Source: Variovorax paradoxus (lineage in GTDB: Bacteria; Pseudomonadota; Gammaproteobacteria; Burkholderiales; Burkholderiaceae_C). From it: DNA of 64,000 nucleotides. A model generated the notes under the pieces. It was given only the letters and a program-made list of their open reading frames with translations, was not told where the DNA came from and made no database searches. The position numbers and the translations under genes are program-made. Shown here one piece after another: positions 1 to 64,000 of the stretch. The stretch is taken from NCBI RefSeq assembly GCF_022009635.1, contig NZ_CP091716.1, positions 4,231,001-4,295,000 on the forward strand, written 5' to 3'. Within the stretch, counting starts at the first letter, position 1. Each line of letters opens with the position of its first letter.

Positions 1-266
1 TGCGAGGCCGCCGTGTAGGCACCGCCCACCGCGGCCACCAGTGCGAGCAGGCCGCCCACGAAGCGCAGGCCGACGCTGCGGAAAACCCCGGCCAGGCCGG
101 TGAAGAGAGCCACCAGCACCAGCGCATACCGCTGCACGATGCACATGGGACAAGGCTCGAGCCCCACCACGTGTTGCAGATAGAGCCCGAAGGCCAGCAT
201 GAGAACGCAGGCCAGGCAGATCAGCCCATACGCGCGGCGCGGCGCGCCGAAGTACCAATCGATCAA
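1..266 (-). CDS. dsbB: Disulfide bond formation protein DsbB, partial (3' end outside window)
   Basis: Inner-membrane quinone reductase that reoxidises the periplasmic thiol oxidase DsbA. The visible 88 or so residues start [14 protein letters not shown], go through a first membrane segment, and carry the first periplasmic CxxC as EPCPMC near residue 40, followed by QRYALVL and a second and third hydrophobic segment. The second Cys pair lies beyond the window edge. The probable start is a TTG at 266 whose TTGA overlaps the cysA stop codon; another TTG in frame at 278 (reading GISLIDW) is possible, and neither has a strong ribosome-binding site, so translation is probably coupled to cysA. It is the last visible gene of the cys operon. 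Confidence 0.85.
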
Positions 267-1360
267 GGAGATACCCAATCTTCTTCTACGAACACCCTGG
301 CCTTGCGCGGGTTGGCGACGACGGTGTCGCCTTCCTTCAAGCCCAGGTCACGGAACTGTTGCGCAGGGAGTTGCGCTTCGATGATGGTTCCGGAGCCCGG
401 ATTATCTGGATTCGATTCGGTGGGCTCAAGTTCCAGCCGCGCGATGGGTCCGACGACGATGGCGCGCGCCAGCGTGGCGACGATGCCCGAAGCGCCGGCC
501 ACGTAGCGTGTCACATCGATGTCATGCGGGCGCACGTAGGCGCGCGCCTTGGCATCGCGCGCGCCGCTGTGCTCGGGCGAATCGAGGCGCATGCCGTCGA
601 GCTGCACCGCGCCGTTGTCGGCCCGGCCGTGGAACAGGTTCACGTCGCCCAGGAAGCCGTAGACGAAGGGGCTGGCCGGCTGGTCCCACACCTCCTGCGG
701 CGAGCCGACCTGCTCGATCTGTCCCTTGTTGATGACCACCACGCGGTCGGCCACTTCGAGTGCTTCTTCCTGGTCGTGCGTGACGAAGATCGAGGTGACG
801 TGAAGCTCGTCGTGCAACCGGCGCAGCCAGCGACGCAGTTCCTTGCGCACCTTGGCGTCGAGCGCGCCGAAGGGCTCGTCCAGCAGCAGCACCTTGGGCT
901 CCACGGCCAGCGCGCGGGCCAGCGCGATGCGCTGGCGCTGGCCGCCCGAGAGCTGCGAGGGGTAGCGGTCGGCCAGCCAGTCGAGCTGCACCAGCTTGAG
1001 CAGGTCGGTCACCTTGGCCTTGATCTGCGCGTCGCTCGGGCGCTCCTTGCGCGGCTTCACGCGCAGGCCGAAGGCCACGTTCTCGAACACGGTCATGTGG
1101 CGGAACAGCGCGTAGTGCTGGAACACGAAGCCCACCTGCCGCTCGCGCACGTGCACGTCGGTGGTGTCTTCGCCCGAGAACAAAATGCTGCCGCTGTCGG
1201 CCGTCTCCAGCCCCGCGATGATGCGCAGCAGCGTGGTCTTGCCGCAGCCCGAGGGGCCGAGCAGCGCGACGAGTTCGCCCGATTCGACGTCGAGGTTCAC
1301 GTCGCGCAGCGCGCGGAAGTCGCCGAACTGCTTGCTGATGTTGCGGATTTCGATGCTCAT
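263..1360 (-). CDS. cysA: Sulfate/thiosulfate ABC transporter ATPase CysA
   Basis: Cytoplasmic ATPase that powers sulfate/thiosulfate import through CysT and CysW. Of 365 residues, the first 240 are an ABC domain: Walker [10 protein letters not shown] near 37, Q-loop VFQHYALF, signature LSGGQRQR, Walker [12 protein letters not shown] and switch His in FVTHDQEEA. The rest is the C-terminal TOBE-type regulatory region of the CysA family. The reading frame is open further upstream, but the ATG at 1360 preceded by GAGAGAAGAAATC gives [13 protein letters not shown], the usual family N-terminus. It starts 19 bp after cysW ends and its stop overlaps the putative dsbB start. Confidence 0.96.
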
Positions 1361-1379
1361 GATTTCTTCTCTCTCAGGC

Positions 1380-2282
1380 TCAGGCCGCCGTGGTTTCAGG
1401 GGGCCGTTCCGGGGGCAGCTCGGCAATGGCTTTCATCTCGCGCTCGTGGCGCCATTCGATGACCGACTTGATCACCAGCGTGACCAGCGCCAGGATGGCC
1501 AGCAGCGAAGCCACGGCAAACGCGGCCACCGACTGGTATTCGTTGTAGAGCACTTCCACATGCAGCGGCATGGTGTTGGTCTGCCCGCGAATGTGGCCCG
1601 ACACCACCGACACCGCGCCGAACTCGCCCATGGCGCGCGCGTTGCACAGGATCACGCCGTACAGCAGGCCCCACTTGATGTTGGGCAGCGTCACGCGCCA
1701 GAAGGTCTGCCAGCCGGTCGCGCCCAGCACGATGGCGGCCTGCTCCTCGTCGGTGCCCTGCGCCTGCATCAGCGGAATGAGCTCGCGCGCGATGAACGGA
1801 AAGGTCACGAACACGGTGGCCAGCACGATGCCGGGCACGGCGAAGATGATCTTGATGTCGTGGTCGGCGAGCCACGGGCCGATCCAGCCCTGCGCGCCGA
1901 ACACCAGCACATAGATCAGGCCCGCAACCACCGGCGACACCGCGAACGGCAGATCGATCAACGTGGTGAGAAAGGCCTTGCCGCGGAACTCGAACTTGGC
2001 CACGGCCCAGGCCGCGGCCACGCCGAACACCAGGTTCAGCGGCACCGCGATGGCGGCCGTGATCAGCGTGAGGCGGATCGCGCTCCAGGCGTCGGGCTCT
2101 TTCAGCGCGTCGAGGTAGGCCGTGACGCCCTTGCGCAGCGCCTCGGTTGCCACGGCGGCCAGCGGCAGCACGAGGAACAGGAACATGAAACCGAGCGCAA
2201 TGCCGATCAGCGTCCAGCGCACCCAGGCGGATTCGGTGGTGCCGGCCTGCGCGCGGCGAATGACTTTGGAAGGTGCGCTCAT
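1380..2282 (-). CDS. cysW: Sulfate ABC transporter permease CysW
   Basis: One of the two membrane subunits of the sulfate/thiosulfate importer. It has 300 residues with six predicted membrane segments. The EAA loop that docks on CysA reads [16 protein letters not shown] near residues 190-205. The N-terminus ([12 protein letters not shown]) is cytoplasmic and basic, and the C-terminus is a Pro/Glu-rich tail. It lies 1 bp after cysT and 19 bp before cysA, so the three are one transcription unit. Confidence 0.95.
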
Positions 2283-2283
2283 G

Positions 2284-3171
2284 TCAGGCTCCCGCGCGGC
2301 GACGCTGCCAGGCTTGCAGGCCGTTGATGACCAGCAGCAGCACGAACGAAATGACCAGCATCACCAGCGCGACCGCGGTGGCGCCCGCGTAGTCGTACTG
2401 CTCCAGCTTGCCGATGATGATGAGCGGCGTGATCTCCGAGATCATCGGCATGTTGCCGGCGATGAAGATCACCGAGCCGTATTCGCCGATGGCGCGCGCG
2501 AAGGCCATCGCAAAGCCGGTGAGCAACGCGGGCGCGATCGACGGAAAGATCACCTTGGTGAAGGTCTGCAGCCGCGTCGCGCCGAGCGAGGTGGCGGCTT
2601 CTTCGAGTTCTTTCTCGGCGTCTTCCAGCACCGGCTGCACCGTGCGCACCACGAACGGCAGCCCGATGAAGATCAGCGCAATGACAATGCCCGCCGGCGT
2701 GAACGCCAGCTTGATGCCGTGCGGCTCGAGCAGTTGCCCGATCCAGCCGTTGCCCGCGAGCAGCGCGGTCAGCGAAATGCCGGCCACCGCCGTCGGCAGC
2801 GCGAAAGGCAGATCGACCAGCGCATCGACGATGCGCTTGCCCGGAAACTTGTAGCGCACCAGCACCCAGGCCACCAGCAGGCCGAACACCGCATTGACGA
2901 TGGCGGCGAACAGCGAGGCGCCGAAGGTCAGCCGGTACGAGGCCATCACGCGCGGCGCCGTCACGGCCACCCAGAATTGGTCCCAGGTCAGCGTGAAGGT
3001 CTTGAAGACCAGCGCCGACAGCGGGATCAGCACGATCAGGCTCAGATACAGGATCGAGAAGCCCAGCGTGATGTGGAAACCCGGCAGCACGCGCTTGGCG
3101 CCGCCTGCCCGGTTGGCACGCGAAAAAGGCGCTCCCGCGGACGGGAGCGCCGAAGGAACAGCGCCGCTCAT
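2284..3171 (-). CDS. cysT: Sulfate ABC transporter permease CysT (CysU)
   Basis: The second membrane subunit of the sulfate/thiosulfate importer, 295 residues. A cytoplasmic lead of about 30 residues precedes six membrane segments. The EAA loop is [16 protein letters not shown] near residues 195-210. The order binding protein-cysT-cysW-cysA is the standard one. The ATG follows directly on the TAA stop of the binding-protein gene (TAAATG), which suggests translational coupling. Confidence 0.95.
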
Positions 3172-4188
3172 TTACTTCGCGCCGGGCGTATAGAGCTTGT
3201 CGAACTGGCCGCCGTCGTTGAAGTGCACCTTCTGCGCTTCACCCAGGCTTCCGAACAGTTCCTGCACCGTGAACAGCTGCAGCGGCTTGAAGGTCGCGGC
3301 GTACTTCTTGAGCACGGTCTGCGAGCGCGGGCGCAGCGCGTGCTTGGCGGCGATTTCCTGTGCTTCTTCGGAGTAGAGCCAGTCGAGGTAGGCCTTGGCC
3401 AGTTCGCCGGTGCCCTTCTTGTTGACGGTGCGCTCGACCACGGCCACCGGGTTCTCGGCCACGATGCTGATCGACGGGTACACCGAATCGACCTTGCCTG
3501 AACCGAATTCACGGTCGATAGACACCACTTCCGATTCGAAGGTGATCAGCGCGTCGCCGATGTTGCGCTGCAGGAAGGCGGTGGTCGCGTCGCGCCCGCC
3601 GCGTGCCAGCACCGGTACGTTCTTGAACAGCTTGCCGACGAACTCGGCGGCCTGGGCGTCGGTGCCGCCCTTCTTCTTGATGTAGCCCCATGCCGCCAGG
3701 TAGGCGTAGCGGCCGTTGCCGCCGGTCTTGGGGTTGACGATCACGACCTGCACGCCGGGCTTGACCAGGTCGTCCCAGTCCTTGATGCCCTTGGGGTTGC
3801 CGTTGCGCACCAGGAACAGCATGGTCGACGTGGTCGGCGATGCGTTCTCGGGGAATTTCTTGGTCCAGTCCTTGGCGACCACGCCGGCGTTGGCCAGGAA
3901 GTCGATGTCGGTCGAGGTGTTCATCGTCACCACGTCGGCATCGAGGCCGTCCGCCACCGCGCGGGCCTGCGCGCTGGAGCCGCCGTGCGACTGGTCGATC
4001 TTGACGTCCTTGCCGGTGGCCTTCTTGTAGTGCGCCACGAAGGCCGCGTTGTAGTCCTTGTAGAACTCGCGGGCCACGTCGTACGAGGCGTTCAGCAGCG
4101 ACGTGCCCTGGGCGAAGGCGCTGCTGCCGGCGAGTGCGGAGGACGCCAGCGCGAGCACGGCGACGAAGGTCTTGATTCTGGAAGTCAT
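3172..4188 (-). CDS. sbp: Periplasmic sulfate-binding protein
   Basis: Periplasmic receptor that delivers sulfate (or thiosulfate) to CysTW. It has 338 residues, with a Sec signal peptide ending SSAFA-QG near residue 26. The mature start LLNASYDVAREFYKDYN and the motif QSHGGSSAQARAV near residues 66-78 are typical of Sbp/CysP oxyanion binding, as are [17 protein letters not shown] and NPKTGGNGRYAYLAAWGY. The ATG overlaps the stop of the upstream hydrolase gene (ATGA). A second sulfate-binding protein of the same family is at 50866-51906, so this genome carries two receptors for what may be a single CysTWA transporter. Confidence 0.95.
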   Translation of the reverse strand: MTSRIKTFVAVLALASSALAGSSAFAQGTSLLNASYDVAREFYKDYNAAFVAHYKKATGKDVKIDQSHGGSSAQARAVADGLDADVVTMNTSTDIDFLANAGVVAKDWTKKFPENASPTTSTMLFLVRNGNPKGIKDWDDLVKPGVQVVIVNPKTGGNGRYAYLAAWGYIKKKGGTDAQAAEFVGKLFKNVPVLARGGRDATTAFLQRNIGDALITFESEVVSIDREFGSGKVDSVYPSISIVAENPVAVVERTVNKKGTGELAKAYLDWLYSEEAQEIAAKHALRPRSQTVLKKYAATFKPLQLFTVQELFGSLGEAQKVHFNDGGQFDKLYTPGAK

Positions 4189-4760
4189 GTGATTGCCAAA
4201 GTTTCTGAAAATTCACGGCCCGCCGACCAGGCGGCGGGCTCGTCGGTCAAGGACTGGAGCAAGGCAAGGCCCAGCGGCCAGTCCCCGTGTCCCGAGTCGA
4301 TGTTGATGTGGCCCGCATTCTGCATGCGGACGAACTCGCTGCCCCAGGCGCGCGAATATGCACCAGCCAGGCGGATCGGGCAAAACGGGTCATTGCTGCT
4401 GGCCACCACGATGCTGCGATACGGCAGCGCCGCATACGGCACGGGGGCGAAGTCGGACAGCACCGCGCGGCGCTCGGGGTCGGCCGGCGCCACCAGCAAC
4501 GCGCCCTGGATGCGTGCCGCGGCCTCTGCCGGCAGGTGCGCCGTGGCGATGCAGCCCAGGCTGTGCGCGGCGATCACCACCGGGCCGTCGCTCTCGAGCA
4601 CCAGCCTGGCCAGCGTGGAGACCCAGGCATCGCGCTTGGGCGAGGCCCAGTCGTCCTGCACCACCCGCGCCGCGCCCGGAATGCGCTCTTCCCACAGGCT
4701 CTGCCAATGGCCGGGCCCGGAGTCGCGCCAGCCGGGCACGATGACAACACGGGTCTGCAT
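4185..4760 (-). CDS. RBBP9/YdeN-family alpha/beta hydrolase
   Basis: Small cytoplasmic serine hydrolase of 191 residues. The N-terminal strand RVVIVPGWRDSGPGHWQSLW is characteristic of the RBBP9/YdeN family. The nucleophile elbow is AAHSLGC with Ser67. The GHGDW near residue 160, in AGHINIDSGHGDWPLG, probably holds the catalytic His. The substrate is not known from sequence. The gene sits between a peroxiredoxin and the sulfate-binding protein, overlapping the latter by 4 nt, so it is co-transcribed with the sulfate transporter. Its position may mean a role in sulfur or stress metabolism, but that is inference from context only. Confidence 0.85.
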   Translation of the reverse strand: MQTRVVIVPGWRDSGPGHWQSLWEERIPGAARVVQDDWASPKRDAWVSTLARLVLESDGPVVIAAHSLGCIATAHLPAEAAARIQGALLVAPADPERRAVLSDFAPVPYAALPYRSIVVASSNDPFCPIRLAGAYSRAWGSEFVRMQNAGHINIDSGHGDWPLGLALLQSLTDEPAAWSAGREFSETLAIT

Positions 4761-4781
4761 GACGACGCTGCCCCGTCCTGC

Positions 4782-5423
4782 TTACTTGTTGGGCTGCGGC
4801 GTGATGCGCAGGTAAGGCTTGACGGCCTTGAAGCCCTTGGGGAAGCGCTCGGCGAGTTCGGCCGGGTCCTGGATGCTCGGCACGATGACGACGTCGTCGC
4901 CGTCCTTCCAGTTCACGGGCGTGGCGACCTTGTGGCTGTCGGTGAGTTGCAGCGAATCGATCACGCGCAGGATCTCGTCGAAGTTGCGGCCGGTCGACGC
5001 CGGGTAGGTGATGGTCGTGCGAATGATCTTCTTGGGGTCGATGATGTAGACGCTGCGCACCGTGGCCGTGGTCGAGGCGTTCGGGTGGATCAGGTCGTAC
5101 AGGTCGGCCACCTTGCGGTCCGCGTCCGCGATGATGGGGAAGTTCACCGTGGTGTTCTGCGTCTCGTTGATGTCGCCGATCCATTCCTTGTGCTTGGTGG
5201 CCGGATCGACGCTCAGCGCGATGGGCTTGACGCCGCGCTTGGCGAACTCGCCCGACAGCGCCGCGGTCTTGCCCAGTTCGGTGGTGCACACGGGCGTGAA
5301 GTCGGCCGGGTGCGAGAAGAACACGACCCACGAGTCGCCGGCCCACTGGTAGAAGTCGATGGGGCCTTCGCTGGAATCCTGGGTGAAATTGGGGGCGGTG
5401 TCGCCGAGTCGCAGAGTTGCCAT
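4782..5423 (-). CDS. 1-Cys peroxiredoxin (Prx6 type)
   Basis: Thiol peroxidase that reduces hydrogen peroxide and organic peroxides in the cytoplasm. It has 213 residues, the usual length for the long Prx6/1-Cys class. The peroxidatic Cys46 is in HPADFTPVCTTELG. The C-terminal arm includes PAELAERFPKGFKAVKPYLR, as in that family. The start at 5423 is preceded by CAGGAGCGACC. It is the first gene of the operon that continues into the sulfate transporter, and an inverted repeat lies in its upstream region (5478-5501). Confidence 0.95.
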   Translation of the reverse strand: MATLRLGDTAPNFTQDSSEGPIDFYQWAGDSWVVFFSHPADFTPVCTTELGKTAALSGEFAKRGVKPIALSVDPATKHKEWIGDINETQNTTVNFPIIADADRKVADLYDLIHPNASTTATVRSVYIIDPKKIIRTTITYPASTGRNFDEILRVIDSLQLTDSHKVATPVNWKDGDDVVIVPSIQDPAELAERFPKGFKAVKPYLRITPQPNK

Positions 5424-5477
5424 GGTCGCTCCTGGATGGGATGGGAGCCTCGGATTGTGCGAATCATTGCTTCAATG

Positions 5478-5501
5478 CCAAACGAATATCTGCTTGTTTG
5501 G
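5478..5501. promoter_or_regulatory. Inverted repeat upstream of the peroxiredoxin-cys operon
   Basis: CCAAAC, 12 bp of AT-rich spacer, then GTTTGG: perfect 6-bp arms centred about 66 bp upstream of the peroxiredoxin ATG (minus strand). This spacing suits a LysR-type regulator such as CysB or the neighbouring LysR protein. That is inference; no consensus was tested. Confidence 0.45.
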
Positions 5502-5537
5502 ATATGACGTTTTTCGCATAACGCCCTGCCTTGGGGC

Positions 5538-6452
5538 TCAGAACATGCGCATGTCGACGCTCTGCAGGTGCTCCGTCAGGAAGTCGATCAGCCGCCGCAC
5601 CGCCGGCACCAGCGCCCGCCGCGCCGGAAACACCATGTGCGCCACCACGGGCGACGGCCCCCACTCAGGCAGCACCCGCACGAGCCGGCCGGCGTCGACA
5701 TCGGCCCGGCACATGTAGTCGGGCAGCATGGTCGCGCCGACACCGCCCAGCGCGCCGAACTGCAGCGTCGCCAGGTCGTCCGCCACGTAGCGCGGAATGT
5801 GCGAATGCACCCAGGTCTGGCCGCCCGGGCCTTCCAGCCGCCAGTCGCTGCGGCCTTCGCCGTTGACCGACATGGCCGCCGTCGGCAGCTTCACCAGATC
5901 GGCCGGCGTGTTCACCGGACCGTGGAGCGCCAGCAGCTCCGGGCTGGCGATCAGCACGCCGCGGCTGTAGCCGAAGGTCTTGGCCACCAGCACGGTGCTG
6001 TCCTCGATCTCGGGGCGCACGCGCAGCGCGATGTCGATGCCCTCCTCGATCAGGTCTACCGGCCGGTTGATCACGCGCATGTCGATGCGCACCGCCGGGT
6101 AGCGCGCCATGAAGACCGGCATCAGCTGTGCCAGCCCGCTGTGCGAGATGGTCACCGGGCAGCTCAGCCGCACCAGCCCGCTGGGCTCGGTCTGCACCTG
6201 CGCCACCGCCTCGGCGGCGGCCTGCGCCGCGTCGCGCATGGCGGAGGCGTGGCGCAGGTAGATCTCGCCGGCCGGCGTGAGCGACAGCCGCCGCGTGCTG
6301 CGCTGCATCAGTTGCACGCCCAGCCGCTCTTCCAGGTCGGCCACGCGGCGCGACAGGCGCGACTTGGGAATGCCCAGCGCCCGGCTGGCGGCGGCAAAGC
6401 CGCCCCGCTCGGCCACTTCAGCGAAGAAAACCATGTCGTTGAGGTCTTGCAT
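5538..6452 (-). CDS. LysR-family transcriptional regulator
   Basis: DNA-binding regulator of 304 residues. A winged helix-turn-helix occupies residues 1-60 (FFAEVAERGGFAAASRALG, then IPKSRLSRRVADLEERLG) and a LysR effector domain fills the rest. The N-terminal sequence IPKSRLSRRV marks the subgroup that often controls divergent quinone or azo reductases. The frame is open upstream; ATG 6452 (MQDLNDMVFF) is preferred, and ATG 6461 (MGG) is possible. It diverges from azoR at 6587, which makes azoR its likely target. It could also act on the peroxiredoxin operon downstream. Confidence 0.93.
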   Translation of the reverse strand: MQDLNDMVFFAEVAERGGFAAASRALGIPKSRLSRRVADLEERLGVQLMQRSTRRLSLTPAGEIYLRHASAMRDAAQAAAEAVAQVQTEPSGLVRLSCPVTISHSGLAQLMPVFMARYPAVRIDMRVINRPVDLIEEGIDIALRVRPEIEDSTVLVAKTFGYSRGVLIASPELLALHGPVNTPADLVKLPTAAMSVNGEGRSDWRLEGPGGQTWVHSHIPRYVADDLATLQFGALGGVGATMLPDYMCRADVDAGRLVRVLPEWGPSPVVAHMVFPARRALVPAVRRLIDFLTEHLQSVDMRMF

Positions 6453-6484
6453 GCCGCCCATTGTCCTGCAAACAGAACGAACTA

Positions 6485-6498
6485 GGCCAATTTTGGCC
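6485..6498. promoter_or_regulatory. GGCCAA-TT-TTGGCC inverted repeat between lysR and azoR
   Basis: A 6-bp inverted repeat with a 2-bp centre lies in the 134-bp divergent intergenic region, about 90 bp upstream of azoR and 33 bp upstream of the lysR ATG. It is a plausible operator for the LysR regulator. No experiment or alignment supports it here. Confidence 0.45.
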
Positions 6499-6586
6499 AC
6501 TTATCAGCCACTGCATCCAAAAATAGAATTCTCACATCGCCGGCCAACTTGAGTGCCGACAGCCCCAAGAAAGTGATTGACTGATC

Positions 6587-7234
6587 ATGAAGCTGCTCCA
6601 CATCGACTCCAGCATCCTCGCCGCCAACTCCACCTCGCGCCTGCTCTCGGCCGAGACCGTGGCCGCCTGGCGCGCCGCCCACCCCGACACCACCGTCGAG
6701 TACCTCGACCTGGCCGTCGACACCCCCTCGCACTTCAGCGCCGATTCGCTCGGCATCAAGACCGGCGTGCAAGCCCAGCCGACCGAAGCGCAGCAGCGCG
6801 AGAACGACCTGTCCGAAAAGCTCGTGAGCCAGTTCCTGGCCGCGGACGTGGTCGTCATCGGCACGCCGTTCTACAACTTCTCGATCCCGACCCAGCTCAA
6901 GGCCTGGATCGACCGCCTCGCGCAAGTCGGCCGCACCTTCAAGTACACCGACAAGGGCCCGGTCGGCCTGGCAGGCGGCAAGACTGTCATCGTGGCTTCG
7001 ACCCGCGGCGGCGTCTACTCGACCTCCGAAGGCGGCCAGGCCATGGAACACCAGGAGAGCTACCTCAAGGTGATCTTCGGCTTCTTCGGCATCACCGACG
7101 TGCGCTTCGTGCGCGCCGAAGGCGTGGCCATGGGCGACGGTGCCAAGGCCACCGCCCTGGCCTCGGCCCGCGCCGACATCCTGGTGGCGACCGGCGAGGC
7201 CGCCAACCAGAAGGACGTGGCGCAAGTCGCCTGA
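6587..7234 (+). CDS. azoR: FMN-dependent NADH-azoreductase AzoR
   Basis: Cytoplasmic flavodoxin-fold oxidoreductase that reduces azo compounds and quinones by two electrons using NADH. It has 215 residues. The flavin phosphate loop is [13 protein letters not shown] (residues 6-18). [17 protein letters not shown] near 103-119 and [12 protein letters not shown] near 140-151 are the family's FMN and substrate motifs. A bidirectional terminator follows 20 bp after the stop. It is divergent from the LysR gene. Confidence 0.95.
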
Positions 7235-7254
7235 TCCATCGGCCCCGCGCCATG

Positions 7255-7285
7255 AAAAAAAGCCGCCTTCACGGGCGGCTTTTTC
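7255..7285. terminator. Bidirectional intrinsic terminator (azoR / quinone reductase)
   Basis: A perfect 7-bp stem AGCCGCC / GGCGGCT with loop TTCACG (7261-7280), preceded by an A-run and followed by a T-run. It therefore reads as a terminator from both sides, between the convergent genes ending at 7234 and 7303. Confidence 0.9.
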
Positions 7286-7302
7286 GTTGGCGCGCGCGGC
7301 GC

Positions 7303-7857
7303 TCAGGCCGAGTGGTTCTTGACCCAGGCCACGTACTTGTCCATCCAGCCCTGCAGGAACTTCTTGGTGCCTTCGTTGCCGATGTGGCCCTTGTCGTCGA
7401 ACAGGTCTTCCTTGGCCTGCAGGAACACTTCGGGCGCGCCCAGGGTGGGCACGTCGAGGTAGGCCAGGATGTTGCGCAGGTGCTGCTGCGCCAGCGCGGT
7501 GCCGATGGCGCCGACCGACACGCCGACCACGCCCGCCGGCTTGCCGGCCCAGGCGCTCTGGCCGTAGGGGCGCGAGGCATGGTCGATGGCGTTCTTCAGC
7601 ACGCCGGGGATGGAACGGTTGTATTCGGGCGTGACGAACAGCAGGCCCTGGGCCGCCGCGATCTCGGTCTTCAGACGCTTCACCGGGGCCGCCTGGTTGC
7701 CGTCGTCGTCCTGGTTGTAGGCCGGCAGGTCGTCGATGCGCAGATGCTCGAAGGTGACATCGGCCGGAGCGAGATGCGCCAGCGCGAGGGCCAGCTTCTG
7801 GTTGTACGAATCCTTGCGAAGGCTGCCGACGAGAACGGCGATGCGGATCTGTGCCAT
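7303..7857 (-). CDS. NADPH-dependent FMN reductase / quinone reductase (ChrR-YieF type)
   Basis: Flavodoxin-like reductase of 184 residues. The FMN phosphate loop is GSLRKDSYNQKLA (residues 11-23). The second family motif TPEYNRSIPGVLKNAIDHASRP is near 75-96. Such proteins (ChrR, YieF, MdaB-like) reduce quinones and sometimes chromate as a defence against redox cycling. It converges on azoR with a shared terminator. Substrate preference cannot be read from sequence. Confidence 0.92.
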   Translation of the reverse strand: MAQIRIAVLVGSLRKDSYNQKLALALAHLAPADVTFEHLRIDDLPAYNQDDDGNQAAPVKRLKTEIAAAQGLLFVTPEYNRSIPGVLKNAIDHASRPYGQSAWAGKPAGVVGVSVGAIGTALAQQHLRNILAYLDVPTLGAPEVFLQAKEDLFDDKGHIGNEGTKKFLQGWMDKYVAWVKNHSA

Positions 7858-7902
7858 GGATGGAACTCCTGTGAAATGAGGGCGTCGTTTTGACGAAGGC
7901 GA

Positions 7903-8634
7903 TTATGCGAACCGCTCAAGACCTTTTCCAGAAAAGTTCTTGGGCCCCCGCGCCCTCGCCTGCGCCCGCCGCACCGCCATGTTCGCCAGCCGGTCGAGCC
8001 CGGTGCACAGCAGCCAGTAGATCGCGCCCACCAGCATGAAGATTTCCGCCGGGTAGACCATGGTGCGCGCGTTGACCTGCGACGCCACGAACGACAACTC
8101 GCCCACGCCGACGATATAGGCCAGCGAGCTGTCCTTCACCAGCGTGACCCACTGGTTCACGAACGACGGCAGCATCATGCGCAGCGCCTGCGGCAGCACG
8201 ATGAAGCGCAGCGTGCCCCAGCGCGTGAGCCCGAGCGACAGCCCCGCCGCCCACTGCCCTTGCCCCACGCCCCGGATGCCCGCGTTCACCGCGTGCGCCA
8301 GGTAGGCCCCGCCCACCAGCGACAGCGCGCACATCACCGACAGCACGCCCGGCACGCTGATGCCCAGTGCGAACGGCAGCAGGAAGTAGGTCCAGAAAAT
8401 CAGCATCAGCACCGGAATCGCACGAAAGAACGCCAGCGCCAGCGTGAGCACGGCCCTTGCCCAGCCCCGCGCGCTGGCCAGCCCGATGCCCCAGGCCAGC
8501 CCGAGCACCGCCGACGCCACGGCCGATCCGACGCTGAGCAGCACCGTCAGCGCCGCGCCGCCCAACGGGCCTTGCGGAAACGCGCCCCACAGCAGGTACG
8601 GCAGGCTGTCCCACAGCGTCTCGATCATCGCCAT
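7903..8634 (-). CDS. Polar amino acid ABC transporter permease, second subunit
   Basis: Membrane subunit of a His/Glu/Gln-type (HAAT) importer, 243 residues. TM segments surround the permease loop AGLSLGLTRWGTLRFIVLPQ near residues 150-170, and LPSFVNQWVTLVKDSSLAYI matches the HisMQ/GltJK family. The ATG at 8634 (MAMIETLWD) has GGGGAGG 5 nt upstream and overlaps the stop of the preceding permease gene by 10 nt. The C-terminus is basic. No ATPase gene is found next to it, so the transporter must borrow or have a distant ATPase. Confidence 0.9.
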   Translation of the reverse strand: MAMIETLWDSLPYLLWGAFPQGPLGGAALTVLLSVGSAVASAVLGLAWGIGLASARGWARAVLTLALAFFRAIPVLMLIFWTYFLLPFALGISVPGVLSVMCALSLVGGAYLAHAVNAGIRGVGQGQWAAGLSLGLTRWGTLRFIVLPQALRMMLPSFVNQWVTLVKDSSLAYIVGVGELSFVASQVNARTMVYPAEIFMLVGAIYWLLCTGLDRLANMAVRRAQARARGPKNFSGKGLERFA

Positions 8635-9332
8635 GCGGGCCTCCCCTGGCGGCGTGCCGTCCATGCCGCCAGCAGCTCGATCGCGCCGATGGTCGCGATG
8701 TACAGCAGCGTCGCGAAGCCGAAGGCCTGGAAAGTCTTGAAGGTCTCGGCCTCCACCTGCCGCGAGGCGTACGACAGCTCGACCAGCCCCACCGCCATCG
8801 CAAGCGAGGTGTTCTTGACGATGTTCATGTACTGCCCCAGCAGCGGCGGCAGCGCGATGCGCAGGGCCTGCGGCAGCACCACCTGCGACATCACCTGCGC
8901 GCGCGTGAAGCCCAGCGCGGAAGCCGCCAGAGCCTGCCCGGCGGGCACGCCGCGAATGCCGGAGCGGATGTCTTCGCCCACATAGGCCGCCGCGTAGAGC
9001 GTGAGCCCGACCAGCGCCGACAGCAGCTCGAAAGACAGCACGTGTCCGGCATAGACCCATTCGCGCACCGCTTCGGGCAGCACCGCCGGCGCGCCGAAGT
9101 ACCAGAAGAAAAGCTGCACCAGCAGCGGCGTGTTGCGGAACAGCGAGACATACGCGCCGGTCGCGCGCAGCAGCGCCGGCCGGCTCGACGAGCGTCCGGC
9201 GGCAATGAAGACGCCGAGCACCGTGGCGCCCGCCGACACCAGCAGCGAAACCCACAGCGTCGTCAGCCAGCCATCGAGCAGCCAGCCCAGGTAACGGGGC
9301 GCGAGCAGTTGCTCGCGCAACAGGTCGATCAA
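8625..9332 (-). CDS. Polar amino acid ABC transporter permease, first subunit
   Basis: HAAT-family inner-membrane permease of 235 residues. It has an N-terminal TM segment (LTTLWVSLLVSAGATVLGV), the motif FFWYFGAPAVLPE typical of GltJ-like subunits, and the permease loop ASALGFTRAQVMSQVVLPQ near residue 140. It overlaps the next permease gene and lies 13 bp after the binding-protein gene. Together they form an amino acid uptake operon that lacks its ATPase. Confidence 0.92.
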   Translation of the reverse strand: MIDLLREQLLAPRYLGWLLDGWLTTLWVSLLVSAGATVLGVFIAAGRSSSRPALLRATGAYVSLFRNTPLLVQLFFWYFGAPAVLPEAVREWVYAGHVLSFELLSALVGLTLYAAAYVGEDIRSGIRGVPAGQALAASALGFTRAQVMSQVVLPQALRIALPPLLGQYMNIVKNTSLAMAVGLVELSYASRQVEAETFKTFQAFGFATLLYIATIGAIELLAAWTARRQGRPAWR

Positions 9333-9345
9333 GGCTGCATCGGCC

Positions 9346-10179
9346 TCAGTTGGCCGCCACGCGCTGGTCGCCGATCTTCAGCAGGCGCGGCAGGGGCGCC
9401 TTGCTGTTGGGGCCGAACCAGGTGTCGTAGATGGCCAGCGCGCGACCGTTCTTTTCGCTGTCGACCAGCCAGGTGTTCAGCGCCTCGAGCAATCGCGCCT
9501 CTCCCTTGGGCACGGCGGCGCCAAGATATTCCTTCGATACGGTGATCGGCGGGATCTCGTATTTTTCCTTGTCGGGAATCGCGTTCCACTGCGCCGTGAG
9601 CTTCACGCCGTCGTTGGTGATGGCCTGCACGTTGCCGTTGCGCAGCGCGGCCAGCGCGAAGGGCGAATCGTCATACAGCACCACCTTGGCGTCGGGGTAG
9701 TTCTTGCGCAGGTTCGACTCCATGGTCGTGCCCTTCTCGGTGCCGATGCGGATGTCCTTGATCTGCGCGGCGTCCTTCAGCACGCCCTTCTTTGCAAGGA
9801 ACTGCTGGCCCACCAGGAAGTACGGCGTGGTGAAGTCGACGGCCTTGGCGCGCTCGTCGGTGATGGTGAAGCTCGCGAACACCACGTCGACCTTGCCCGA
9901 TGTCAGCAGCGGAATGCGGTTGGCCGGGTTGGTCGGCACCAGCTCGATCTTCACGCCCAGGCTTTTGGCGAACTCTGTCGCCAGGTCGATGTCGTGGCCC
10001 ACCTGCTTCTTGCTGGCCGGGTCGATGTAGCCGAACGGCGGGTTGCCGTCGAACGCGGCCACGCGCAGCACGCCGGCCTTCCTGACGTCGTCGAGCCGGT
10101 CGGCCCACGCGGCGCCGCCGAGGGTGAAGGAGCCGATGGCCAGCGCCAGGCTCGTCACGATGAATTTGTTGCGGCTCAT
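9346..10179 (-). CDS. Amino acid ABC transporter periplasmic binding protein
   Basis: Family 3 solute-binding protein of 277 residues, with a Sec signal peptide ending GGAAWA-DR near residue 26. The sequence VLRVAAFDGNPPFGYID and the motif GHDIDLATEFAKSLGVK are those of polar amino acid receptors, as is the later stretch DVVFASFTITDERAKAVDFT. The exact ligand is unresolved; glutamate/aspartate or a related acid is plausible. It is the first gene of the operon running to 7903. Confidence 0.93.
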   Translation of the reverse strand: MSRNKFIVTSLALAIGSFTLGGAAWADRLDDVRKAGVLRVAAFDGNPPFGYIDPASKKQVGHDIDLATEFAKSLGVKIELVPTNPANRIPLLTSGKVDVVFASFTITDERAKAVDFTTPYFLVGQQFLAKKGVLKDAAQIKDIRIGTEKGTTMESNLRKNYPDAKVVLYDDSPFALAALRNGNVQAITNDGVKLTAQWNAIPDKEKYEIPPITVSKEYLGAAVPKGEARLLEALNTWLVDSEKNGRALAIYDTWFGPNSKAPLPRLLKIGDQRVAAN

Positions 10180-10350
10180 GCCTGCCCTCCGGAAATATGA
10201 AAAGCCGCGACTCTAGGCAGCGCCGCCGCCCGCGCCAACGAAGCAATTTCCGCTTGCATATGCCCCACCGACTTGCGCATGAGCAAATGAAAAAACATTC
10301 GTGGCACAGCGTCGCCGCGCCTCCTACAGTCGCGGACTTTTGCCTGCGCC

Positions 10351-11322
10351 ATGCACCACATCCCTTCGCTCTCCCGCCGCCGGCTCCTGCAGGCCGGCGG
10401 TGCCGCCGCCATCGCCGCTACGGCCGCCCCTCTGTTCGCTCAAACCCGCACGCAGACGCTTCGCATCGGCTACCAGAAGTTCAACACGCTCAACATCCTC
10501 AAGGGCACCGGCCAGCTCGAGAAGGCGCTGGCGCCTGCGGGCGTGAAGGTCGAATGGAGCGAGTTCCTCGGCGGCAGCCAGCTGTCGGAAGCGCTGGCCG
10601 CCGGCGCCATCGACTTCGGCCATGCCTCGGACGGCATCGGCGTGTTCCAGCAGGCCAGCGGCAAGGGCCTGGCCTACCTCGCCGCGGAAAGCCCCTACCC
10701 CGGCGGCGTCGGCTTCCTGGTGCCGCGCGATTCGCCGATCCGCGGCGTGCGCGACCTCAAGGGCAAGAAGGTGGTCACCGGTCGCGGCTACAACACGCAG
10801 TACGTGCTGATCCGCGCGCTCGAGGCGGCGGGCCTGCGCTACGAGGACATCGAACCGGTCTACATCCTCACCGCCTCCGACACCATCGCCGCCTACCAGT
10901 CGGGCAGCGTCGCGGCCATCGGCCTGTGGGACCCGTTCCTGGCCGCCGCGCAGCTGGCCACCGACTCGCGCCTGCTGTTCGACGGCGCGGGCCTGAGCGG
11001 CAACCGCACCTACCATTTCGCGCAGCCCGGCTTCGCGCGCGCCAACCAGGAAGTGCTGCGCACCGTGTTCGCCGAACTGCGCAAGGCCAACGAATGGGCG
11101 CAGGCTCACCCGGCCGAGGTGGTGGCCACGCTGGCGCCGCAGCTCAAGGTCGAGCCCAAGGTGCTGGCGCTGGCGACCGAACGGCGGCAATATGGCGTGG
11201 TCGCGCTCACGCCCGCCATCGCCCGAGAACAGCAGGGACTGGCCGACGTGTTCGCGCAACTCAAGCTCATTCCCAAGCCCATCGAGGTGAAGGACGCCTT
11301 CCTCGACCTGAACCTCGTCTGA
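10351..11322 (+). CDS. Aliphatic sulfonate-type ABC binding protein (SsuA-like), orphan
   Basis: Periplasmic binding protein of 323 residues in the sulfonate/taurine/nitrate (NMT1/SsuA) family. The N-terminus SRRRLLQAGGAAAIAATA is a Tat-type twin-arginine signal. Family motifs are LRIGYQKFNTLNILKG, EFLGGSQLSEALAAGAIDFG and YEDIEPVYILTASDTIAAYQ. It has the same build as the two binding proteins of the ssu operon (45892-46866 and 48905-49861), but here there is no permease or ATPase, only amine oxidase and PanE-like genes downstream. It probably shares the SsuBC transporter, by inference. It is transcribed divergently from the amino acid transporter. Confidence 0.92.
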   Translation: MHHIPSLSRRRLLQAGGAAAIAATAAPLFAQTRTQTLRIGYQKFNTLNILKGTGQLEKALAPAGVKVEWSEFLGGSQLSEALAAGAIDFGHASDGIGVFQQASGKGLAYLAAESPYPGGVGFLVPRDSPIRGVRDLKGKKVVTGRGYNTQYVLIRALEAAGLRYEDIEPVYILTASDTIAAYQSGSVAAIGLWDPFLAAAQLATDSRLLFDGAGLSGNRTYHFAQPGFARANQEVLRTVFAELRKANEWAQAHPAEVVATLAPQLKVEPKVLALATERRQYGVVALTPAIAREQQGLADVFAQLKLIPKPIEVKDAFLDLNLV

Positions 11323-11344
11323 AGCTCCACCCGCACACCTTCAC

Positions 11345-12568
11345 GTGACACAGTCCTCCCACTACGACGTCATCGTCGTCGGCCTTGGCGCCCTGGGCGC
11401 CGCGACGCTCTACCAACTCTCGCAGCGCGGCGCGCGCGTGCTCGGCATCGACCAGTTCGCGCCACCGCACGACCTGGGCTCCTCGCACGGCGATTCGCGC
11501 ATCACCCGGCTGGCCATCGGCGAAGGCGACGACTACGTGCCTTTCGTGCAGCGCTCGCATGCCATCTGGCGTGAGCTCGAGGCGCGCACCGGCAAGCCGC
11601 TGATGACAACCACCAGCGGCCTCGTGCTGGCGCCGCGCGACCGCGTGGCCGAGCACCACGGCAAGTCCGACTTCGTGCGCCGCACCATCGCCTGCGCGGA
11701 GCGCTTCGGCATCGCGCATGAGGTGCTCGATGCGGCCGGCATCCGCGCGCGCTTTCCGCAGTTCAACCTGCAGGGCGACGAGATCGGCTATCACGAGCGC
11801 GACGCCGGCTTCGTGCGGCCCGAAGACGCCATCGGCGCGCAACTGGCCGTGGCCCGCGCCTCGGGCGCGCAGACGCGCACCGGCGAGCGCGTGCGCGCCG
11901 TCGAGCCCGTGGGCAACGGCGACACCGTGCGCGTGCGCACGGACACCGCCAGCTTCACCGCCGACCGCGTCGTGGTCTCGGCCGGCGCATGGCTGCCCGA
12001 GTTCCTGGGCGAACAGGCGCGCGCCGACTGGCAGGCGTGGCAAGGCGACTTCTCGGTGCACCGCCAGGTGATGCACTGGTTCGACGCAGGCAACGCCGCC
12101 GCCGACTTCGCGCCCGGCCGCTTCCCCATCTTCATCTGGATGTTCGGCGACGCGCCGGAAGACTACATGTACGGCTTCCCAGCCTCCGACCCGGCGCAGC
12201 CCGCGCTCAAGGTCGCGACCGAGCAGTACGTGGCATCGACCACGCCGGACGCCATCGACCGCACCGTGAGCCCCGAAGAAAGCGCCGCCATGTACCGCGA
12301 CCGCGTGGCGGGCCGCTTTCCGCAGATCCACGGGCGCGCGCTCAAGGCCCGCGCCTGCATGTACACCGTGACGCCCGACCGCCGCTTCGTGATCGACACG
12401 CTCGACGGCCTGCCCAACGTGCTCGTCGCCTCGGCGTGCTCGGGCCACGGCTTCAAGCATTCGGCCGGGCTGGGCGACGCCATCGCCGACCATGTACTGG
12501 GCCGCGAGAGCGCGCTCGACCTGCGCCCCTTTTCCCGCCAGCGGCTGCTGGACAACGCGCCGGCCTGA
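11345..12568 (+). CDS. solA: N-methyl amino acid oxidase (SolA / monomeric sarcosine oxidase family)
   Basis: FAD-dependent oxidase that demethylates secondary amines such as sarcosine or N-methyltryptophan, releasing formaldehyde and hydrogen peroxide. It has 407 residues, slightly longer than usual. It starts at GTG (MTQSSHYDVIVVGLGALGA), with dinucleotide-binding GLGALG at 13-18. GSSHGDSRITRLA is the family FAD motif. Cys338 in ACMYTVTPDRRFVID corresponds to the Cys that holds FAD covalently, and SACSGHGFKHSAGLG near the C-terminus is conserved. It follows the sulfonate-type binding protein by 22 bp, perhaps in one unit. Confidence 0.9.
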   Translation: MTQSSHYDVIVVGLGALGAATLYQLSQRGARVLGIDQFAPPHDLGSSHGDSRITRLAIGEGDDYVPFVQRSHAIWRELEARTGKPLMTTTSGLVLAPRDRVAEHHGKSDFVRRTIACAERFGIAHEVLDAAGIRARFPQFNLQGDEIGYHERDAGFVRPEDAIGAQLAVARASGAQTRTGERVRAVEPVGNGDTVRVRTDTASFTADRVVVSAGAWLPEFLGEQARADWQAWQGDFSVHRQVMHWFDAGNAAADFAPGRFPIFIWMFGDAPEDYMYGFPASDPAQPALKVATEQYVASTTPDAIDRTVSPEESAAMYRDRVAGRFPQIHGRALKARACMYTVTPDRRFVIDTLDGLPNVLVASACSGHGFKHSAGLGDAIADHVLGRESALDLRPFSRQRLLDNAPA

Positions 12569-12640
12569 GGCGGCGCGGCGCAATCCCGGGCATCATCGCC
12601 GTCGATCTTTTTGGTTCGACTGATTCAGGAGCGATACGCG

Positions 12641-13573
12641 ATGAGATTTCTGGTGGTGGGTGCCGGCGCACTCGGTGGTTATTTCGGCGGCCGTCTGCTG
12701 GAGGCGGGACGCGACGTCACCTTCCTGCTGCGCCCGCGCCGCGCGGCGCAGCTCGCCAAGACCGGGCTGGTGGTGCAGAGCCCGTTCGGCAACCTGCAGC
12801 TTCCCGCGCCCAGGCATGTGCTGGCGGACGGCATCGACGGGCCCTACGACGTGGTCATCGCCGGCAGCAAGGCCTATGACCTCGAATCGACCATGGACTC
12901 GTTCGCCCCCGCGGTCGGGCCGAACACGGTGATCCTTCCGCTGCTCAACGGCATGAAGCACATCGACACCCTGGCCGCGCGCTTCGGCGAAGAGCGGGTG
13001 CTGGGCGGGCTTTGCATGATCTCCGCCACGCTGGACGACGAAGGCCGCGTGCTGCACCTGAACGACACGCACGGCCTGAGCTACGGCGAGCGCGCCGGCG
13101 GCCGCTCGGCGCGCGTCGACGCCATCGCAGCGCAATTCGCCGGCGCGAAGTTCGACGGCAACGCGAGCGAGACCATCTCGCAGGACATGTGGGAGAAGTG
13201 GGTCTTCATCGCCTCGGCGGCGGGCCTCACCAGCCTGATGCGCGCCTCCATCGGCGACATCATGGCGGCGGGCGGCGAAGACGTGGCGCTGTCGATCTTC
13301 GGCGAATGCTGCGCCATCGCCGAACACAACGGCTTCGCGCCGCGCCCGGCGGCCGTGCAGCGCGGCCGCGCCATCATGACCGCCGCCGGCTCGCCGATGA
13401 CGGCATCGATGTACAAGGACATCGTGCGCGGTGCGCAAGTGGAAGCCGATCACATCGTCGGCGACCTGCTGGGCCGCGCGGCGCCGGGGCATGCCGCGAC
13501 GCCTTCGGTGCTGCGCACGGCGTATGTCCATCTCAAGGCCTATGAGGCCCAGCGCGCCCGCGCGGCGGGCTGA
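12641..13573 (+). CDS. Ketopantoate reductase family protein (PanE/ApbA)
   Basis: NADPH-dependent 2-dehydropantoate 2-reductase family, 310 residues. The Rossmann loop is MRFLVVGAGALGGYFGGRLL. PLLNGMKHIDTLAARFGEERVLGG and ISQDMWEKWVFIASAAGLTSLMR are family motifs; the Lys of EKW and the Glu of VEADHIVGDLLGR in the C-terminal half are probable active-site residues. The start ATG at 12641 has CAGGAGC 9 nt upstream. It may be the pantothenate enzyme or one of the many paralogs of unknown substrate. The next gene begins 4 bp after its stop. Confidence 0.88.
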   Translation: MRFLVVGAGALGGYFGGRLLEAGRDVTFLLRPRRAAQLAKTGLVVQSPFGNLQLPAPRHVLADGIDGPYDVVIAGSKAYDLESTMDSFAPAVGPNTVILPLLNGMKHIDTLAARFGEERVLGGLCMISATLDDEGRVLHLNDTHGLSYGERAGGRSARVDAIAAQFAGAKFDGNASETISQDMWEKWVFIASAAGLTSLMRASIGDIMAAGGEDVALSIFGECCAIAEHNGFAPRPAAVQRGRAIMTAAGSPMTASMYKDIVRGAQVEADHIVGDLLGRAAPGHAATPSVLRTAYVHLKAYEAQRARAAG

Positions 13574-13577
13574 CGCG

Positions 13578-14273
13578 GTGCCGCACGCCATCGCCTTCCT
13601 TCACACGGCGCGGGCCCACGTTCCGACCTTCGAACGGCTGCTGGGCGAAGCCGCGCCGGGCATGCCTGCCCGCCATGTGGTGCGCGAAGACCTGCTTGCC
13701 GATGCACGCGCCTTCGGCGTTTCCAACGCGGCGTTGGTCGCCCGTGTTCATACAGCCATGCAGGAAGCCGCTTCAGCCGGCGCCAGGGTCGTGGCGTGCA
13801 CCTGCTCGACCATCGGTGGCATCGCCGAAGACACGCCGACGCACGGCCGATTCCGGGCCCTTCGCATCGACCGCGCCATGGCCGACCGCGCCGTGCGCAC
13901 CGGTCCGCGCGTGCTGGTCGCCGCCGCGCTCGAGAGCACGCTGGCGCCGACCGTCGACCTGGTGCTGTCCGCGGCTTCGGACGCGGGTGTGCGGGTTGAG
14001 CCGGAGCAATTGCTGATCGCCGATGCATGGCCCCATTTCGAAGCCGGCGACATCGCCCGCTATGCGGACACAGTGGCCGCCGCCATTCGCAAGGCGGCCA
14101 GCTCGGCCGATGTGGTGGTGCTGGCCCAGGCCTCGATGGCGCCTGCTGCGACGCTGCTCGCCGACCTGAGCATCGAGGTACTCAGCAGCCCCGCGCCGGG
14201 CGTGGCGAATGTTGCGGCTGCGGCTGCGGCTGCGGCTGCGGCTGCGGCTGCGGCTGCGGCTGCCGGACGCTAA
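13578..14273 (+). CDS. Asp/Glu racemase-superfamily protein with polyalanine tail
   Basis: Member of the Asp/Glu racemase fold, 231 residues, starting at GTG 4 bp after the PanE-like gene. The first-half catalytic region is VVACTCSTIGG, with Cys74 and Cys76. In the second half, where racemases have a second Cys, it reads VVVLAQASMAPAATLL, with no Cys. A one-Cys enzyme of this fold is unlikely to racemise and could be a decarboxylase or lyase, or a different activity. The last residues are 17 alanines encoded by a perfect (GCGGCT)8 repeat plus GCC, then Gly-Arg-stop. The function is not assigned. Confidence 0.75.
   Translation: MPHAIAFLHTARAHVPTFERLLGEAAPGMPARHVVREDLLADARAFGVSNAALVARVHTAMQEAASAGARVVACTCSTIGGIAEDTPTHGRFRALRIDRAMADRAVRTGPRVLVAAALESTLAPTVDLVLSAASDAGVRVEPEQLLIADAWPHFEAGDIARYADTVAAAIRKAASSADVVVLAQASMAPAATLLADLSIEVLSSPAPGVANVAAAAAAAAAAAAAAAAAGR
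14214..14261 (+). repeat. (GCGGCT)8 hexanucleotide microsatellite
   Basis: Eight perfect tandem copies of GCGGCT at the 3' end of the racemase-like gene, encoding Ala-Ala per unit. Because the unit is six bases, slippage would change the alanine tail by two residues without shifting the frame. Confidence 0.95.
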
Positions 14274-14663
14274 TGCTCGTCAACGATCTCACCGCTCAAA
14301 TCTGAAACCGCATGGCTCAACAAGATATCACTTAGTTGCTTCTCGATGCCCCTCCTCGGCAAGCGCATTGACGACCCCATCGCCATCCGGCTTGCGGAAG
14401 CCCTTGGCAATAAGTCATTCAAGAACGTCACACCAGTCGACGGTGCGAGTCTCGGCAGTGACAAGCTCGGCATCAAAGTCGGGGCCAGCGCAAGCCGATC
14501 CCATTTCGACCGGATCGCACCGAGGTATGCGGAAAGGCTGCGGCCATGGCACCACGGGAAGATTCGCTCGATGGCTTGATTGGCCGGATGAATTGAGCAC
14601 CGCGTAGGCCAAAGCGTGCCGGCTCATCCGCTGGATCACATGCACCACGCCTGACGGCCTCAT
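14274..14663. other. Low-quality intergenic stretch, possible coding remnants
   Basis: About 390 bp without a convincing gene. A plus-strand ORF at 14346-14579 (77 residues, MPLLGKRIDDPIAIRLAEAL onward) has an opening that reads like the start of a small cytoplasmic immunity-type protein, but it has no ribosome-binding site and its end (RPWHHGKIRSMA) looks unlike a folded protein. Minus-strand frames contain other short patches. It is best read as decayed DNA between the racemase-like gene and the RHS island. Confidence 0.4.
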
Positions 14664-15001
14664 TTAGGCCTCCACCCAAGGCTCACTGCCCTTGCCGGTA
14701 ACGGCCAGCAGGCGTCTGGCCACTTGGTCATACCAGCCGTCGTCCACGTTCGTGAAAAATGCCGTCCGCCGAGGGAGCCGTAGAGGTCAGGATGACTTCC
14801 GAAGACTGAATGCTCTTAGACCCACTGGCGTTCATATGCCTCGACAACTGCACGGTCCGCTCCAGTCACTCGCTGGCAGCCGAGTCGACGCTGCCGCGTT
14901 CCGAATGCGACGATGCCCCTTGATTGGGGGCAACTCGATAAGGAGATCGATCCGGTCGCGCTGCAAAGCATTAGCCAAATGCTCGACGCACACTTCATAG
15001 A
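14664..15001 (-). pseudogene. Frameshifted remnant of a small protein gene downstream of the RHS locus
   Basis: Three protein-like patches lie in order on the minus strand but in different frames: YEVCVEHLANALQRDRIDLL near 15000-14940, HSVFGSHPDLYGSLGG near 14815-14770, and FTNVDDGWYDQVARRLL continuing GKGSEPWVEA to a stop at 14664. The changes of frame and lack of a start codon mean the gene is broken. Its place, just downstream of an RHS gene and a small membrane protein, suggests an old orphan immunity gene. That function is inferred from position; the family is not recognised. Confidence 0.55.
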
Positions 15002-15006
15002 GTATC

Positions 15007-15336
15007 CTAATTTTTAGGCGATAGCGTTATTAAAAACAAGTTCATCATCCAAAATCCACTCACAAAAATTATTACCAAACCGAGCAAGCCAATGATAAAC
15101 ATCCTAGGCGTTCTATGCGATCGACTACGAAGCAATAGCACCAAGAGGTTTGGCAGGCATACAAAAATCACAGAAAATGCCAGGACCTGAAGAACAAGCG
15201 CCGCATTAGCCATTAAACTCAAGAACGCTCGAAAATGCTGCCTCAAAAAAGACACTTGATCTAGCGCAAAGATCAACAGGCAAACAATAAAAAATATATA
15301 TTCCGCAAATTCCAAACCTCGATATGACTTTTTCAT
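15007..15336 (-). CDS. Small membrane protein, candidate immunity protein
   Basis: A 109-residue protein from ATG 15336 (MKKSYRGLEFAEYI); longer starts at 15348 and 15354 are possible but lack a ribosome-binding site, whereas GATGAGA lies before 15336. It has three hydrophobic segments: about residues 10-27, 42-70 (LMANAALVLQVLAFSVIFVC region) and 80-102. Base composition is clearly AT-richer than the chromosome, matching the putative toxin ORF just upstream (15368-16222). No homology is recognised. The position immediately after an RHS toxin module, and the membrane location, fit an immunity protein against a toxin acting at the envelope. This is inference. Confidence 0.6.
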   Translation of the reverse strand: MKKSYRGLEFAEYIFFIVCLLIFALDQVSFLRQHFRAFLSLMANAALVLQVLAFSVIFVCLPNLLVLLLRSRSHRTPRMFIIGLLGLVIIFVSGFWMMNLFLITLSPKN

Positions 15337-15367
15337 TTCAAATCTCATCTTCATGAAACGCAAAAAA

Positions 15368-16222
15368 TCAATCTCTTATTTTTACCAAAAAATCACTTTG
15401 GCGCCCAGCTTGCCAAGTTATTTTCAAAGGAAGTAACCCTACTAAGTTGAACTCCCTTGCCAAACCTTGCTTATGAAATGCAGCCATAAAATCGTCTTTA
15501 ACATCCACCCCAAAGGAGGTAAATTCTTGCCCGTTATTCCAATTATAAGGATCAAAGTAATGTAAATCAAAATTCATTGAAAAACTATTTCCAGTTCTTA
15601 CCACGGTGGCATTTGACCATCCAGAAAAAGTGCCGCTTGCACGCATCCAATTCTCATCACCCGAGAACCGCCTTTGCTCCATGCGCTGAGAAGAAAATGA
15701 AAGCGGGATGCCCTCAACAGCATTATCGGAGGCAAAATTCATTGCGGCATTTTGCTGCGACAGATAAAAATCTCTCCCTGCGTCAGTTGTCTCAACAATT
15801 CGCTGCAAATTTACCCTGTAATCAAGCCCGGTGTTTCCGAAATAGTGCCTCAGATGATCTGCAGCATCCGGATAAATAAGTCTTGCATAAGGAAGTATGG
15901 TCTGCTCTACAAATCCCTTTTTAAAATAAGAAGAGATTTCAGGTGTCTCGGATCCCCACTGCCCACTGCCAAGATCTACTCTCTTTTTTGGGCCAGAAGA
16001 TCCTAAAACAAAAGCGGGAGCAATATCATCCGAATCCCCCGCGCTTGTCACTACACGGGCCGTGCCACGGTCTCGAGGAAAAGGCATCAATTCATTTTTA
16101 TCTTTTTTTCCATCAACCACCCGAGCCCACTCCCCTTGCTTAAGAACATCGTCTATAAACCCAACTTTAATAAGCGAAAAATTATCAGCCCCCCCCTGAT
16201 TTCCAATAAATTCCATAGCCAT
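15368..16222 (-). CDS. Putative RHS-associated C-terminal toxin domain
   Basis: A 284-residue open frame with low GC, in the same frame as the RHS core gene but separated from it by the module at 16185-17216, which lies in another frame. It can be read in two ways: as the C-terminal toxin tip of the RHS polyprotein joined across a G8 tract at 16189-16196, or as its own gene from ATG 16222 (MAMEFIGNQGG), which has AGAGGAA nine bases upstream. Conserved-looking features are NFDLHYFDPYNWNNGQ near residues 220-235 and AFHKQGLAREFNLVG near 249-263, rich in D, H, Y and W as in enzymatic toxins. There is no signal peptide. The activity is not known. A small membrane protein gene follows. Confidence 0.6.
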   Translation of the reverse strand: MAMEFIGNQGGADNFSLIKVGFIDDVLKQGEWARVVDGKKDKNELMPFPRDRGTARVVTSAGDSDDIAPAFVLGSSGPKKRVDLGSGQWGSETPEISSYFKKGFVEQTILPYARLIYPDAADHLRHYFGNTGLDYRVNLQRIVETTDAGRDFYLSQQNAAMNFASDNAVEGIPLSFSSQRMEQRRFSGDENWMRASGTFSGWSNATVVRTGNSFSMNFDLHYFDPYNWNNGQEFTSFGVDVKDDFMAAFHKQGLAREFNLVGLLPLKITWQAGRQSDFLVKIRD

Positions 16223-17216
16223 CGGAAAATTCCTCTGCGCTCCATTTCGGAATGGCCGAATGTGCGCCGACCGCGCTATCTACGCCCTCGATTTCGAGGC
16301 GTTTTGCCGCCACACCGATACTCATCTGCATATCATCGTTCCACGCTTGAACGGTCGATGTCGAAACGCTGAGTCCGAGACCTCCGCCCAGCTTAAGACC
16401 GCCCCCAGCAGGCGGCGCGGTACCAAACAAGTCGATCTGGCTTGGTGGTCCGTTACGCGTCTCCACCGGCCCCAGCGTCTGTGCCCAGAAGTCGTCGCGA
16501 AGCTTTTCTTCTGGGCCCACATAGGTCGAGGAACTGCTGCTATTGGCTGCGGCCAGACTATCGCCCAACGCATTGCCAACTGTCACAGCCGCCCCCACCG
16601 CGTCTCCTATGACGCCCGGCAGGGCCCTGCCAATGCTTCCTCCGCGCACCGCCGCACTCATCAGGCCGCCGGCCATGGTGCCGACCAGGCGCTGCCCTGC
16701 CAGATCCCAGTTAGCGCCCTTGGCCCAGTCACCGGCCGATGCCGACACAAACCCTGAGGCTGCGCTGGCGGCCACGCCCCTCCAGTCAAAGCCCTTTTGC
16801 AGCCCGGTGGCGATGTTCAGCCCTTGACTGGCGATGTTGCCGATGGCAATGCGCCCGGCAGCCGCTAGGTCCCCCCCGTTGCCCGCGAGCCATGCGCCCG
16901 CACCGCCGCCGCTGAGCCAACTCGCCACACCCGCGCCGACCCCCGCGCCAAGCGCTCCCAGTGCCACGCCCCTCCAGCTGAAGGAGTCCTGCGCCCCGAT
17001 GGCGATACCCACGGCCTGGCTGGCGATGGAGCCAGCCGCACCTCCGATGATCGCGGCACCAATCGAGCCGCCCATCAGTGCGCTACCGCCTGCGGTCATG
17101 ATTCCGCCCAGTCCCGCGCTACTCAGAGCAGCACCGATACCACCTTGTGCGGCACCTATTGCAATCGACGCGACTCCTGCCGTGAAGACGGTCGCTACCA
17201 CAGCGATGATCGCCAC
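16185..17216 (-). CDS. Glycine/alanine-rich hydrophobic module, out-of-frame continuation of the RHS protein
   Basis: Open frame of 343 residues from a GTG at 17216. It overlaps the end of the RHS gene by 22 bp in a different frame. Residues 1-130 are long Gly/Ala-rich hydrophobic stretches (VAIIAVVATVFTAGVASIAI, GGSIGAAIIGGAAGSIASQA), partly repeated, followed by a linker and LFGTAPPAGGGLKLGGG. In related giant RHS proteins such a segment directly follows a PKGKGGG-CGGLG junction, and that junction appears here if the G8 tract at 17242-17249 had one more G. This is therefore probably the C-terminal part of the RHS protein, disconnected by an indel. It ends at a TGA just after a second G8 tract. 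Confidence 0.65.
   Translation of the reverse strand: MAIIAVVATVFTAGVASIAIGAAQGGIGAALSSAGLGGIMTAGGSALMGGSIGAAIIGGAAGSIASQAVGIAIGAQDSFSWRGVALGALGAGVGAGVASWLSGGGAGAWLAGNGGDLAAAGRIAIGNIASQGLNIATGLQKGFDWRGVAASAASGFVSASAGDWAKGANWDLAGQRLVGTMAGGLMSAAVRGGSIGRALPGVIGDAVGAAVTVGNALGDSLAAANSSSSSTYVGPEEKLRDDFWAQTLGPVETRNGPPSQIDLFGTAPPAGGGLKLGGGLGLSVSTSTVQAWNDDMQMSIGVAAKRLEIEGVDSAVGAHSAIPKWSAEEFSDGYGIYWKSGGG
16189..16196 (-). repeat. G8 homopolymer at the junction of hydrophobic module and putative toxin
   Basis: Eight G on the coding strand. With eight, the upstream frame reads SGGG and stops; with seven it would read straight into ADNFSLIKVGF of the putative toxin ORF. It is either a phase-variable tract, a frame error, or the real end of a gene followed by an overlapping start at 16222. 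Confidence 0.8.
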
Positions 17217-20200
17217 GATGACTGTGCCCAGCCCTCCGCATCCCCCCCCTTGCCCTTGGGCGCCGGCAGCGGATCAGGCAGCGTCGGGCTCGTGTCCCCC
17301 ATCGCCTTGCCCGGGTCGTACGGCCGGAACGTACTGCTGGTGTTGTGCAGGTTAGTGACCTTGTTGGGCACCTGCAGCACCGTGTTCTCCACCAGCGCAG
17401 CCGATGGCTGGCCGTCCAGCCCGTTGGCCTCGGCCAGCAGGTACCACAGCGTCGCATCGCCCCACAGCGCCCGAGCGACCCCCTCCAGCGTGTCGCCCTC
17501 GCGCACCGTGTAGCTGCCCGGCGCCGGGCCCGGGAAGCCCGCGTTGATCGGCTGGTAGTTCTCGTCGAAGTCCGCCGAGTTCGTGGGCGTGAACTTGCGG
17601 TACTTGTCGTCAGGGCTTTGCGTTGCCGAGCTGCGCGCGAGCTGCTGGGCGTAGTCTTCGCGCTCCACGCCGTCGTTGCCCACGTTGCCCACGCGCTTGC
17701 CGTCGAAGTAGAAGTAGCGGTGGTCGCGGCTCTTGCTCGCGCCGCTCACGTTGCCGTCGGCCCCGATCTTGCCGCCGATGAGCTCCTGGCGCTGCAGCAC
17801 CTGGCCTTCCGCATTGGTCCAGTACGAGAAGCTGCGCGGCGTGGTCGCGTTCAGGTCCGTGGCCGTCTTCAGATGCCCGTTGACGTCGTAGCCGAACACC
17901 GAATAACCAGGCGGCTGGGGCCGCTTGGGGTCGTAGCCCGTGCTCACGGGATCGAGCGTGATCGAGGTCTGCTTGGCGCTGTCCCACCAGTCGTAGGCAT
18001 AGTTGCTGATCATGCGGGTGATGACGACAGCGGGATCCTGGGCACTGGGGTTGAAGTTGTTGAAGGCGTTGGTCAGCGAATCCACCTTCGACAGCGTGCC
18101 GTCCTGCATCAAGGTGTAGGCCGTCGTCGTGTCGGACCACTTTCTGCCATTCGTTCCCTCGGTCAGCCGCCGTTCCACTTCCACGGTGAGCTGGTTGTCC
18201 TTGTTCCAAGTGCGATCCTTCTGCGAGCTGAGCGTCTGGTCCGCGTACAGTTCCTCGTAGCGTGTCACCCGTCCGGCCAGATCGTTGGTGCGCCGGCTGC
18301 GAAGCACGCCGTTCATCTTCATCGCGGTCAGGTGCCCCGTGCCGTCGTAGTCATAGTCCTCGCGGTGCCCGTCGCGCGCATAGATGGCCGCCTTGCGCTG
18401 GCCGGCGTTGTCGTACTCGATCGTCACGCCGTCGCCCGACGCGCCACGCCAGATCTGCCCGTTGACCATCTGGCCCATGGTGGTGGTGAAGCGGTTCATG
18501 CCGTCGTAGGCGTACCAGTAGTCCTGTACATCCTTTCTCTGGTCCACGACGTTGATGTAGGTGCTGAGCACGCGCCGACGGTTGCCATTGGCGTCGTATT
18601 CGTAGTTGATCATGTAGCGCGCATCGTCGATCGTCTTGACCCGGTTATAGGCGTCATAGGACACGCGCGACCACTGGAACACCACATTGCCTGTAATGGC
18701 CTTCAAGCCCTCGAAAATGCGATTGCCGTTGTTGTCGTACTCGAAGATGCTCTCGGTCGACACACCCGCATCGCTCACCTTGCGCAGGTAACCGTTGTCG
18801 TAGTAGCTGTAGGCGATGTTCTGGCCCGAGTTGCCGGTCTGCGTGGCGATCAGGCCTGACCAGTTGTAGCCGTAGGTGAACTGATGTCCGCCCAGGTCCT
18901 GCTTCCACATCGTGCGTCCGAACACGTCGTTCTTCAGCGTCTGCGTCCTGCCGTTGGCGTCCGTCGTGGTATTCGTCCAACCGCCGGTGTTCACTCCGCC
19001 TGCCGAACCGATGCTGTTGTCGTAGGTGTAGCCATAGTTGACGGTGGCGCCCTCCGCCGAGATGTAGCGCGTCACGCGGCCCATGCTGTCGTAGTAGGTC
19101 CGCACACGATAGTCCAGCGCATTCACCTGCGCGATGCGCTGACCGAGAATGTCGTACTCATAAGCATCGACGGCCACGCTTCCGTTGGCGTTGACGGGCC
19201 GCTCAACGCGCTTGAGGCGGTTGTTGAAATCGTACTCGTTGCGGGTAACGCGGCCGATCTCGTCCGTCACGGTGCGCAGGTTGCCGAAGACGTCGTAGGC
19301 CTTGCGTACGACCGCGGAGGTTCCAGCGGTCGCGCCGGGGTGCCACTCGGCCACGGCCTGCCCCGCGGCATTGATCTGCACGGTGCTCTGGTTGCCGTTG
19401 GCATCGCGTTTGCCGACGAACTGCCCGTTGAGGTCGTAGCTGTAGTGCTCCGTAGGCCTGATCGCTTGCCTCTGGCCGTTGGCCAGCGTGACATCGACGA
19501 CCGGCCCGATCTTGTCAATCAGCAGGCCCAGGGTGTTGTAACGCAGGTCGTTGACATTTTCCTTGCCGTCGATCTCCTTGACGACGCGTCCGAAGGCGTC
19601 GTGCTCCTGACGGCGCTGGATCACCCAGCTGTGGTTGATGATGTCCTGGCCTGGCAGGTTGGGAATGGCCCAGCGCACATCGCTGTTTGCGGTGGTGTTG
19701 TTCAGCCGAAAGTAGCCCTCCCCGTTACCGATCATCGCCCCCGAGGCGTTGTACACGTCATACAGGAACTCGTACTCCTTGTCCGGGTTCAGACCGTTTG
19801 CGGTCGCATCCCACTTGAAGGCGGTACCGATCTTCACTCGCGTGGCTGCGACCTCGGTGAAGTCCTTGTCGGTAGCGCCCTTGTCGCGGTAGCGTAGCTT
19901 CATGCTCCGGCCTTCGGATATCTCCGGATCGAAGGTCATCACTTGGTGCTTGAGGTTGCCGGTCAGCCTGGCCTTGGTGCCAATTTTGCTGAGCGCGCCG
20001 ATCGTGGCCTCGCCGGTGATGTCGGTCATGATGAATCCGTCGGCATCGCGCGCCACGGCATGCAGCCTGTAGCTATAGAGACTGCGTTTATCCGGAATGA
20101 GGTTGGCGGCATCCCACACCCATTGGGCGATATCGCCCGCGCGTTCGCGCGGGATGGTGATGGAGCCCTTCAAGCCCCCCGGGCTGAGCGGCTCGTAGTC

Positions 20201-23200
20201 GATCTGCAGGGTCTGGGCGTCGATTGGAATGTCGCGAAAGGTGATGCTCGAAGGCAGTGCCGCCAGGGGGCGCATGTCGTAGTACGACACGCCCGGGTTG
20301 ACGGTTCCCTTCAGCCTGTCGACCACCACATTGCGGCCCATGTCCAACACCTCGATGATGACGTCGCTGGTACCGCCATCGAACTGAACTTCAAAGCGCC
20401 CCGTGGCACCGGCGGGCCAATACGTCCTTTGCGAATACTCGCCTTCGCTGCCATTGGGCCTTTGCAGAACCCGGATGGCGTGACCGTTGATCCTCATGCC
20501 TGTGAAGTGCGCCACGTTGTCGGTCGTAAAAACCGGCTGGGCTGCCGCCACGGACGATGAAGACTGGCGCGTGGCCGGGTCGTATTGGATTGATTGGCGA
20601 CGCACGACCGTGCCGTCCGGCTGGGTCACGACCAGCAACAGCTCCGTCGGTCCGCCCAAGCTCTCCAGGCGCGTGAAGTACGAGCCGTCGATGGCGACGT
20701 TGTTCAGGCTGGAGCCGCCCTGCCCGGCCTTGAAGATCGGCAAAGATTGCGAGAACGGACTGTTCGAGTCACGCGGACGGCTATACAGTTGGATCGTGTC
20801 GGTGTCGCGCGCCTCGCTCGCAGTCAGGCGCATGAAGGTGCCGCTGAGCGTTTGATCCTGAGTAGGCCAGGGCAATTGCCGAATTGTTCCTGTCGATACG
20901 ACGACATCCAGACCGCTGCTCTGCACCGTGGCGATGACCCGGATGGGCATCAGACCGCTGTAGGCCAGACCGCGATGCATATACATGCTGACGACCGGGA
21001 ACGGCGGTGTGTTGTACATCGGATGCACGACCTGCGGCCATGTCGTCACCCTGCCAAGGAATTGAGTCGTGCCCGCGACCTCGATGCGCCACGTCATAGC
21101 GCCGTAGATATTTTCGATGTTGGAGGTCCAGTCGCCAGCCGAACCGATCAGGAGGTCCGTCACCCCGACGACCACATCAGAAACGTGCCTCGGGTTGCCC
21201 GGTATTCCGGCTTCCCCGTTGGTGATCGGGCGGATGTTGCCCCCTAAGATCGGCATGCCCAGCACGCTGACCGCGCCCGTGGCCGACCCGTCAGAGGGCC
21301 CTGCGATCCAAGTAGAGTTGGCTTCCGCCAGCGCTGGCGCCACATCGATGTCCAGCCCGCCGAACTTGCCCGAATCCACGTTGATGGGCGCGGCGAACAT
21401 CTTCAGGTTTGGCCGCGCCGCGTCCATTTTGGGCTGCATCACGCTCACGACGCGATTGTCCTTGTCGTAGGACGTAATGGTGATCAGGATGTCCGGATTG
21501 GGATGGCTGCCGTCGCCCGCCATCTGGTCCCATGTCATCGCGCGCAGGTCCACACGTTGCGATTCCAGTTGCAACGTGGCATTGCCGGCCAGGTCGTACA
21601 TCCATGCCTTGTTGACGCCGCCCTTCGAATTGGTGCGCCACAGGCGCCCGGCCTTGTCGTAGTCGTAGTACTCCTGCGCCTGGCCCTGGGCATTGCCACT
21701 GCCGGTGCGCTTGCTGGCCAACTCGCCCCAGGCGTTGTAGGTGAGCGTGATCGTGTTGGCCGCATCGAAGACCGGCATGTCGGCAGCGTCGCGGCCACCG
21801 GTGAAGCGACGCGCCTCGCGGTTGGCCGCGTCGTAGGCGATGCTGACGATATCGCGCGAGACCGCGCCGTCCGCGTCTACCCGGTCCGTCATCTGGGCCG
21901 TCGTATTGCCGTTGGCGTCGCGCCCGTAGGTGACGGTCTCGCCCTTGGCGGTGGTCATGGACGTGCGCACGCCGGTAGCGTCGTAACCGTAGCGCACGAT
22001 CTCGTCGTCGCTCTCCACGGCGTTGTCTGTGCCACGCCGGATCTCACGGCGCACATTGCCCAAGCCGTTGAGTTCGTAGTCGGTGACCTGGCGCACCGCA
22101 TTGCCGTTGAAGTCGGCCGCACCCGGACGCTGCACGCTCAGCAACCGCCCTATCGTGTCATAGCGCATTTCGCTGCGCTGACCTTGCGCATCGATGGTGG
22201 CGGTCTTGTTGCCCATCGCGTTGTACTCGGTACGCTGGGTGGCGCTGGTGGCGCCTTCGCTGAGCGCGCCGTTGGCCGCAACTCTGCCATAGGCCACGTT
22301 CAGCCTGGACTCACTGCGCACGCGCGCATTGCGGTCGTAGCTGTATTCGGTGATCTGGTCGTTCAGACCAGGAGTGAACTTCTGCAGGACTGCATCTACC
22401 GAGGTGCTCTCGCTGAGACTGCCCAGCACGATTTCCTTCGCAAAGCGGGTTTCGCGCAGCACGGCGCCGTTTGCATCTCGCTCCCAACGCACACCGAAGC
22501 CCATGGCATCGACTTGCAGCAACTTCTGGCCCAGCCTGTCGTACCAGGTGAGGGTGGCCGCATCCTTGCCGTTGTGTTCGCGCACCACGTTGCCGTTGGC
22601 GTCGTAGAAACTGCGGTTGACCAGATCGCTCGTGACCGCCATGTTGTACTGGTGGCCCGAAGCGTCATAGTTGCCGGACTGGATGCCAGCGATGGTGCTG
22701 CTGAGCACCCGGTTGTTGGCATCGACCTGGTAAGTGGTCAGGCGCACGTTGGCTGCGTTCACCGGTGTGGGCAGTGCATCGCCCACCGGCAAGATCAGTG
22801 CATCGCCGTACACGCGCTGTGCCATGACATTGCCGGTCGCGTCATAACTCCAAGTGCTGAGCGTGCCGGTAGCACTGACTTCGGCCACCTTGCGGTTGGT
22901 TCCGTCGAACCAGGTGCGCGTGCGCCCGCCGTTGGGCTCAACCACGGCAATGAGGTTGCCGCTGGCGTCGTAGCTCCGGGTGCGCGTGGGCGCGATGGTG
23001 CTCCAGCCCTGGCCGTCCACGTAGATGCGCACCTGCGCCTGACGCTGCTCGACCTCGCGGTTCAGCCCGTCGTAGCTGAACTGCGTGACACGCTGCTCGG
23101 GCAGGCCGACCGCCTCGGTCGTGGTGGCCCTGTTGCCGAAGGCATCGTAGGCGTACTGGTTGCGCACCGCCACCGACTGGCCGGCGGCGTTCCTGCTCGT

Positions 23201-26200
23201 GATGGGCAGCGTCTCGCTGGCCACTCGCCCGAGCTGGTCGTAGGTGTAGGCAGTGAGGCCGCCGAGCTTGTTGGTAAGCGTCTCGCGCTGGCCCAGGGCG
23301 TTGTAGGTATAGCGCTCTGCATTCGACTGGGCGTCGATGGTCCTGGTGAGGCGCCCGGATGCGTCGTATTCGAAGCGCGTGAGTGCGTCGCTGGGGTTGG
23401 CGCCCGGAAGCGCAGGCGGCTGCGCGATCTTGTAGGTGCCGCTCACGCGGTTGAAGTGGCGCTTGACGCTCAGCGTGTGGCCGAGCGCGTCGTAGGTGGT
23501 CGCGGTGGCATAGCCCTCGGGGTCGACGCTCAGCGTCACGCGCCCAGCGGCGTCGAAGTAGTAGAAAGCCGAGTTGCCACGCGGATCGGTGATCCTCACG
23601 ACGCGGCCGTTGGCGTCATAGTCGGAGCGCGTGACGCCGCCAAGAGCATCGGTCACGCTGAGCTTATGGCCGGCCGCGTCGTAGTCGATGGTCGTCGTAT
23701 AGCGCGCTGCAAGCGCCTGTCGCTGGGCTTGACTCAGGTCGGAGGCCTTCAGGGCGCCACCCGCAGCATTGACGTACTTCAGCTGCAGTCGCTGGGTGAG
23801 CGCCCAGGCGCTGTCGCTTTGCGAGAGCTCGACGCCGCGCGCATCGATGGTGCGGGTCAACCGGCCGATGCCATCGAAGACATACTGAGTAGTGGCGGCC
23901 TCTGGCTGCCCCAGGGCCTCGGTCTGGCTCGTTCGGTTACCAGCGGCGTCGTAGCCGTAGGCGGTGATCTGAAGCGGACGGCCGGACACAGAGGCCAGTG
24001 CGATGGCCGCATCGAGTTTCGCCTTCTGGGTGTTCGGCGTTGACGCAGGCACAGCGACGGGATAGCGCACGACGTAGGACGGCCGACCTTGGGCGTCGTA
24101 CTGGCGCTGCACGGCGTAGCCCAGCGCGTCGATGGTGAGTGTCTCACGGCCCATGGCATCGTAGAAGATGCGTGTGTGTTGGTCGCGCGCGGTATCGGCC
24201 TTGGGAACGGGCGCTGTGTCGGGCGCCCACTTGTTCATGTCGACAGTGTTGGCCCAGGCCGTGCGCTCGGAAACGCTGCCGTTGCCGTCGCGCTTGAATG
24301 TGACGACACTGCCCATCGCATCGACCGTGGCGCTAAGGCGGCCGCCCTGGTCGTAGACATTGAATTGCTGTTGGTCTTGGCCCGGGGTCTGACTGGCCAG
24401 CGCTTGCAACTGGGCCACAGTGGGCGCGGCGCCTAGTCCTTTTGTGCTGACGGGCCTTGCATAGCGCGTGGTCAGCGTGATGCGGCCCGCGCCGTCGTAG
24501 CTGTTCTTCTCCAACTGGCCCAGCGGACCCAGGGTATAGACCAGGCGCCCGGCGCTATCATAGGCAAAGCGCGTGACCTGACTCTGTGTTTTGGCTGCGA
24601 TGAGCACCGGTGTCGCGGTGGTCGGTGTAATGTTGCTGGCGACGTCCGTCTGCTCGAGTTGGTAGCCTGTTACGCGAAGAGGACGAGGATCGTTCGAGGT
24701 GAATTTGACGACCCCGAAGTACGCCATCTCGCCCGACGCCACGCCGGTTGTTGCCACACGATATTGCTTGCCGCCCAGATGCTGCACGGTATACGCGAGC
24801 GGATCGGCCATGCGCCCCAGCGAAGCGAAGGCAAACGAGTTCGCGGCGTCCCGCGCGTTTGTACTCCCAAAAGATGGCGGCAAACCGTCTTCCATCTCCA
24901 CGACCACGGACATTGTGTAAGTCGCACCGAGTGTCAATGACTGGTGCAACTTATAGGCGCCCGCATACCCTTCGCGCGGATCGACCCCGATCCTGAGCGC
25001 GCCTGCGAAACCCTCCATCTGCGATGCTCTAACGGCACCGATCCAGTTCTCCGTATCACGCAATCCATTGGCGAATTCGCTGTGCGTGAAGAGGTTGGTT
25101 CCTGCCGGCTGGTCGTTGATATAGGCGCGGCTGATGATGTTGCCGCTCTTGTCGTAGTTTTGCGACGTGACCTTGCCCACCCCGTCGGTGTGCAAGAGCT
25201 GTCGACCGGCACGGTCGTAGACATAGGTGTCGTGCGGGTCTCTGGCGGGCTCTGCCACCAACGCGACGGCGGCGGCCAGCGCATCGGTGGTGGCAGCCGT
25301 CGCCGCGGGCACTCGCTTGCTGTAGGCAAAGCGTTCGGTGACGTTGCCGCTGGCATCGAAGACTTGCCGCACCACCGCGCCGGTGCCGTCGATGCTGTGG
25401 GTCTTTCGCCCGAGGGCGTCGTAGACGCTGCGCGAGCGCTGGTCGTGCGCGTCGTCGGCCACGACCGGTGGGTCGATGGCGCCGTGCCACTTGCCAAGTT
25501 CGATACGCTGTGCATAGGCGCGGCTCTCGACCACGTTGCCAGCGTCGTCGTACCGATACTCGACCACCGCGCCCGTGGCGTCCACGGCAAAGCGCAGCCG
25601 GCCATCGCGGTCGTAGCGCCGGCTCTGCGTGGCGGCCAGGCCCAGCGTGGGCAGCGCCGCCTGCATAGCCGACAAGCTCGGGGCGGTACCGTTCCAGGCA
25701 GCCACGGGCACGAACGCGGCATATGTGGTCTGGCTGCTCAGGCGGCCTTCGGCGTCGTAGCCGCTTTGCTGGACGCCGCCCATCGCGTCGATGGTGAAGG
25801 CCAGCCGTTTGGCCTGGTCGTAGATGAAAAGCGTGGCATTGCCGCTGGCATCCACCGCCTTGATGACGTTGCCCTCGGCGTCGTAGGCATAGCTGCGCGT
25901 GAGGTTCAGCCCCAACGGATCGACCTGCTCCTTGATGCGCCGGCCGGCGCCGTCATAGGTGTAGCGCGTCAGGCGCCCATCGGGGCCATGGACGCTAAGG
26001 GCGGTGCCATCGCTGTCGTGGGTGTAGACGGTCTCCAACTTCAGGCCGACATATGCGCCGTTGGAAGGGTCGAGGGTCTGGCGTACGACCTGGCCGTTCA
26101 GGTCGTACGCCGTGGTGGTGACGGTGCCGCCAGGATCTGTCACGCTGATCGTCTGGCCCTTGGCGTCGTAGAGGTAGCTGGTGACGAGGGTCAGGCCCCC

Positions 26201-29200
26201 CGGATCGACCGTGCGCGTGAGAAGCCTGCTGACAGCGTCGTAGCCGTAGGTCGTGACGGTGCCCCTGGCGTCGGTGGTGCTGAGCTTCAGGCCGATCTTG
26301 TCGTAGGTGGTGCTGGTGCCGACGCCTTCGGGCGCCTGGGTCCGCAGCAGGTTGCCGCTCTTGTCGTAGCTGTAGGTGGTGGTGTTGCCGCGGCCATCGG
26401 TGACGCTGGTGGTCTGGCCCTGGCGGTTGTGCAAGGTGGTGACCGAGACACCCTCGGGGGTGGTCACGGTGACGCTGCGGTTGGCCACGCTGTAGGCGTA
26501 GCTGGTGACGTTGTTCAACGCATCGCGCTGGGTGAGCACGCGATCGAAGGCGTCGTAGGTGGTGGTGCGCGTGGCACCGGTGGCGTCGGTGGTGGCAACG
26601 ACACGCCCGAGCCGGTCGTAGCGCAGGCTGGCGGTGTTGCCGTTGCCGTCGATGCGCGTGTCCGGGCGGCCGAAGGCGTCGTAGCCGGTGCGCCGGGTGA
26701 GGCCCGCGCCAGTGGCGTCCGACGTGGTCGAGACCTGCAGGCCGCGCCGGTCGAAGGTGACGGTGTTGGTGATAACCTGGCCGCTCAGGCGCGTCCGGCT
26801 GCTGGCGATGGCTTCGCGAAACGCGTTGTAGGCGTAGCTGGTGACGCCGCCCATCGCGTCGGTGCTGCTGGTCAGGGTGCCGCTGGCGTTGTAGGTCTTC
26901 AGGACATGGGTGTCCTTGGCGGGGTCGGCCATCGTGGCCAGTAGTGCCTTCAGCGCATCGGTGTTCAGTCCGCCGGGCGTGGCCGTTCCAAGGGGCGTGA
27001 GGTCGATCCGACTGCCGTAGACGATCTGCTCGGACACCTGGCCGTAGGCGTTGTAGCGGCTCTCGGTGACTTCGCCCAGGGCGTTGACGGTGTAGGCCAG
27101 CCGCCCGAAGGCGTCGTAGAAGAACAGGGTGCGGTGGCCGTTGGCATCGGTGGTGCCGGTGCGCCGGCCGGCGGCGTCGTAGGCGTGCGTCGATCCGTTG
27201 GCGCTCCAGCTGGCCAGCGGCGCGTTCAGGGCGACGGCATCGCTGCCGCGGCCGTCGAGTTCGGCGATGAGGTGGCCCTGGATGTCGTAGCGCAGGCGCT
27301 GGATGCGCTCGTCGGGCGTGCCCGCCGCGGTGGTGGTCTGCACGAGGCGCCCGGCCACGTCGTAGGTGAAGGTGGTGACCGTGCCCTCGGCATTGGTGCG
27401 ACTGAGCAGTTGGTTGGCCGCGCTCCAGGTCTGGGTGATGCTCTGGTCCTGGGCGCTCGGGTCCGGGCGCACGCTGGCGAGGGTGGCGTTCGCGCTGCCC
27501 GGGTTCCTGGCCAAGCTGGCGTAGCGGCGGGTCTGGGTGACGTTGCCGCGTGCGTCGTACACGGTCTCGGTGAGGTAGCCCTCGCCATCGACCTGCCCGA
27601 CGGCCTGGCCGCGGGCGTTGTAGAAGGTGTAGGTGCGGATGTCGCCGTCGCTGGCCGCGGGGCGCACACCGGCCAGGTCGCCGCTGGCGCGCGCGATGGC
27701 CACCGCCATCAGGCGTGCCGAGACGCTGGCGAAGTTGGCCGCGCGGTTGGCGTAGCGGATGCTCTGCACCTGCTCACCGGCTGCGTTGTACTTGTACTCG
27801 GTGAGGTAGCCCTCGGCGTCCAGGGTGCCCTGCACTTGCCCGTTGCGGTTGAGCAGTTGCGTGACGGTGCGGTCCTGCGTGATGTCCAGGCCCACCAGCA
27901 CCCGGGGGGTGTCGGGTGTGCCTTCGACGGTCTGGGTGAAGGTGATCGCGCCGTCGGCGTTGGCTTCGTCGCCTGAGTACGCAGCACTGAAGGTATGAGT
28001 GCCGGCAGGAATTGGAACGCCGCGCAACGTGGCCGTGCCGTCCGCCGTGACCGCCACCGTGCCCAGCAGCGTCATGCCGCTGTAGAAACTCACCAAGCCC
28101 GTGGCAGCGGTCTTGCCCACAACTCGCACCGACAGCGCGCCGTCCTTGGCGATTACGGGCGTTGTGAGATTGGTCAATACAACCGGCGAGCCTGCGACCT
28201 GCACCCACGAATCAGCGGTTGTTTGCGATGCCAAGTAGTTGTCGTCACCTGCATAGCTCGCCGTGAATTTGGCCGTTCCCACAGGCAAACTGCCGATGGA
28301 CAGCGTGGCCACACCGTTCATCAGCGTGCCTGTACCAATGGCGATGCCGTTGCGACAGAAGGTCACTGCGCCGTTGGCGCGCGGAATGTTCGGGCTGTTG
28401 GGAGTAGCTTGAATTGCCGCCGTCAAAGTCACGGATTCACCCGCTCCGACAGACTGCTTAGAAGAGAAAAGATTGACCTGCGATTTTGTCCGCGTGATTG
28501 CGATGGATTGACTGCTCCTTTGACCAATAAAAATGGGCAAGTCATCTGTTTGCTCAACCACAAGACTGATAACAGTCAGATCATGCAGGCCCTTAGCCAG
28601 GTTAACAGGAAGCCTCGCAGTATCAGGATCCGCGAGCCCTCTAGCCTCTAAATAATGATTTACCGTAGAAGTTAGAATTTGGCCGTCAAAATAAAAACGA
28701 TCATCCCAAACACCCTCCCCTTTTACCGTAATGGCGGGATTAAATCCCGCAAAGGATTCACTCACTCCAATCGACTGATTAATTTGCTGCGAAACGGTAA
28801 ATGCAGTGTAGGCGTCTCTTTCCGGATTTAGGGATGGCGACAAATTCAACTTCAATGAGAGAATACAACTCTGAAATTTAGAATCCCCTGTATACGCTAT
28901 ATTGAGAATGCCACCGGCCTTGATCAACGCTGAGCGCTCCACCCAGATATTCGTAGTACCCTCTGCATTGACAAAGTAACCCGTGCCTAAACCTACGGAG
29001 TTCCCCCCAAATATGTAAAGCGCCCCAGTCGCACCATAGCCGACACCAGCGACATGCAGCCGGACATTCAGTAGGTTGGTTGTTGGCAACCAGGGATCTA
29101 CGCTAACGATCAAGCTCGTGGGGGATCTCTTGTTAGCGCTTGCGGCATAGTCCACATTTCCGGCATAAGCTACTGTGAACGGCCCTGTAGCACCAAGCTG

Positions 29201-32200
29201 ATTGACCTTGAACGTTGCCCTGCCATCGACCAATGTTGAAATGCCCAGCACAGACTGACCCGAATAAAAAGTGACGGACCCAGTCGGCAAATATGTCGAG
29301 CCAGCAGGAACGGTAATCCGAGCAGTCAGCGTCGAACTGCCATCCACGTTTTTGCTGGACGTTAGCGTCGCCTCGGTCGGTATAGGTTTTGCACTGAATA
29401 TTCGAGGTGTCGAAACCGTTGGTGCGTGCAAGATATCACCAGAGTATTCGGCACGAAGTGTTTGCATGCCTTCGGGCAAATCATTAACTACAAGATTTCC
29501 GAAGCCATTTGATAAAACTATCGATCCTATAATTTTGTTTCCGGCATAGAAAGTGATTTGTCCGGAAGGCATCAACCAACCCCAGTCTCCTGCAGAGTCC
29601 GGCATTTTCACGTCTACCGAAAGGATGACCGAACGAGAGCCCGCTGAAGGGTTGCGCTGAACTCCCAGCGTAGCGGTAGTCAGTATGGGCGTAATTGTTT
29701 TCTTGACGGCCTTGGATACGCTCGCCGGTCTCAAATCATCACCCGAATACGCCACTCGCAAATTATGTGTGCCAATGGACATCCGGTCTGTGGCTAACGT
29801 CGCTTTTCCATCAACAACAACTGCGCTACCGATGACTGTCTCGCCATCGAAAAAGGTCACCATGCCTCTAAGGCCAGCGCCGTCTACAGAGGCGGTCAAG
29901 ACTGCAATGAGACCATAAGACGTTGACTCGGCGTTGTTGACGCTCAGTGAAATGCCTCCGAGCGTGGAGGGATCCACCCCCAGATCGATGTTGGCCCCCT
30001 TGAGCAGCGGAGCCACATCGATCGGCTTGGCCAACTGCGTCACGGCCAGGATGCGCGAGGCCCCGTCATAGGTCGTCTGCGTCACATAACCCAGCGCATC
30101 CACCTGCCAGGTCAAGCGGCCGACGTTGTCGTAGAAGCGCCAGACCCTCTGATCCTGCGCCGCAGTTGCCGGCCGCAGGGTCGCCAGGCTGGTCGTCGTG
30201 TTGTCCGCCGCCCATGCGGTCGTGGGCTTGCCCGCGCCATCGAGCAGTTGCGCCAGCTTCTGCGCAGTCAGCTTCGTGGCGTAGGCCACGCTCTGGCGCA
30301 ACTGCCCGCTGGCGTTGTAGACATACTCGACCAGCGCACCCGTCGCATCGATCTCGGCGATCTTGCGGTTGGCCTCGTCGTACAGCATCCACTTGCGCAC
30401 GCCCGTGGGGTCCTGCGTCATCAGCAGGTTGCCGTTCTTGTCGTACGCGTAGGTGGTGGTGCCCAGCACGCCGCTGCCGGCGCTTTGCTGCGTGACGCTC
30501 ACCAAGCGCCCGGCCTTGTCGTACGCCGAGATGCTCACCAGACCGCTGGCGACGGTGACGCTGGTCCTGCCGCCGGCATCGTCGTAGCTGGTGACGGTGG
30601 TGTTGGCCGTGACGCCGTCCAGCGACGGCGCGGACACCGACAGCACGCGCCCCAGCCCGTCGTAGACGTAGGTGGTCGTGCCGCCGCCGCTGGGCTCGAT
30701 CTTCTGGAGCAGGTTGCCGTGCTGGTCGTACACGTACTGCGTCCTGGCCGCCGTTGCCGTCGTCCCCGCCCCCGTGGCATCGACTTCGCCATACGTGGTG
30801 GCGCTGCTGAGCGAGCCTCGCGCGTCATAGGCGTAGTCCACGCGCTCCGTGCGGCTCGGATCCTGGCCGCCCAGCCAGGCGAGCATCTGCGCCTGCGTGG
30901 GCACGTCCGTGGTGCCCAGGGTGGAGACCCCGTAGGCACTGCCCACGTAGCGGATGGTGCTGATGCGCTGGCCGTAGCTGTCGTAGCGGTGCTCGGTGAC
31001 GTTGCCCTGCGCCGTGACCACGAAGCGCAGTTGCAGCGCGTTGCCCGGTGCATAGACGTAGCGGGTGGTCTCGGGCAGCGCCGCATCCTTGCTGAAGACG
31101 CCTCGGCTGACGGACGCGTCGGCGTAGATGGTGTCGCTCAGCAGCTGGTTCGCGCTGTTGTAGGTCCGGGTGTGGGTGTTGCCCGCCGAGTCGACCTCCT
31201 TCAGCAGGTTGCCGTTGGCGTCGTATTCATAGGCGAGCTCGCGGCCCTCCCCGTCGGTCATCCCCGTCACGTTGCCCGCAGCGTCGTAGCGGTAGCTGAC
31301 CTGCGACAGGCCCGCGGCGTTGCCGGCGGTGACGCCCTGGCGCACCTGCAGCAGATTGCCGTCGGCGTCGTACAGGAAGGTGCTGCGCGCGCCCTGCGGG
31401 TCCGTCACGGTGGTCGTGCTGCTGGCGCTGTCGTAGGCAAAGCGGGTGATCTGCCCCAGGGCGTCCGTGACGGTGGCAACCTTGTAGCTGCTCCCGGACA
31501 GCACGTAGGTGAAGGCCAGGGCGGTGCCGTCGCTCTGCGTCACCGAGGCCACGCGCTTGCTGGTGCCGTCGTAGTTGTAGGTCGTGACGTAGGTCTTGCC
31601 GTCGGCAACGCTGTTGTCCTCCGGGCTCAGGTCGACGGTGACGCTGGACAGCCGGTTGGCGCCATCGTATGCATAGCGCACCCGCGTGAGCGTCGCGCCG
31701 CCGGTGGCGACCGTACGGACCTGGGTGAGGTTCGTGCCGGTGTAGTCGAAATAGGTGGCCTCGCCATTGGCGTCGACCACGCTCTTGAGCGTGCCGTTCG
31801 CGTTGTAGCTGTAGCTGACGGTGTTGCCGTTGGGGTCTACGGCAAAAAGAAGTCGCCCCTGCCCGCTCGCGTCGTAGCGCTCCACCAGACCGCTGCTGCC
31901 ATCGGTCCAGACATAGCGGGCGTTGGCCGCGTCGTAGGCGATCGTGTCGAACGCCCCGGCGCCTGCGCTGCTCACATACAGGTTCCGGGATGCGCTCCAG
32001 GCGTAGACCGCGGTGGCGCCGTCTCTGTCCGTGCGCGCCAGGGTGCTACCAGCAGTGCCAGCGGTGCCCGTGAGCACAACCTTCTGTCCGTGCGCGCCGA
32101 CGCGCCAGTTGTCGCCGTTGTCGTCGTCGAACAGCCCCTGGCTGTTGTAGGTGCGCACAGTGGCAATGTCCAGCCCCCGGCCCACCAGCCTGTCGTCGAG

Positions 32201-32353
32201 GTCCTGCAGCACCAGGTTGCCGTTGGCCACGTTGACATAGGCCGACTCGCCGTTGCGCCCCTGCTGCGCCGACCCCACCCCGCCTCGCCCACCCAGCGTG
32301 GCCAGCGACCCCAGACTCAGACCCAGGCTATTCCCACTGACGATTGCAACCAT
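17195..32353 (-). CDS. Giant RHS/YD-repeat protein with Ig-like, jelly-roll and LysM inserts
   Basis: A 5052-residue polymorphic-toxin-type protein. The start ATG 32353 has GAGG seven bases upstream (MVAIVSGNSLGLSLGS); no cleavable signal peptide, PAAR or VgrG domain is seen. Most of it is YD repeats of the form YDAxGRL/NGNV, which build a hollow beta cocoon around a C-terminal cargo. Residues about 800-1485 are Ig-like units with recurring GxVTFY...G and AYSGD motifs. Residues 2415-2570 (from NLFTHSEFANG) look like a carbohydrate-binding-type jelly roll. Residues 3650-4245 are a second beta-rich non-YD insert. The RHS core end (YFYFDGKRVGNVG) lies near 4890 and a LysM domain (SYTVREGDTLEGVARALWGD) near 4945-4995. 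The frame then stops just after a G8 tract, so the natural product probably extends into 16185-17216 and 15368-16222. Export may use a type VI or other system encoded elsewhere. Confidence 0.92.
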   Translation of the reverse strand: MVAIVSGNSLGLSLGSLATLGGRGGVGSAQQGRNGESAYVNVANGNLVLQDLDDRLVGRGLDIATVRTYNSQGLFDDDNGDNWRVGAHGQKVVLTGTAGTAGSTLARTDRDGATAVYAWSASRNLYVSSAGAGAFDTIAYDAANARYVWTDGSSGLVERYDASGQGRLLFAVDPNGNTVSYSYNANGTLKSVVDANGEATYFDYTGTNLTQVRTVATGGATLTRVRYAYDGANRLSSVTVDLSPEDNSVADGKTYVTTYNYDGTSKRVASVTQSDGTALAFTYVLSGSSYKVATVTDALGQITRFAYDSASSTTTVTDPQGARSTFLYDADGNLLQVRQGVTAGNAAGLSQVSYRYDAAGNVTGMTDGEGRELAYEYDANGNLLKEVDSAGNTHTRTYNSANQLLSDTIYADASVSRGVFSKDAALPETTRYVYAPGNALQLRFVVTAQGNVTEHRYDSYGQRISTIRYVGSAYGVSTLGTTDVPTQAQMLAWLGGQDPSRTERVDYAYDARGSLSSATTYGEVDATGAGTTATAARTQYVYDQHGNLLQKIEPSGGGTTTYVYDGLGRVLSVSAPSLDGVTANTTVTSYDDAGGRTSVTVASGLVSISAYDKAGRLVSVTQQSAGSGVLGTTTYAYDKNGNLLMTQDPTGVRKWMLYDEANRKIAEIDATGALVEYVYNASGQLRQSVAYATKLTAQKLAQLLDGAGKPTTAWAADNTTTSLATLRPATAAQDQRVWRFYDNVGRLTWQVDALGYVTQTTYDGASRILAVTQLAKPIDVAPLLKGANIDLGVDPSTLGGISLSVNNAESTSYGLIAVLTASVDGAGLRGMVTFFDGETVIGSAVVVDGKATLATDRMSIGTHNLRVAYSGDDLRPASVSKAVKKTITPILTTATLGVQRNPSAGSRSVILSVDVKMPDSAGDWGWLMPSGQITFYAGNKIIGSIVLSNGFGNLVVNDLPEGMQTLRAEYSGDILHAPTVSTPRIFSAKPIPTEATLTSSKNVDGSSTLTARITVPAGSTYLPTGSVTFYSGQSVLGISTLVDGRATFKVNQLGATGPFTVAYAGNVDYAASANKRSPTSLIVSVDPWLPTTNLLNVRLHVAGVGYGATGALYIFGGNSVGLGTGYFVNAEGTTNIWVERSALIKAGGILNIAYTGDSKFQSCILSLKLNLSPSLNPERDAYTAFTVSQQINQSIGVSESFAGFNPAITVKGEGVWDDRFYFDGQILTSTVNHYLEARGLADPDTARLPVNLAKGLHDLTVISLVVEQTDDLPIFIGQRSSQSIAITRTKSQVNLFSSKQSVGAGESVTLTAAIQATPNSPNIPRANGAVTFCRNGIAIGTGTLMNGVATLSIGSLPVGTAKFTASYAGDDNYLASQTTADSWVQVAGSPVVLTNLTTPVIAKDGALSVRVVGKTAATGLVSFYSGMTLLGTVAVTADGTATLRGVPIPAGTHTFSAAYSGDEANADGAITFTQTVEGTPDTPRVLVGLDITQDRTVTQLLNRNGQVQGTLDAEGYLTEYKYNAAGEQVQSIRYANRAANFASVSARLMAVAIARASGDLAGVRPAASDGDIRTYTFYNARGQAVGQVDGEGYLTETVYDARGNVTQTRRYASLARNPGSANATLASVRPDPSAQDQSITQTWSAANQLLSRTNAEGTVTTFTYDVAGRLVQTTTAAGTPDERIQRLRYDIQGHLIAELDGRGSDAVALNAPLASWSANGSTHAYDAAGRRTGTTDANGHRTLFFYDAFGRLAYTVNALGEVTESRYNAYGQVSEQIVYGSRIDLTPLGTATPGGLNTDALKALLATMADPAKDTHVLKTYNASGTLTSSTDAMGGVTSYAYNAFREAIASSRTRLSGQVITNTVTFDRRGLQVSTTSDATGAGLTRRTGYDAFGRPDTRIDGNGNTASLRYDRLGRVVATTDATGATRTTTYDAFDRVLTQRDALNNVTSYAYSVANRSVTVTTPEGVSVTTLHNRQGQTTSVTDGRGNTTTYSYDKSGNLLRTQAPEGVGTSTTYDKIGLKLSTTDARGTVTTYGYDAVSRLLTRTVDPGGLTLVTSYLYDAKGQTISVTDPGGTVTTTAYDLNGQVVRQTLDPSNGAYVGLKLETVYTHDSDGTALSVHGPDGRLTRYTYDGAGRRIKEQVDPLGLNLTRSYAYDAEGNVIKAVDASGNATLFIYDQAKRLAFTIDAMGGVQQSGYDAEGRLSSQTTYAAFVPVAAWNGTAPSLSAMQAALPTLGLAATQSRRYDRDGRLRFAVDATGAVVEYRYDDAGNVVESRAYAQRIELGKWHGAIDPPVVADDAHDQRSRSVYDALGRKTHSIDGTGAVVRQVFDASGNVTERFAYSKRVPAATAATTDALAAAVALVAEPARDPHDTYVYDRAGRQLLHTDGVGKVTSQNYDKSGNIISRAYINDQPAGTNLFTHSEFANGLRDTENWIGAVRASQMEGFAGALRIGVDPREGYAGAYKLHQSLTLGATYTMSVVVEMEDGLPPSFGSTNARDAANSFAFASLGRMADPLAYTVQHLGGKQYRVATTGVASGEMAYFGVVKFTSNDPRPLRVTGYQLEQTDVASNITPTTATPVLIAAKTQSQVTRFAYDSAGRLVYTLGPLGQLEKNSYDGAGRITLTTRYARPVSTKGLGAAPTVAQLQALASQTPGQDQQQFNVYDQGGRLSATVDAMGSVVTFKRDGNGSVSERTAWANTVDMNKWAPDTAPVPKADTARDQHTRIFYDAMGRETLTIDALGYAVQRQYDAQGRPSYVVRYPVAVPASTPNTQKAKLDAAIALASVSGRPLQITAYGYDAAGNRTSQTEALGQPEAATTQYVFDGIGRLTRTIDARGVELSQSDSAWALTQRLQLKYVNAAGGALKASDLSQAQRQALAARYTTTIDYDAAGHKLSVTDALGGVTRSDYDANGRVVRITDPRGNSAFYYFDAAGRVTLSVDPEGYATATTYDALGHTLSVKRHFNRVSGTYKIAQPPALPGANPSDALTRFEYDASGRLTRTIDAQSNAERYTYNALGQRETLTNKLGGLTAYTYDQLGRVASETLPITSRNAAGQSVAVRNQYAYDAFGNRATTTEAVGLPEQRVTQFSYDGLNREVEQRQAQVRIYVDGQGWSTIAPTRTRSYDASGNLIAVVEPNGGRTRTWFDGTNRKVAEVSATGTLSTWSYDATGNVMAQRVYGDALILPVGDALPTPVNAANVRLTTYQVDANNRVLSSTIAGIQSGNYDASGHQYNMAVTSDLVNRSFYDANGNVVREHNGKDAATLTWYDRLGQKLLQVDAMGFGVRWERDANGAVLRETRFAKEIVLGSLSESTSVDAVLQKFTPGLNDQITEYSYDRNARVRSESRLNVAYGRVAANGALSEGATSATQRTEYNAMGNKTATIDAQGQRSEMRYDTIGRLLSVQRPGAADFNGNAVRQVTDYELNGLGNVRREIRRGTDNAVESDDEIVRYGYDATGVRTSMTTAKGETVTYGRDANGNTTAQMTDRVDADGAVSRDIVSIAYDAANREARRFTGGRDAADMPVFDAANTITLTYNAWGELASKRTGSGNAQGQAQEYYDYDKAGRLWRTNSKGGVNKAWMYDLAGNATLQLESQRVDLRAMTWDQMAGDGSHPNPDILITITSYDKDNRVVSVMQPKMDAARPNLKMFAAPINVDSGKFGGLDIDVAPALAEANSTWIAGPSDGSATGAVSVLGMPILGGNIRPITNGEAGIPGNPRHVSDVVVGVTDLLIGSAGDWTSNIENIYGAMTWRIEVAGTTQFLGRVTTWPQVVHPMYNTPPFPVVSMYMHRGLAYSGLMPIRVIATVQSSGLDVVVSTGTIRQLPWPTQDQTLSGTFMRLTASEARDTDTIQLYSRPRDSNSPFSQSLPIFKAGQGGSSLNNVAIDGSYFTRLESLGGPTELLLVVTQPDGTVVRRQSIQYDPATRQSSSSVAAAQPVFTTDNVAHFTGMRINGHAIRVLQRPNGSEGEYSQRTYWPAGATGRFEVQFDGGTSDVIIEVLDMGRNVVVDRLKGTVNPGVSYYDMRPLAALPSSITFRDIPIDAQTLQIDYEPLSPGGLKGSITIPRERAGDIAQWVWDAANLIPDKRSLYSYRLHAVARDADGFIMTDITGEATIGALSKIGTKARLTGNLKHQVMTFDPEISEGRSMKLRYRDKGATDKDFTEVAATRVKIGTAFKWDATANGLNPDKEYEFLYDVYNASGAMIGNGEGYFRLNNTTANSDVRWAIPNLPGQDIINHSWVIQRRQEHDAFGRVVKEIDGKENVNDLRYNTLGLLIDKIGPVVDVTLANGQRQAIRPTEHYSYDLNGQFVGKRDANGNQSTVQINAAGQAVAEWHPGATAGTSAVVRKAYDVFGNLRTVTDEIGRVTRNEYDFNNRLKRVERPVNANGSVAVDAYEYDILGQRIAQVNALDYRVRTYYDSMGRVTRYISAEGATVNYGYTYDNSIGSAGGVNTGGWTNTTTDANGRTQTLKNDVFGRTMWKQDLGGHQFTYGYNWSGLIATQTGNSGQNIAYSYYDNGYLRKVSDAGVSTESIFEYDNNGNRIFEGLKAITGNVVFQWSRVSYDAYNRVKTIDDARYMINYEYDANGNRRRVLSTYINVVDQRKDVQDYWYAYDGMNRFTTTMGQMVNGQIWRGASGDGVTIEYDNAGQRKAAIYARDGHREDYDYDGTGHLTAMKMNGVLRSRRTNDLAGRVTRYEELYADQTLSSQKDRTWNKDNQLTVEVERRLTEGTNGRKWSDTTTAYTLMQDGTLSKVDSLTNAFNNFNPSAQDPAVVITRMISNYAYDWWDSAKQTSITLDPVSTGYDPKRPQPPGYSVFGYDVNGHLKTATDLNATTPRSFSYWTNAEGQVLQRQELIGGKIGADGNVSGASKSRDHRYFYFDGKRVGNVGNDGVEREDYAQQLARSSATQSPDDKYRKFTPTNSADFDENYQPINAGFPGPAPGSYTVREGDTLEGVARALWGDATLWYLLAEANGLDGQPSAALVENTVLQVPNKVTNLHNTSSTFRPYDPGKAMGDTSPTLPDPLPAPKGKGGDAEGWAQSSWRSSLW
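17242..17249 (-). repeat. G8 homopolymer at the end of the RHS core gene
   Basis: Eight G on the coding strand within PKGKGG. With eight, the frame runs into DAEGWAQSSWRSSLW and stops at 17195. With nine (or six) it would read CGGLGTVIVAIIAVVATV into the hydrophobic module. Confidence 0.85.
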
Positions 32354-32742
32354 TTGACGGCCTCGTTTGTTGTTCCGCGCCGCCTCCACATCAAGGGGCG
32401 CTCAGAACAACTCATCCAGCTCGAACGCAATGTGTTTAGCCAGACGATCGAAAGGCCGAAGAGCAACCAAGGTCAATTGCACAAAGTCATCAAAATGTCG
32501 CTGCAGAGAGATGGGCGATTTCGCAACGATCGCCCCAAATTGCCGCCGAACGGCTTCTCGCTAAACAATATGGACAAATCGTGGATAGCTTCGTTGAGCC
32601 GCAAGCACAAGCTATGGCTCGCATGCCTGCCAAGCAACGGCAATGAGCCGCGCAGTAAAGTCCGAACAAGCCCAGAGGGTGTCAACGAACCGGACTCGTG
32701 CTCAGCACGCCTTGCGCTGGGCTGGCACTGCGGTAGCAGCGG
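32354..32742. other. Intergenic region upstream of the RHS gene
   Basis: 389 bp without a convincing gene. It is somewhat AT-richer than the surrounding chromosome. The only sizeable ORF (32473-32685, minus, 70 residues) has no ribosome-binding site or recognisable sequence. The RHS promoter should lie here, but no clear -35/-10 pair was identified. Confidence 0.5.
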
Positions 32743-34101
32743 TTAGTCCGACTTGAGAATAGTCTCACCCTTCAACATCCCCATGTCGCGGGTGTTGAAG
32801 CGGTGGCGCTTCCAGCCCGCCCAGGTACGGCGGAAGTTGGCAATGGAAATGCCGTAATACAGCACCTTGAACATGCGCAGCGCGTTCCACATCGGCGTGC
32901 CGTTGTAGATGTCGCCGGCCAGCAGCGACATCAGCGCCTCCTTCACCCGGAACGGGTTGCCGGGGTACATGAACATGTCGCGGATGGTGGGGTTGGTCAC
33001 GCGGTAGATGAACCACGAATACTCGCGCGGTCCCTTGCGCATCATGGCCTCGAAGCCCTGGCGCGCCGCCGCCAGTTCGGCCGGCTGGTCGAGCGCGGTC
33101 GCCACCAGCTTGGCACCGTCGAAGGCGCTGTGCATGGCCAGGTACACGCCCGACGAGAACATCGGGTCGATGAAGGTGAAGGCGTCGCCCAGCATCAGGT
33201 AACGGTCGCCGGTGGCGTGCGTGCTGGAGTAAGAGAAATTGCCCGTGGCATGCACCGCGTCGTCGACCAGCGTGGCGTTTTTCAGCCGGTCTTGCAGCAC
33301 CGGACACAGCGCGATGGTGTCGTAGAAAAAGTCTTTCAACGGCTTCTCGCGCGTCTTCAGGTAGTACGGCCAGCAGACCGCGCCCACGCTGGTGGTGCCG
33401 TCTGCCAGCGGAATGAACCAGAACCAGCCGTGCGGAAACCAGCAGATGCTGATGTTGCCTTCCTTCTTGCCTTCCAGCCGCTCGGCGTTGGTGAAGTGGC
33501 CGAACACGGCCGTGCTGTTGTGGTCGGGGTTCTTCTGCTTGCAGCGGAATTTGTTGGCCAGCAGGGTGTCGCGTCCGGTCGCGTCGACCACGAAGCGGGC
33601 GCGCCAGTTGCGCTTCGCGCCGTCGTCCATCTCGGCCCTGACGGTGGCGCCGTCGGCGTCGAAGGCCACGTCGCGTACCTTGCAGCCTTCGATGGCCTGC
33701 GCGCCACGCTCGGCCGCATTGCGGAACAGCAGCTCGTCGAGCTCGGACCGGCGCACCTGCCAGGCCGAATCGAGCGACTTGTCCCAGCCCTCGGCAAAGT
33801 CCACGTAGCTGCGATGCTCGTGCTCGGGCGAAACGAACTCGATGCCGAACTTGGGCATGCCGATCTTCTCGACCTGCTCTCGCACGCCCAGCTTCTCGAA
33901 CAGTTCGACGTTCGCGGGCAGCAGCGATTCGCCGATGTGAAAGCGCGGGTGCTGCGCCTTTTCCAGCAGCACCACCTTGCGGCCCTGCTGGGCCAGCAAG
34001 GCTGCGACGGTCGAGCCGGCGGGGCCGCCGCCGACAACCATCACGTCGCAGGATTCATCGGCCGCCGAAGGCGTGGGGGAAGAAGCTTGAGGCAGGGACA
34101 T
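32743..34101 (-). CDS. Flavin-dependent halogenase-like FAD oxidoreductase
   Basis: A 452-residue flavoprotein. FAD-binding GGGPAGSTVAALLAQQGRKV is at 24-43. HIGESLLP near 58-65 and GWFWFIPLADG near 265 match the GES-LP and WxWxIP motifs of the halogenase/monooxygenase family that includes phenol and tryptophan halogenases; GDAFTFIDPMFSSGVYLAM is the second FAD motif. It could halogenate an aromatic substrate or be a geranylgeranyl-reductase-like oxidoreductase; a biosynthetic cluster is not seen around it. The start ATG 34101 (MSLPQASS) has a weak ribosome-binding site. It is divergent from the secreted hydrolase at 34219. Confidence 0.82.
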   Translation of the reverse strand: MSLPQASSPTPSAADESCDVMVVGGGPAGSTVAALLAQQGRKVVLLEKAQHPRFHIGESLLPANVELFEKLGVREQVEKIGMPKFGIEFVSPEHEHRSYVDFAEGWDKSLDSAWQVRRSELDELLFRNAAERGAQAIEGCKVRDVAFDADGATVRAEMDDGAKRNWRARFVVDATGRDTLLANKFRCKQKNPDHNSTAVFGHFTNAERLEGKKEGNISICWFPHGWFWFIPLADGTTSVGAVCWPYYLKTREKPLKDFFYDTIALCPVLQDRLKNATLVDDAVHATGNFSYSSTHATGDRYLMLGDAFTFIDPMFSSGVYLAMHSAFDGAKLVATALDQPAELAAARQGFEAMMRKGPREYSWFIYRVTNPTIRDMFMYPGNPFRVKEALMSLLAGDIYNGTPMWNALRMFKVLYYGISIANFRRTWAGWKRHRFNTRDMGMLKGETILKSD

Positions 34102-34218
34102 GCGGTGGCAAGCATCACGAGTGTTAACAATCGCCAAGCATAGCGCGCCATTCGTGAACCGGGCAAAGATCGCAAAGTCTGCTAAGCAGCCTGCGAAACG
34201 GCGCAACACACTGCGGCG

Positions 34219-35223
34219 ATGCATCTCTCACGTCTTCTCCGCTCCATCGTCTGCTCCTTCGGCCTCGCGGCCACGTTCGCGCAGGCCGCCGGCTTCAGCA
34301 CCATCGAGATTCCCGCCGACCGCGAGGGCCCGGCGATACGCGGCGCCGTATGGACGCCCTGCGCCACACCGGCCGGAGACATCCAGCTCGGCCGCACCAC
34401 GATCCGCGCCGTGCGGGACTGCCCGCTCGCGCCAGGGGCCCAGCTCCCGCTGATCGTGCTGTCGCACGGGTACGGAGGCTCCTACCTCGGCCACCACGAC
34501 ACCGCGCAGGCGCTGGCCGACGCGGGCTTCGTGGTCGCCGCCATCAGCCATTCGAGCGACAACTTCCAGATTCGCGGCGGCCCGGACGACAAGATCTCGG
34601 CCCTCGCGACGCGAACGACCGACATCAAGCGGCTGATCGACCACATGCTCCAGCAATGGCCCGCGCATGACCGGATCGCGGCCGACAGGATCGGCTTCTA
34701 CGGATTCTCCAGGGGCGGCTACACAGGCCTCGTGCTCGCCGGCGCGCGCCCCGATTTCGAGCGCCTGCCGCCCCTGCCCTCGTCCCCCTGCGCCAAGGAC
34801 CTGCAAAGCCCGGCGTGCACGCTGATGCGGCAGAGATTTCAGGAGCTGCTTGCTTCGCCACTGGCCCATGACGCCCGCATCAAGGTGGCGGTGATTGCCG
34901 ACCCGCTCAGCACGGTCTTCGACGCCGAGGGCCTGAAGGACGTGAAGACCCCGATCCTGCTCTGGGCCTCGGCCTACGGCGGCGACGGCGTCACGCCCGC
35001 AAGCGTGGCGGCGGTGCGCCGCAATCTGCCCGTGGCGCCCGAATGGCGGGTGGCCGAGAAAGCCGAGCACTTCGGCTTTCTGGCGCCGTGCTCGCCGGCG
35101 CAGATCGAAGCGAAGTCCGAAATCTGCCGCGATGCGCCCGGCTTCGATCGCACGGCATTCCATGCGACCTTCAACGCCGAGGTGACGGCCTTCTTCAACC
35201 GCCACCTCGCGCCGAAGCCCTGA
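34219..35223 (+). CDS. Secreted alpha/beta hydrolase (dienelactone hydrolase / PAF-acetylhydrolase-like)
   Basis: A 334-residue hydrolase with a Sec signal peptide ending AQAAG near residue 23. LIVLSHGYGGSYLGHHDTAQ near 79-98 is the oxyanion strand, and the nucleophile elbow is GFSRGG with Ser164. The likely His is in EKAEHFGFLAP near 280. Several Cys pairs suggest disulfides in the periplasm. The substrate is not known. It converges on the encapsulin cargo gene, whose stop lies 4 bp downstream. Confidence 0.85.
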   Translation: MHLSRLLRSIVCSFGLAATFAQAAGFSTIEIPADREGPAIRGAVWTPCATPAGDIQLGRTTIRAVRDCPLAPGAQLPLIVLSHGYGGSYLGHHDTAQALADAGFVVAAISHSSDNFQIRGGPDDKISALATRTTDIKRLIDHMLQQWPAHDRIAADRIGFYGFSRGGYTGLVLAGARPDFERLPPLPSSPCAKDLQSPACTLMRQRFQELLASPLAHDARIKVAVIADPLSTVFDAEGLKDVKTPILLWASAYGGDGVTPASVAAVRRNLPVAPEWRVAEKAEHFGFLAPCSPAQIEAKSEICRDAPGFDRTAFHATFNAEVTAFFNRHLAPKP

Positions 35224-35227
35224 CGCG

Positions 35228-37093
35228 CTACCCCGCGCGGCGCTGCCCGGCCAGCCGCCGCACCACCGCCACCAGACGGTCGATCTCGTCGAAGGTGTTG
35301 TAGAACGCCAGCGAAGGCCGCACGGTCGTTTCCACGCCGAAGCGCCGCAGGATCGGCTGCGCGCAATGGTGGCCGGTGCGCACCGCGATGCCTTCGTCGT
35401 TCAGCGCATGGCCCACCTCTTCAGTGGTGTAGCCGTCGAGCACGAAGGACATCACGCTGGCCTTGTCGGCTGCCGTGCCGATCAGCCGCACACCGGGAAT
35501 CGCGCCGAGCTGCGCCATGCCGTACACCAGCAGGTCGTGCTCGTAGCGGGCGATGTTCTCGATGCCGATTTTGTTGACGTAGTCGATCGCCGCGCCCAGG
35601 CCCACCGCGTCGGCGATGTTGCCGGTGCCGGCCTCGAACTTGTTCGGGATCGGCTGGAATACGGTCTTCTCGAAGGTCACATCGGCAATCATGTTGCCGC
35701 CGCCCTGCCACGGAGGCATGTCCTCGAGCACCTCGCGCTTGCCCCAAACCACGCCGATGCCGGTCGGGCCGAACACCTTGTGGCCGGAGAACATGAAGAA
35801 GTCGGCGCCGATGTCCTGCACGTCCACTCGCATGTGCGAGACCGACTGCGCGCCGTCGACCAGCGCCTTCGCGCCCGCGCGGTGCGCCAGCTCGACGATC
35901 TCCTTCACCGGCACCACCGTGCCCAGCGCGTTCGAGACCTGCGTGACGGCGACGATCTTCGTACGGTCGTTGAGCAGCTTGCGGTATTCGTCGAGCAGCA
36001 CCTGGCCCGAGTCGTCCACCGGAATCACTCGCAGCTTCGCGCCCTTGGCGGCGGCGAGCTGCTGCCACGGCACGATGTTGGCGTGGTGCTCGAGGTTCGA
36101 CACGACGATCTCGTCGCCCTCGCCCACATGCTGGCCGCCCCAGCTCTTGGCCACGAGGTTGATGGCCTCGGTGGTGCCGCGCACGAAGACCACTTCCTCG
36201 ACCTCGGGCGCATTGATGAACTTGCGAACGCGTTCCCGCGCGCCCTCGTAGGCATCGGTCGCGCGCGCGGCCAGTTCGTGCGCCGCGCGGTGGATGTTCG
36301 AGTTCTCGTGCGCGTAGAAGTAGGCGATGCGGTCGATGACCGACTGCGGCTTGTGCGTGGTGGCCGCGTTGTCGAACCACACGAGCTGCTTGCCGTTCAC
36401 CCGCTCCTGCAGCACCGGGAAGTCGCGCCGAACCGCGTGCACGTCGAACGGTGGATGCTGGCCGCTGCCGGCCAGCGGCACCGCGTCGGGGCCTCGCGGA
36501 TCGGGCTTGGCCGGCGTGACGAAGCCGCTGGGCAGCCGCACTGCATCGACGAAATAGAACTGAGGGTTGCTCCCTCGCGCCTCCGGGGAGAGGGTTGGGG
36601 TGAGGGGCAGGACCTGCGCGGGCGCGGACACTGCGGGAACCGCGCCGGCCGGAGGATGCCCGAAGCTGTTGCTCAGGAAATAGAACGGCGACGCGTCCGC
36701 CTGCGGTGCCGAAGGCGCATTCACCTGCTGCGGCACGCCCAGCACCGAGCCGCCCGAGCGCGGCTCGAAGGCCGGCGCCACCGACAGCACGCTGTCCGGC
36801 ACGCCATTGCCCGCCACCGCATGCGGCAGCAGAGCGGGCGCACGGTTGGCAAGCGAAGGCAGTTGCGTAGGCGATGCCGGCACCAGATTGGCGCCCGGAA
36901 TCTGCCCCTGCGGAATCGGCGTGCCAGGCACGCTCGGGCCGAAGCCCGCCGGGCTCACCAGCGGCGAGCCTGGCGGCGCGACGTTGGCGGGAAACTGCGC
37001 GCCCGGCACCTCGGAGAACATGGCGCTGGCCATGCGCGCAAGGATGGCCGGATCGAACGGCGCCTCGCCCGGAATCGATGGAGTGCTGCTCAC
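35228..37093 (-). CDS. Family 2A encapsulin cargo cysteine desulfurase
   Basis: A PLP enzyme of 621 residues that takes sulfur from cysteine. Residues about 215-621 are a SufS-type desulfurase: FDNAATTHKPQSVIDRI, PLP Lys439 in FSGHKVFGPTGIG, and active-site Cys577 in VRTGHHCAQP. The 138-residue spacing between Lys and Cys equals that of SufS. The first 215 residues are a Pro/Ala/Gly-rich disordered extension, the hallmark of desulfurases packed inside family 2A encapsulins; its opening contains DPAILARMASAMFSEVPGAQ, which looks like a targeting helix, and two related motifs, SPFYFLSNSFG and QFYFVDAV. A stretch of the extension (residues about 163-175) is encoded by a REP-like repeat. It lies 6 bp downstream of the shell gene. 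Confidence 0.95.
   Translation of the reverse strand: MSSTPSIPGEAPFDPAILARMASAMFSEVPGAQFPANVAPPGSPLVSPAGFGPSVPGTPIPQGQIPGANLVPASPTQLPSLANRAPALLPHAVAGNGVPDSVLSVAPAFEPRSGGSVLGVPQQVNAPSAPQADASPFYFLSNSFGHPPAGAVPAVSAPAQVLPLTPTLSPEARGSNPQFYFVDAVRLPSGFVTPAKPDPRGPDAVPLAGSGQHPPFDVHAVRRDFPVLQERVNGKQLVWFDNAATTHKPQSVIDRIAYFYAHENSNIHRAAHELAARATDAYEGARERVRKFINAPEVEEVVFVRGTTEAINLVAKSWGGQHVGEGDEIVVSNLEHHANIVPWQQLAAAKGAKLRVIPVDDSGQVLLDEYRKLLNDRTKIVAVTQVSNALGTVVPVKEIVELAHRAGAKALVDGAQSVSHMRVDVQDIGADFFMFSGHKVFGPTGIGVVWGKREVLEDMPPWQGGGNMIADVTFEKTVFQPIPNKFEAGTGNIADAVGLGAAIDYVNKIGIENIARYEHDLLVYGMAQLGAIPGVRLIGTAADKASVMSFVLDGYTTEEVGHALNDEGIAVRTGHHCAQPILRRFGVETTVRPSLAFYNTFDEIDRLVAVVRRLAGQRRAG
36569..36607. repeat. REP-like palindromic repeat inside the cargo gene
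   Basis: The minus strand reads CTCACCCCAACCCTCTCCCC followed by GGAGGCGCGAGGGAGC, the well-known type of extragenic palindromic repeat found between genes in betaproteobacteria. Here it lies in frame and encodes LTPTLSPEARG within the disordered N-terminal extension of the desulfurase. The identification is from memory of the motif and was not searched. Confidence 0.65.
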
Positions 37094-37099
37094 AGCGGC

Positions 37100-38032
37100 T
37101 TACTTGTAGGTGTCGGGATAGTCGTGGTACTTGCCGATCTCGACATCGTCGAGCACCGCCAGCGCGTCGGTGGTCAGCACCGCGAGCGAGCAGTACAGCG
37201 AGATCAGGTAAGACGCGATCGCATGGTTGTTGATGCCCATGAAGCGCACCGACAGCCCCGGCCCCTGCTCGCCCGACAGGCCCGGCTGGAAGAGGCCCAC
37301 CACGCCCTGGCGCTTGTCGCCCACGCGCAGCAGCAGGATCTTGCTCTTGCCGTCGGCCACCGGCACCTTGTTCGACGGGATCAGCGGAATGCCGCGCCAG
37401 GTGATGAACTGCGAGCCGAACAGGCTCACCGTGGGCGGAGGCGTGCCGCGGCGCGTCGCTTCGCGGCCGAATGCGGCAATGGCCAGCGGGTGCGTGAGGA
37501 AGAAGGCAGGCTCCTTCCACACCTTGGTCAGCAGCTCGTCCAGGTCGTCGGGCGTGGGCGCGCCGGTCAGCGGAAAGATGCGCTGCTCTTCCGTCACCTG
37601 GGCCAGCAGGCCGTAGTCGGGGTTGTTGATGAGCTCGCTCTCCTGGTTCTCCTTGATCGTCTCGATCGTCAGGCGCAGCTGCTCCTTGATCTGGTCGTGC
37701 GGGCTGCTGTAGAGGTCGGAGATGCGGGTGTGCACATCGAGCACGGTGCTCACGGCATTGAGGTAGTGCTCGCGCGGATTCTCTTCGTAGTCCACGAAGG
37801 TGCGCGGCAGCTGATTTTCTTCTTCGCGCGAGGTGCAGGTGACCTTGATCGACTCGGGGTTCTTGACCTTGTTGACGCGGTAGATGCCCGCCTCCACCGG
37901 CACCCATTGCAGCAGGTGCGTCAGCCAGCGCGGGCTGATGGTCTCGAGCTGGGGAACTGTCTTGGTGGCATTGGCTAGCTGTCTTGCGGCGTTGTCGCCA
38001 AGGGCGGTCGTACCACCAACTGTTGCGCTCAT
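37100..38032 (-). CDS. Family 2A encapsulin shell protein
   Basis: A 310-residue HK97-fold shell protein, related to the sulfur-starvation protein SrpI, which assembles into a cage around cysteine desulfurase. Recognised by ETISPRWLTHLLQWVPVEAG, TCTSREEENQLPRTFVDYEE, RISDLYSSPHDQIKEQLRLT, and the C-terminal FMGINNHAIASYLISLYCSL and DVEIGKYHDYPD. Length is normal for the family. The ATG 38032 has CGGAG eight bases upstream. An intrinsic terminator ends only about 20 bp before this start, between it and the XRE gene, so shell and cargo expression probably depends on readthrough. The cargo gene follows after 6 bp. Confidence 0.96.
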   Translation of the reverse strand: MSATVGGTTALGDNAARQLANATKTVPQLETISPRWLTHLLQWVPVEAGIYRVNKVKNPESIKVTCTSREEENQLPRTFVDYEENPREHYLNAVSTVLDVHTRISDLYSSPHDQIKEQLRLTIETIKENQESELINNPDYGLLAQVTEEQRIFPLTGAPTPDDLDELLTKVWKEPAFFLTHPLAIAAFGREATRRGTPPPTVSLFGSQFITWRGIPLIPSNKVPVADGKSKILLLRVGDKRQGVVGLFQPGLSGEQGPGLSVRFMGINNHAIASYLISLYCSLAVLTTDALAVLDDVEIGKYHDYPDTYK

Positions 38033-38054
38033 GGATCAGGGCTCCGTGGGTTGA

Positions 38055-38086
38055 GAAAAAAGTGGCCGCCAGTGTCCGGCGGCCAC
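38055..38086 (-). terminator. Intrinsic terminator just upstream of the encapsulin shell gene
   Basis: A perfect 9-bp stem GTGGCCGCC / GGCGGCCAC (38062-38070 and 38078-38086) with a 7-base loop, followed on the minus strand by six T. It lies about 10 bp after the XRE stop codon and 22 bp before the shell start. It should separate the rhodanese-acetyltransferase-XRE transcript from shell and cargo, or set their ratio. Confidence 0.88.
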
Positions 38087-38096
38087 GGGTTTTCCC

Positions 38097-38366
38097 TCAA
38101 CAGGCTATAGCCGCCAAGTTGATCCTTCGCGCAAGGCGCGATTGCTCCAGCTGCTCGCAGCGCATGAGCAGACCGACCATGTTGATGCCCAGCGCGGTGG
38201 CCAGCTTCTGTGCCGTGACGATGGACGGTATGACGCGCCCGCGCTCGATCTCGCCCACGTAGGAGCGGTTCAGATCGGAACGCTCCGCCAGTTCTTCCTG
38301 AGACCAGCCCTTGCCTTCGCGCAGCTGGCGGATGGTGACTCCGAAGTCTTCGACGAATGCTTTCAT
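38097..38366 (-). CDS. XRE-family helix-turn-helix regulator
   Basis: An 89-residue protein, nearly all one Cro/CI-type helix-turn-helix: GVTIRQLREGKGWSQEELAE, then RSDLNRSYVGEIERGRVIPS. The C-terminal tail (CEQLEQSRLARRINLAAIAC) has two Cys. The ATG 38366 overlaps the stop of the acetyltransferase gene (ATGA), so the two are translationally coupled. Its place inside the encapsulin operon suggests it controls that operon. The ligand and operator are unknown. Confidence 0.88.
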   Translation of the reverse strand: MKAFVEDFGVTIRQLREGKGWSQEELAERSDLNRSYVGEIERGRVIPSIVTAQKLATALGINMVGLLMRCEQLEQSRLARRINLAAIAC

Positions 38367-39280
38367 GCCGCGCCACCTGCCTTCGGTGCGTTCTGCAGGC
38401 TGGCCTGCGTGACGCTCGCGCCCGCGGGCACGTCGTCGGTGATCCACACATTGCCGCCGATGACCGCGCCCTTGCCGAGCGTGACGCGCCCGAGGATGGT
38501 CGCGCCGGCGTAGATGACCACGTCGTCCTCCACCACCGGATGCCGCGGCAGGCCCTTCTGAAGGTTGCCTTCGGTGTCGGTCGGGAAACGCTTGGCGCCG
38601 AGAGTGACCGCCTGGTAGAGCCGCACGCGCTTGCCGATGACCGCCGTCTCGCCGATCACCACGCCCGTGCCGTGGTCGATGAAGAAGCCCGCGTCGATCT
38701 GCGCGCCCGGATGGATGTCGATGCCGGTCTGCCCGTGCGCCAACTCGGCCACGATGCGCGCCAGGAGCGGCAGGCCGAGCTTGTACAGCTCGTGCGCGAG
38801 GCGATGGTGAATCATCGCCAGCACGCCCGGATAGCACAGCAAAACCTCGTCGACGCTGCGCGCCGCGGGGTCACCCTGGTAGGCCGCGAGGACGTCGCTG
38901 TCGAGCAGGCGGCGCAGACCCGGCAACGCGGTGGCAAAGCGGCGTACGGCGTCCGTGGCCGCGTCGTCGATCTCGCTGGCGGGACGTGGTTCGTGGCGCG
39001 CATTGAAGTTCAGCTCCAGCCGCGCCTGCTGCAGCAGCGCCTGCAGAGCGGCATCGAGCGTATGGCCGACGTAGAAATCCTCGCTCTCGTGGCGCAGGTC
39101 CGGCGGCCCGAGCCGCATCGGAAAGAGCGCGCCCTTCAGCGACTCGACGATCTGCGCGAGCGCGTCACGCGACGGGAACTCGCGCGCGCCGGGCTCGCGC
39201 GAGCGGCGCTGCGAATCGCGCCATTCGTCGCGCACACCATGCAGCGCTCGGACGATGTCGCTCACTTCGAAATGGGCCAT
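38363..39280 (-). CDS. Serine O-acetyltransferase (EpsC/CysE-like) of the encapsulin operon
   Basis: Transfers acetyl from acetyl-CoA to serine, giving the acceptor used for cysteine synthesis. It has 305 residues. The N-terminal half is helical. The C-terminal half is a left-handed beta helix: GIDIHPGAQIDAGFFIDHGTG with the catalytic His-Asp region, GVVIGETAVIGKRVRLYQAV, and HPVVEDDVVIYAGATILGRV. The EpsC type is the one reported with family 2A encapsulins. The open frame extends upstream of ATG 39280 (MAHFEVSDIVRAL) but no better start is seen. Likely role: supplying cysteine precursor alongside the desulfurase. Confidence 0.93.
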   Translation of the reverse strand: MAHFEVSDIVRALHGVRDEWRDSQRRSREPGAREFPSRDALAQIVESLKGALFPMRLGPPDLRHESEDFYVGHTLDAALQALLQQARLELNFNARHEPRPASEIDDAATDAVRRFATALPGLRRLLDSDVLAAYQGDPAARSVDEVLLCYPGVLAMIHHRLAHELYKLGLPLLARIVAELAHGQTGIDIHPGAQIDAGFFIDHGTGVVIGETAVIGKRVRLYQAVTLGAKRFPTDTEGNLQKGLPRHPVVEDDVVIYAGATILGRVTLGKGAVIGGNVWITDDVPAGASVTQASLQNAPKAGGAA

Positions 39281-39332
39281 GTGTTGGTGTTTCTTTTCAA
39301 GTAGATGTCGGTCGTCGGCCGAAGCCGCTGAT

Positions 39333-39818
39333 TCAGTCCTGCACCCACGGCAGGCCGTGAAAGCGCCAGCCGTCGGAGCCGCCGCGGTGTTGATGCGCGT
39401 CGATCTCGCCTTCGAAGCCTTCGAGCACATTGAACACCCGCGTGAAGCCCGCCTTGGCAGCCGCTTCGGCGGCCAGGGCGGAACGCTTGCCGCTGCGGCA
39501 CAGCAGCAGCGCCACGGCGTCCTTGCCGCCGTCCTTGGCCAGTTTGGCTTCGAGTTCGCGCACGAAGCGCGGATTGCGCGTGAGCGCCGTCCCTGTGGCC
39601 CAGGCCACGTGCAGGCTCTCGGGCACATGGCCGACGAACTTGCGCTCCTCGCCGGAGCGTACGTCGACCAGCACGGCTTGGCCCTTCTGCACCAGTTCCC
39701 AGGCGATCGGAGGCGTCACGCCGCCGGCATAGGGCCAGTTGCTCTCGGCGGCCTTGGCGCGCGCCTGTTCGAGTGCTTCAGGCAGGACCACGAGTTCTTC
39801 TTCAACTTCCACTGACAT
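39333..39818 (-). CDS. Rhodanese-domain sulfurtransferase
   Basis: A 161-residue single-domain rhodanese that carries a persulfide. The active-site loop LLLCRSGKRS has Cys107, AVLVDVRSGEERKFVGHVPE is the CDC25/rhodanese motif, and FNVLEGFEGEIDAHQHRGG follows. The start at 39818 is preceded by AACAGGAG. It is the first gene of the encapsulin operon. In that context it probably passes sulfur between the encapsulated desulfurase and acceptors. Confidence 0.93.
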   Translation of the reverse strand: MSVEVEEELVVLPEALEQARAKAAESNWPYAGGVTPPIAWELVQKGQAVLVDVRSGEERKFVGHVPESLHVAWATGTALTRNPRFVRELEAKLAKDGGKDAVALLLCRSGKRSALAAEAAAKAGFTRVFNVLEGFEGEIDAHQHRGGSDGWRFHGLPWVQD

Positions 39819-39919
39819 GCTGTGAGGCTCCTGTTGTGCGTTGCATGCGCCTTGATGGCGATAACCACCACTGTAGAAGCCGCGGGCCGAAGCTCAAACA
39901 ACCGAAAAGTCGATTCCTA

Positions 39920-39934
39920 ACAACCAGCCGTTGT
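39920..39934. promoter_or_regulatory. Inverted repeat upstream of the encapsulin operon
   Basis: ACAAC-CAGCC-GTTGT, about 102 bp upstream of the rhodanese ATG. It is a candidate operator for a sulfur regulator or the operon's own XRE protein; no proof is available. Confidence 0.4.
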
Positions 39935-40045
39935 ATAGGCTGGGGACTAGTGGAGATTGTGCGGGGGTGCACGTGCGGGAGGAAGGAAGCTGTTTGCAGC
40001 TTCTAATGCGCTGGTCGAGTAAGGACTCTGCGGCTTGAGGCAAGC

Positions 40046-40071
40046 CAAAAGAAAACCCGCCGCAGCGGGTT
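40046..40071 (-). terminator. Intrinsic terminator after the tandem secreted paralogs
   Basis: A 7-bp stem AACCCGC / GCGGGTT with loop CGCA (40054-40071); on the minus strand it is followed by TTTTCTTTT. It lies about 30 bp after the stop of the gene at 40103. Confidence 0.8.
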
Positions 40072-40102
40072 GTGGATGAAGGACTTCAGGCTGATGAGAG
40101 TA

Positions 40103-40666
40103 TCAGGGCCTGTCACGCTCCGCCCGCGCCCTCCTCAGCCAGACCTCCGCTTCGCCTGGAGGAATCTGCCCTTCCGCTGCCAGCCTCTTGAGCCTTCGCT
40201 CATCAGCGCGATTCAACGCTTCCTTGAGAAGAGCCATCTTGCGTTCTCCGCACGGACGGCATTCGTAGAAGCCCGGCGGGCTGGCAGTGGGGTTCATCTT
40301 TTCGTCGAACTCTCCCGTGCTGATTCGCCCGGTGGGCTCGATGCCCATGGCGAGGACTCTGCCGTTCTTGAACGTAACAAGGGCACTCCCCTTGCATCCG
40401 GTGGTTCCCATGTTCTCGGGGTCGTAGGACTTCCACGAAATCCTGCGCATGTACCTGAGGGCATACCGCACATCTTCCTCTTTCAGAACGACATCGTCGC
40501 AATTCAGAAAGTCTTTGTCCTCCCAAGCGCTTCGGTGCGAAGGATGCGTGACTTCCACCTTTTTGACATAGCTAACGGGATATCGCCAGTCGGCGGCCTG
40601 CGCCGGTAATGCCGCTGCAGCAGCGGTCAGTGCCGCCGCAGCCGCAAGGACGTTGGTCTTCTTCAT
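40103..40666 (-). CDS. Secreted four-cysteine protein, third of three tandem paralogs
   Basis: A 187-residue protein with a Sec signal peptide (MKKTNVLAAA... ending LPAQAA near residue 25). The mature part has four Cys: Cys56 in FLNCDDVVLKEEDVRYALRY, Cys91 in TGCKGSALVTFKNGRVLAMG, and Cys136/139 in FYECRPC, followed by a charged helix KMALLKEALNRADERRLKRL. The pattern Cys..LTE-DV...VSW..Y....C.G.a...NGR resembles small periplasmic proteins seen next to toxins in other proteobacteria; this is recalled, not searched. It is closely similar to the two genes upstream, including the intergenic DNA. Probable role: periplasmic immunity to the amidase at 41877, by context. Confidence 0.8.
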   Translation of the reverse strand: MKKTNVLAAAAALTAAAAALPAQAADWRYPVSYVKKVEVTHPSHRSAWEDKDFLNCDDVVLKEEDVRYALRYMRRISWKSYDPENMGTTGCKGSALVTFKNGRVLAMGIEPTGRISTGEFDEKMNPTASPPGFYECRPCGERKMALLKEALNRADERRLKRLAAEGQIPPGEAEVWLRRARAERDRP

Positions 40667-40709
40667 TTTCTTGAGTTGACGGTCAATAGCTCTCGCCGAA
40701 CGGCAAGCA

Positions 40710-41270
40710 TCAAGGCTTATCGCGACTGGCTCGCAGCACTTTCAGCGTGCGCTCTGCCTCGCCAGGGGCCATCCGTCCTTCCGCTTCTAACCTCTTGAGC
40801 CTTCGCTCATCCGCGCGGTTCAGGGCATCTTTCAGAAGAGCCATCTTTCGCTCCCTGCAGGGTCTGCATTCGTAGAAGCTCGTCGGACTCCCCGCGAGCT
40901 TCATTTTTGCGTCGTACTCAAGGGCAAGAGCGCGCCCATTGGGTTCGATACCCATGGCGAGGATCTTCCCGTTCTTGAACGTGACGAAGGCGCTCCCTTC
41001 GCACCCTGTGGTATCGGTTCTTTCCGGGTCGTAGGCTCTCCATGAAACTCGACGCATGTGTCGCAAGGCATAGAGGACGTCCTCTTCTGTCAAAACGACG
41101 TCGTCGCAATTCAGGAAGTCCTTGTTCTCCCAAGCGCTTCGATGCGAAGGGTGCGTGACTTCCACCTTCTTGACATAGTTAATAGGATATCGACGGTCGG
41201 CCGCCTTCGTCGGTAATACCACTGCAGCAGCGGTCAGTGCCGCCGCCGCAAGGACGTTGGTCCTGTTCAT
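40710..41270 (-). CDS. Secreted four-cysteine protein, second of three tandem paralogs
   Basis: A 186-residue paralog with signal peptide ending VLPTKAA-DR. It has the same four Cys positions: FLNCDDVVLTEEDVLYALRH, TGCEGSAFVTFKNGKILAMG, FYECRPC. The 43-bp gap before the next paralog is nearly identical to the gap on its other side, showing duplication of the whole gene-plus-spacer unit. Base composition is lower in GC than the surrounding genes, which fits acquisition by transfer. Confidence 0.8.
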   Translation of the reverse strand: MNRTNVLAAAALTAAAVVLPTKAADRRYPINYVKKVEVTHPSHRSAWENKDFLNCDDVVLTEEDVLYALRHMRRVSWRAYDPERTDTTGCEGSAFVTFKNGKILAMGIEPNGRALALEYDAKMKLAGSPTSFYECRPCRERKMALLKDALNRADERRLKRLEAEGRMAPGEAERTLKVLRASRDKP

Positions 41271-41313
41271 TTTCTTGAGTTGATGGTCAATAGCTCTTGT
41301 CGAACGGCAAGCA

Positions 41314-41880
41314 TCAAGGCTTGTCGCGACTGGCTCGCAACACTTTCAGCCTGCGCTCTGCCTCGCCAGGGGTCATCTGTCCTTCCGCCTCCAGCCTCTT
41401 GAGTCTTCGCTCATCCGCGCGGTTCAGGGCATCTTTCAGAAGAGCCATCTTTCGCACCTTGCACGGGTAGCATTCGTAGAAGCTCGTGGAACCCGCAACA
41501 ACCTTCATCTTTGAGTCGTACTCCAAAGTGCCGATGCGCCCAGTGGGCTCGATGCCCATGGCGAGCACTCGCCCATTCTTGAACGTCACGAGCGCCTCGC
41601 CTTCGCATCCCGTGGCATCTACCTTCTCGGGGTCGTAGCCCTTCCACGAAACTCTTCGCATATGCCGCAAGGCATAGCGAACGTCCTCTTCCGTCAATAC
41701 GACGTCACCGCAATCCAGGAAGTCTTTGTTCTCCCAGGCAATATTTCGCGTTGAAGGCTCCGTCACCTCCATCTTGTGCACATAAGAGATCGGATATCGC
41801 CTATCGGCTGCTTGCGCCGGAAGCACTGCAGTCACTGCGAGCAGTACAGCTGCAACCGTGAGGATGTCTGTCTTGTTCAT
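41314..41880 (-). CDS. Secreted four-cysteine protein, first of three tandem paralogs
   Basis: A 188-residue paralog with signal peptide ending VLPAQAA-DR. Cys residues are in FLDCGDVVLTEEDVRYALRH, TGCEGEALVTFKNGRVLAMG and FYECYPC. It is the copy adjacent to the amidase gene: its ATG overlaps the amidase stop (ATGA), so the two are made together. This coupling of a signal-peptide-free cell-wall hydrolase with a periplasmic protein is the strongest evidence that the paralogs are immunity proteins. Confidence 0.82.
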   Translation of the reverse strand: MNKTDILTVAAVLLAVTAVLPAQAADRRYPISYVHKMEVTEPSTRNIAWENKDFLDCGDVVLTEEDVRYALRHMRRVSWKGYDPEKVDATGCEGEALVTFKNGRVLAMGIEPTGRIGTLEYDSKMKVVAGSTSFYECYPCKVRKMALLKDALNRADERRLKRLEAEGQMTPGEAERRLKVLRASRDKP

Positions 41881-42542
41881 GGTGTTGGCTCGGGAAGTTT
41901 CCAGTTCGCGCCCTGCGCTTCCGTTCTGTTCTTGCTGCTAACCACTGGATGGCGGAACACCTCTGTCGGGCTGATCTTTATCGAGTCTACGAGTACGTTG
42001 ACGAGCCACGCTAGGGATTGATTCTGAGCCGCAGTCGGTGCGTCGAATACGCTGTGCTCGCCTCTTATCTTTTCGATTGACCAATCGACCTCTTTTCGAG
42101 ATGGTTTGAACCCTGTCGGCATCCTCGCCCTGCCAACCATCTCGATCCCAATAGCCTCCATGTTGCTCGGGTAACGGTTGAAGGGCGTTTTGAGCATTTC
42201 GATTCGATGCATCTCCGTCGGGCCAGCCCTGGAGGGAAAGTCGGCCAGGGTGCATTTCTGTATCGCCAAACATCGCGCCTTCAGCGGCCCCACGTGATTC
42301 GTACGCTGATAAATCGCCGCCGTCTGATAGATCGTTCCATCCTTGTCGATGAGAAAGTGCGCGCCGTTGGCACCCGGCTGCCTGTAGCTGTTCAATGAAG
42401 ACGCCGAGGTATCGGCGTCCGTCTGGTGCACCACGATTCCCGTGATGGCTCCCGTTCTTCTTCCTCTTTCGATCCGTGTGCTGCGAGCATGCCTGACTCG
42501 CGCGTGACTGATCATTCCATGCTCATCCATTTCCACTCGCAT
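41877..42542 (-). CDS. Amidase_2-type peptidoglycan amidase without signal peptide, candidate effector
   Basis: A 221-residue protein of the zinc N-acetylmuramoyl-L-alanine amidase fold. GIVVHQTDADTSASSLNSY (His39), GANGAHFLIDKDGTIYQT, and NHVG (His83) match the domain; IGIEMVGRARM is the central strand, and FRHPVVSSKNRTEAQGANW near 197-214 supplies the probable second Zn ligand His198 with Glu208 where AmpD has Asp. The ATG 42542 has CAGGGAG eight bases upstream. It has a basic N-terminus and no signal peptide or membrane segment, so it is made in the cytoplasm; a phage-type lysin or a delivered antibacterial effector both fit. The linked secreted paralogs favour the effector reading. Confidence 0.8.
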   Translation of the reverse strand: MRVEMDEHGMISHARVRHARSTRIERGRRTGAITGIVVHQTDADTSASSLNSYRQPGANGAHFLIDKDGTIYQTAAIYQRTNHVGPLKARCLAIQKCTLADFPSRAGPTEMHRIEMLKTPFNRYPSNMEAIGIEMVGRARMPTGFKPSRKEVDWSIEKIRGEHSVFDAPTAAQNQSLAWLVNVLVDSIKISPTEVFRHPVVSSKNRTEAQGANWKLPEPTP

Positions 42543-42823
42543 GCGGTGACTCCCTGAAGATTTCCGTTTGGTTTTTCGACTCTTCGCGAGATGCGGCCGC
42601 ATGCCGGTTCAAGGCATGGACCACGATCTCGCGGCGCATGCTATGGCGGGGTCTTCAAGGCAGATGCACGGTTTTCAAAGATTGATCGAATTCCTGACAT
42701 TCAGCACATTCGATTTCCGGGCACTTGTAAATCACTAAAAGCAACTGCAAACAATCAGTCCCGTAAACGAAAAAACCCGGCGCCAATACGGCGCCGGGTC
42801 TTCTCGGAAAGCCCGAAGGTCTG
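42543..42823. other. Intergenic region between amidase and molbindin genes
   Basis: About 280 bp, AT-richer than average, without a gene. It holds the presumed promoter of the amidase operon and the terminator at 42770-42799. Nothing else was recognised. Confidence 0.6.
42770..42799 (-). terminator. Intrinsic terminator of the ssu-metY-mop operon
   Basis: A perfect 10-bp stem ACCCGGCGCC / GGCGCCGGGT with loop AATAC (42775-42799), followed by a T-run on the minus strand. It lies 25 bp after the molbindin stop and marks the end of the long sulfur operon. Confidence 0.92.
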
Positions 42824-43039
42824 TCAGAGCTTGGCGATGGAGACTTCCGTCGACTTCACGAGCGCGACGACGTCGGAGCCCACCTTCAGTTGCAGCTCAT
42901 CGACCGAGCGCGTGGTGATGACCGAGGTCACGATGCCCCAGGCGGTTTCGACATCGACTTCGGAGACGACGTCGCCGCGGATGATTTCGCGGACCTTGCC
43001 CTTGAACTGGTTGCGTACGTTGATGGCTTGAATGGACAT
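42824..43039 (-). CDS. Molbindin (Mop-type TOBE protein)
   Basis: A 71-residue single TOBE domain (MSIQAINVRNQFKGKVREII ... SEVDVETAWGIVTSVITTRS) that binds molybdate or tungstate in the cytoplasm. The ATG 43039 has GAAAGAGAA upstream. It is the last gene before a strong terminator, 75 bp after the nitroreductase gene. Its presence at the end of a sulfur operon may reflect molybdate/sulfate cross-talk. Confidence 0.92.
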   Translation of the reverse strand: MSIQAINVRNQFKGKVREIIRGDVVSEVDVETAWGIVTSVITTRSVDELQLKVGSDVVALVKSTEVSIAKL

Positions 43040-43114
43040 GATGGGTTCTCTTTCGGGTTGAGGAAATTCGTTCAGGAAAAGCACGAGCAATGAAATGAAA
43101 TGAAGCGGCCGCCG

Positions 43115-43711
43115 TCAGACGATCTCGGCCACTTCATCGAACGCCAGCCGGGGGCCGCGCTCGAAGGTGCCGGCATGGTCCGCCACGCCAAGGTTCACCA
43201 GGAAGTTGGCCTTGTAGCGGCCATCTGGGAAGAAGGCCTTGTCGACCAGCTCGGCGTTGAATCCCGATTGCGGTCCCGCGTCGAGGCCGAGCGAGCGCGC
43301 CGCCAGGATCAGGTAAGCGCCCTGCAGGCTGCTGTTGCGGAAGGCCGTGGCCTGCGCGGCTTCGGCGCTCTTCTCGAAGAGCGGCTTGGCGTTGTAGGCC
43401 GGGAACTGCGTGGGCAGGTGCTCGTAGAAGCGCGTGTCGTGCGCCACGATCACCGTCACGCCGGCCGCCAGCGTCTGCGCGGTGTTGCCCGCCGACACCG
43501 CCGGCTTCAGCTTGGCCTTGGCCTCTTCGCTGCGCACGAACACGTAGCGCGCCGGCTGGGCATTGAAGGCGGTCGGGCCCCACTTCACGAGGTCGTAGAG
43601 CCTGTGGATCAGTTCGTCGGTCACAGGCACGGGCTTGAACGCGTGCACGGTGCGGGCCTTGCGGAACAGCTGGTCCAGCGCGGCTTCGGGGATGGTGTTG
43701 AGTGTTGTCAT
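43115..43711 (-). CDS. Nitroreductase-family protein, RutE-like
   Basis: A 198-residue FMN-dependent reductase. [20 protein letters not shown], then [20 protein letters not shown], closely follows the layout of RutE (malonic semialdehyde reductase); [20 protein letters not shown] is the second flavin motif. No other rut genes are nearby, so a general nitro/quinone reductase is equally possible. It lies 17 bp after metY and is probably co-transcribed with it. Confidence 0.88.
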
Positions 43712-43728
43712 GGTTCTATCTGCAATGT

Positions 43729-45015
43729 TCAGGACGCTGCTGCCAGAGCAACATCGAGGTCGGCGATCAGGTCGTCGATGTGCTCGATGCCTACCGACAG
43801 GCGCACGGTGTCTTCCGTCACGCCGGCGCGTGCCAGTTCTTCGGGCGACAGCTGCCGGTGCGTGGTCGATGCCGGGTGGGTGGCCAGCGAACGCACGTCG
43901 CCGATGTTCACCAGCCGCGTGAAGAGCTTCAGCGCATCGAGGAATTTCGCCCCGCCCTCGCGGCCGCTGCCGATGCCGAATGTCAGCACCCCGCTGGCCT
44001 TGCCGCCGAGGTACTTCTTCGCGAGTGCGTGGTCGGGGTGATCTTCGAGTGCCGCGTAGTTGACCCACTTCACCGCCTTGTGCGCCTTCAGGTGCTGCGC
44101 CACCTTGAGCGCGTTGTCGCTGATGCGGTCCACGCGCAGCGCCAGCGTCTCGATGCCCTGCAGGATCAGGAAAGCGTTGAACGGGGAGATGGCCGCGCCC
44201 GTGTTGCGCAGCGGCACCACGCGCGCGCGGCCGATGTAGGCGGCCGGGCCCAGCGCCTCGGTGTAGACCACGCCGTGGTAGCTCACGTCGGGCTCGTTCA
44301 GCCGCTTGAAGCGCTGCTTGTGCTCGGCCCACGGGAACTTGCCCGAATCGACGATGGCGCCGCCGATGCTGGTGCCGTGGCCGCCCAGGTACTTGGTGAG
44401 CGAATGCACCACGATGTCGGCGCCGTGCTCGATGGGCCGGCTCAGGTAAGGCGACGGCACCGTGTTGTCGACGATCAGCGGCACGCCGTGGCGGTGCGCG
44501 ATCTCGGCGATGGCCGCGATGTCGGTCACGTTGCCCGCCGGGTTGCCCAGCGATTCGACGAACACCGCCTTGGTCCTGTCGTCGAACAGCTTCTCGAAGC
44601 TCGCCGGGTCGCGGTGGTCCGCGAAGCGCGTGGTGATGCCGAACTGCGGCAGCGTGTGCGCGAACAGGTTGTAGGTGCCGCCGTAGAGCGCCGTGCTGCT
44701 GACGATGTTGTCGCCCGCCTCCGCGATGGTCTGGATCGCGTAGGTCACGGCCGCCTGGCCGGAGGCCAGCGCCAGCGCGGCGATGCCGCCTTCGAGCGCG
44801 GCCACGCGCTGCTCCAGCACGTCCTGCGTCGGGTTGTTGATGCGGGTGTAGATGTTGCCCGGCACCTTCAGGTCGAACAGGTCGGCGCCATGCTGAGCGC
44901 TGTCGAAGGCGTAGGCCACCGTCTGGTAGATGGGAGGCGCGACCGCGCGGGTGGTCGGGTCGGGCGAATAGCCGGCGTGCACCGACAGGGTTTCGAATTT
45001 CCAGTTCTGCGACAT
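43729..45015 (-). CDS. metY: O-acetylhomoserine sulfhydrylase
   Basis: PLP enzyme that makes homocysteine from O-acetylhomoserine and sulfide. It has 428 residues, as usual for MetY. Substrate/PLP motifs are [40 protein letters not shown] and [17 protein letters not shown] with the PLP Lys. The start ATG 45015 has GAAAGG upstream. It begins 37 bp after ssuB, so the sulfide produced from sulfonates is fed directly to amino acid synthesis by an adjacent gene. Confidence 0.95.
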
Positions 45016-45052
45016 GCGACTACCTTTCAAATGGGCTGATGGATGAAGAAGC

Positions 45053-45886
45053 TCAGATCGCCCAGCGCAATGCGTGCGCGGGTGTGCCAAGCCAGCTGGC
45101 GTCGGTGCTCTCGGGCGCGGTGTCTTCCGGCTTCTGCAGCACCCTGTCGAGGATTCGTTTCTCTATCGCGGCAAAAGCCGGGTCGCCCTGCGAGCGCGGG
45201 CGGGCCAGCGCGATGTTCTCGTCAAGCGCGATACGCCCGTCCTCGATGAGGATCACGCGGTCGGCCAGCGCGACGGCCTCCTGCACGTCGTGCGTCACCA
45301 GCAGCGCGGTGAAGCGGTGGCGCTGCCACAGGTTCTCGATGAGGCGGTGCATCTCGATGCGCGTGAGCGCGTCGAGCGCTCCCAGCGGTTCGTCGAGCAG
45401 CAGCAGGCGCGGGTGGTGAACCAGCGCGCGCGCCAGTGCCACGCGCTGGCGTTGGCCGCCCGACAGGCGCGCCGGCCATTCGTTCTCGCGATCGGCCAGG
45501 CCGACCTGCGCCAGCACTTCCTTGCCGCGCGCCTTGGCGTCGTTCGGCAGGCCCAGCGTCACGTTGTCGAGCACGCGGCGCCAGGGCAGCAGGCGTGCCT
45601 CCTGGAACATGATCCGGGTGTCGTCGTGCAGGCCATGCACTTCCTTGCCGTCGGTGTACAGCCCGCCGGAGCTCGGCTCCTCGAGCCCCGCGATGAGCCG
45701 CAGCAGCGTGCTCTTTCCGCAGCCGCTGCGCCCGACGATGGCGATGAACTGGCCGGGTTCGATGGCCAGCCGCGTGTTGCGCAGCACTTCGCGCGCGCCG
45801 TAGCGCTTGTGCAGGCCGCGCGCCTCCAGGCGAACGCCGCCAGGGATGATGGCCTGGGGTTGGATGTCTTTCAGGACGGCACTCAT
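45053..45886 (-). CDS. ssuB: Sulfonate ABC transporter ATPase SsuB
   Basis: ABC ATPase of 277 residues for alkanesulfonate import. Walker [22 protein letters not shown]-loop [18 protein letters not shown] (the LLPW variant typical of SsuB/TauB), signature [16 protein letters not shown], Walker [13 protein letters not shown] and switch [12 protein letters not shown] 45886 ([11 protein letters not shown]) was chosen because upstream sequence is the end of the binding-protein gene, only 5 bp away. Confidence 0.95.
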
Positions 45887-45891
45887 GGGCT

Positions 45892-46866
45892 TCAGGCTCC
45901 GGGTTTGAACAGCGCCACGTTCAGCGCGTCGATTTTTCGGGGCAACAGCTTCTCGGCGAAGAAGGCATCGGCAATGCGCTGCTGTTCGGTCAGGCCTTCG
46001 GCCACCACCGGCCGCACCGCATAGCTGCGGCGGCCGTTGGCCTGCTCGATGGTCGCGGCGTCCAGGCCCCACACGGGCGCGAGCAGCGTCGCCGCGTCCT
46101 TCGGGTTCTGCTTGACCCACTTGCCGGTCTTCTCGAGCTCGGCATAAACCACGCGCAGCACATCGGGCCGCGCCTTCGCGAACTTGGTGCTGGCAAGGTA
46201 GTAACGCTGGTAAGACGCGATGCCAGCGCCATCGGCCAGCACGCGCACCTTCGACTGGCGCTGCGCCGCGGCCAGGAACGGGTCCCACACCACCCATGCG
46301 TCGATCGCGCCCTTCTCGAAAGCGGCACGGCCGTCGGCGGGCGTGAGGTAGGCGGGCTCGATGTCCCTGAAAGACAGGCCTGCCTTGTCGAGCGCGGCGA
46401 TCAGCAGGTAGTGCGCGCCGGCCGCCTTGGCGAAGCCGACCTTCTTTCCCTTCAGATCGGCCACGGTCTTGATCGGCGAGTCTTCGCGCACCACGATGGC
46501 CTGGGCCGCGGGCGACGGTGCTTCCTGCGCGATGAAAGTCAGGTCGGCACCGGCAGCCTGCGCGAACACCGGCACGGTGTCGGCCACGTCGGCGCTGATG
46601 TCGAGGTTGTCGAGGTTCAGCGCCTCGAGCAGCGGAAGGCCGCTGGTGAACTCATGCCAGCTCAGCGTGGCGTTCAGCGGCGCGAGCTGCTTTTCGAGCA
46701 CGCCTTGTGCCTTCAGCACGGCGATCAGCGTGGAAGACTTCTGGTAGCCCAGCCGCACCGTGACGGGCCGCGAGCCGGCGCCCTGCGCGAGCACCGCGCC
46801 CGAGCCCAGAGCGGCCAGCGTCGCGATGGCCGTGCGTCGCGAAATGGAAGATGAATGCGTCGTCAT
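45892..46866 (-). CDS. Sulfonate-type ABC binding protein (second in operon)
   Basis: A 324-residue periplasmic binding protein of the SsuA family with twin-arginine-like signal ([20 protein letters not shown]). Motifs [40 protein letters not shown] and [20 protein letters not shown]. It lies between ssuC and ssuB, while another family member is next to ssuD. The two probably have different sulfonate specificities and share SsuBC. Confidence 0.92.
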
Positions 46867-46876
46867 GCCTCTGCCC

Positions 46877-47722
46877 TCACTTCGCCTTGCGCTGGTAGCC
46901 CGGATGCCACCGCAGCCACCACTGCTCCAGGCCGCGCGCGAACAGGTCGGCCAGCTTGCCGAGCAACGCGTACAGCAGGATGCCTACCAGCACGATGTCG
47001 GTCTGCAGGAACTCGCGGGCGTTCATCGTCAGGTAGCCGATGCCGGCCTGCGCCGAGATGGTCTCGGCCACGATCAGGATCACCCACATCAGGCCCAGCG
47101 AGAAGCGCAGCCCCACGAGAATGGACGACAGCGCGCCCGGCAGGATCACCTCGCGGTACAGCTGCCAGCGCGACAGGCCGTAGGTGCGCCCCATCTCGAT
47201 GAGCTGCGGATCGACGTTGCGGATGCCGTGGAAGGTGTTCAGGTAGATCGGAAAGAACACCGACACCGAGATCAGGAACAGCTTGGCCGACTCGTCGATG
47301 CCGAACCACAGGATGACCAGCGGAATCAACGCCAGAGCGGGAATGTTGCGCACCATCTGGATGGTCGAGTCGAGCAGCGTCTCGGCGAACTTCACCGATC
47401 CCGTCAGCAGGCCCAGCGCCAGCCCTGCCCCGCCGCCGATGGCCAGGCCCGCCAGCGCGCGGCCGGCGCTCACCTTCACATGCGTCCACAGCTCGCCCGA
47501 CACCGTGAGGTTCCACGCAGCCTTGACCATATCCACCGGCGCCGGCAGCACGCGCGTGCTGAGCCAGCCCAGCGAAGATGCGATCTGCCAGAACACGATG
47601 AGCCCCACGGGCACCAGCCACGGCACCAGCCGCTTCGCGACGTTGACCGCAAAGGACTTGAACACGTTGCCCTGGCTTTCGGCTGGCGCGACGGCCGGCA
47701 GTTCCTGTACTTGTTCGGTCAT
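46877..47722 (-). CDS. ssuC: Sulfonate ABC transporter permease SsuC
   Basis: A 281-residue inner-membrane permease. A short cytoplasmic N-terminus precedes six membrane segments. The loop EMGRTYGLSRWQLYREVILP near residue 180 is the ATPase-docking motif of the SsuC/TauC family, and FGIDESAKLFLISVSVFFPI precedes it. It lies 13 bp after ssuD and 10 bp before the second binding protein. Confidence 0.94.
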   Translation of the reverse strand: MTEQVQELPAVAPAESQGNVFKSFAVNVAKRLVPWLVPVGLIVFWQIASSLGWLSTRVLPAPVDMVKAAWNLTVSGELWTHVKVSAGRALAGLAIGGGAGLALGLLTGSVKFAETLLDSTIQMVRNIPALALIPLVILWFGIDESAKLFLISVSVFFPIYLNTFHGIRNVDPQLIEMGRTYGLSRWQLYREVILPGALSSILVGLRFSLGLMWVILIVAETISAQAGIGYLTMNAREFLQTDIVLVGILLYALLGKLADLFARGLEQWWLRWHPGYQRKAK

Positions 47723-47735
47723 GGCATGAAGTCCT

Positions 47736-48905
47736 TCAGCTTTGGGAAACGAGGCGCGAGGGCGCGTCGAGATTGGCGACGACTTCACCGAAGGGGCCAC
47801 TGAGCGAACCACCGGCCAGCTGCGTCTTCGCCTTGCGCGACAGCAGCGGGAACACCAGCTCCGCGAAGCGATAGGCCTCCTCGAGGTGCGGGTAGCCCGA
47901 GAGAATGAACTTGTCGAGGCCGAGCGCCGCGTATTCCTCGATGCGCGCGGCGACGGTCTTGGCATCGCCCACCAGTGCCGTGCCCGCACCGCCGCGCACC
48001 AGACCTACGCCGGCCCAGAGGTTCGGCGCGATCTCCAGATCGGCGCGCGAACGCTTCGCGCCGCCCGCATGCAGCGCGGCCATGCGGCGCTGGCCTTCGG
48101 AATCCATGCGCGCGAAGGCGGCCTGCGCGCGGATCACGGTCTCGTCGTCGACGCGGCTGATGAGCTCTTCGGCGGCCTTCCAGGCGGCGTCTTCGGTCTC
48201 GCGCACGATCACGTGCAGGCGGATGCCGAACTCGACCTTGCGGCCCTTGCGTTCGGCTCGCGCGCGCACGTCGGCGATCTTCTTCGCGACTTCCGCGGGC
48301 GGCTCGCCCCAGGTGAGATAGGCGTCGACCTGCTCCGCAGCCAGCTCGTGCGCGGGGGCGGAGGAGCCGCCGAACCACACGGGTGGATAGGGCTTCTGCA
48401 CCGGCGGATACAGCAGCTTTGCGCCCTTCACGCTCAGGTGCTTGCCCTCGTAGTCGAAGGCCTGCCCGTCGTGGCTGCGCGCGATGATCTCGCGCCAGAT
48501 GCGGATGAACTCGGCCGACTGCTCGTAGCGCGCCGCGTGGTCGAGGTACACGCCGTCGCCCTCCAGCTCGGCCTGGTCACCGCCGGTCACCAGGTTCACC
48601 AGCAGGCGCCCGCCGGAGAGCCGGTCGAAGGTCGCGGCCATGCGCGCGGCCAGGCTGGGCTGGTGCAGGCCGGGTCGCACCGCGACCAGGAACTTGAGCT
48701 TCTTCGTCGAGCCGATCAGGCTTGACGCGATGACCCACGGGTCTTCGCATGAACGGCCCGTGGGAATGAGCACGCCCTCGTAGCCCAGGTTGTCGGCCGC
48801 GCCGGCGATCTGCTGCAGATAGGCCAGGTCGATGGGGCGCGCGCCCTCGCCGGTGCCGAGGTAGCGGCTGTCGCCGTGCGTGGGAAGGAACCAGAAGATC
48901 TGCAT
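47736..48905 (-). CDS. ssuD: FMNH2-dependent alkanesulfonate monooxygenase SsuD
   Basis: Luciferase-like TIM-barrel enzyme of 389 residues that cleaves alkanesulfonates to aldehyde and sulfite using FMNH2 from SsuE. Diagnostic stretches: [58 protein letters not shown] and [17 protein letters not shown]. The ATG overlaps the stop of ssuA (TGATG), so translation is coupled. Length is normal. Confidence 0.96.
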
Positions 48906-49861
48906 CACGCGATCCCCGCGCCGGCGGCTTCGAGCACGTTGATCTTCTTCGGGATCAGCTTGAGGTCGAAGAAGGTGTCGGCGATCTTCTGCTGCTCCGC
49001 CAGGATGGCCTTGGTGATGGGCGTCGTGCCGTAGGCCGAGCGGTTCACCGACAGCTCGGCCACCGGCTTGGGCAGGCCCCAGAGCGCGGCGAGCTCGCCG
49101 GCCAGTTCGGCCTTGTTGGCGGCGCCCCAGACGTCGATCTTGTTGAGCTCTTCGATGGCGATGGCCAGCACGTCGGCGTTCTTCGCGACGTAGTCGAGCG
49201 ACGAGAAGTAGTAGGCGCGGTTGCCCACCACGCCGGTGGCGTCGGCCAGGATGCGCGCGTCGAGCGACTTCTCGGCCGCGGCCAGGAACGGGTCCCAGAT
49301 GACCCATGCGTCGACCGAGCCCTTCTCGAAGGCGGCGCGCGCATCGGCCGGCGGCAGGTACACAAGGTTCAGATCGGCGTAAGACAGGCCGTGCTTCTCG
49401 AACAGCTTGACGATGAAGTAGTGGACGTTCGAGCCCTTGTTGAGCGCGATCTTCTTGCCCTTCAGTTCGGCCACGGTCTTGATGGCCGAGGCCTTGGGCA
49501 CCAGCACCGCTTCCGATTGCGGACGCACCACGGTCGCCCCCACGTAGGCCAGCGGCGCGCCGGCGGCCTGCGCGAAGATGGGCGGCGCTTCGCCCACGTC
49601 GCCGAAATCGATGGAGCCGACGTTCAGCGCCTCGAGCTGTACCGGGCCGGCCGTGAACTCGGTCCACTTCACGCTCACGCCCAGCGGCGCCAGGCGCTTT
49701 TCGAGCGTGCCACGGCCCTTGAGCAGCGTGAGGTAGCCCTTCTGGTTGCCGATACGGAACTGGCGCGCGGGCGCCTGTGCCAGCGCGGCGAAGGACGGCA
49801 GCGCGACGGCGGCGGCAACGCCCTGGATCAGGCGGCGGCGGGGTGCGGAAATCAGTGTCAT
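48905..49861 (-). CDS. ssuA: Aliphatic sulfonate-binding protein SsuA
   Basis: A 318-residue periplasmic receptor with signal peptide ([20 protein letters not shown], ending ALA-QA near residue 29). Motifs [40 protein letters not shown] and [20 protein letters not shown] are those of SsuA. Of the three related binding proteins in the window this one is best placed as SsuA, immediately before ssuD. Confidence 0.93.
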
Positions 49862-49892
49862 GGGAAAGCTCTCGATGGGGTTGGCCGCGCGC

Positions 49893-50030
49893 TCACGCAG
49901 CGGCGATGAAGCTGACGATCAGCGCGATGGCGCTGACGACGATGGCGCTCACGGCCAGGTCGCCCAGCGCGCGCCACAGCGAGCGCGGCGTCGTGTCGAG
50001 CACGGAGTCTTCGGTGGCAACGGGGTTCAT
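49893..50030 (-). CDS. 45-residue single-pass membrane peptide in the ssu operon
   Basis: A short gene with ATG at 50030 preceded by AAGGAATCCACGC. The product begins MNPVATEDSVLDTTPRSLWR and ends with one hydrophobic helix (LAVSAIVVSAIALIVSFIAA) up to the C-terminus. It lies between ssuE and ssuA with gaps of 123 and 31 bp, in the same direction. Function unknown. It could anchor or modulate the transporter, or simply mark a leader peptide. Confidence 0.65.
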   Translation of the reverse strand: MNPVATEDSVLDTTPRSLWRALGDLAVSAIVVSAIALIVSFIAAA

Positions 50031-50153
50031 GCGTGGATTCCTTGGTGTTGCAAAACGTCGGGCAAAAGCTCTCCCGCACCGCGCACAGGCGGTTTTTAAA
50101 AAGCGAGATCAGGGATGAGGCCGAAGAAGCCGGGCTCGCGCGGAGCCCCGGCC

Positions 50154-50738
50154 TCAGACGCTACATCGCACGCGTGAGAAAGGCACCGGCTCGAAGCCGT
50201 GGGTCGGCGGCAGCTTCAGGCCTTCGGTGGCAAGCACTTCGACGGCCTCGTTGAGCCGCTCGGCCAGATCGTGGTGCACTTGGTAGGCGTTTTCGGGCGT
50301 CAGCGTGATCTGCGAATCGCTGGCATACACGCCCGGCAGGATGTGGCGCGCCGACAGCGACTGCAGCACGGGTCGCAGCGCGTAGTCGAGCGCGAGCATG
50401 TGGTGCGGGCTGCCACCGGTTGCCAGCGGCAGCACCGTCTTGCCCTTGAGGGCGTTCTGCGAAAGCAGATCGAGAAAGACCTTGAGCACGCCGCTGTAGG
50501 CGGCCTTGTAGACCGGCGTGGCCACCACGACCACACGAGCCTCTGCCACCTTGGCGATCGCGTTGACGATGGCCGGATGGTTCCACTCGGCCAGCAGCAG
50601 CGCCTGCGCCGGCAGGTCGCGAATGGCGAGCCGCTCGATCCGCGCATGGCGCTGGGCCAGCCGCTCACCGACCGCTTCGAGCAAGGCGGTGGAACGGGAC
50701 GGGGCCGAGGGGCTGCCGGCAATCAGGAGAACGGACAC
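50154..50738 (-). CDS. ssuE: NADPH-dependent FMN reductase SsuE
   Basis: A 194-residue flavodoxin-fold reductase that supplies FMNH2 to SsuD. It starts at GTG 50738: MSVLLIAGSPSAPSRSTALL, with the phosphate loop GSPSAPSRST. VVVATPVYKAAYSGVLKVFL and TVLPLATGGSPHHMLALDYA are SsuE signatures. It is upstream of the small membrane peptide and ssuA, in the normal E-A-D-C-B order (here with extra genes). Confidence 0.95.
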   Translation of the reverse strand: MSVLLIAGSPSAPSRSTALLEAVGERLAQRHARIERLAIRDLPAQALLLAEWNHPAIVNAIAKVAEARVVVVATPVYKAAYSGVLKVFLDLLSQNALKGKTVLPLATGGSPHHMLALDYALRPVLQSLSARHILPGVYASDSQITLTPENAYQVHHDLAERLNEAVEVLATEGLKLPPTHGFEPVPFSRVRCSV

Positions 50739-50789
50739 GGGAGACTTTCGTTCGATAAAGAGGAGCGCGAATTCGCGAGGCCGCCGCGC

Positions 50790-50868
50790 ACGGCCACCCG
50801 AAGCGGCCGGCCCGCCCCCGGCAGGGGGTGGGCGAAGCGACACGAAGTGCGCGCAGCCTGGGGGGTTA
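50790..50868. repeat. Extragenic GC-rich hairpin element
   Basis: The spacer between the sulfate-binding protein gene and ssuE contains CCCGCCCCC-GGCA-GGGGGTGGG (50811-50832), a 9-bp stem with one G-T pair, flanked by GCGAAGCGACACGAAGTGCG and ending next to GGGGGG. This combination is a common dispersed repeat downstream of genes in Comamonadaceae genomes, as I recall it. It may stop or attenuate transcription between the two genes. Confidence 0.6.
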
Positions 50869-51906
50869 CTTTTGCTTCGGGGCGTAGATCTGGTCGAAGG
50901 AGCCGCCATCGGCAAAGTGCTCCTTGTCGGCCTTCGTCCAGCCGCCGAAGGCCTGGTCGATGGTCACCAGCGTGAGCTTGGGGAACTGCTTGTCGTACTT
51001 GGCCTTGGCCTTCTCCGAAGTCGGGCGGTAGAAGTTGCGGCCCGCGATGTCCTGGCCTTCGTCGGAATACAGGTACTTCAGGTATTCCTCGGCCACGGCG
51101 CGCGTACCCTTCTTGTCGACGACCTTGTCGACCACCGCCACGCTGGGCTCGGCCAGGATGGAGATGGAAGGCACCACGATCTCGAACTTCTCGGGGCCGA
51201 ATTCCTTCAGCGCCAGGAAGGCTTCGTTCTCCCAGGCCAGCAGCACGTCGCCCACGCCGCGCTGCACGAAGGTGATGGTCGCACCGCGCGCGCCGGTGTC
51301 GAGCACCGGCACGTTCTTGAACAGGTTGCCGATGTATTCCTTGGCCTTGGCGTCGCCGCCGTACTTGCGCTTGGCGAACTCCCAGGCGGCCAGGTAGTTC
51401 CAGCGGGCGCCGCCCGAGGTCTTGGGGTTGGGGGTGATCACCTGCACGCCGGGCTTGACCAGGTCGTCCCAGTCCTTCAGGCCCTTGGGGTTGCCCTTCT
51501 TCACCAGGAACACGATGGTCGAGGTGTAGGGGGCCGAGTTGTGCGGCAGGCGCTTTTGCCAGTCGGGCTTGACCAGGCCGCCATGCGTGACGAGCGCATC
51601 GATGTCGCCGCCCAGGGCCAGCGTGGCCACGTCGGCGTCGATGCCGTCGATGATCGAGCGGGCCTGCTTGCCCGAACCGCCGTGCGACTGCTTGACCGTC
51701 ACGTCCTGGCCGGTCTTGGCCTTCCAGTACTTGGCGAAGGCCTGGTTGTAGTCCACGTACAGCTCGCGGGTCGGGTCATACGACACGTTCAGCAGCGTCA
51801 CGGGACCCGCGCCGCCTTGGGCGAACGTCGGCAATGCCGACAGGGCCATGGCACCGGCCACGCCGGCACCCAGGGAAAGCTTGATAAAGTCGCGGCGAAG
51901 GCTCAT
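50866..51906 (-). CDS. Periplasmic sulfate-binding protein, second copy
   Basis: A 346-residue sulfate/thiosulfate receptor with a twin-arginine-like leader ([20 protein letters not shown], cleaved after FAQ near 30). Mature start [20 protein letters not shown] and oxyanion motif [20 protein letters not shown] match the first copy at 3172-4188, as do [20 protein letters not shown] and [20 protein letters not shown]. It heads the ssu operon rather than a CysTWA set, so it probably feeds CysTWA from the first operon. An inverted repeat lies in its upstream region. Confidence 0.94.
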
Positions 51907-51942
51907 GGTGTCTTGCTCTAAAAAGGCATATCAATGAAGCTG

Positions 51943-51957
51943 CGTATTCTCAATACG
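51943..51957. promoter_or_regulatory. CGTATT-CTC-AATACG inverted repeat upstream of the second sulfate-binding protein
   Basis: A perfect 6-bp inverted repeat with 3-bp centre, 37-51 bp upstream of the ATG (minus strand) in an AT-rich region that also contains TATATG. It is a candidate operator of a CysB-like regulator of the sulfur operon, by context only. Confidence 0.5.
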
Positions 51958-52043
51958 ACATATAGAAACTGGAACGACCAAGTTTTCAGTTCTAAATAGC
52001 GAAATCAACTAAGCAACCGCTTTCCCCACCAGAGGCAACAGAA

Positions 52044-52316
52044 ATGGCACGCATGGTTCAGTGCATCAAGCTCGGCAAAGAGGCCGAAGGGCTCGACTTC
52101 CCGCCCTATCCCGGAGAACTGGGCAAGCGCCTGTGGGAGAACGTCAGCAAGGAGGCCTGGGCCGCCTGGCTCAAGCAGCAGACGATGCTGGTCAATGAAA
52201 ACAGGCTGAACCTGGCCGACCTGCGCGCCCGCCAGTACCTGGCGCGCCAGATGGAAAAGCACTTCTTTGGCGAAGGCGCCGACGTGGCGCAAGGCTACGT
52301 CCCCCCGTCGAACTGA
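52044..52316 (+). CDS. yggX: Fe(2+)-trafficking / oxidative damage protection protein YggX
   Basis: A 90-residue cytoplasmic protein that helps protect Fe-S clusters from oxidants. [20 protein letters not shown] (with the conserved Cys7), [20 protein letters not shown] and [20 protein letters not shown] are diagnostic. Length is standard. It is divergent from the sulfur operon and 7 bp upstream of mnmC. Confidence 0.96.
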
Positions 52317-52323
52317 CCCCGCC

Positions 52324-54165
52324 TTGGCGGCCGAGCCCGTCACCTGGCGCGCCGACGGCGTGCCGCGCAGCGAACGCTTCGACGACATCTATCACACAGA
52401 AACCGGCGCACTGGCGCAATCGCGCCATGTGTTCCTGGGCGGCTGCGGCCTGCCCGAGGCCTGGGCCGGACAGCCGCAATGGCTGATTCTCGAAACCGGC
52501 TTCGGGCTGGGCCTCAACTTCCTGACAACCTGGCAGGCGTGGCGCGCGGACCCCGAGCGGCCGCGCATGCTGCACTTCGTCTCGGTCGAGGCGCATCCGG
52601 TCGCGCCCGGCGATCTGCTGCGCGGGGCCGGGGCCTACCCTGAGCTTGCGGCGCTGGCCGGGGAACTGGCCGCGCAGTGGCACGGGCTGCTGCCCGGCTT
52701 TCACCGGCTGAGCTTCGACGACGGCCGGGTACTGCTCACGCTGTGCATCGGCGACGTGCAGCCGATGCTTCGCGCGCAGCGCTTCGAGGCCGACAGCATC
52801 TTCCTCGACGGCTTCAGCCCGCAGCAGAACCCGGACATGTGGTCGGCAGACACGCTGAAGGCCGTCTCGCGCTTTGCACGGCAGGGCACCCGCATCGCCA
52901 CCTGGACCATCGCGCGGGCCATCCGCGATGCGCTCCAGCAATACGGCTTCGCGGTCGAGAAATACAAGGGCCTGCCGCCCAAGCGCGATTGCCTGCGCGG
53001 CGTGTTCGCGCCCGCCTGGACGGTGCGCCGCCGGGAGCCGCCGCCCGAACGCATCGACGCACCCGGGCACTGCGCCGTCATTGGCGCAGGCCTGGCCGGC
53101 GCGGCGGTGGCGGCGAGCCTGGCGCGGCGTGGCTGGCGGGTCACTGTGCTCGATGCGGCCGATTGGCCGGCCTCGGGCGCCTCGGGCCTGCCCGTGGGCA
53201 TGCTCGCGCCGCATGTGTCGCCCGACGACGCGCTGCTGTCGCGGCTCACGCGCGCCGGCATTCGCGTCACCTGGACGGAACTCGAAAGGCTGCTGGAGGA
53301 CGGCCGCGACTGGCGCGCCAGCGGCGTGCTCGAGCGCAGGCCCGACGGCGACGTGCGCGTGCCTGCCGGATGGGGCGCCAGCGGTCCCAACGAATCCTGG
53401 CCCGCGAGCGCCGGACAACTGGCCAGCACTGGACTGCCCGGCGACACCCCGGCTCTCTGGCATTCGCGCGCGGCCTGGGTGCGGCCGCACCGGCTGATCG
53501 CCGCGTGGCTGCGCCAGCCGGGCGTCGAGTTTCGCGGCGGTTGTCGCGTGGCGCGGGTAGAACTGGAACCCGGCGGCTGGCAGCTCTTAGACCCGGCCGG
53601 CCAGTCGTTGGCCGAGGCCGACCGCGTCGTCATCTGCGCCGGCCATGAATCGGGCCGCTTCGCACCAGCGCTTCCGCTGCAACCCGTGCGCGGCCAAGTC
53701 GCCTGGGGCGCCATGCCCGGCAGCACCGCCCTGCCCCCCACCCCGATCAACGGCGACGGCCACCTGATCGCCCATGTCCCCGATGGCCCGGGCACCCAGA
53801 TCTGGCTGGCCGGCGCCACCTTCGACCGCGACAGCACCGACCTCGCGCCGACAGCCACCGATGCCGATGCGAACCGCGAGCGACTGGCGCGGCTCCACCC
53901 TGCGTCCGCCGCCGCACTGGCGCCGTCGTTCTCGAGCGGCGATGTCGAAAGCTGGGTCGGCATCCGCTGCGCGTCGGGCGACCGTCGCCCGCTGGTCGGC
54001 CCGCTCGAAGGCTCCGCCACGGGCCTCTGGGCCTGCACCGCACTGGGCTCGCGCGGCCTGAGCTTCGCCGCGCTGTGCGCCGAACTGCTGGCCGCGCAAT
54101 GGCATGCGGAGCCGCTACCGTTGCCCGCCACGCTGGCCAAGGCTTTGGGAACGCAGCGCCTCTGA
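52324..54165 (+). CDS. mnmC: tRNA 5-methylaminomethyl-2-thiouridine biosynthesis bifunctional protein MnmC
   Basis: Modifies the wobble uridine of tRNAs in two steps. The N-terminal MnmD methyltransferase domain has the SAM motif ILETGFGLGLNFLTTW near residue 60 and SIFLDGFSPQQNPDMW; the C-terminal FAD oxidase domain begins CAVIGAGLAGAAVAASLARR near 255, with ALGSRGLSFAALCAELLAA near the end. It has 613 residues. No ATG is available; TTG 52324 gives a family-like N-terminus (AAEPVTWRADGVPRSERFDD) without overlap, whereas the longer TTG at 52267 would overlap yggX. The start is therefore uncertain. Confidence 0.93.
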   Translation: MAAEPVTWRADGVPRSERFDDIYHTETGALAQSRHVFLGGCGLPEAWAGQPQWLILETGFGLGLNFLTTWQAWRADPERPRMLHFVSVEAHPVAPGDLLRGAGAYPELAALAGELAAQWHGLLPGFHRLSFDDGRVLLTLCIGDVQPMLRAQRFEADSIFLDGFSPQQNPDMWSADTLKAVSRFARQGTRIATWTIARAIRDALQQYGFAVEKYKGLPPKRDCLRGVFAPAWTVRRREPPPERIDAPGHCAVIGAGLAGAAVAASLARRGWRVTVLDAADWPASGASGLPVGMLAPHVSPDDALLSRLTRAGIRVTWTELERLLEDGRDWRASGVLERRPDGDVRVPAGWGASGPNESWPASAGQLASTGLPGDTPALWHSRAAWVRPHRLIAAWLRQPGVEFRGGCRVARVELEPGGWQLLDPAGQSLAEADRVVICAGHESGRFAPALPLQPVRGQVAWGAMPGSTALPPTPINGDGHLIAHVPDGPGTQIWLAGATFDRDSTDLAPTATDADANRERLARLHPASAAALAPSFSSGDVESWVGIRCASGDRRPLVGPLEGSATGLWACTALGSRGLSFAALCAELLAAQWHAEPLPLPATLAKALGTQRL

Positions 54166-54187
54166 GGCGCCCCATTCGGGCTGCTCG

Positions 54188-54520
54188 TCAGCCAGGCTGC
54201 CCCAGAGGCGCCAGCAGGTGGTCGATGCGGCTGTCCCCATACGTGCGCAGCACCTCGGCGATCACCACCTTGTACCCATCGAGCCAATTCGCCTGCGCCG
54301 CCTTCGCCTGCTGGTGCACGGGGTGGCGGATCAGCGCCTGCAGGCTGTCCAGCGAATCCCAGTAGTAGACGTTCGACACCAGCCCGTTGCCGGTGTTCTC
54401 CCACGTCTCCTCGCCCAGGTAGCCGGGCAGCGACTTCGCGGCGGCGGCGATGGTCTGGTCGAGACGATGGAACTCGTCGTCGAACTGCTTCTTGGCGAAG
54501 ATGAAAGTGGCGGAGTACAT
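54188..54520 (-). CDS. Antibiotic biosynthesis monooxygenase (ABM) domain protein
   Basis: A 110-residue dimeric alpha-beta-barrel domain protein. The pattern FIFAKKQFDDEFHRLDQTIA, PGYLGEETWENTGNGLVSNV and YYWDSLDSLQALIRHPVHQQ is typical of the ABM/heme-degrading superfamily. No catalytic function can be assigned. The start at 54520 (MYSATFIF) is in the middle of a longer frame; GGGAGG lies somewhat far upstream. It converges on mnmC. Confidence 0.82.
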   Translation of the reverse strand: MYSATFIFAKKQFDDEFHRLDQTIAAAAKSLPGYLGEETWENTGNGLVSNVYYWDSLDSLQALIRHPVHQQAKAAQANWLDGYKVVIAEVLRTYGDSRIDHLLAPLGQPG

Positions 54521-54633
54521 GGCGAGTCGAGACCTCCCGGCAAGTCGACAAAAGCCCGTCAAGGCGCGGGCGGGCGCCGATTCTGCGGCAAGTGCCCGCC
54601 GCATTCCACCTCTTGCCGCACGAAGGCCCCAGA

Positions 54634-55542
54634 ATGCATCGCATGGCCACCCAATACGACATCACGCACACCACCGTCTACCGCTACAACAAGCCGGTCA
54701 CGTTCGGCCTGCACCGCGTGATGTTCCGCCCGCGCGACAGCCACGACCTGCGTGTGCTGGCCACCGACCTGCAGGTGAGCCCCGAAGCTTTCACGCGGCT
54801 GATTCAAGACCCGCACTCCAACTCCGTCGCGCTGGTGCAGCCGATGGGCGAGGCGACCGAGTTGCGCATCGTGTGCTCCTTCACCATCGAGCATGTGCCG
54901 GCCCAGCAGGACCAGCTCGCGCTCGACCCCGCCGCCGAATTCTTGCCCTTCGCCTATTCGGTGCAGGAGCGGCTGGACCTCGAGCACTACCTGCGCCCGC
55001 ACCACGACGACGACACGCAGGGCACGCTGATCCGCTGGGCCCACCAGTTCCTGCACACCGACAAGCCCAACAGCACCCGCGAAGTGCTCACGCGCATGAA
55101 CGCGCACATCGGCCAGAGCCTCGAATACAAGGCGCGCGACGAGGAAGGCACGCAGACGCCGCTGGCCACGCTGGCGCTGGGCAGCGGCAGTTGCCGCGAC
55201 TATGCGCTGCTGATGATGGAAGCCGCGCGGCGCCTTGGCATCGCCACGCGCTTCGTCTCGGGCTACATCTACGACGCCGCGCTCGACACCGCGGCGCAGA
55301 CCCAGGGCGAATCGATGACCGGCGCTGGCACCACGCATGCCTGGCTGCAGGCCTACCTGCCGGGCATCGGCTGGATGGCCTTCGACCCCACCAACAACCT
55401 GATGGGCAGCGGCCAGCTGATCCGCGTCGGCGTCACGCGCGACCCGGCCCAGGCGGCGCCGATCTCAGGCAGCTGGTACGGCGACGCCGAGGCTTACGAA
55501 GGCCTCGAGGCGACGGTGGTGGTCACGCGCCGCAAGGACTGA
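54634..55542 (+). CDS. Transglutaminase-like cysteine protease-fold protein
   Basis: A 302-residue cytoplasmic protein. Residues 8-100 form the bacterial transglutaminase-like N-terminal domain (THTTVYRYNKPVTFGLHRVM). The core has the catalytic triad Cys187 (GSGSCRDYALLMMEAARRLG), His235 (GTTHAWLQAYLPGIGW) and Asp251 (FDPTNNL). Such proteins cleave or form isopeptide bonds; the substrate is unknown. ATG 54634 has GAAGG seven bases upstream; ATG 54643 is an alternative. Confidence 0.9.
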   Translation: MHRMATQYDITHTTVYRYNKPVTFGLHRVMFRPRDSHDLRVLATDLQVSPEAFTRLIQDPHSNSVALVQPMGEATELRIVCSFTIEHVPAQQDQLALDPAAEFLPFAYSVQERLDLEHYLRPHHDDDTQGTLIRWAHQFLHTDKPNSTREVLTRMNAHIGQSLEYKARDEEGTQTPLATLALGSGSCRDYALLMMEAARRLGIATRFVSGYIYDAALDTAAQTQGESMTGAGTTHAWLQAYLPGIGWMAFDPTNNLMGSGQLIRVGVTRDPAQAAPISGSWYGDAEAYEGLEATVVVTRRKD

Positions 55543-55656
55543 GGCACCCCGCCGACGCGGTGGTTGCTGTCGCGCATGCGATAGCCGTTGCGGGAAATCC
55601 CTCGGCAATACATTTCGCAACACATCTACGCTGCGCCGCCGGCCAGCGAAATAGCA

Positions 55657-55675
55657 CGGTCGTTCTGAACGATCG
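55657..55675. promoter_or_regulatory. Near-perfect 19-bp inverted repeat upstream of the lipoprotein hydrolase
   Basis: CGGTCGTTC-T-GAACGATCG: nine-base arms with a single G-T mismatch, about 63 bp upstream of the ATG at 55738. The GTTC-GAAC core is of the type bound by TetR-family repressors. A regulator gene is not adjacent. Confidence 0.5.
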
Positions 55676-55737
55676 CGGGTGCAGCGCCGCGTCGGCTTTT
55701 TCTTCCAAGAACTCACAAGAACGGAGAGAGACACCCC

Positions 55738-57261
55738 ATGCATTCAGCACGCCTGACACTTCTTGCCCTGGCAGCCAGCCTCGCCGTCGCATCCTGCGGC
55801 GGTGGAGGTGGCGGCGGCAACAGCCTCGGCTTCATTCCCACCCCCGCGCCTGCGCCCGCCGCGGCGCCGCCGCCCGCGCCGGCACCCGCGCCCGTCGCTG
55901 AAGAAACCCGTCTGCAGGACGGCCGTAACTCGTTCGCGCCGGCGGATCCCTCGGCCACCACCTTCGCCGCGCTCGCTGCGGACGGGAGCGATACGGTCGA
56001 CAACAGCACCACCAGCCGCTGGGCCGGCATGCTGGGCGGCGCCCAGTACAACGTCGAGGTGCCCGCCAACTGGAACGGCCAGCTCGTGATGTACGCGCAC
56101 GGCTATGCCGGCGAAGGCAACCTGTTGCAAGCAGGCTCGCCGACGATCCGCCGCTATCTGATCCAGAACGGCTATGCCTGGGCGGCCTCCAGCTACAGCA
56201 AGAACTACTACGACGTGCGCGCCGGCGTGGAAGACACCAACGCCCTCGCCCTGCAGTTCAACGCCATCGCCAAGGCCAATGGCCGCAACCTGGCCGCGCC
56301 GTCCAAGATCTTCATCACCGGCCATTCGATGGGCGGCCACATCACGGCGGCGGCCATCGAGGACGAGACCTATGCCACGGCCAACCACAAGGTGAAGTAC
56401 AACGGCGCGGTGCCGATGTGCGGCGTGGTGGGCGACACGGAGTTGTTCGACTATTTCGCCGCCGCGCAGGTGACCGCGCAGGCGCTGGCGGGCAAGGCCA
56501 GCTATCCCACGCCGAAATGGGCTGACATCGCGACGCAGGTCACGCCGACACTCTTCTCGACTTTCTCGGCCACGACCATCGTGCGAAACGGCGCTGTGGG
56601 AGACCAGTACGCCTCGGTGCTCGAAAACTTGACCGGCGGCCCGCGACCTCTTTTCGACTTCTCCTTGCAGAACGGCCGCTCGTTCCAGGCGGTCTGGGGT
56701 GTGTTCGGCAGCGATGGCACGGTCAACGGCATCCTCAACAAGAGCACGCTGGACACCAACCGCTTCGTCTACAAGATCGACGGCGACACCGACGCATCCG
56801 ACGCACTCAACGCGCTGGCCCAGAAGCTCACGGCCGCGCCGGACGCGAACCGCCTGCGCACCGACGGCCTGCGCTGGATTCCCAAGGTCAACGGCGAGTT
56901 CAAGATCCCGGTGGTCACGCTGCACACGCTGGGCGACCTGTACGTGCCGTTCAGCATGGAACAGATCTACAACAAGCGCGTGGCAGCCAAGGGCAACAGC
57001 CAGTGGCTGGTGCAGCGCGCGATCCGCGGCATCACGCATTGCGACTTCACCATCAAGGAGCAGGAAGAAGCCTTCATCGCCATGATCAACTGGGAAAAGG
57101 ACAACACCGCGAAGCCTGCCGGCGACGACGTTCTCACCCCTGCCACGATCAAGGATTCGAAGTACGGCTGCAACTTCACCCGCAACTCGGTGGGCGTGGA
57201 CGACAACCCGAGCGTGACCGGCGTGCGCCCGTTCCTGCCGTCCTGCTCGCCACCGGTCTGA
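55738..57261 (+). CDS. Lipoprotein alpha/beta hydrolase
   Basis: A 507-residue predicted lipoprotein. The signal ends at lipobox LAVAS-C (Cys20), followed by a Gly-rich stretch and a Pro/Ala-rich linker to about residue 52. The hydrolase domain has VMYAHGYAGEGNLLQAG near 118 and the nucleophile elbow FITGHSMGGHITAA with Ser197; HTLGDLYVPFSMEQIYNK resembles the Asp region, and THCDFTIKEQEEA the His region. The family includes extracellular lipases and tannase-like esterases, but the substrate is unknown. ACGGAGAGAG precedes the start. It converges on the glpQ-like gene. Confidence 0.88.
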   Translation: MHSARLTLLALAASLAVASCGGGGGGGNSLGFIPTPAPAPAAAPPPAPAPAPVAEETRLQDGRNSFAPADPSATTFAALAADGSDTVDNSTTSRWAGMLGGAQYNVEVPANWNGQLVMYAHGYAGEGNLLQAGSPTIRRYLIQNGYAWAASSYSKNYYDVRAGVEDTNALALQFNAIAKANGRNLAAPSKIFITGHSMGGHITAAAIEDETYATANHKVKYNGAVPMCGVVGDTELFDYFAAAQVTAQALAGKASYPTPKWADIATQVTPTLFSTFSATTIVRNGAVGDQYASVLENLTGGPRPLFDFSLQNGRSFQAVWGVFGSDGTVNGILNKSTLDTNRFVYKIDGDTDASDALNALAQKLTAAPDANRLRTDGLRWIPKVNGEFKIPVVTLHTLGDLYVPFSMEQIYNKRVAAKGNSQWLVQRAIRGITHCDFTIKEQEEAFIAMINWEKDNTAKPAGDDVLTPATIKDSKYGCNFTRNSVGVDDNPSVTGVRPFLPSCSPPV

Positions 57262-57270
57262 GTCCGGCCC

Positions 57271-57291
57271 GCGGGCGGCACCGCCGCCCGC
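57271..57291. terminator. GC-rich hairpin between two convergent lipoprotein genes
   Basis: A 9-bp perfect stem GCGGGCGGC / GCCGCCCGC with a 3-base loop between the stops at 57261 and 57306. No T-run follows, so it is a weak or factor-assisted terminator at best. Confidence 0.5.
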
Positions 57292-57305
57292 ATCTGCTGC
57301 GCGCC

Positions 57306-58517
57306 CTACTTGCGCTGCGCAGCGAGAAACGCCTTCACCGCCGGCACCGCTGTGGCGGGGCTGTCGGCAAAGAGGCCGTCGATGCCGACGTCCAGGAAAG
57401 CCTTGATTTCCCCCGCGGTATCGCCGTATGCGATCGGGTTGGTCTTCGGCTCTTTCTTGAGGCTGTCCGGCAGGAAGTTGTTTTCGGGCCTGAAGGTCCA
57501 GACGTGAACCTGCAGCTTCTTGTCGTGCGCGTCCTTCACGAGCGAGGTCGGCGTGCCGAGCTTGCCGTCGACCACCGGGATCACGCTCGCCTTGTCCGCG
57601 CCGATGCCCTGCGCATAGGTCGCGATCTCGGCCAGGCCCGCGGGCTTCTTGAGGTCGGCATAGGTCCGCTTGTCGCCCAGAACCTCCAGATCGTAGGGCG
57701 CGCCCTCCGAGTAGACGAGCTGGATGATCCGCACCTTGCTGCTCAGGCGGATGTCCTTCAGGTTGCCGGTTTCGAAGGACTGCACGAACACCGGCGCATC
57801 GGCCTTGTTCAGATCGTGCTTCTGCAGCGTGTCGATCAGCTTCTTCTCGAGCGGCAGGCCGATCGAGCGGAAGTAGGTCGGATGCTTGGTCTCGGGATAG
57901 ATGCCGATCACGCGGCCCTTGGCCACCGATTGCGTCTTGGCGAGCTGGATCACCTCGTCGAGCGTGGGCACCTGGAACTGGTCGTTGTACGACACGTTGG
58001 CCGGTCGCACCTTCGGAATGCGCTCGCGAGCCTTCAGCTCCTTCAGTTCGGCCAGCGTGAAGTCCTCGGTGAACCAGCCGGTCATCGTACGGCCGTCGAT
58101 GGTCTTGGTGGCCTTGCGGCTGGCGAACTTGGGCACGTCGGCCACGTTGGTGGTGGCCTCGAGCACGTTGCCCGAGGCGTCCACGATGGCGATGGCGTTC
58201 TCGTGGCGGGCAACCAGTTCGCCGTCCTTGGTGGGCACGAGGTCGGGCTCGATGAAGTCTGCCCCGTCGTCGATGGCCTGCTGGTATGACGCCAGCGTGT
58301 GTTCGGGCCGAAGCGCCGAAGCACCGCGGTGCGCGATGACGAGCACGGGGGCCGCTTCCACGGGCGCGGGCGCCGGGGCCGGCGCCGGAGCCGGCGGCGC
58401 AGGAGCCGGCAAGACCGGCAGCAGCGGCGTCATGTCGTTGCCGCCACCGCCGCATGCCGCCACGAAAGCGCACGCACAAGCCGCCAGAGCGGTCCTGGAA
58501 AAAGTAAATAACTGCAT
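57306..58517 (-). CDS. Lipoprotein glycerophosphodiester phosphodiesterase
   Basis: A 403-residue GlpQ-type enzyme that hydrolyses glycerophosphodiesters, probably anchored in the envelope by lipobox FVAA-C (Cys22). After a Pro/Ala-rich linker, LVIAHRGASALRPEHTLASY (catalytic His and Arg), DGADFIEPDLVPTKDGELVA (metal-binding Glu and Asp) and ARHENAI are present; FVQSFETGN and YGDTAGEIKAFLDVGIDGLF are later motifs. The start ATG 58517 has AAGGGAGG eight bases upstream. A perfect palindrome lies about 29 bp upstream. Confidence 0.94.
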   Translation of the reverse strand: MQLFTFSRTALAACACAFVAACGGGGNDMTPLLPVLPAPAPPAPAPAPAPAPVEAAPVLVIAHRGASALRPEHTLASYQQAIDDGADFIEPDLVPTKDGELVARHENAIAIVDASGNVLEATTNVADVPKFASRKATKTIDGRTMTGWFTEDFTLAELKELKARERIPKVRPANVSYNDQFQVPTLDEVIQLAKTQSVAKGRVIGIYPETKHPTYFRSIGLPLEKKLIDTLQKHDLNKADAPVFVQSFETGNLKDIRLSSKVRIIQLVYSEGAPYDLEVLGDKRTYADLKKPAGLAEIATYAQGIGADKASVIPVVDGKLGTPTSLVKDAHDKKLQVHVWTFRPENNFLPDSLKKEPKTNPIAYGDTAGEIKAFLDVGIDGLFADSPATAVPAVKAFLAAQRK

Positions 58518-58545
58518 TTAAGTTCCTCCCTTTTGTTCATATCGA

Positions 58546-58557
58546 TGTAAATTTACA
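58546..58557. promoter_or_regulatory. TGTAAATTTACA palindrome upstream of the phosphodiesterase gene
   Basis: A perfect 12-bp palindrome 29-40 bp upstream of the ATG, in the core promoter position. It is a strong operator candidate, but the binding protein is unknown. Confidence 0.55.
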
Positions 58558-58620
58558 CGCCTTTTGCCGTCAAACAGGTTGGCAACAGGCGCGCCGGATC
58601 ATCGAGGGAGGAAATGTCGG

Positions 58621-58642
58621 TCGCGTGACATGCGTCACGCGA
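58621..58642. terminator. Hairpin after the enoyl-CoA hydratase gene
   Basis: TCGCGTGAC-ATGC-GTCACGCGA, a perfect 9-bp stem 15 bp after the stop of the gene ending at 58657 (minus). There is no clear T-run, so termination is only probable. Confidence 0.5.
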
Positions 58643-58656
58643 CGGCGTGCACCGGC

Positions 58657-59580
58657 TCAGCCGCGCGCGGCCAGCTTCGCTTCGAGTTCCGCGATGCGCG
58701 CGCGGGCTTCATCGCCTTCCGGAATCGGCCGCCCGCTGTCGCGCCACCGCACGGCACTCTTGAAGCCTTCAGCCTCCGCCTGCCGCCGGAACCACATGCC
58801 TTCGGGGTTGTGCCGCGTGATGCCGTCGAACACGGTCGCGAACATCTGGCTCTGCTCCAGCCCCATCGAGTGCCACACCTGGTTGACCACCAGCTTGTGC
58901 ATCATCAGGTGCGAACGCGGCACGCCCGCGATACGCAGGGCCAGCTTCAGCGTGGCCCCTTCGAGCTGGTCCGCCGGCACCGAGAAATTGGCCAGTCCCC
59001 ATTCGGCGGCCTGCCTGCCGTCGATGGTGTCGCCGGTGAACATGAGCTGCTTGGCGCGCATGGCGCCGAGCCGGTAGGTCCACATGGCGGTGGTCGGGCA
59101 GCCCCACACGCGCGTGGGCATGTAGCCGATGCGCGCGTCGTCGGCCATGGCCAGCAAGTCGCAGCACAGCGCGATGTCGCTGCCGCCGGCCACCGCGTAG
59201 CCATGCACCTTGGCGATGGTTGGCTTGCGGCTGCGCCACAGGGCCATGAAGTCGTCGGTGTTGCCCTTCATGGCAACGTAGTCGAGCATCGGGTCCCACG
59301 GCGTCTTCTCCTGCCGGCAGGGGTGGTCGCCCTGCCCTTCGCGACCATGGCCTTCGGCATAGTCGCCGAGGTCGTAGCCGGCGCAGAAGGCACGGCCCGC
59401 GCCCTCGACGACGATCACATGCACCTCGTCGTCGGCTTCTGCCCACTCGACCGCGCGGCGTATCTCCGACGGCGTGGTCTCGCCGATGGCGTTGAGCTTC
59501 TCCGGGCGGTTCAGCACCAGGCGCGCGATGCGCGGGTGTTGCGGGTCCTTCTCGATCAGGACAGTGTCGAAAACTGGCAT
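58657..59580 (-). CDS. Enoyl-CoA hydratase/isomerase family protein
   Basis: A 307-residue crotonase-fold enzyme. The oxyanion-hole segments are [20 protein letters not shown] near 61-80 and [20 protein letters not shown] near 115-134; [11 protein letters not shown] near 22-32 is the N-terminal family motif. Length is above the basic 260 because of an insertion around residues 75-105. The substrate is unclear (acyl-CoA). The start ATG 59580 ([10 protein letters not shown]) follows a longer frame. Confidence 0.9.
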
Positions 59581-59658
59581 GGTCTCTTGTCTCCTGTGTT
59601 TGGGAACGGGTCGCGCCACGCTTGTAGCATCGCCCCCCCGACACAGGCAAACAGCCGC

Positions 59659-61155
59659 TCAGGCCCCTGCCGCGCTCCCCGCACTGCCCAGTTGGAAGCG
59701 GAACACCGCGCCCTTTTCGGGCTGCTGCACCAGGCGAATGTCGCTGCCATGCAGTTGCAGGATGCGCTTGACGATCACCAAACCCAGGCCGCCGCTGCTC
59801 GCGCTGTCGGTGCGCGAGCCGCTCATGAACACCGGTCGCATGAAAAGCGACTTCTGCAGCTCGCCCGGAATGCCCGGCCCGGTGTCGCTCACCTGCACCG
59901 TCACGCCGGCGTTCTCGGGACGAAGCTGCACCACGATCTCACCGCCCGCCGGGGTGTGGCGGATGGCGTTGTCGAGCAGGTTGGTCAGCACGCGCTCGAT
60001 CATTCCCAGGTCGGCCGACACCACCGGCAGGCCCGGCGCGATGTCGGGCTTCAGGCGCTGGTGGCGCGCCTCGGCGGCCAGCTCGAACTTCTGGAACACG
60101 TCCTGCACCAGGTCGGCGAGCGCGAAGTTTTCCTTCTCGGGCTTGACCACGCCGTATTCGAGCCGCGCCAGCTCGAAAACTTCCTGTGCGAGGCGGCCCA
60201 CCTTGCGGCTCTGGCCGAGCGCGATCTCCAGATAGCGCCGACGCTCTTCCTCGCTGAGCGAGCCGGCCTTGAGCAGCAGGGTTTCGAGGTAGCCGTGCAG
60301 CGAGGTGAGCGGCGTGCGCAGGTCGTGCGAGATGTTGGCGAACAGCTCGCGGCGCTGCTGGTCTTGCAATGTGAGTTCACGCCATTGCTCGGCGATGCGC
60401 CGCGTCATCTGCGTGAAGGCCTGGCCCAGTTGCGCGATCTCGTCGGTGCCGCGAGACAGGCGCTCCAGCGTGGGCGTCTCGCTCTCCAGGGAGGCGATGC
60501 CCTCGGTCTCGAAGCGCTTCACCGCCGCCGTCAACTCGCGCAGCGGCCGGGTGATGAGACGAAAGGCCGCAAGACCCGCGAGCAGGCCGAGCAGCGCCAC
60601 CAGCCCCATCGACCACAGCGTGGTGCGCAGCACGTTGTCGGTGGCCACGTTGGCGACCAGCGCATCGTGGTCCTCGCCCTGGAGCACCACGTAGACGTAC
60701 CCCACGTCGCGCCCGTCCATGCGCAGCGGCGCGGCGCTGAACACCTTGGACGCCGTGAGGCTGCGCGGATCGTCCCCGCCGATGGGCAGCGGCGCGCCCG
60801 ACAGCAGCTTGCGGATCGGCTCCAGCCCGACCGTGTCGCGCTTCAAGTGTCCCTCTGGCGCGGCCTGCGCCTTGATGCGGCCGTCCAGCCCCAGCAGGTA
60901 GACCTCCACGCTCGGGTTGACGGCCATCAGCTTGTCGAACAGGTCTTTCACCGCCGGCTGATTCAGGCCGTCGGGGTTCATGAGTTCGGAGTTCTCGGCG
61001 ATATGCGCCGCGAGCCCGATCGACAGCCGCTGCACCACTTCCTGCTCGTGGATGCCGTTGGAGCGCATCTGCAGCCACGCCGATGCGCCGCAGCACACCA
61101 GCAGCAGCACCGCGAACACGGCCGAAAGCCGCCGCGAGAGCGAACTCCAGAACAT
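59659..61155 (-). CDS. Sensor histidine kinase
   Basis: A 498-residue membrane histidine kinase. TM1 is near 10-30, a periplasmic sensor domain spans about 31-178, TM2 is near 180-200 and HAMP near 201-255. The phosphoacceptor His277 is in ANISHDLRTPLTSLHGYLET. N-box NLLDNAIRHTP and G-box DTGPGIPG and GGLGLVIVKRIL are in the ATPase domain. The ATG overlaps the response regulator stop (TGATG). The signal is unknown; the neighbouring cytochrome/molybdopterin genes are divergent to the pair. Confidence 0.95.
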   Translation of the reverse strand: MFWSSLSRRLSAVFAVLLLVCCGASAWLQMRSNGIHEQEVVQRLSIGLAAHIAENSELMNPDGLNQPAVKDLFDKLMAVNPSVEVYLLGLDGRIKAQAAPEGHLKRDTVGLEPIRKLLSGAPLPIGGDDPRSLTASKVFSAAPLRMDGRDVGYVYVVLQGEDHDALVANVATDNVLRTTLWSMGLVALLGLLAGLAAFRLITRPLRELTAAVKRFETEGIASLESETPTLERLSRGTDEIAQLGQAFTQMTRRIAEQWRELTLQDQQRRELFANISHDLRTPLTSLHGYLETLLLKAGSLSEEERRRYLEIALGQSRKVGRLAQEVFELARLEYGVVKPEKENFALADLVQDVFQKFELAAEARHQRLKPDIAPGLPVVSADLGMIERVLTNLLDNAIRHTPAGGEIVVQLRPENAGVTVQVSDTGPGIPGELQKSLFMRPVFMSGSRTDSASSGGLGLVIVKRILQLHGSDIRLVQQPEKGAVFRFQLGSAGSAAGA

Positions 61156-61880
61156 CACGCCGAGTCCTCCCCGTTCGCCGTGGCCGACAGCTTGTAGCCC
61201 CGCCCCCACACGGTGAGGATGCGCCTGGGCTGCGCCGGATCGGCCTCGACCTTGATGCGCAGCCGGTTGATGTGGGTGTTGACGGTGTGCTCGTAGCCGT
61301 CGTGCTGGTAGCCCCAGACCTGGTTGAGCAGGTCGAGCCGCGAGAACACCTTGCCGGGGTTGCGGGCGAAGAAGTACAGCAGATCGAATTCGCGCGGCGT
61401 GAGCTCGATGAGCTTGCCGTCCACCCGCACCTCGCGCGCCAGCGGCTCGATGTCGAGGTTGCCCAGCGCCAGGCTGCCCGACTCCATGCGGGCATTGCGG
61501 GCCAGCGCATCGGTGCGCCGCAGCAGCGCCTTCACCCGCGCCACCAGCTCCAGCACCGAGAAGGGCTTGGCCAGGTAGTCGTCGGCGCCCAGCTCCAGCC
61601 CCAGGATGCGGTGCACCTCGCTGGAACGGGCGCTGATGATGATGATCGGCGTGTAGCGTGTCATGGCGCGGGCACGGCGGCAGATCTCCAGGCCGTCGAC
61701 GCCGGGCAGCATCAGGTCGAGCACCAGCGCGTCCCAGTTGCCGCGCTCCAGCTCGCGCAGGCCGGCATGGCCGTCGGCCGCATGCTCGACCGCATAGCCT
61801 TCGTCGCGCAAGTGCATGCGCAGAAGTTCGGCAATGTGGGCGTCGTCCTCGACGATCAGCACTCGCTTGGCTGTGTCCAT
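61155..61880 (-). CDS. OmpR/PhoB-family response regulator
   Basis: A 241-residue regulator. The receiver domain has acidic EDD at 11-13, phosphoacceptor Asp55 (LVLDLMLPG) and Lys in LAKPFS near 105. The C-terminal winged helix includes LTPREFDLLYFFARNPGKVF and YEHTVNTHINRLRIKVEADP. The start ATG 61880 (MDTAKRVLIVEDD) was chosen from the family N-terminus. It is the first gene of the two-component operon and its likely targets include the divergent cytochrome b operon at 61979. Confidence 0.96.
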   Translation of the reverse strand: MDTAKRVLIVEDDAHIAELLRMHLRDEGYAVEHAADGHAGLRELERGNWDALVLDLMLPGVDGLEICRRARAMTRYTPIIIISARSSEVHRILGLELGADDYLAKPFSVLELVARVKALLRRTDALARNARMESGSLALGNLDIEPLAREVRVDGKLIELTPREFDLLYFFARNPGKVFSRLDLLNQVWGYQHDGYEHTVNTHINRLRIKVEADPAQPRRILTVWGRGYKLSATANGEDSA

Positions 61881-61978
61881 GGGGTGGCATTGTCCCGCGA
61901 TACGGGCTTTGGAGTTATCACGATTAATTGAAGTTTGCGTGATGAATCGGCCATGGGGTGCGCCCAACAATCCGCCCC

Positions 61979-62635
61979 ATGAACAGCACAGCCATCGCCC
62001 CTCTTGCCGCCGAGGCCCCCAACGCGCCTGATGCCGATCCCCGCCCCATCCACCCGCTGTGGATGCGCATCACGCACTGGCTCAATGCGCTGGCGGTGCT
62101 GGTGCTGGTGACGAGCGGTTGGCGCATCTACGACGCGTCGCCGTTCTTCCCGTTCACCATTCCCACGGTGGTCACGCTCGGCGGCTGGCTGGGCGGCGCG
62201 CTGCAGTGGCACTTTGCCGCGATGTGGCTGCTGGTGTTCAACGGCCTGCTGTACCTGGTGCTGAACATCGCCAGCGGCCGGCTGGCCACCAAGTTCTTTC
62301 CGGTCACGCCGCGCGGCGTGCTGCATGACGCGCTGGCGGCGCTCAAGGGCAAGCTCTCGCATGCCGATCCGCGCCACTACAACAGCGTGCAGAAGCTGGC
62401 CTACCTGTTCGTGATGCTCGACCTGATCGTGATCGTGCTGTCGGGCCTGGTGCTGTGGAAGTCGGTGCAGTTCGCGGTGCTGCGCGACCTGCTGGGCGGC
62501 TACGAGTTCGCGCGCCGCATCCATTTCTTCGCGATGGCGGCCATCGTGGCCTTCGTCGTCGTGCACCTGGTGATGGTGGCCCTGGTGCCCCGCACCCTTC
62601 TCACCATGCTCCGCGGCCGCGCACCCAAGGCCTGA
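61979..62635 (+). CDS. Membrane cytochrome b561-type protein
   Basis: A 218-residue membrane protein with four hydrophobic segments and paired His residues: RITHWLNALAVLVLVTSGWR near 25, WHFAAMWLLVFNGLLYLVLN near 72 and RIHFFAMAAIVAFVVVHLVM near 180, as in di-heme b-type cytochromes of the Ni-Fe hydrogenase/thiosulfate reductase group. It probably passes electrons between the quinone pool and the molybdopterin enzyme encoded 7 bp downstream. The GTG at 61958 is an alternative start. Confidence 0.9.
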   Translation: MNSTAIAPLAAEAPNAPDADPRPIHPLWMRITHWLNALAVLVLVTSGWRIYDASPFFPFTIPTVVTLGGWLGGALQWHFAAMWLLVFNGLLYLVLNIASGRLATKFFPVTPRGVLHDALAALKGKLSHADPRHYNSVQKLAYLFVMLDLIVIVLSGLVLWKSVQFAVLRDLLGGYEFARRIHFFAMAAIVAFVVVHLVMVALVPRTLLTMLRGRAPKA

Positions 62636-62642
62636 CCCAATC

Positions 62643-63434
62643 ATGAAAATCTTCAAGGCCCCCACCCTGAGCGGCATCGACGGCGACGCCGTGCTGCGCG
62701 AAGCCCGCACGCTGATCGAAAAGAAGCTCGACCAGCCCTCGCGCCGCCTCTTCATGCAACGCTCGCTGACGCTGGGCGGCCTGTCTCTGCTCACGGGCTG
62801 CAGCATCAGCGACAACGCGCAGGTCGACGCCGCGCTGACGAAGATCTCGCGCTTCAACGACAAGGTGCAGGGCCTGATCTTCAGCCCCACGCAGCTCGCG
62901 CCGACCTACACCGAGGCAGAGATCACCCGTCCCTTCCCGTTCAACGCCTACTACGGCGAAGACGAAGTGCGCGAGGTCGACGAAGCCGGCTACAAGCTGG
63001 AAGTGACCGGCATGGTCGCCGACAAGCATGCCTGGACGCTGGCCGAGCTGCGCGCCATGCCGCAGGAAGACCAGATTACCCGGCACATCTGCGTGGAGGG
63101 CTGGAGCGCCATCGGCCGCTGGGGCGGCGTGCGCTTTGCCGACTTCCTGCGCCGCATCGGCGCCGACACCACCGCCAAGTACGTGGGCTTCAAGTGCGCC
63201 GACGACTACTACACCAGCATCGACATGCCCACCGCGCTGCATCCGCAGACGCTGTTGACGCTGACCTACGACGGCCAGCCGCTGCCGCCCAAGTACGGCT
63301 TCCCCATGAAGCTGCGCATGCCGACCAAGCTTGGCTACAAGAACCCGAAGCACATCAAGGCGATGTTCGTCACCAACACCTATTCCGGTGGCTACTGGGA
63401 AGACCAGGGCTACAACTGGTTCGGAGGGAGCTGA
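62643..63434 (+). CDS. Sulfite oxidase-like molybdopterin oxidoreductase
   Basis: A 263-residue molybdenum-cofactor enzyme of the sulfite oxidase/MsrP fold. Residues 32-53 (QPSRRLFMQRSLTLGG and LLTGC) combine a twin-arginine motif with a lipobox, so it is probably exported folded and possibly lipid-anchored. The Mo-ligand Cys150 is in RHICVEGWSAIGRWGG, followed by KYVGFKCADDYYTSIDMPTA. It forms a pair with the upstream cytochrome b. The physiological substrate (sulfite, methionine sulfoxide or another) is not clear. Confidence 0.93.
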   Translation: MKIFKAPTLSGIDGDAVLREARTLIEKKLDQPSRRLFMQRSLTLGGLSLLTGCSISDNAQVDAALTKISRFNDKVQGLIFSPTQLAPTYTEAEITRPFPFNAYYGEDEVREVDEAGYKLEVTGMVADKHAWTLAELRAMPQEDQITRHICVEGWSAIGRWGGVRFADFLRRIGADTTAKYVGFKCADDYYTSIDMPTALHPQTLLTLTYDGQPLPPKYGFPMKLRMPTKLGYKNPKHIKAMFVTNTYSGGYWEDQGYNWFGGS

Positions 63435-63538
63435 GGGGCTGCCACAGCCGCTCGACTGCCGATGAAAGCGCGAGGCCGTGTTCCCTGGGACCGGGCCGAT
63501 CTTTTTTGAAAAATGACACCTCAACTGGAAGATTCCAA

Positions 63539-63805
63539 ATGAACAAGCTCACCGCAACCCTGCTCGCCACCTGCATCGCCTTCGCCGGCGCCTCGGCCTT
63601 TGCCGCCGACGAAATGTCGAAGGACGGCATGGCCAAGGACTCGATGTCCAAGGACGGCATGAAGAAAGACTCGATGGCGAAGGACTCCATGTCGAAAGAC
63701 GCCATGAAGAAGGATTCGATGTCGAAGGACAGCATGTCCAAGGACGCCATGAAGAAGGACTCGATGTCGAAAGACAGCATGTCCAAGGACTCGATGTCCA
63801 AGTAA
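63539..63805 (+). CDS. Pentapeptide MxKDx repeat protein
   Basis: An 88-residue secreted protein. The signal peptide ends GASAFA-AD near residue 23. The rest is 12-13 tandem units of the type M-S/A/K-K-D-S/A/G (MSKDG, MAKDS, MKKDS, MSKDA), the known MxKDx repeat family whose function is not established. Regular Met and Asp/Lys suggest metal binding or methionine-based oxidant scavenging, by inference. The DNA repeat unit is 15 bp. Confidence 0.93.
   Translation: MNKLTATLLATCIAFAGASAFAADEMSKDGMAKDSMSKDGMKKDSMAKDSMSKDAMKKDSMSKDSMSKDAMKKDSMSKDSMSKDSMSK
63607..63805 (+). repeat. 15-bp tandem repeats encoding MxKDx units
   Basis: Imperfect copies of ATGTCGAAGGACTCG and variants run through the coding region to its stop. 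Slippage would alter repeat number in whole codons. Confidence 0.85.
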
Positions 63806-63907
63806 GCACCGGGCGCGAACCGCCCGATCCGCCCCGCCATTGACGAAAGGCGGGTTGGGCGTCAATGTCGCGCCATTCAACAGAGGAGCCTCCTGAAAGG
63901 AAAGCCA

Positions 63908-64000
63908 ATGAGATCCTTCGCACTGACCGCGGGCACCCTGGCCGCCGCAGCCCTCGTCTGGTATGCCGTGCCCTCGTCCGCCGAGACCTCGCGCCGCGTG
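63908..64000 (+). CDS. Start of a secreted protein gene, cut by window edge
   Basis: ATG 63908 preceded by TGAAAGGAAAGCC. The visible 31 residues, MRSFALTAGTLAAAALVWYA then VPSSAETSRRV, are a signal peptide and the first mature residues. The gene lies 102 bp after the MxKDx gene in the same direction. Family not recognisable from this fragment. Confidence 0.7.
   Translation, partial: MRSFALTAGTLAAAALVWYAVPSSAETSRRV

What the first reader, a model, noticed from the sequence alone, without database searches (positions are those of the whole stretch)
16189..16196. Second G8 tract, with opposite frame effect, plus an internal start site for the putative toxin
Seen: the module frame stops right after this G8, and the 284-residue ORF beyond is back in the RHS frame, so the two tracts have opposite shifts. 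ATG 16222, lying before the tract in the toxin frame, has AGAGGAA nine bases upstream, so the toxin part may also be made alone. Two equal homopolymers bracketing one module suggest a two-switch arrangement: core only, core plus module, or full length.
Basis: partly seen in the sequence, partly recalled or inferred. Interest (0 to 1): 0.75.

Follow-up and report, generated by a model that had tools for sequence, protein, structure and literature searches.

The report
RHS toxin gene interrupted at G8 runs
This looks like an ordinary bacterial contact-toxin gene with its likely immunity gene beside it, whose reading frame breaks at two short runs of G; whether the breaks are a reversible switch, a mutation or a sequencing slip is not settled.

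Summary
In detail: a G8 run (minus strand) lies at 16189-16196, the 343-aa module frame stops just after it, the 284-aa ORF beyond is in the RHS-core frame, and the shift is opposite to that at the G8 run at 17242-17249. The locus is a polymorphic RHS toxin of a Variovorax genome: RHS core with LysM, hydrophobic pre-toxin module, C-terminal toxin, then a small hydrophobic ORF, probably the immunity gene. In relatives these parts are usually one frame: 26 of 30 copies at the core-module joint; 23 of 31 complete-ended module rows run on 301-551 codons. So the breaks are peculiar to this copy. The first G8 run is not conserved and no RNA structure marks either. No gene was found split at the other G7+ runs followed up. 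I favour slippage mutation at two unstable runs, leaving the toxin end unread; assembly miscounts remain possible. A purposeful two-switch system is not excluded but unsupported. The internal start is weak: 295 of 1662 ATGs in the window have as good a ribosome site. The toxin domain matches no Pfam or NCBIfam family; one relative sits near a VgrG-like ORF.

The parts
17195..32389 (-). RHS core ORF, 5064 aa: DUF6531, RHS repeats, Ig-like repeats, LysM near the C-end
   Evidence: Pfam on three pieces: 17255-17797, 28100-30589, 30590-32389
17366..17512 (-). LysM domain at the end of the core
   Evidence: PF01476, E 4.1e-5, residues 96-144 of the piece 17255-17797
17242..17249 (-). first G8 run, at the core-module linker; the core frame's stop codon ends 47 bases after it
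16185..17216 (-). pre-toxin module ORF, 343 aa, hydrophobic at its start
16189..16196 (-). second G8 run (the finding); module frame stops right after it
15368..16222 (-). 284-aa ORF: C-terminal toxin (inferred)
15392..16018 (-). conserved domain (residues 69-277 of the ORF), no Pfam or NCBIfam family
16220..16236 (-). ATG 16222 with AGAGGAA before it; probably fortuitous start
15007..15363 (-). 118-aa ORF with several hydrophobic stretches, 4 bases after the toxin ORF: candidate immunity gene

Best explanation
The locus is a polymorphic RHS toxin-immunity locus. By design it would be one very long protein (RHS shell with LysM, hydrophobic pre-toxin module, C-terminal toxin domain) followed by a small membrane immunity protein. 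In this copy the frame is interrupted at two G8 runs by shifts of opposite sign. The most likely cause is slippage of DNA replication at these runs: a first slip silenced the toxin end, and the other run then drifted freely. As the sequence stands, translation of the core ends about 15 codons after the first run, so the core would be made without module or toxin. Shown here: anatomy, frames, one-frame state in most relatives, lack of conservation of the first run. Inferred: toxin and immunity roles, slippage as the cause, the order of events, and that the state may revert.
For: One frame at the core-module joint in 26 of 30 copies and in 57 of 61 classified copies, 71 examined; one frame past the module for 301-551 codons in 23 of 31 complete-ended rows, while the window has 113 in the module frame plus about 272 in the toxin ORF after the run. 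Codon use slightly favours the module frame before the run and the toxin frame after it. Profile matches place the first break at 17243-17273, overlapping the run. Module, toxin and small ORF are open throughout, so the breaks look recent. In the linker the 3 classified copies with a G run of 8 or more, the window among them, are out of frame and none of the 57 in-frame copies has a run above 6. Elsewhere in this genome 27 G7 and 3 G8 runs lie in open frames (not counting the G7 run in the module), and no gene was seen split among the frame changes followed up. In four toxin-domain relatives looked at, a small ORF follows; one lies near a VgrG-like ORF.
Against: No reads or sister strains, so real slippage and miscounting cannot be told apart. 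The run-length/frame association is partly circular, since an indel in a run changes both. Frame breaks also occur with no run above 6 (L041 at the linker; L043 inside the module). G8/C8 runs also sit in open frames of relatives (L042 core, L037 tail). One of the 10 unclassified linkers has a G7 run (L115). The second break can only be placed by open frames and codon use within about 94 bases, and the codon model used after the run was trained largely on the same stretch.
Confidence: 0.5

Rival explanations
1. Assembly artefact: the lengths of one or both G8 runs are miscounted and the real gene is one intact frame, an ordinary RHS toxin.
For: Both breaks fall at the only two G8 runs of the window; the ORFs are otherwise open and most relatives are in one frame.
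Against: The two shifts are opposite, so a uniform over- or under-count does not explain both. Of the 79 G7+ runs of this genome, 28 G7 (one in the module here) and 3 G8 runs lie in open frames, and no gene was seen split among the 16 frame changes outside the window that were followed up. But only 3 other G8 runs lie in open frames, so the check is thin at that length.
Confidence: 0.25
2. True phase variation: the two runs are contingency tracts that switch the RHS protein between core only, core plus module, and full length.
For: Two G8 runs in one gene cluster in a genome with only 11 such runs; both at joints between parts; long runs with frame changes recur in the same linker in two other genomes (L026, L033 third copy). 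C-terminal switching by homopolymers is described in Helicobacter canadensis (PMC2823697, abstract).
Against: The first run is not conserved in relatives; the three other frame-changed copies have short cores (open frames 436-590 aa) and two of the three come from one MAG, so none is a full-length locus. No population data.
Confidence: 0.15
3. The toxin is a separate gene translated from ATG 16222, independent of the RHS protein.
For: ATG with AGAGGAA upstream; stand-alone relatives of the toxin domain exist (L044 235 aa, L054 255 aa).
Against: The 4-base RBS match is reached by 295 of 1662 ATGs; codon use upstream of the run slightly favours the module frame; in most Variovorax relatives a C-terminal part of similar length is fused.
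Confidence: 0.06
4. Programmed recoding (transcriptional slippage or ribosomal frameshifting) at the G8 runs makes the full-length protein from the present DNA.
For: Precedent for transcriptional slippage on an A11 run in tssM of Citrobacter rodentium (PMC4256274, passages).
Against: No RNA structure beyond shuffles near either run (z 0.00, 0.30, 0.42); the first run is not conserved; two opposite shifts would be needed in one message; 8 Gs is shorter than the 11 As of the precedent.
Confidence: 0.04

Closest known systems
Polymorphic RHS toxin-immunity systems (family features partly recalled, partly from PMC4287609 passages)
   Same: RHS core, conserved pre-toxin module, C-terminal part that differs between relatives, small gene directly downstream; tandem cassettes in a relative (L033)
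   Different: this copy is interrupted at two G8 runs; toxin domain in no Pfam or NCBIfam family; route of export not established (Pfam was run on three pieces of the core only and showed no PAAR)
C-terminal phase variation at homopolymers (Helicobacter canadensis, PMC2823697, abstract read)
   Same: run late in the ORF changes the C-terminus
   Different: no evidence of length variation here; two runs in one gene cluster; different organism
Transcriptional slippage in T6SS tssM (PMC4256274, passages read)
   Same: homopolymer before a stop in a secretion-related gene
   Different: A11 not G8, experimentally shown there, a T6SS machine gene rather than a toxin
Stand-alone toxin-domain ORF near a VgrG-like ORF (L044)
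   Same: 33% identity over residues 67-276, followed by a small ORF
   Different: stand-alone there; C-terminus of an RHS protein here

Membership tests
Polymorphic RHS toxin | RHS repeat core | tested here: met
   PF05593, E 6.2e-39 on the piece 30590-32389
Polymorphic RHS toxin | conserved region followed by a C-terminus that varies between relatives | tested here: met
   module relatives in 17 of 101 genus genomes, toxin in the window's own genome only (1 of 101)
Polymorphic RHS toxin | core and toxin in one frame in this copy | tested here: not met
   met in most relatives
Polymorphic RHS toxin | immunity gene directly downstream | tested here: inconclusive
   118-aa hydrophobic ORF 4 bases after the toxin ORF; a lone relative in G006; protection not tested
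Polymorphic RHS toxin | toxic activity of the C-terminus | not testable with these tools
   needs expression in a laboratory strain
Phase-variable (contingency) gene | homopolymer run in the coding sequence at a frame break | tested here: met
   two G8 runs at the frame breaks; their mutability was not measured
Phase-variable (contingency) gene | length variants in the population or between strains | not testable with these tools
   one genome per species held, no reads
Phase-variable (contingency) gene | tract conserved at the site in relatives | tested here: not met
   first run only: 57 in-frame copies have runs of 2-6; the second run has no aligned counterpart because the toxins differ
Programmed frameshifting or slippage | conserved slippery run | tested here: not met
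   first run only
Programmed frameshifting or slippage | stimulatory RNA structure nearby | tested here: not met
   three stretches of 64-74 bases, z 0.00 to 0.42

The most novel reading that the evidence does not exclude
G runs at the joints of an RHS toxin act as two contingency tracts: one gates the delivery module, the other gates the toxin, giving a population of cells that carry the same RHS shell with no payload, a module-only tip, or the full toxin. The same linker is a recurrent site of long G runs and frame changes in copies from two other Variovorax genomes.
Probability: 0.13. Interest if true: 0.65.

Novelty: new member of a known kind. Interest (0 to 1): 0.33.

Why it matters
If the runs do vary in the population, contact-dependent toxin delivery would join the traits that bacteria switch by replication slippage, and some RHS 'pseudogenes' would be off states. 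If not, it is a caution: an RHS toxin end can be lost from annotation through a run of eight Gs. The toxin domain itself is unnamed in the libraries searched and is shared between an RHS tip, a gene near a VgrG-like ORF and plasmids of Streptomyces, Polymorphobacter and Mycobacteroides.

Tried and rejected
Rejected: the first G8 as a conserved slippery site; nearby RNA structure; widespread homopolymer damage in the assembly. The first codon score for that check was too strict and was replaced, which covered 77 of 79 runs; one search added the other two. One search's GC-rich codon model labels the AT-rich second run of the window a strand change. Runs classed there as closed on one side, stop within, strand change or no call were not followed further. 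Led nowhere: Pfam, NCBIfam, PHROGs and PDB sequence searches with the toxin, genome contigs and viral-contig scans for it, plasmid search for the module. A weak hit to the module tail (L058) is a chance match: it lies in an antisense frame of an unrelated ORF. The structure prediction of the toxin ORF never started.

Full report
Where it is. The window is G000:C1:4231001-4295000 of a 7.95-Mb genome in two contigs. All parts lie on the minus strand: RHS core 32389..17195, module 17216..16185, toxin ORF 16222..15368, small ORF 15363..15007.

Observation. The G8 run at 16189-16196 and the other at 17242-17249 are there. The module frame ends right after the run of the finding; the 284-residue ORF is in the frame of the RHS core (coordinates modulo 3, by hand), so the shifts are opposite. 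Shuffles of the window give as many G8/C8 runs (2 seen, mean 2.81), but the whole genome has only 11 distinct runs of eight or more (14 overlapping matches).

Anatomy. Pfam on three framed pieces of the core finds DUF6531, RHS repeats, Ig-like repeats and, near the end, LysM. The module starts with a hydrophobic stretch and has relatives in 17 of 101 genus genomes, the window's own included. The toxin ORF has none in the other 100, one further relative in 399 order genomes (L044, 33% over residues 67-276), one further genome with a match, holding a stop, in 229 class genomes, and 8 of 72,556 plasmid records. Four members align with invariant positions such as D-x-Y-N-W and a downstream H; they match no Pfam or NCBIfam family above chance and no PDB sequence. 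In L044 the domain is a stand-alone ORF followed by a 128-aa ORF and a VgrG-like ORF (Phage_GPD, E 4.8e-65); in the three plasmid records whose context I looked at (of 8) it is also followed by a small ORF. The 118-aa ORF of the window is hydrophobic, has one relative in the other 100 genus genomes, and that genome has no toxin relative; it shows no similarity to two of the four other small ORFs, the only two compared. Toxin and immunity are therefore inferences from position, not shown.

Are core, module and toxin normally one frame? I picked 30 non-redundant copies in which both core end and module were matched: 26 are in one frame; the four others are the window, the third copy of L033, L026 and L041, the last two from one MAG. 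A wider count over 71 copies from genus, order and genome-contig loci, made unique only by local sequence so that a few may be the same gene on two contigs, gave 57 in frame, 4 not (window included) and 10 in which the module start was absent or not recognised. Past the module, 34 loci gave 36 rows (35 copies, since L035 and L133 are the same gene); 5 run off the locus; of the 31 complete ones 23 continue for 301-551 codons, and 8 are shorter: the window (113), L014, L018, L040, L041, L042, L043 and L136. L043 changes frame inside the module with no long run. So the usual state is one frame, and the window's toxin ORF, about 272 codons after the run, supplies an end of the expected size.

Are the runs the cause? 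The core profile matches down to 17243 and, in the other frame, the module profile from 17273 on, so the first break lies where the two overlap, and the run lies there too. The second is bounded only by open frames, about 16185-16279. Codon scores before the run favour the module frame over the toxin frame by a small margin (0.9 against -1.8 with the toxin-derived model, -5.3 against -13.8 with the core-derived one); after it the toxin frame wins (14.3 against -12.0), though that model was trained largely on the same stretch. In the linker the 3 classified copies with runs of 8 or 9, the window among them, are out of frame, while the 57 in-frame copies have at most 6; the fourth out-of-frame copy has 6, and one unclassified copy has 7. 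This is partly circular, because an indel in a run changes both. A C8 run in L037 and a G8 run in L042 lie in open frames.

Miscount or mutation? I classified the 79 G7+ runs of the genome by codon use (77, the other 2; runs listed, DNA). 28 G7 (one of them in the module here) and 3 G8 runs lie in open frames. Sixteen runs outside the window show a frame change on one strand: in 9 of 16 the upstream frame is already closed before the run, and in 7 of 16 the two frames overlap at it. Of these 7, three (L049, L154, L172) join two different protein families, three (L159, L194, L202) show a family on one side only, and L053 gives nothing clear: no family was seen split across a run. The remaining classes were not followed. 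The opposite signs of the two shifts also speak against one systematic error. But with only three other G8 runs in open frames miscounting is not excluded.

Switch? At the first joint the run is not conserved; at the second there is no counterpart to compare, since relatives carry other toxins. There is no RNA structure beyond shuffles, and the internal ATG has a 4-base RBS match shared by 295 of 1662 ATGs. As the sequence stands the core stops shortly after the first run, so the second shift does not rescue the toxin. After a first silencing slip the other G8 run would be the likeliest next place to drift (inference). Adaptive phase variation would need length variants in reads or isolates, which I could not see.

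Literature. Eight searches of the held library with RHS, phase variation, poly-G, homopolymer, frameshift, slippage and related terms (lists capped at 10-20 papers where more matched) showed no title or abstract reporting G-run switching of an RHS toxin; that is not proof that none exists. I read passages of PMC4256274, PMC4287609 and PMC9263626, and the outline and abstract of PMC2823697. PMC4287609 and PMC9263626 mention frameshifted maf toxin loci in Neisseria lactamica.

Verdict. Observation right; interpretation partly right. A known kind of toxin locus in an off-frame state, cause open between slippage and miscount, with a true switch as the bold but unsupported reading.

Noticed in passing
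window 40103-42602, minus strand: An Amidase_2 ORF (41877-42602) is followed by three similar ORFs of 186-188 aa with signal-like starts (by eye) and no Pfam family; looks like an amidase effector with three tandem immunity paralogues (inference).
   Followed up: partly
window 28100-30589: A stretch of the RHS core, partly of lower GC, carries Ig-like repeats (Big_3_5, E 5.4e-48) beside RHS repeats.
   Followed up: partly
G000:C1:2807274-2808209 (L022, L079): A second RHS locus of the same genome is in one frame across the core-module joint, open frame 5901 aa.
   Followed up: partly
L033: Three core-end plus module copies in tandem at a contig start of Variovorax sp. CAN15; the third changes frame at a G9 run in the linker.
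   Followed up: partly
L044:3-2145: Toxin-domain relative as a stand-alone ORF upstream of a small ORF and a VgrG-like ORF.
   Followed up: partly
window 14214-14261: Eight GCGGCT repeats (poly-Ala in the frame of the ORF 13431..14273).
   Followed up: no
window 14300-15006: About 700 bases between the small ORF and the next operon with no ORF that I would call a gene by eye; possibly remnants of older cassettes (speculation).
   Followed up: no
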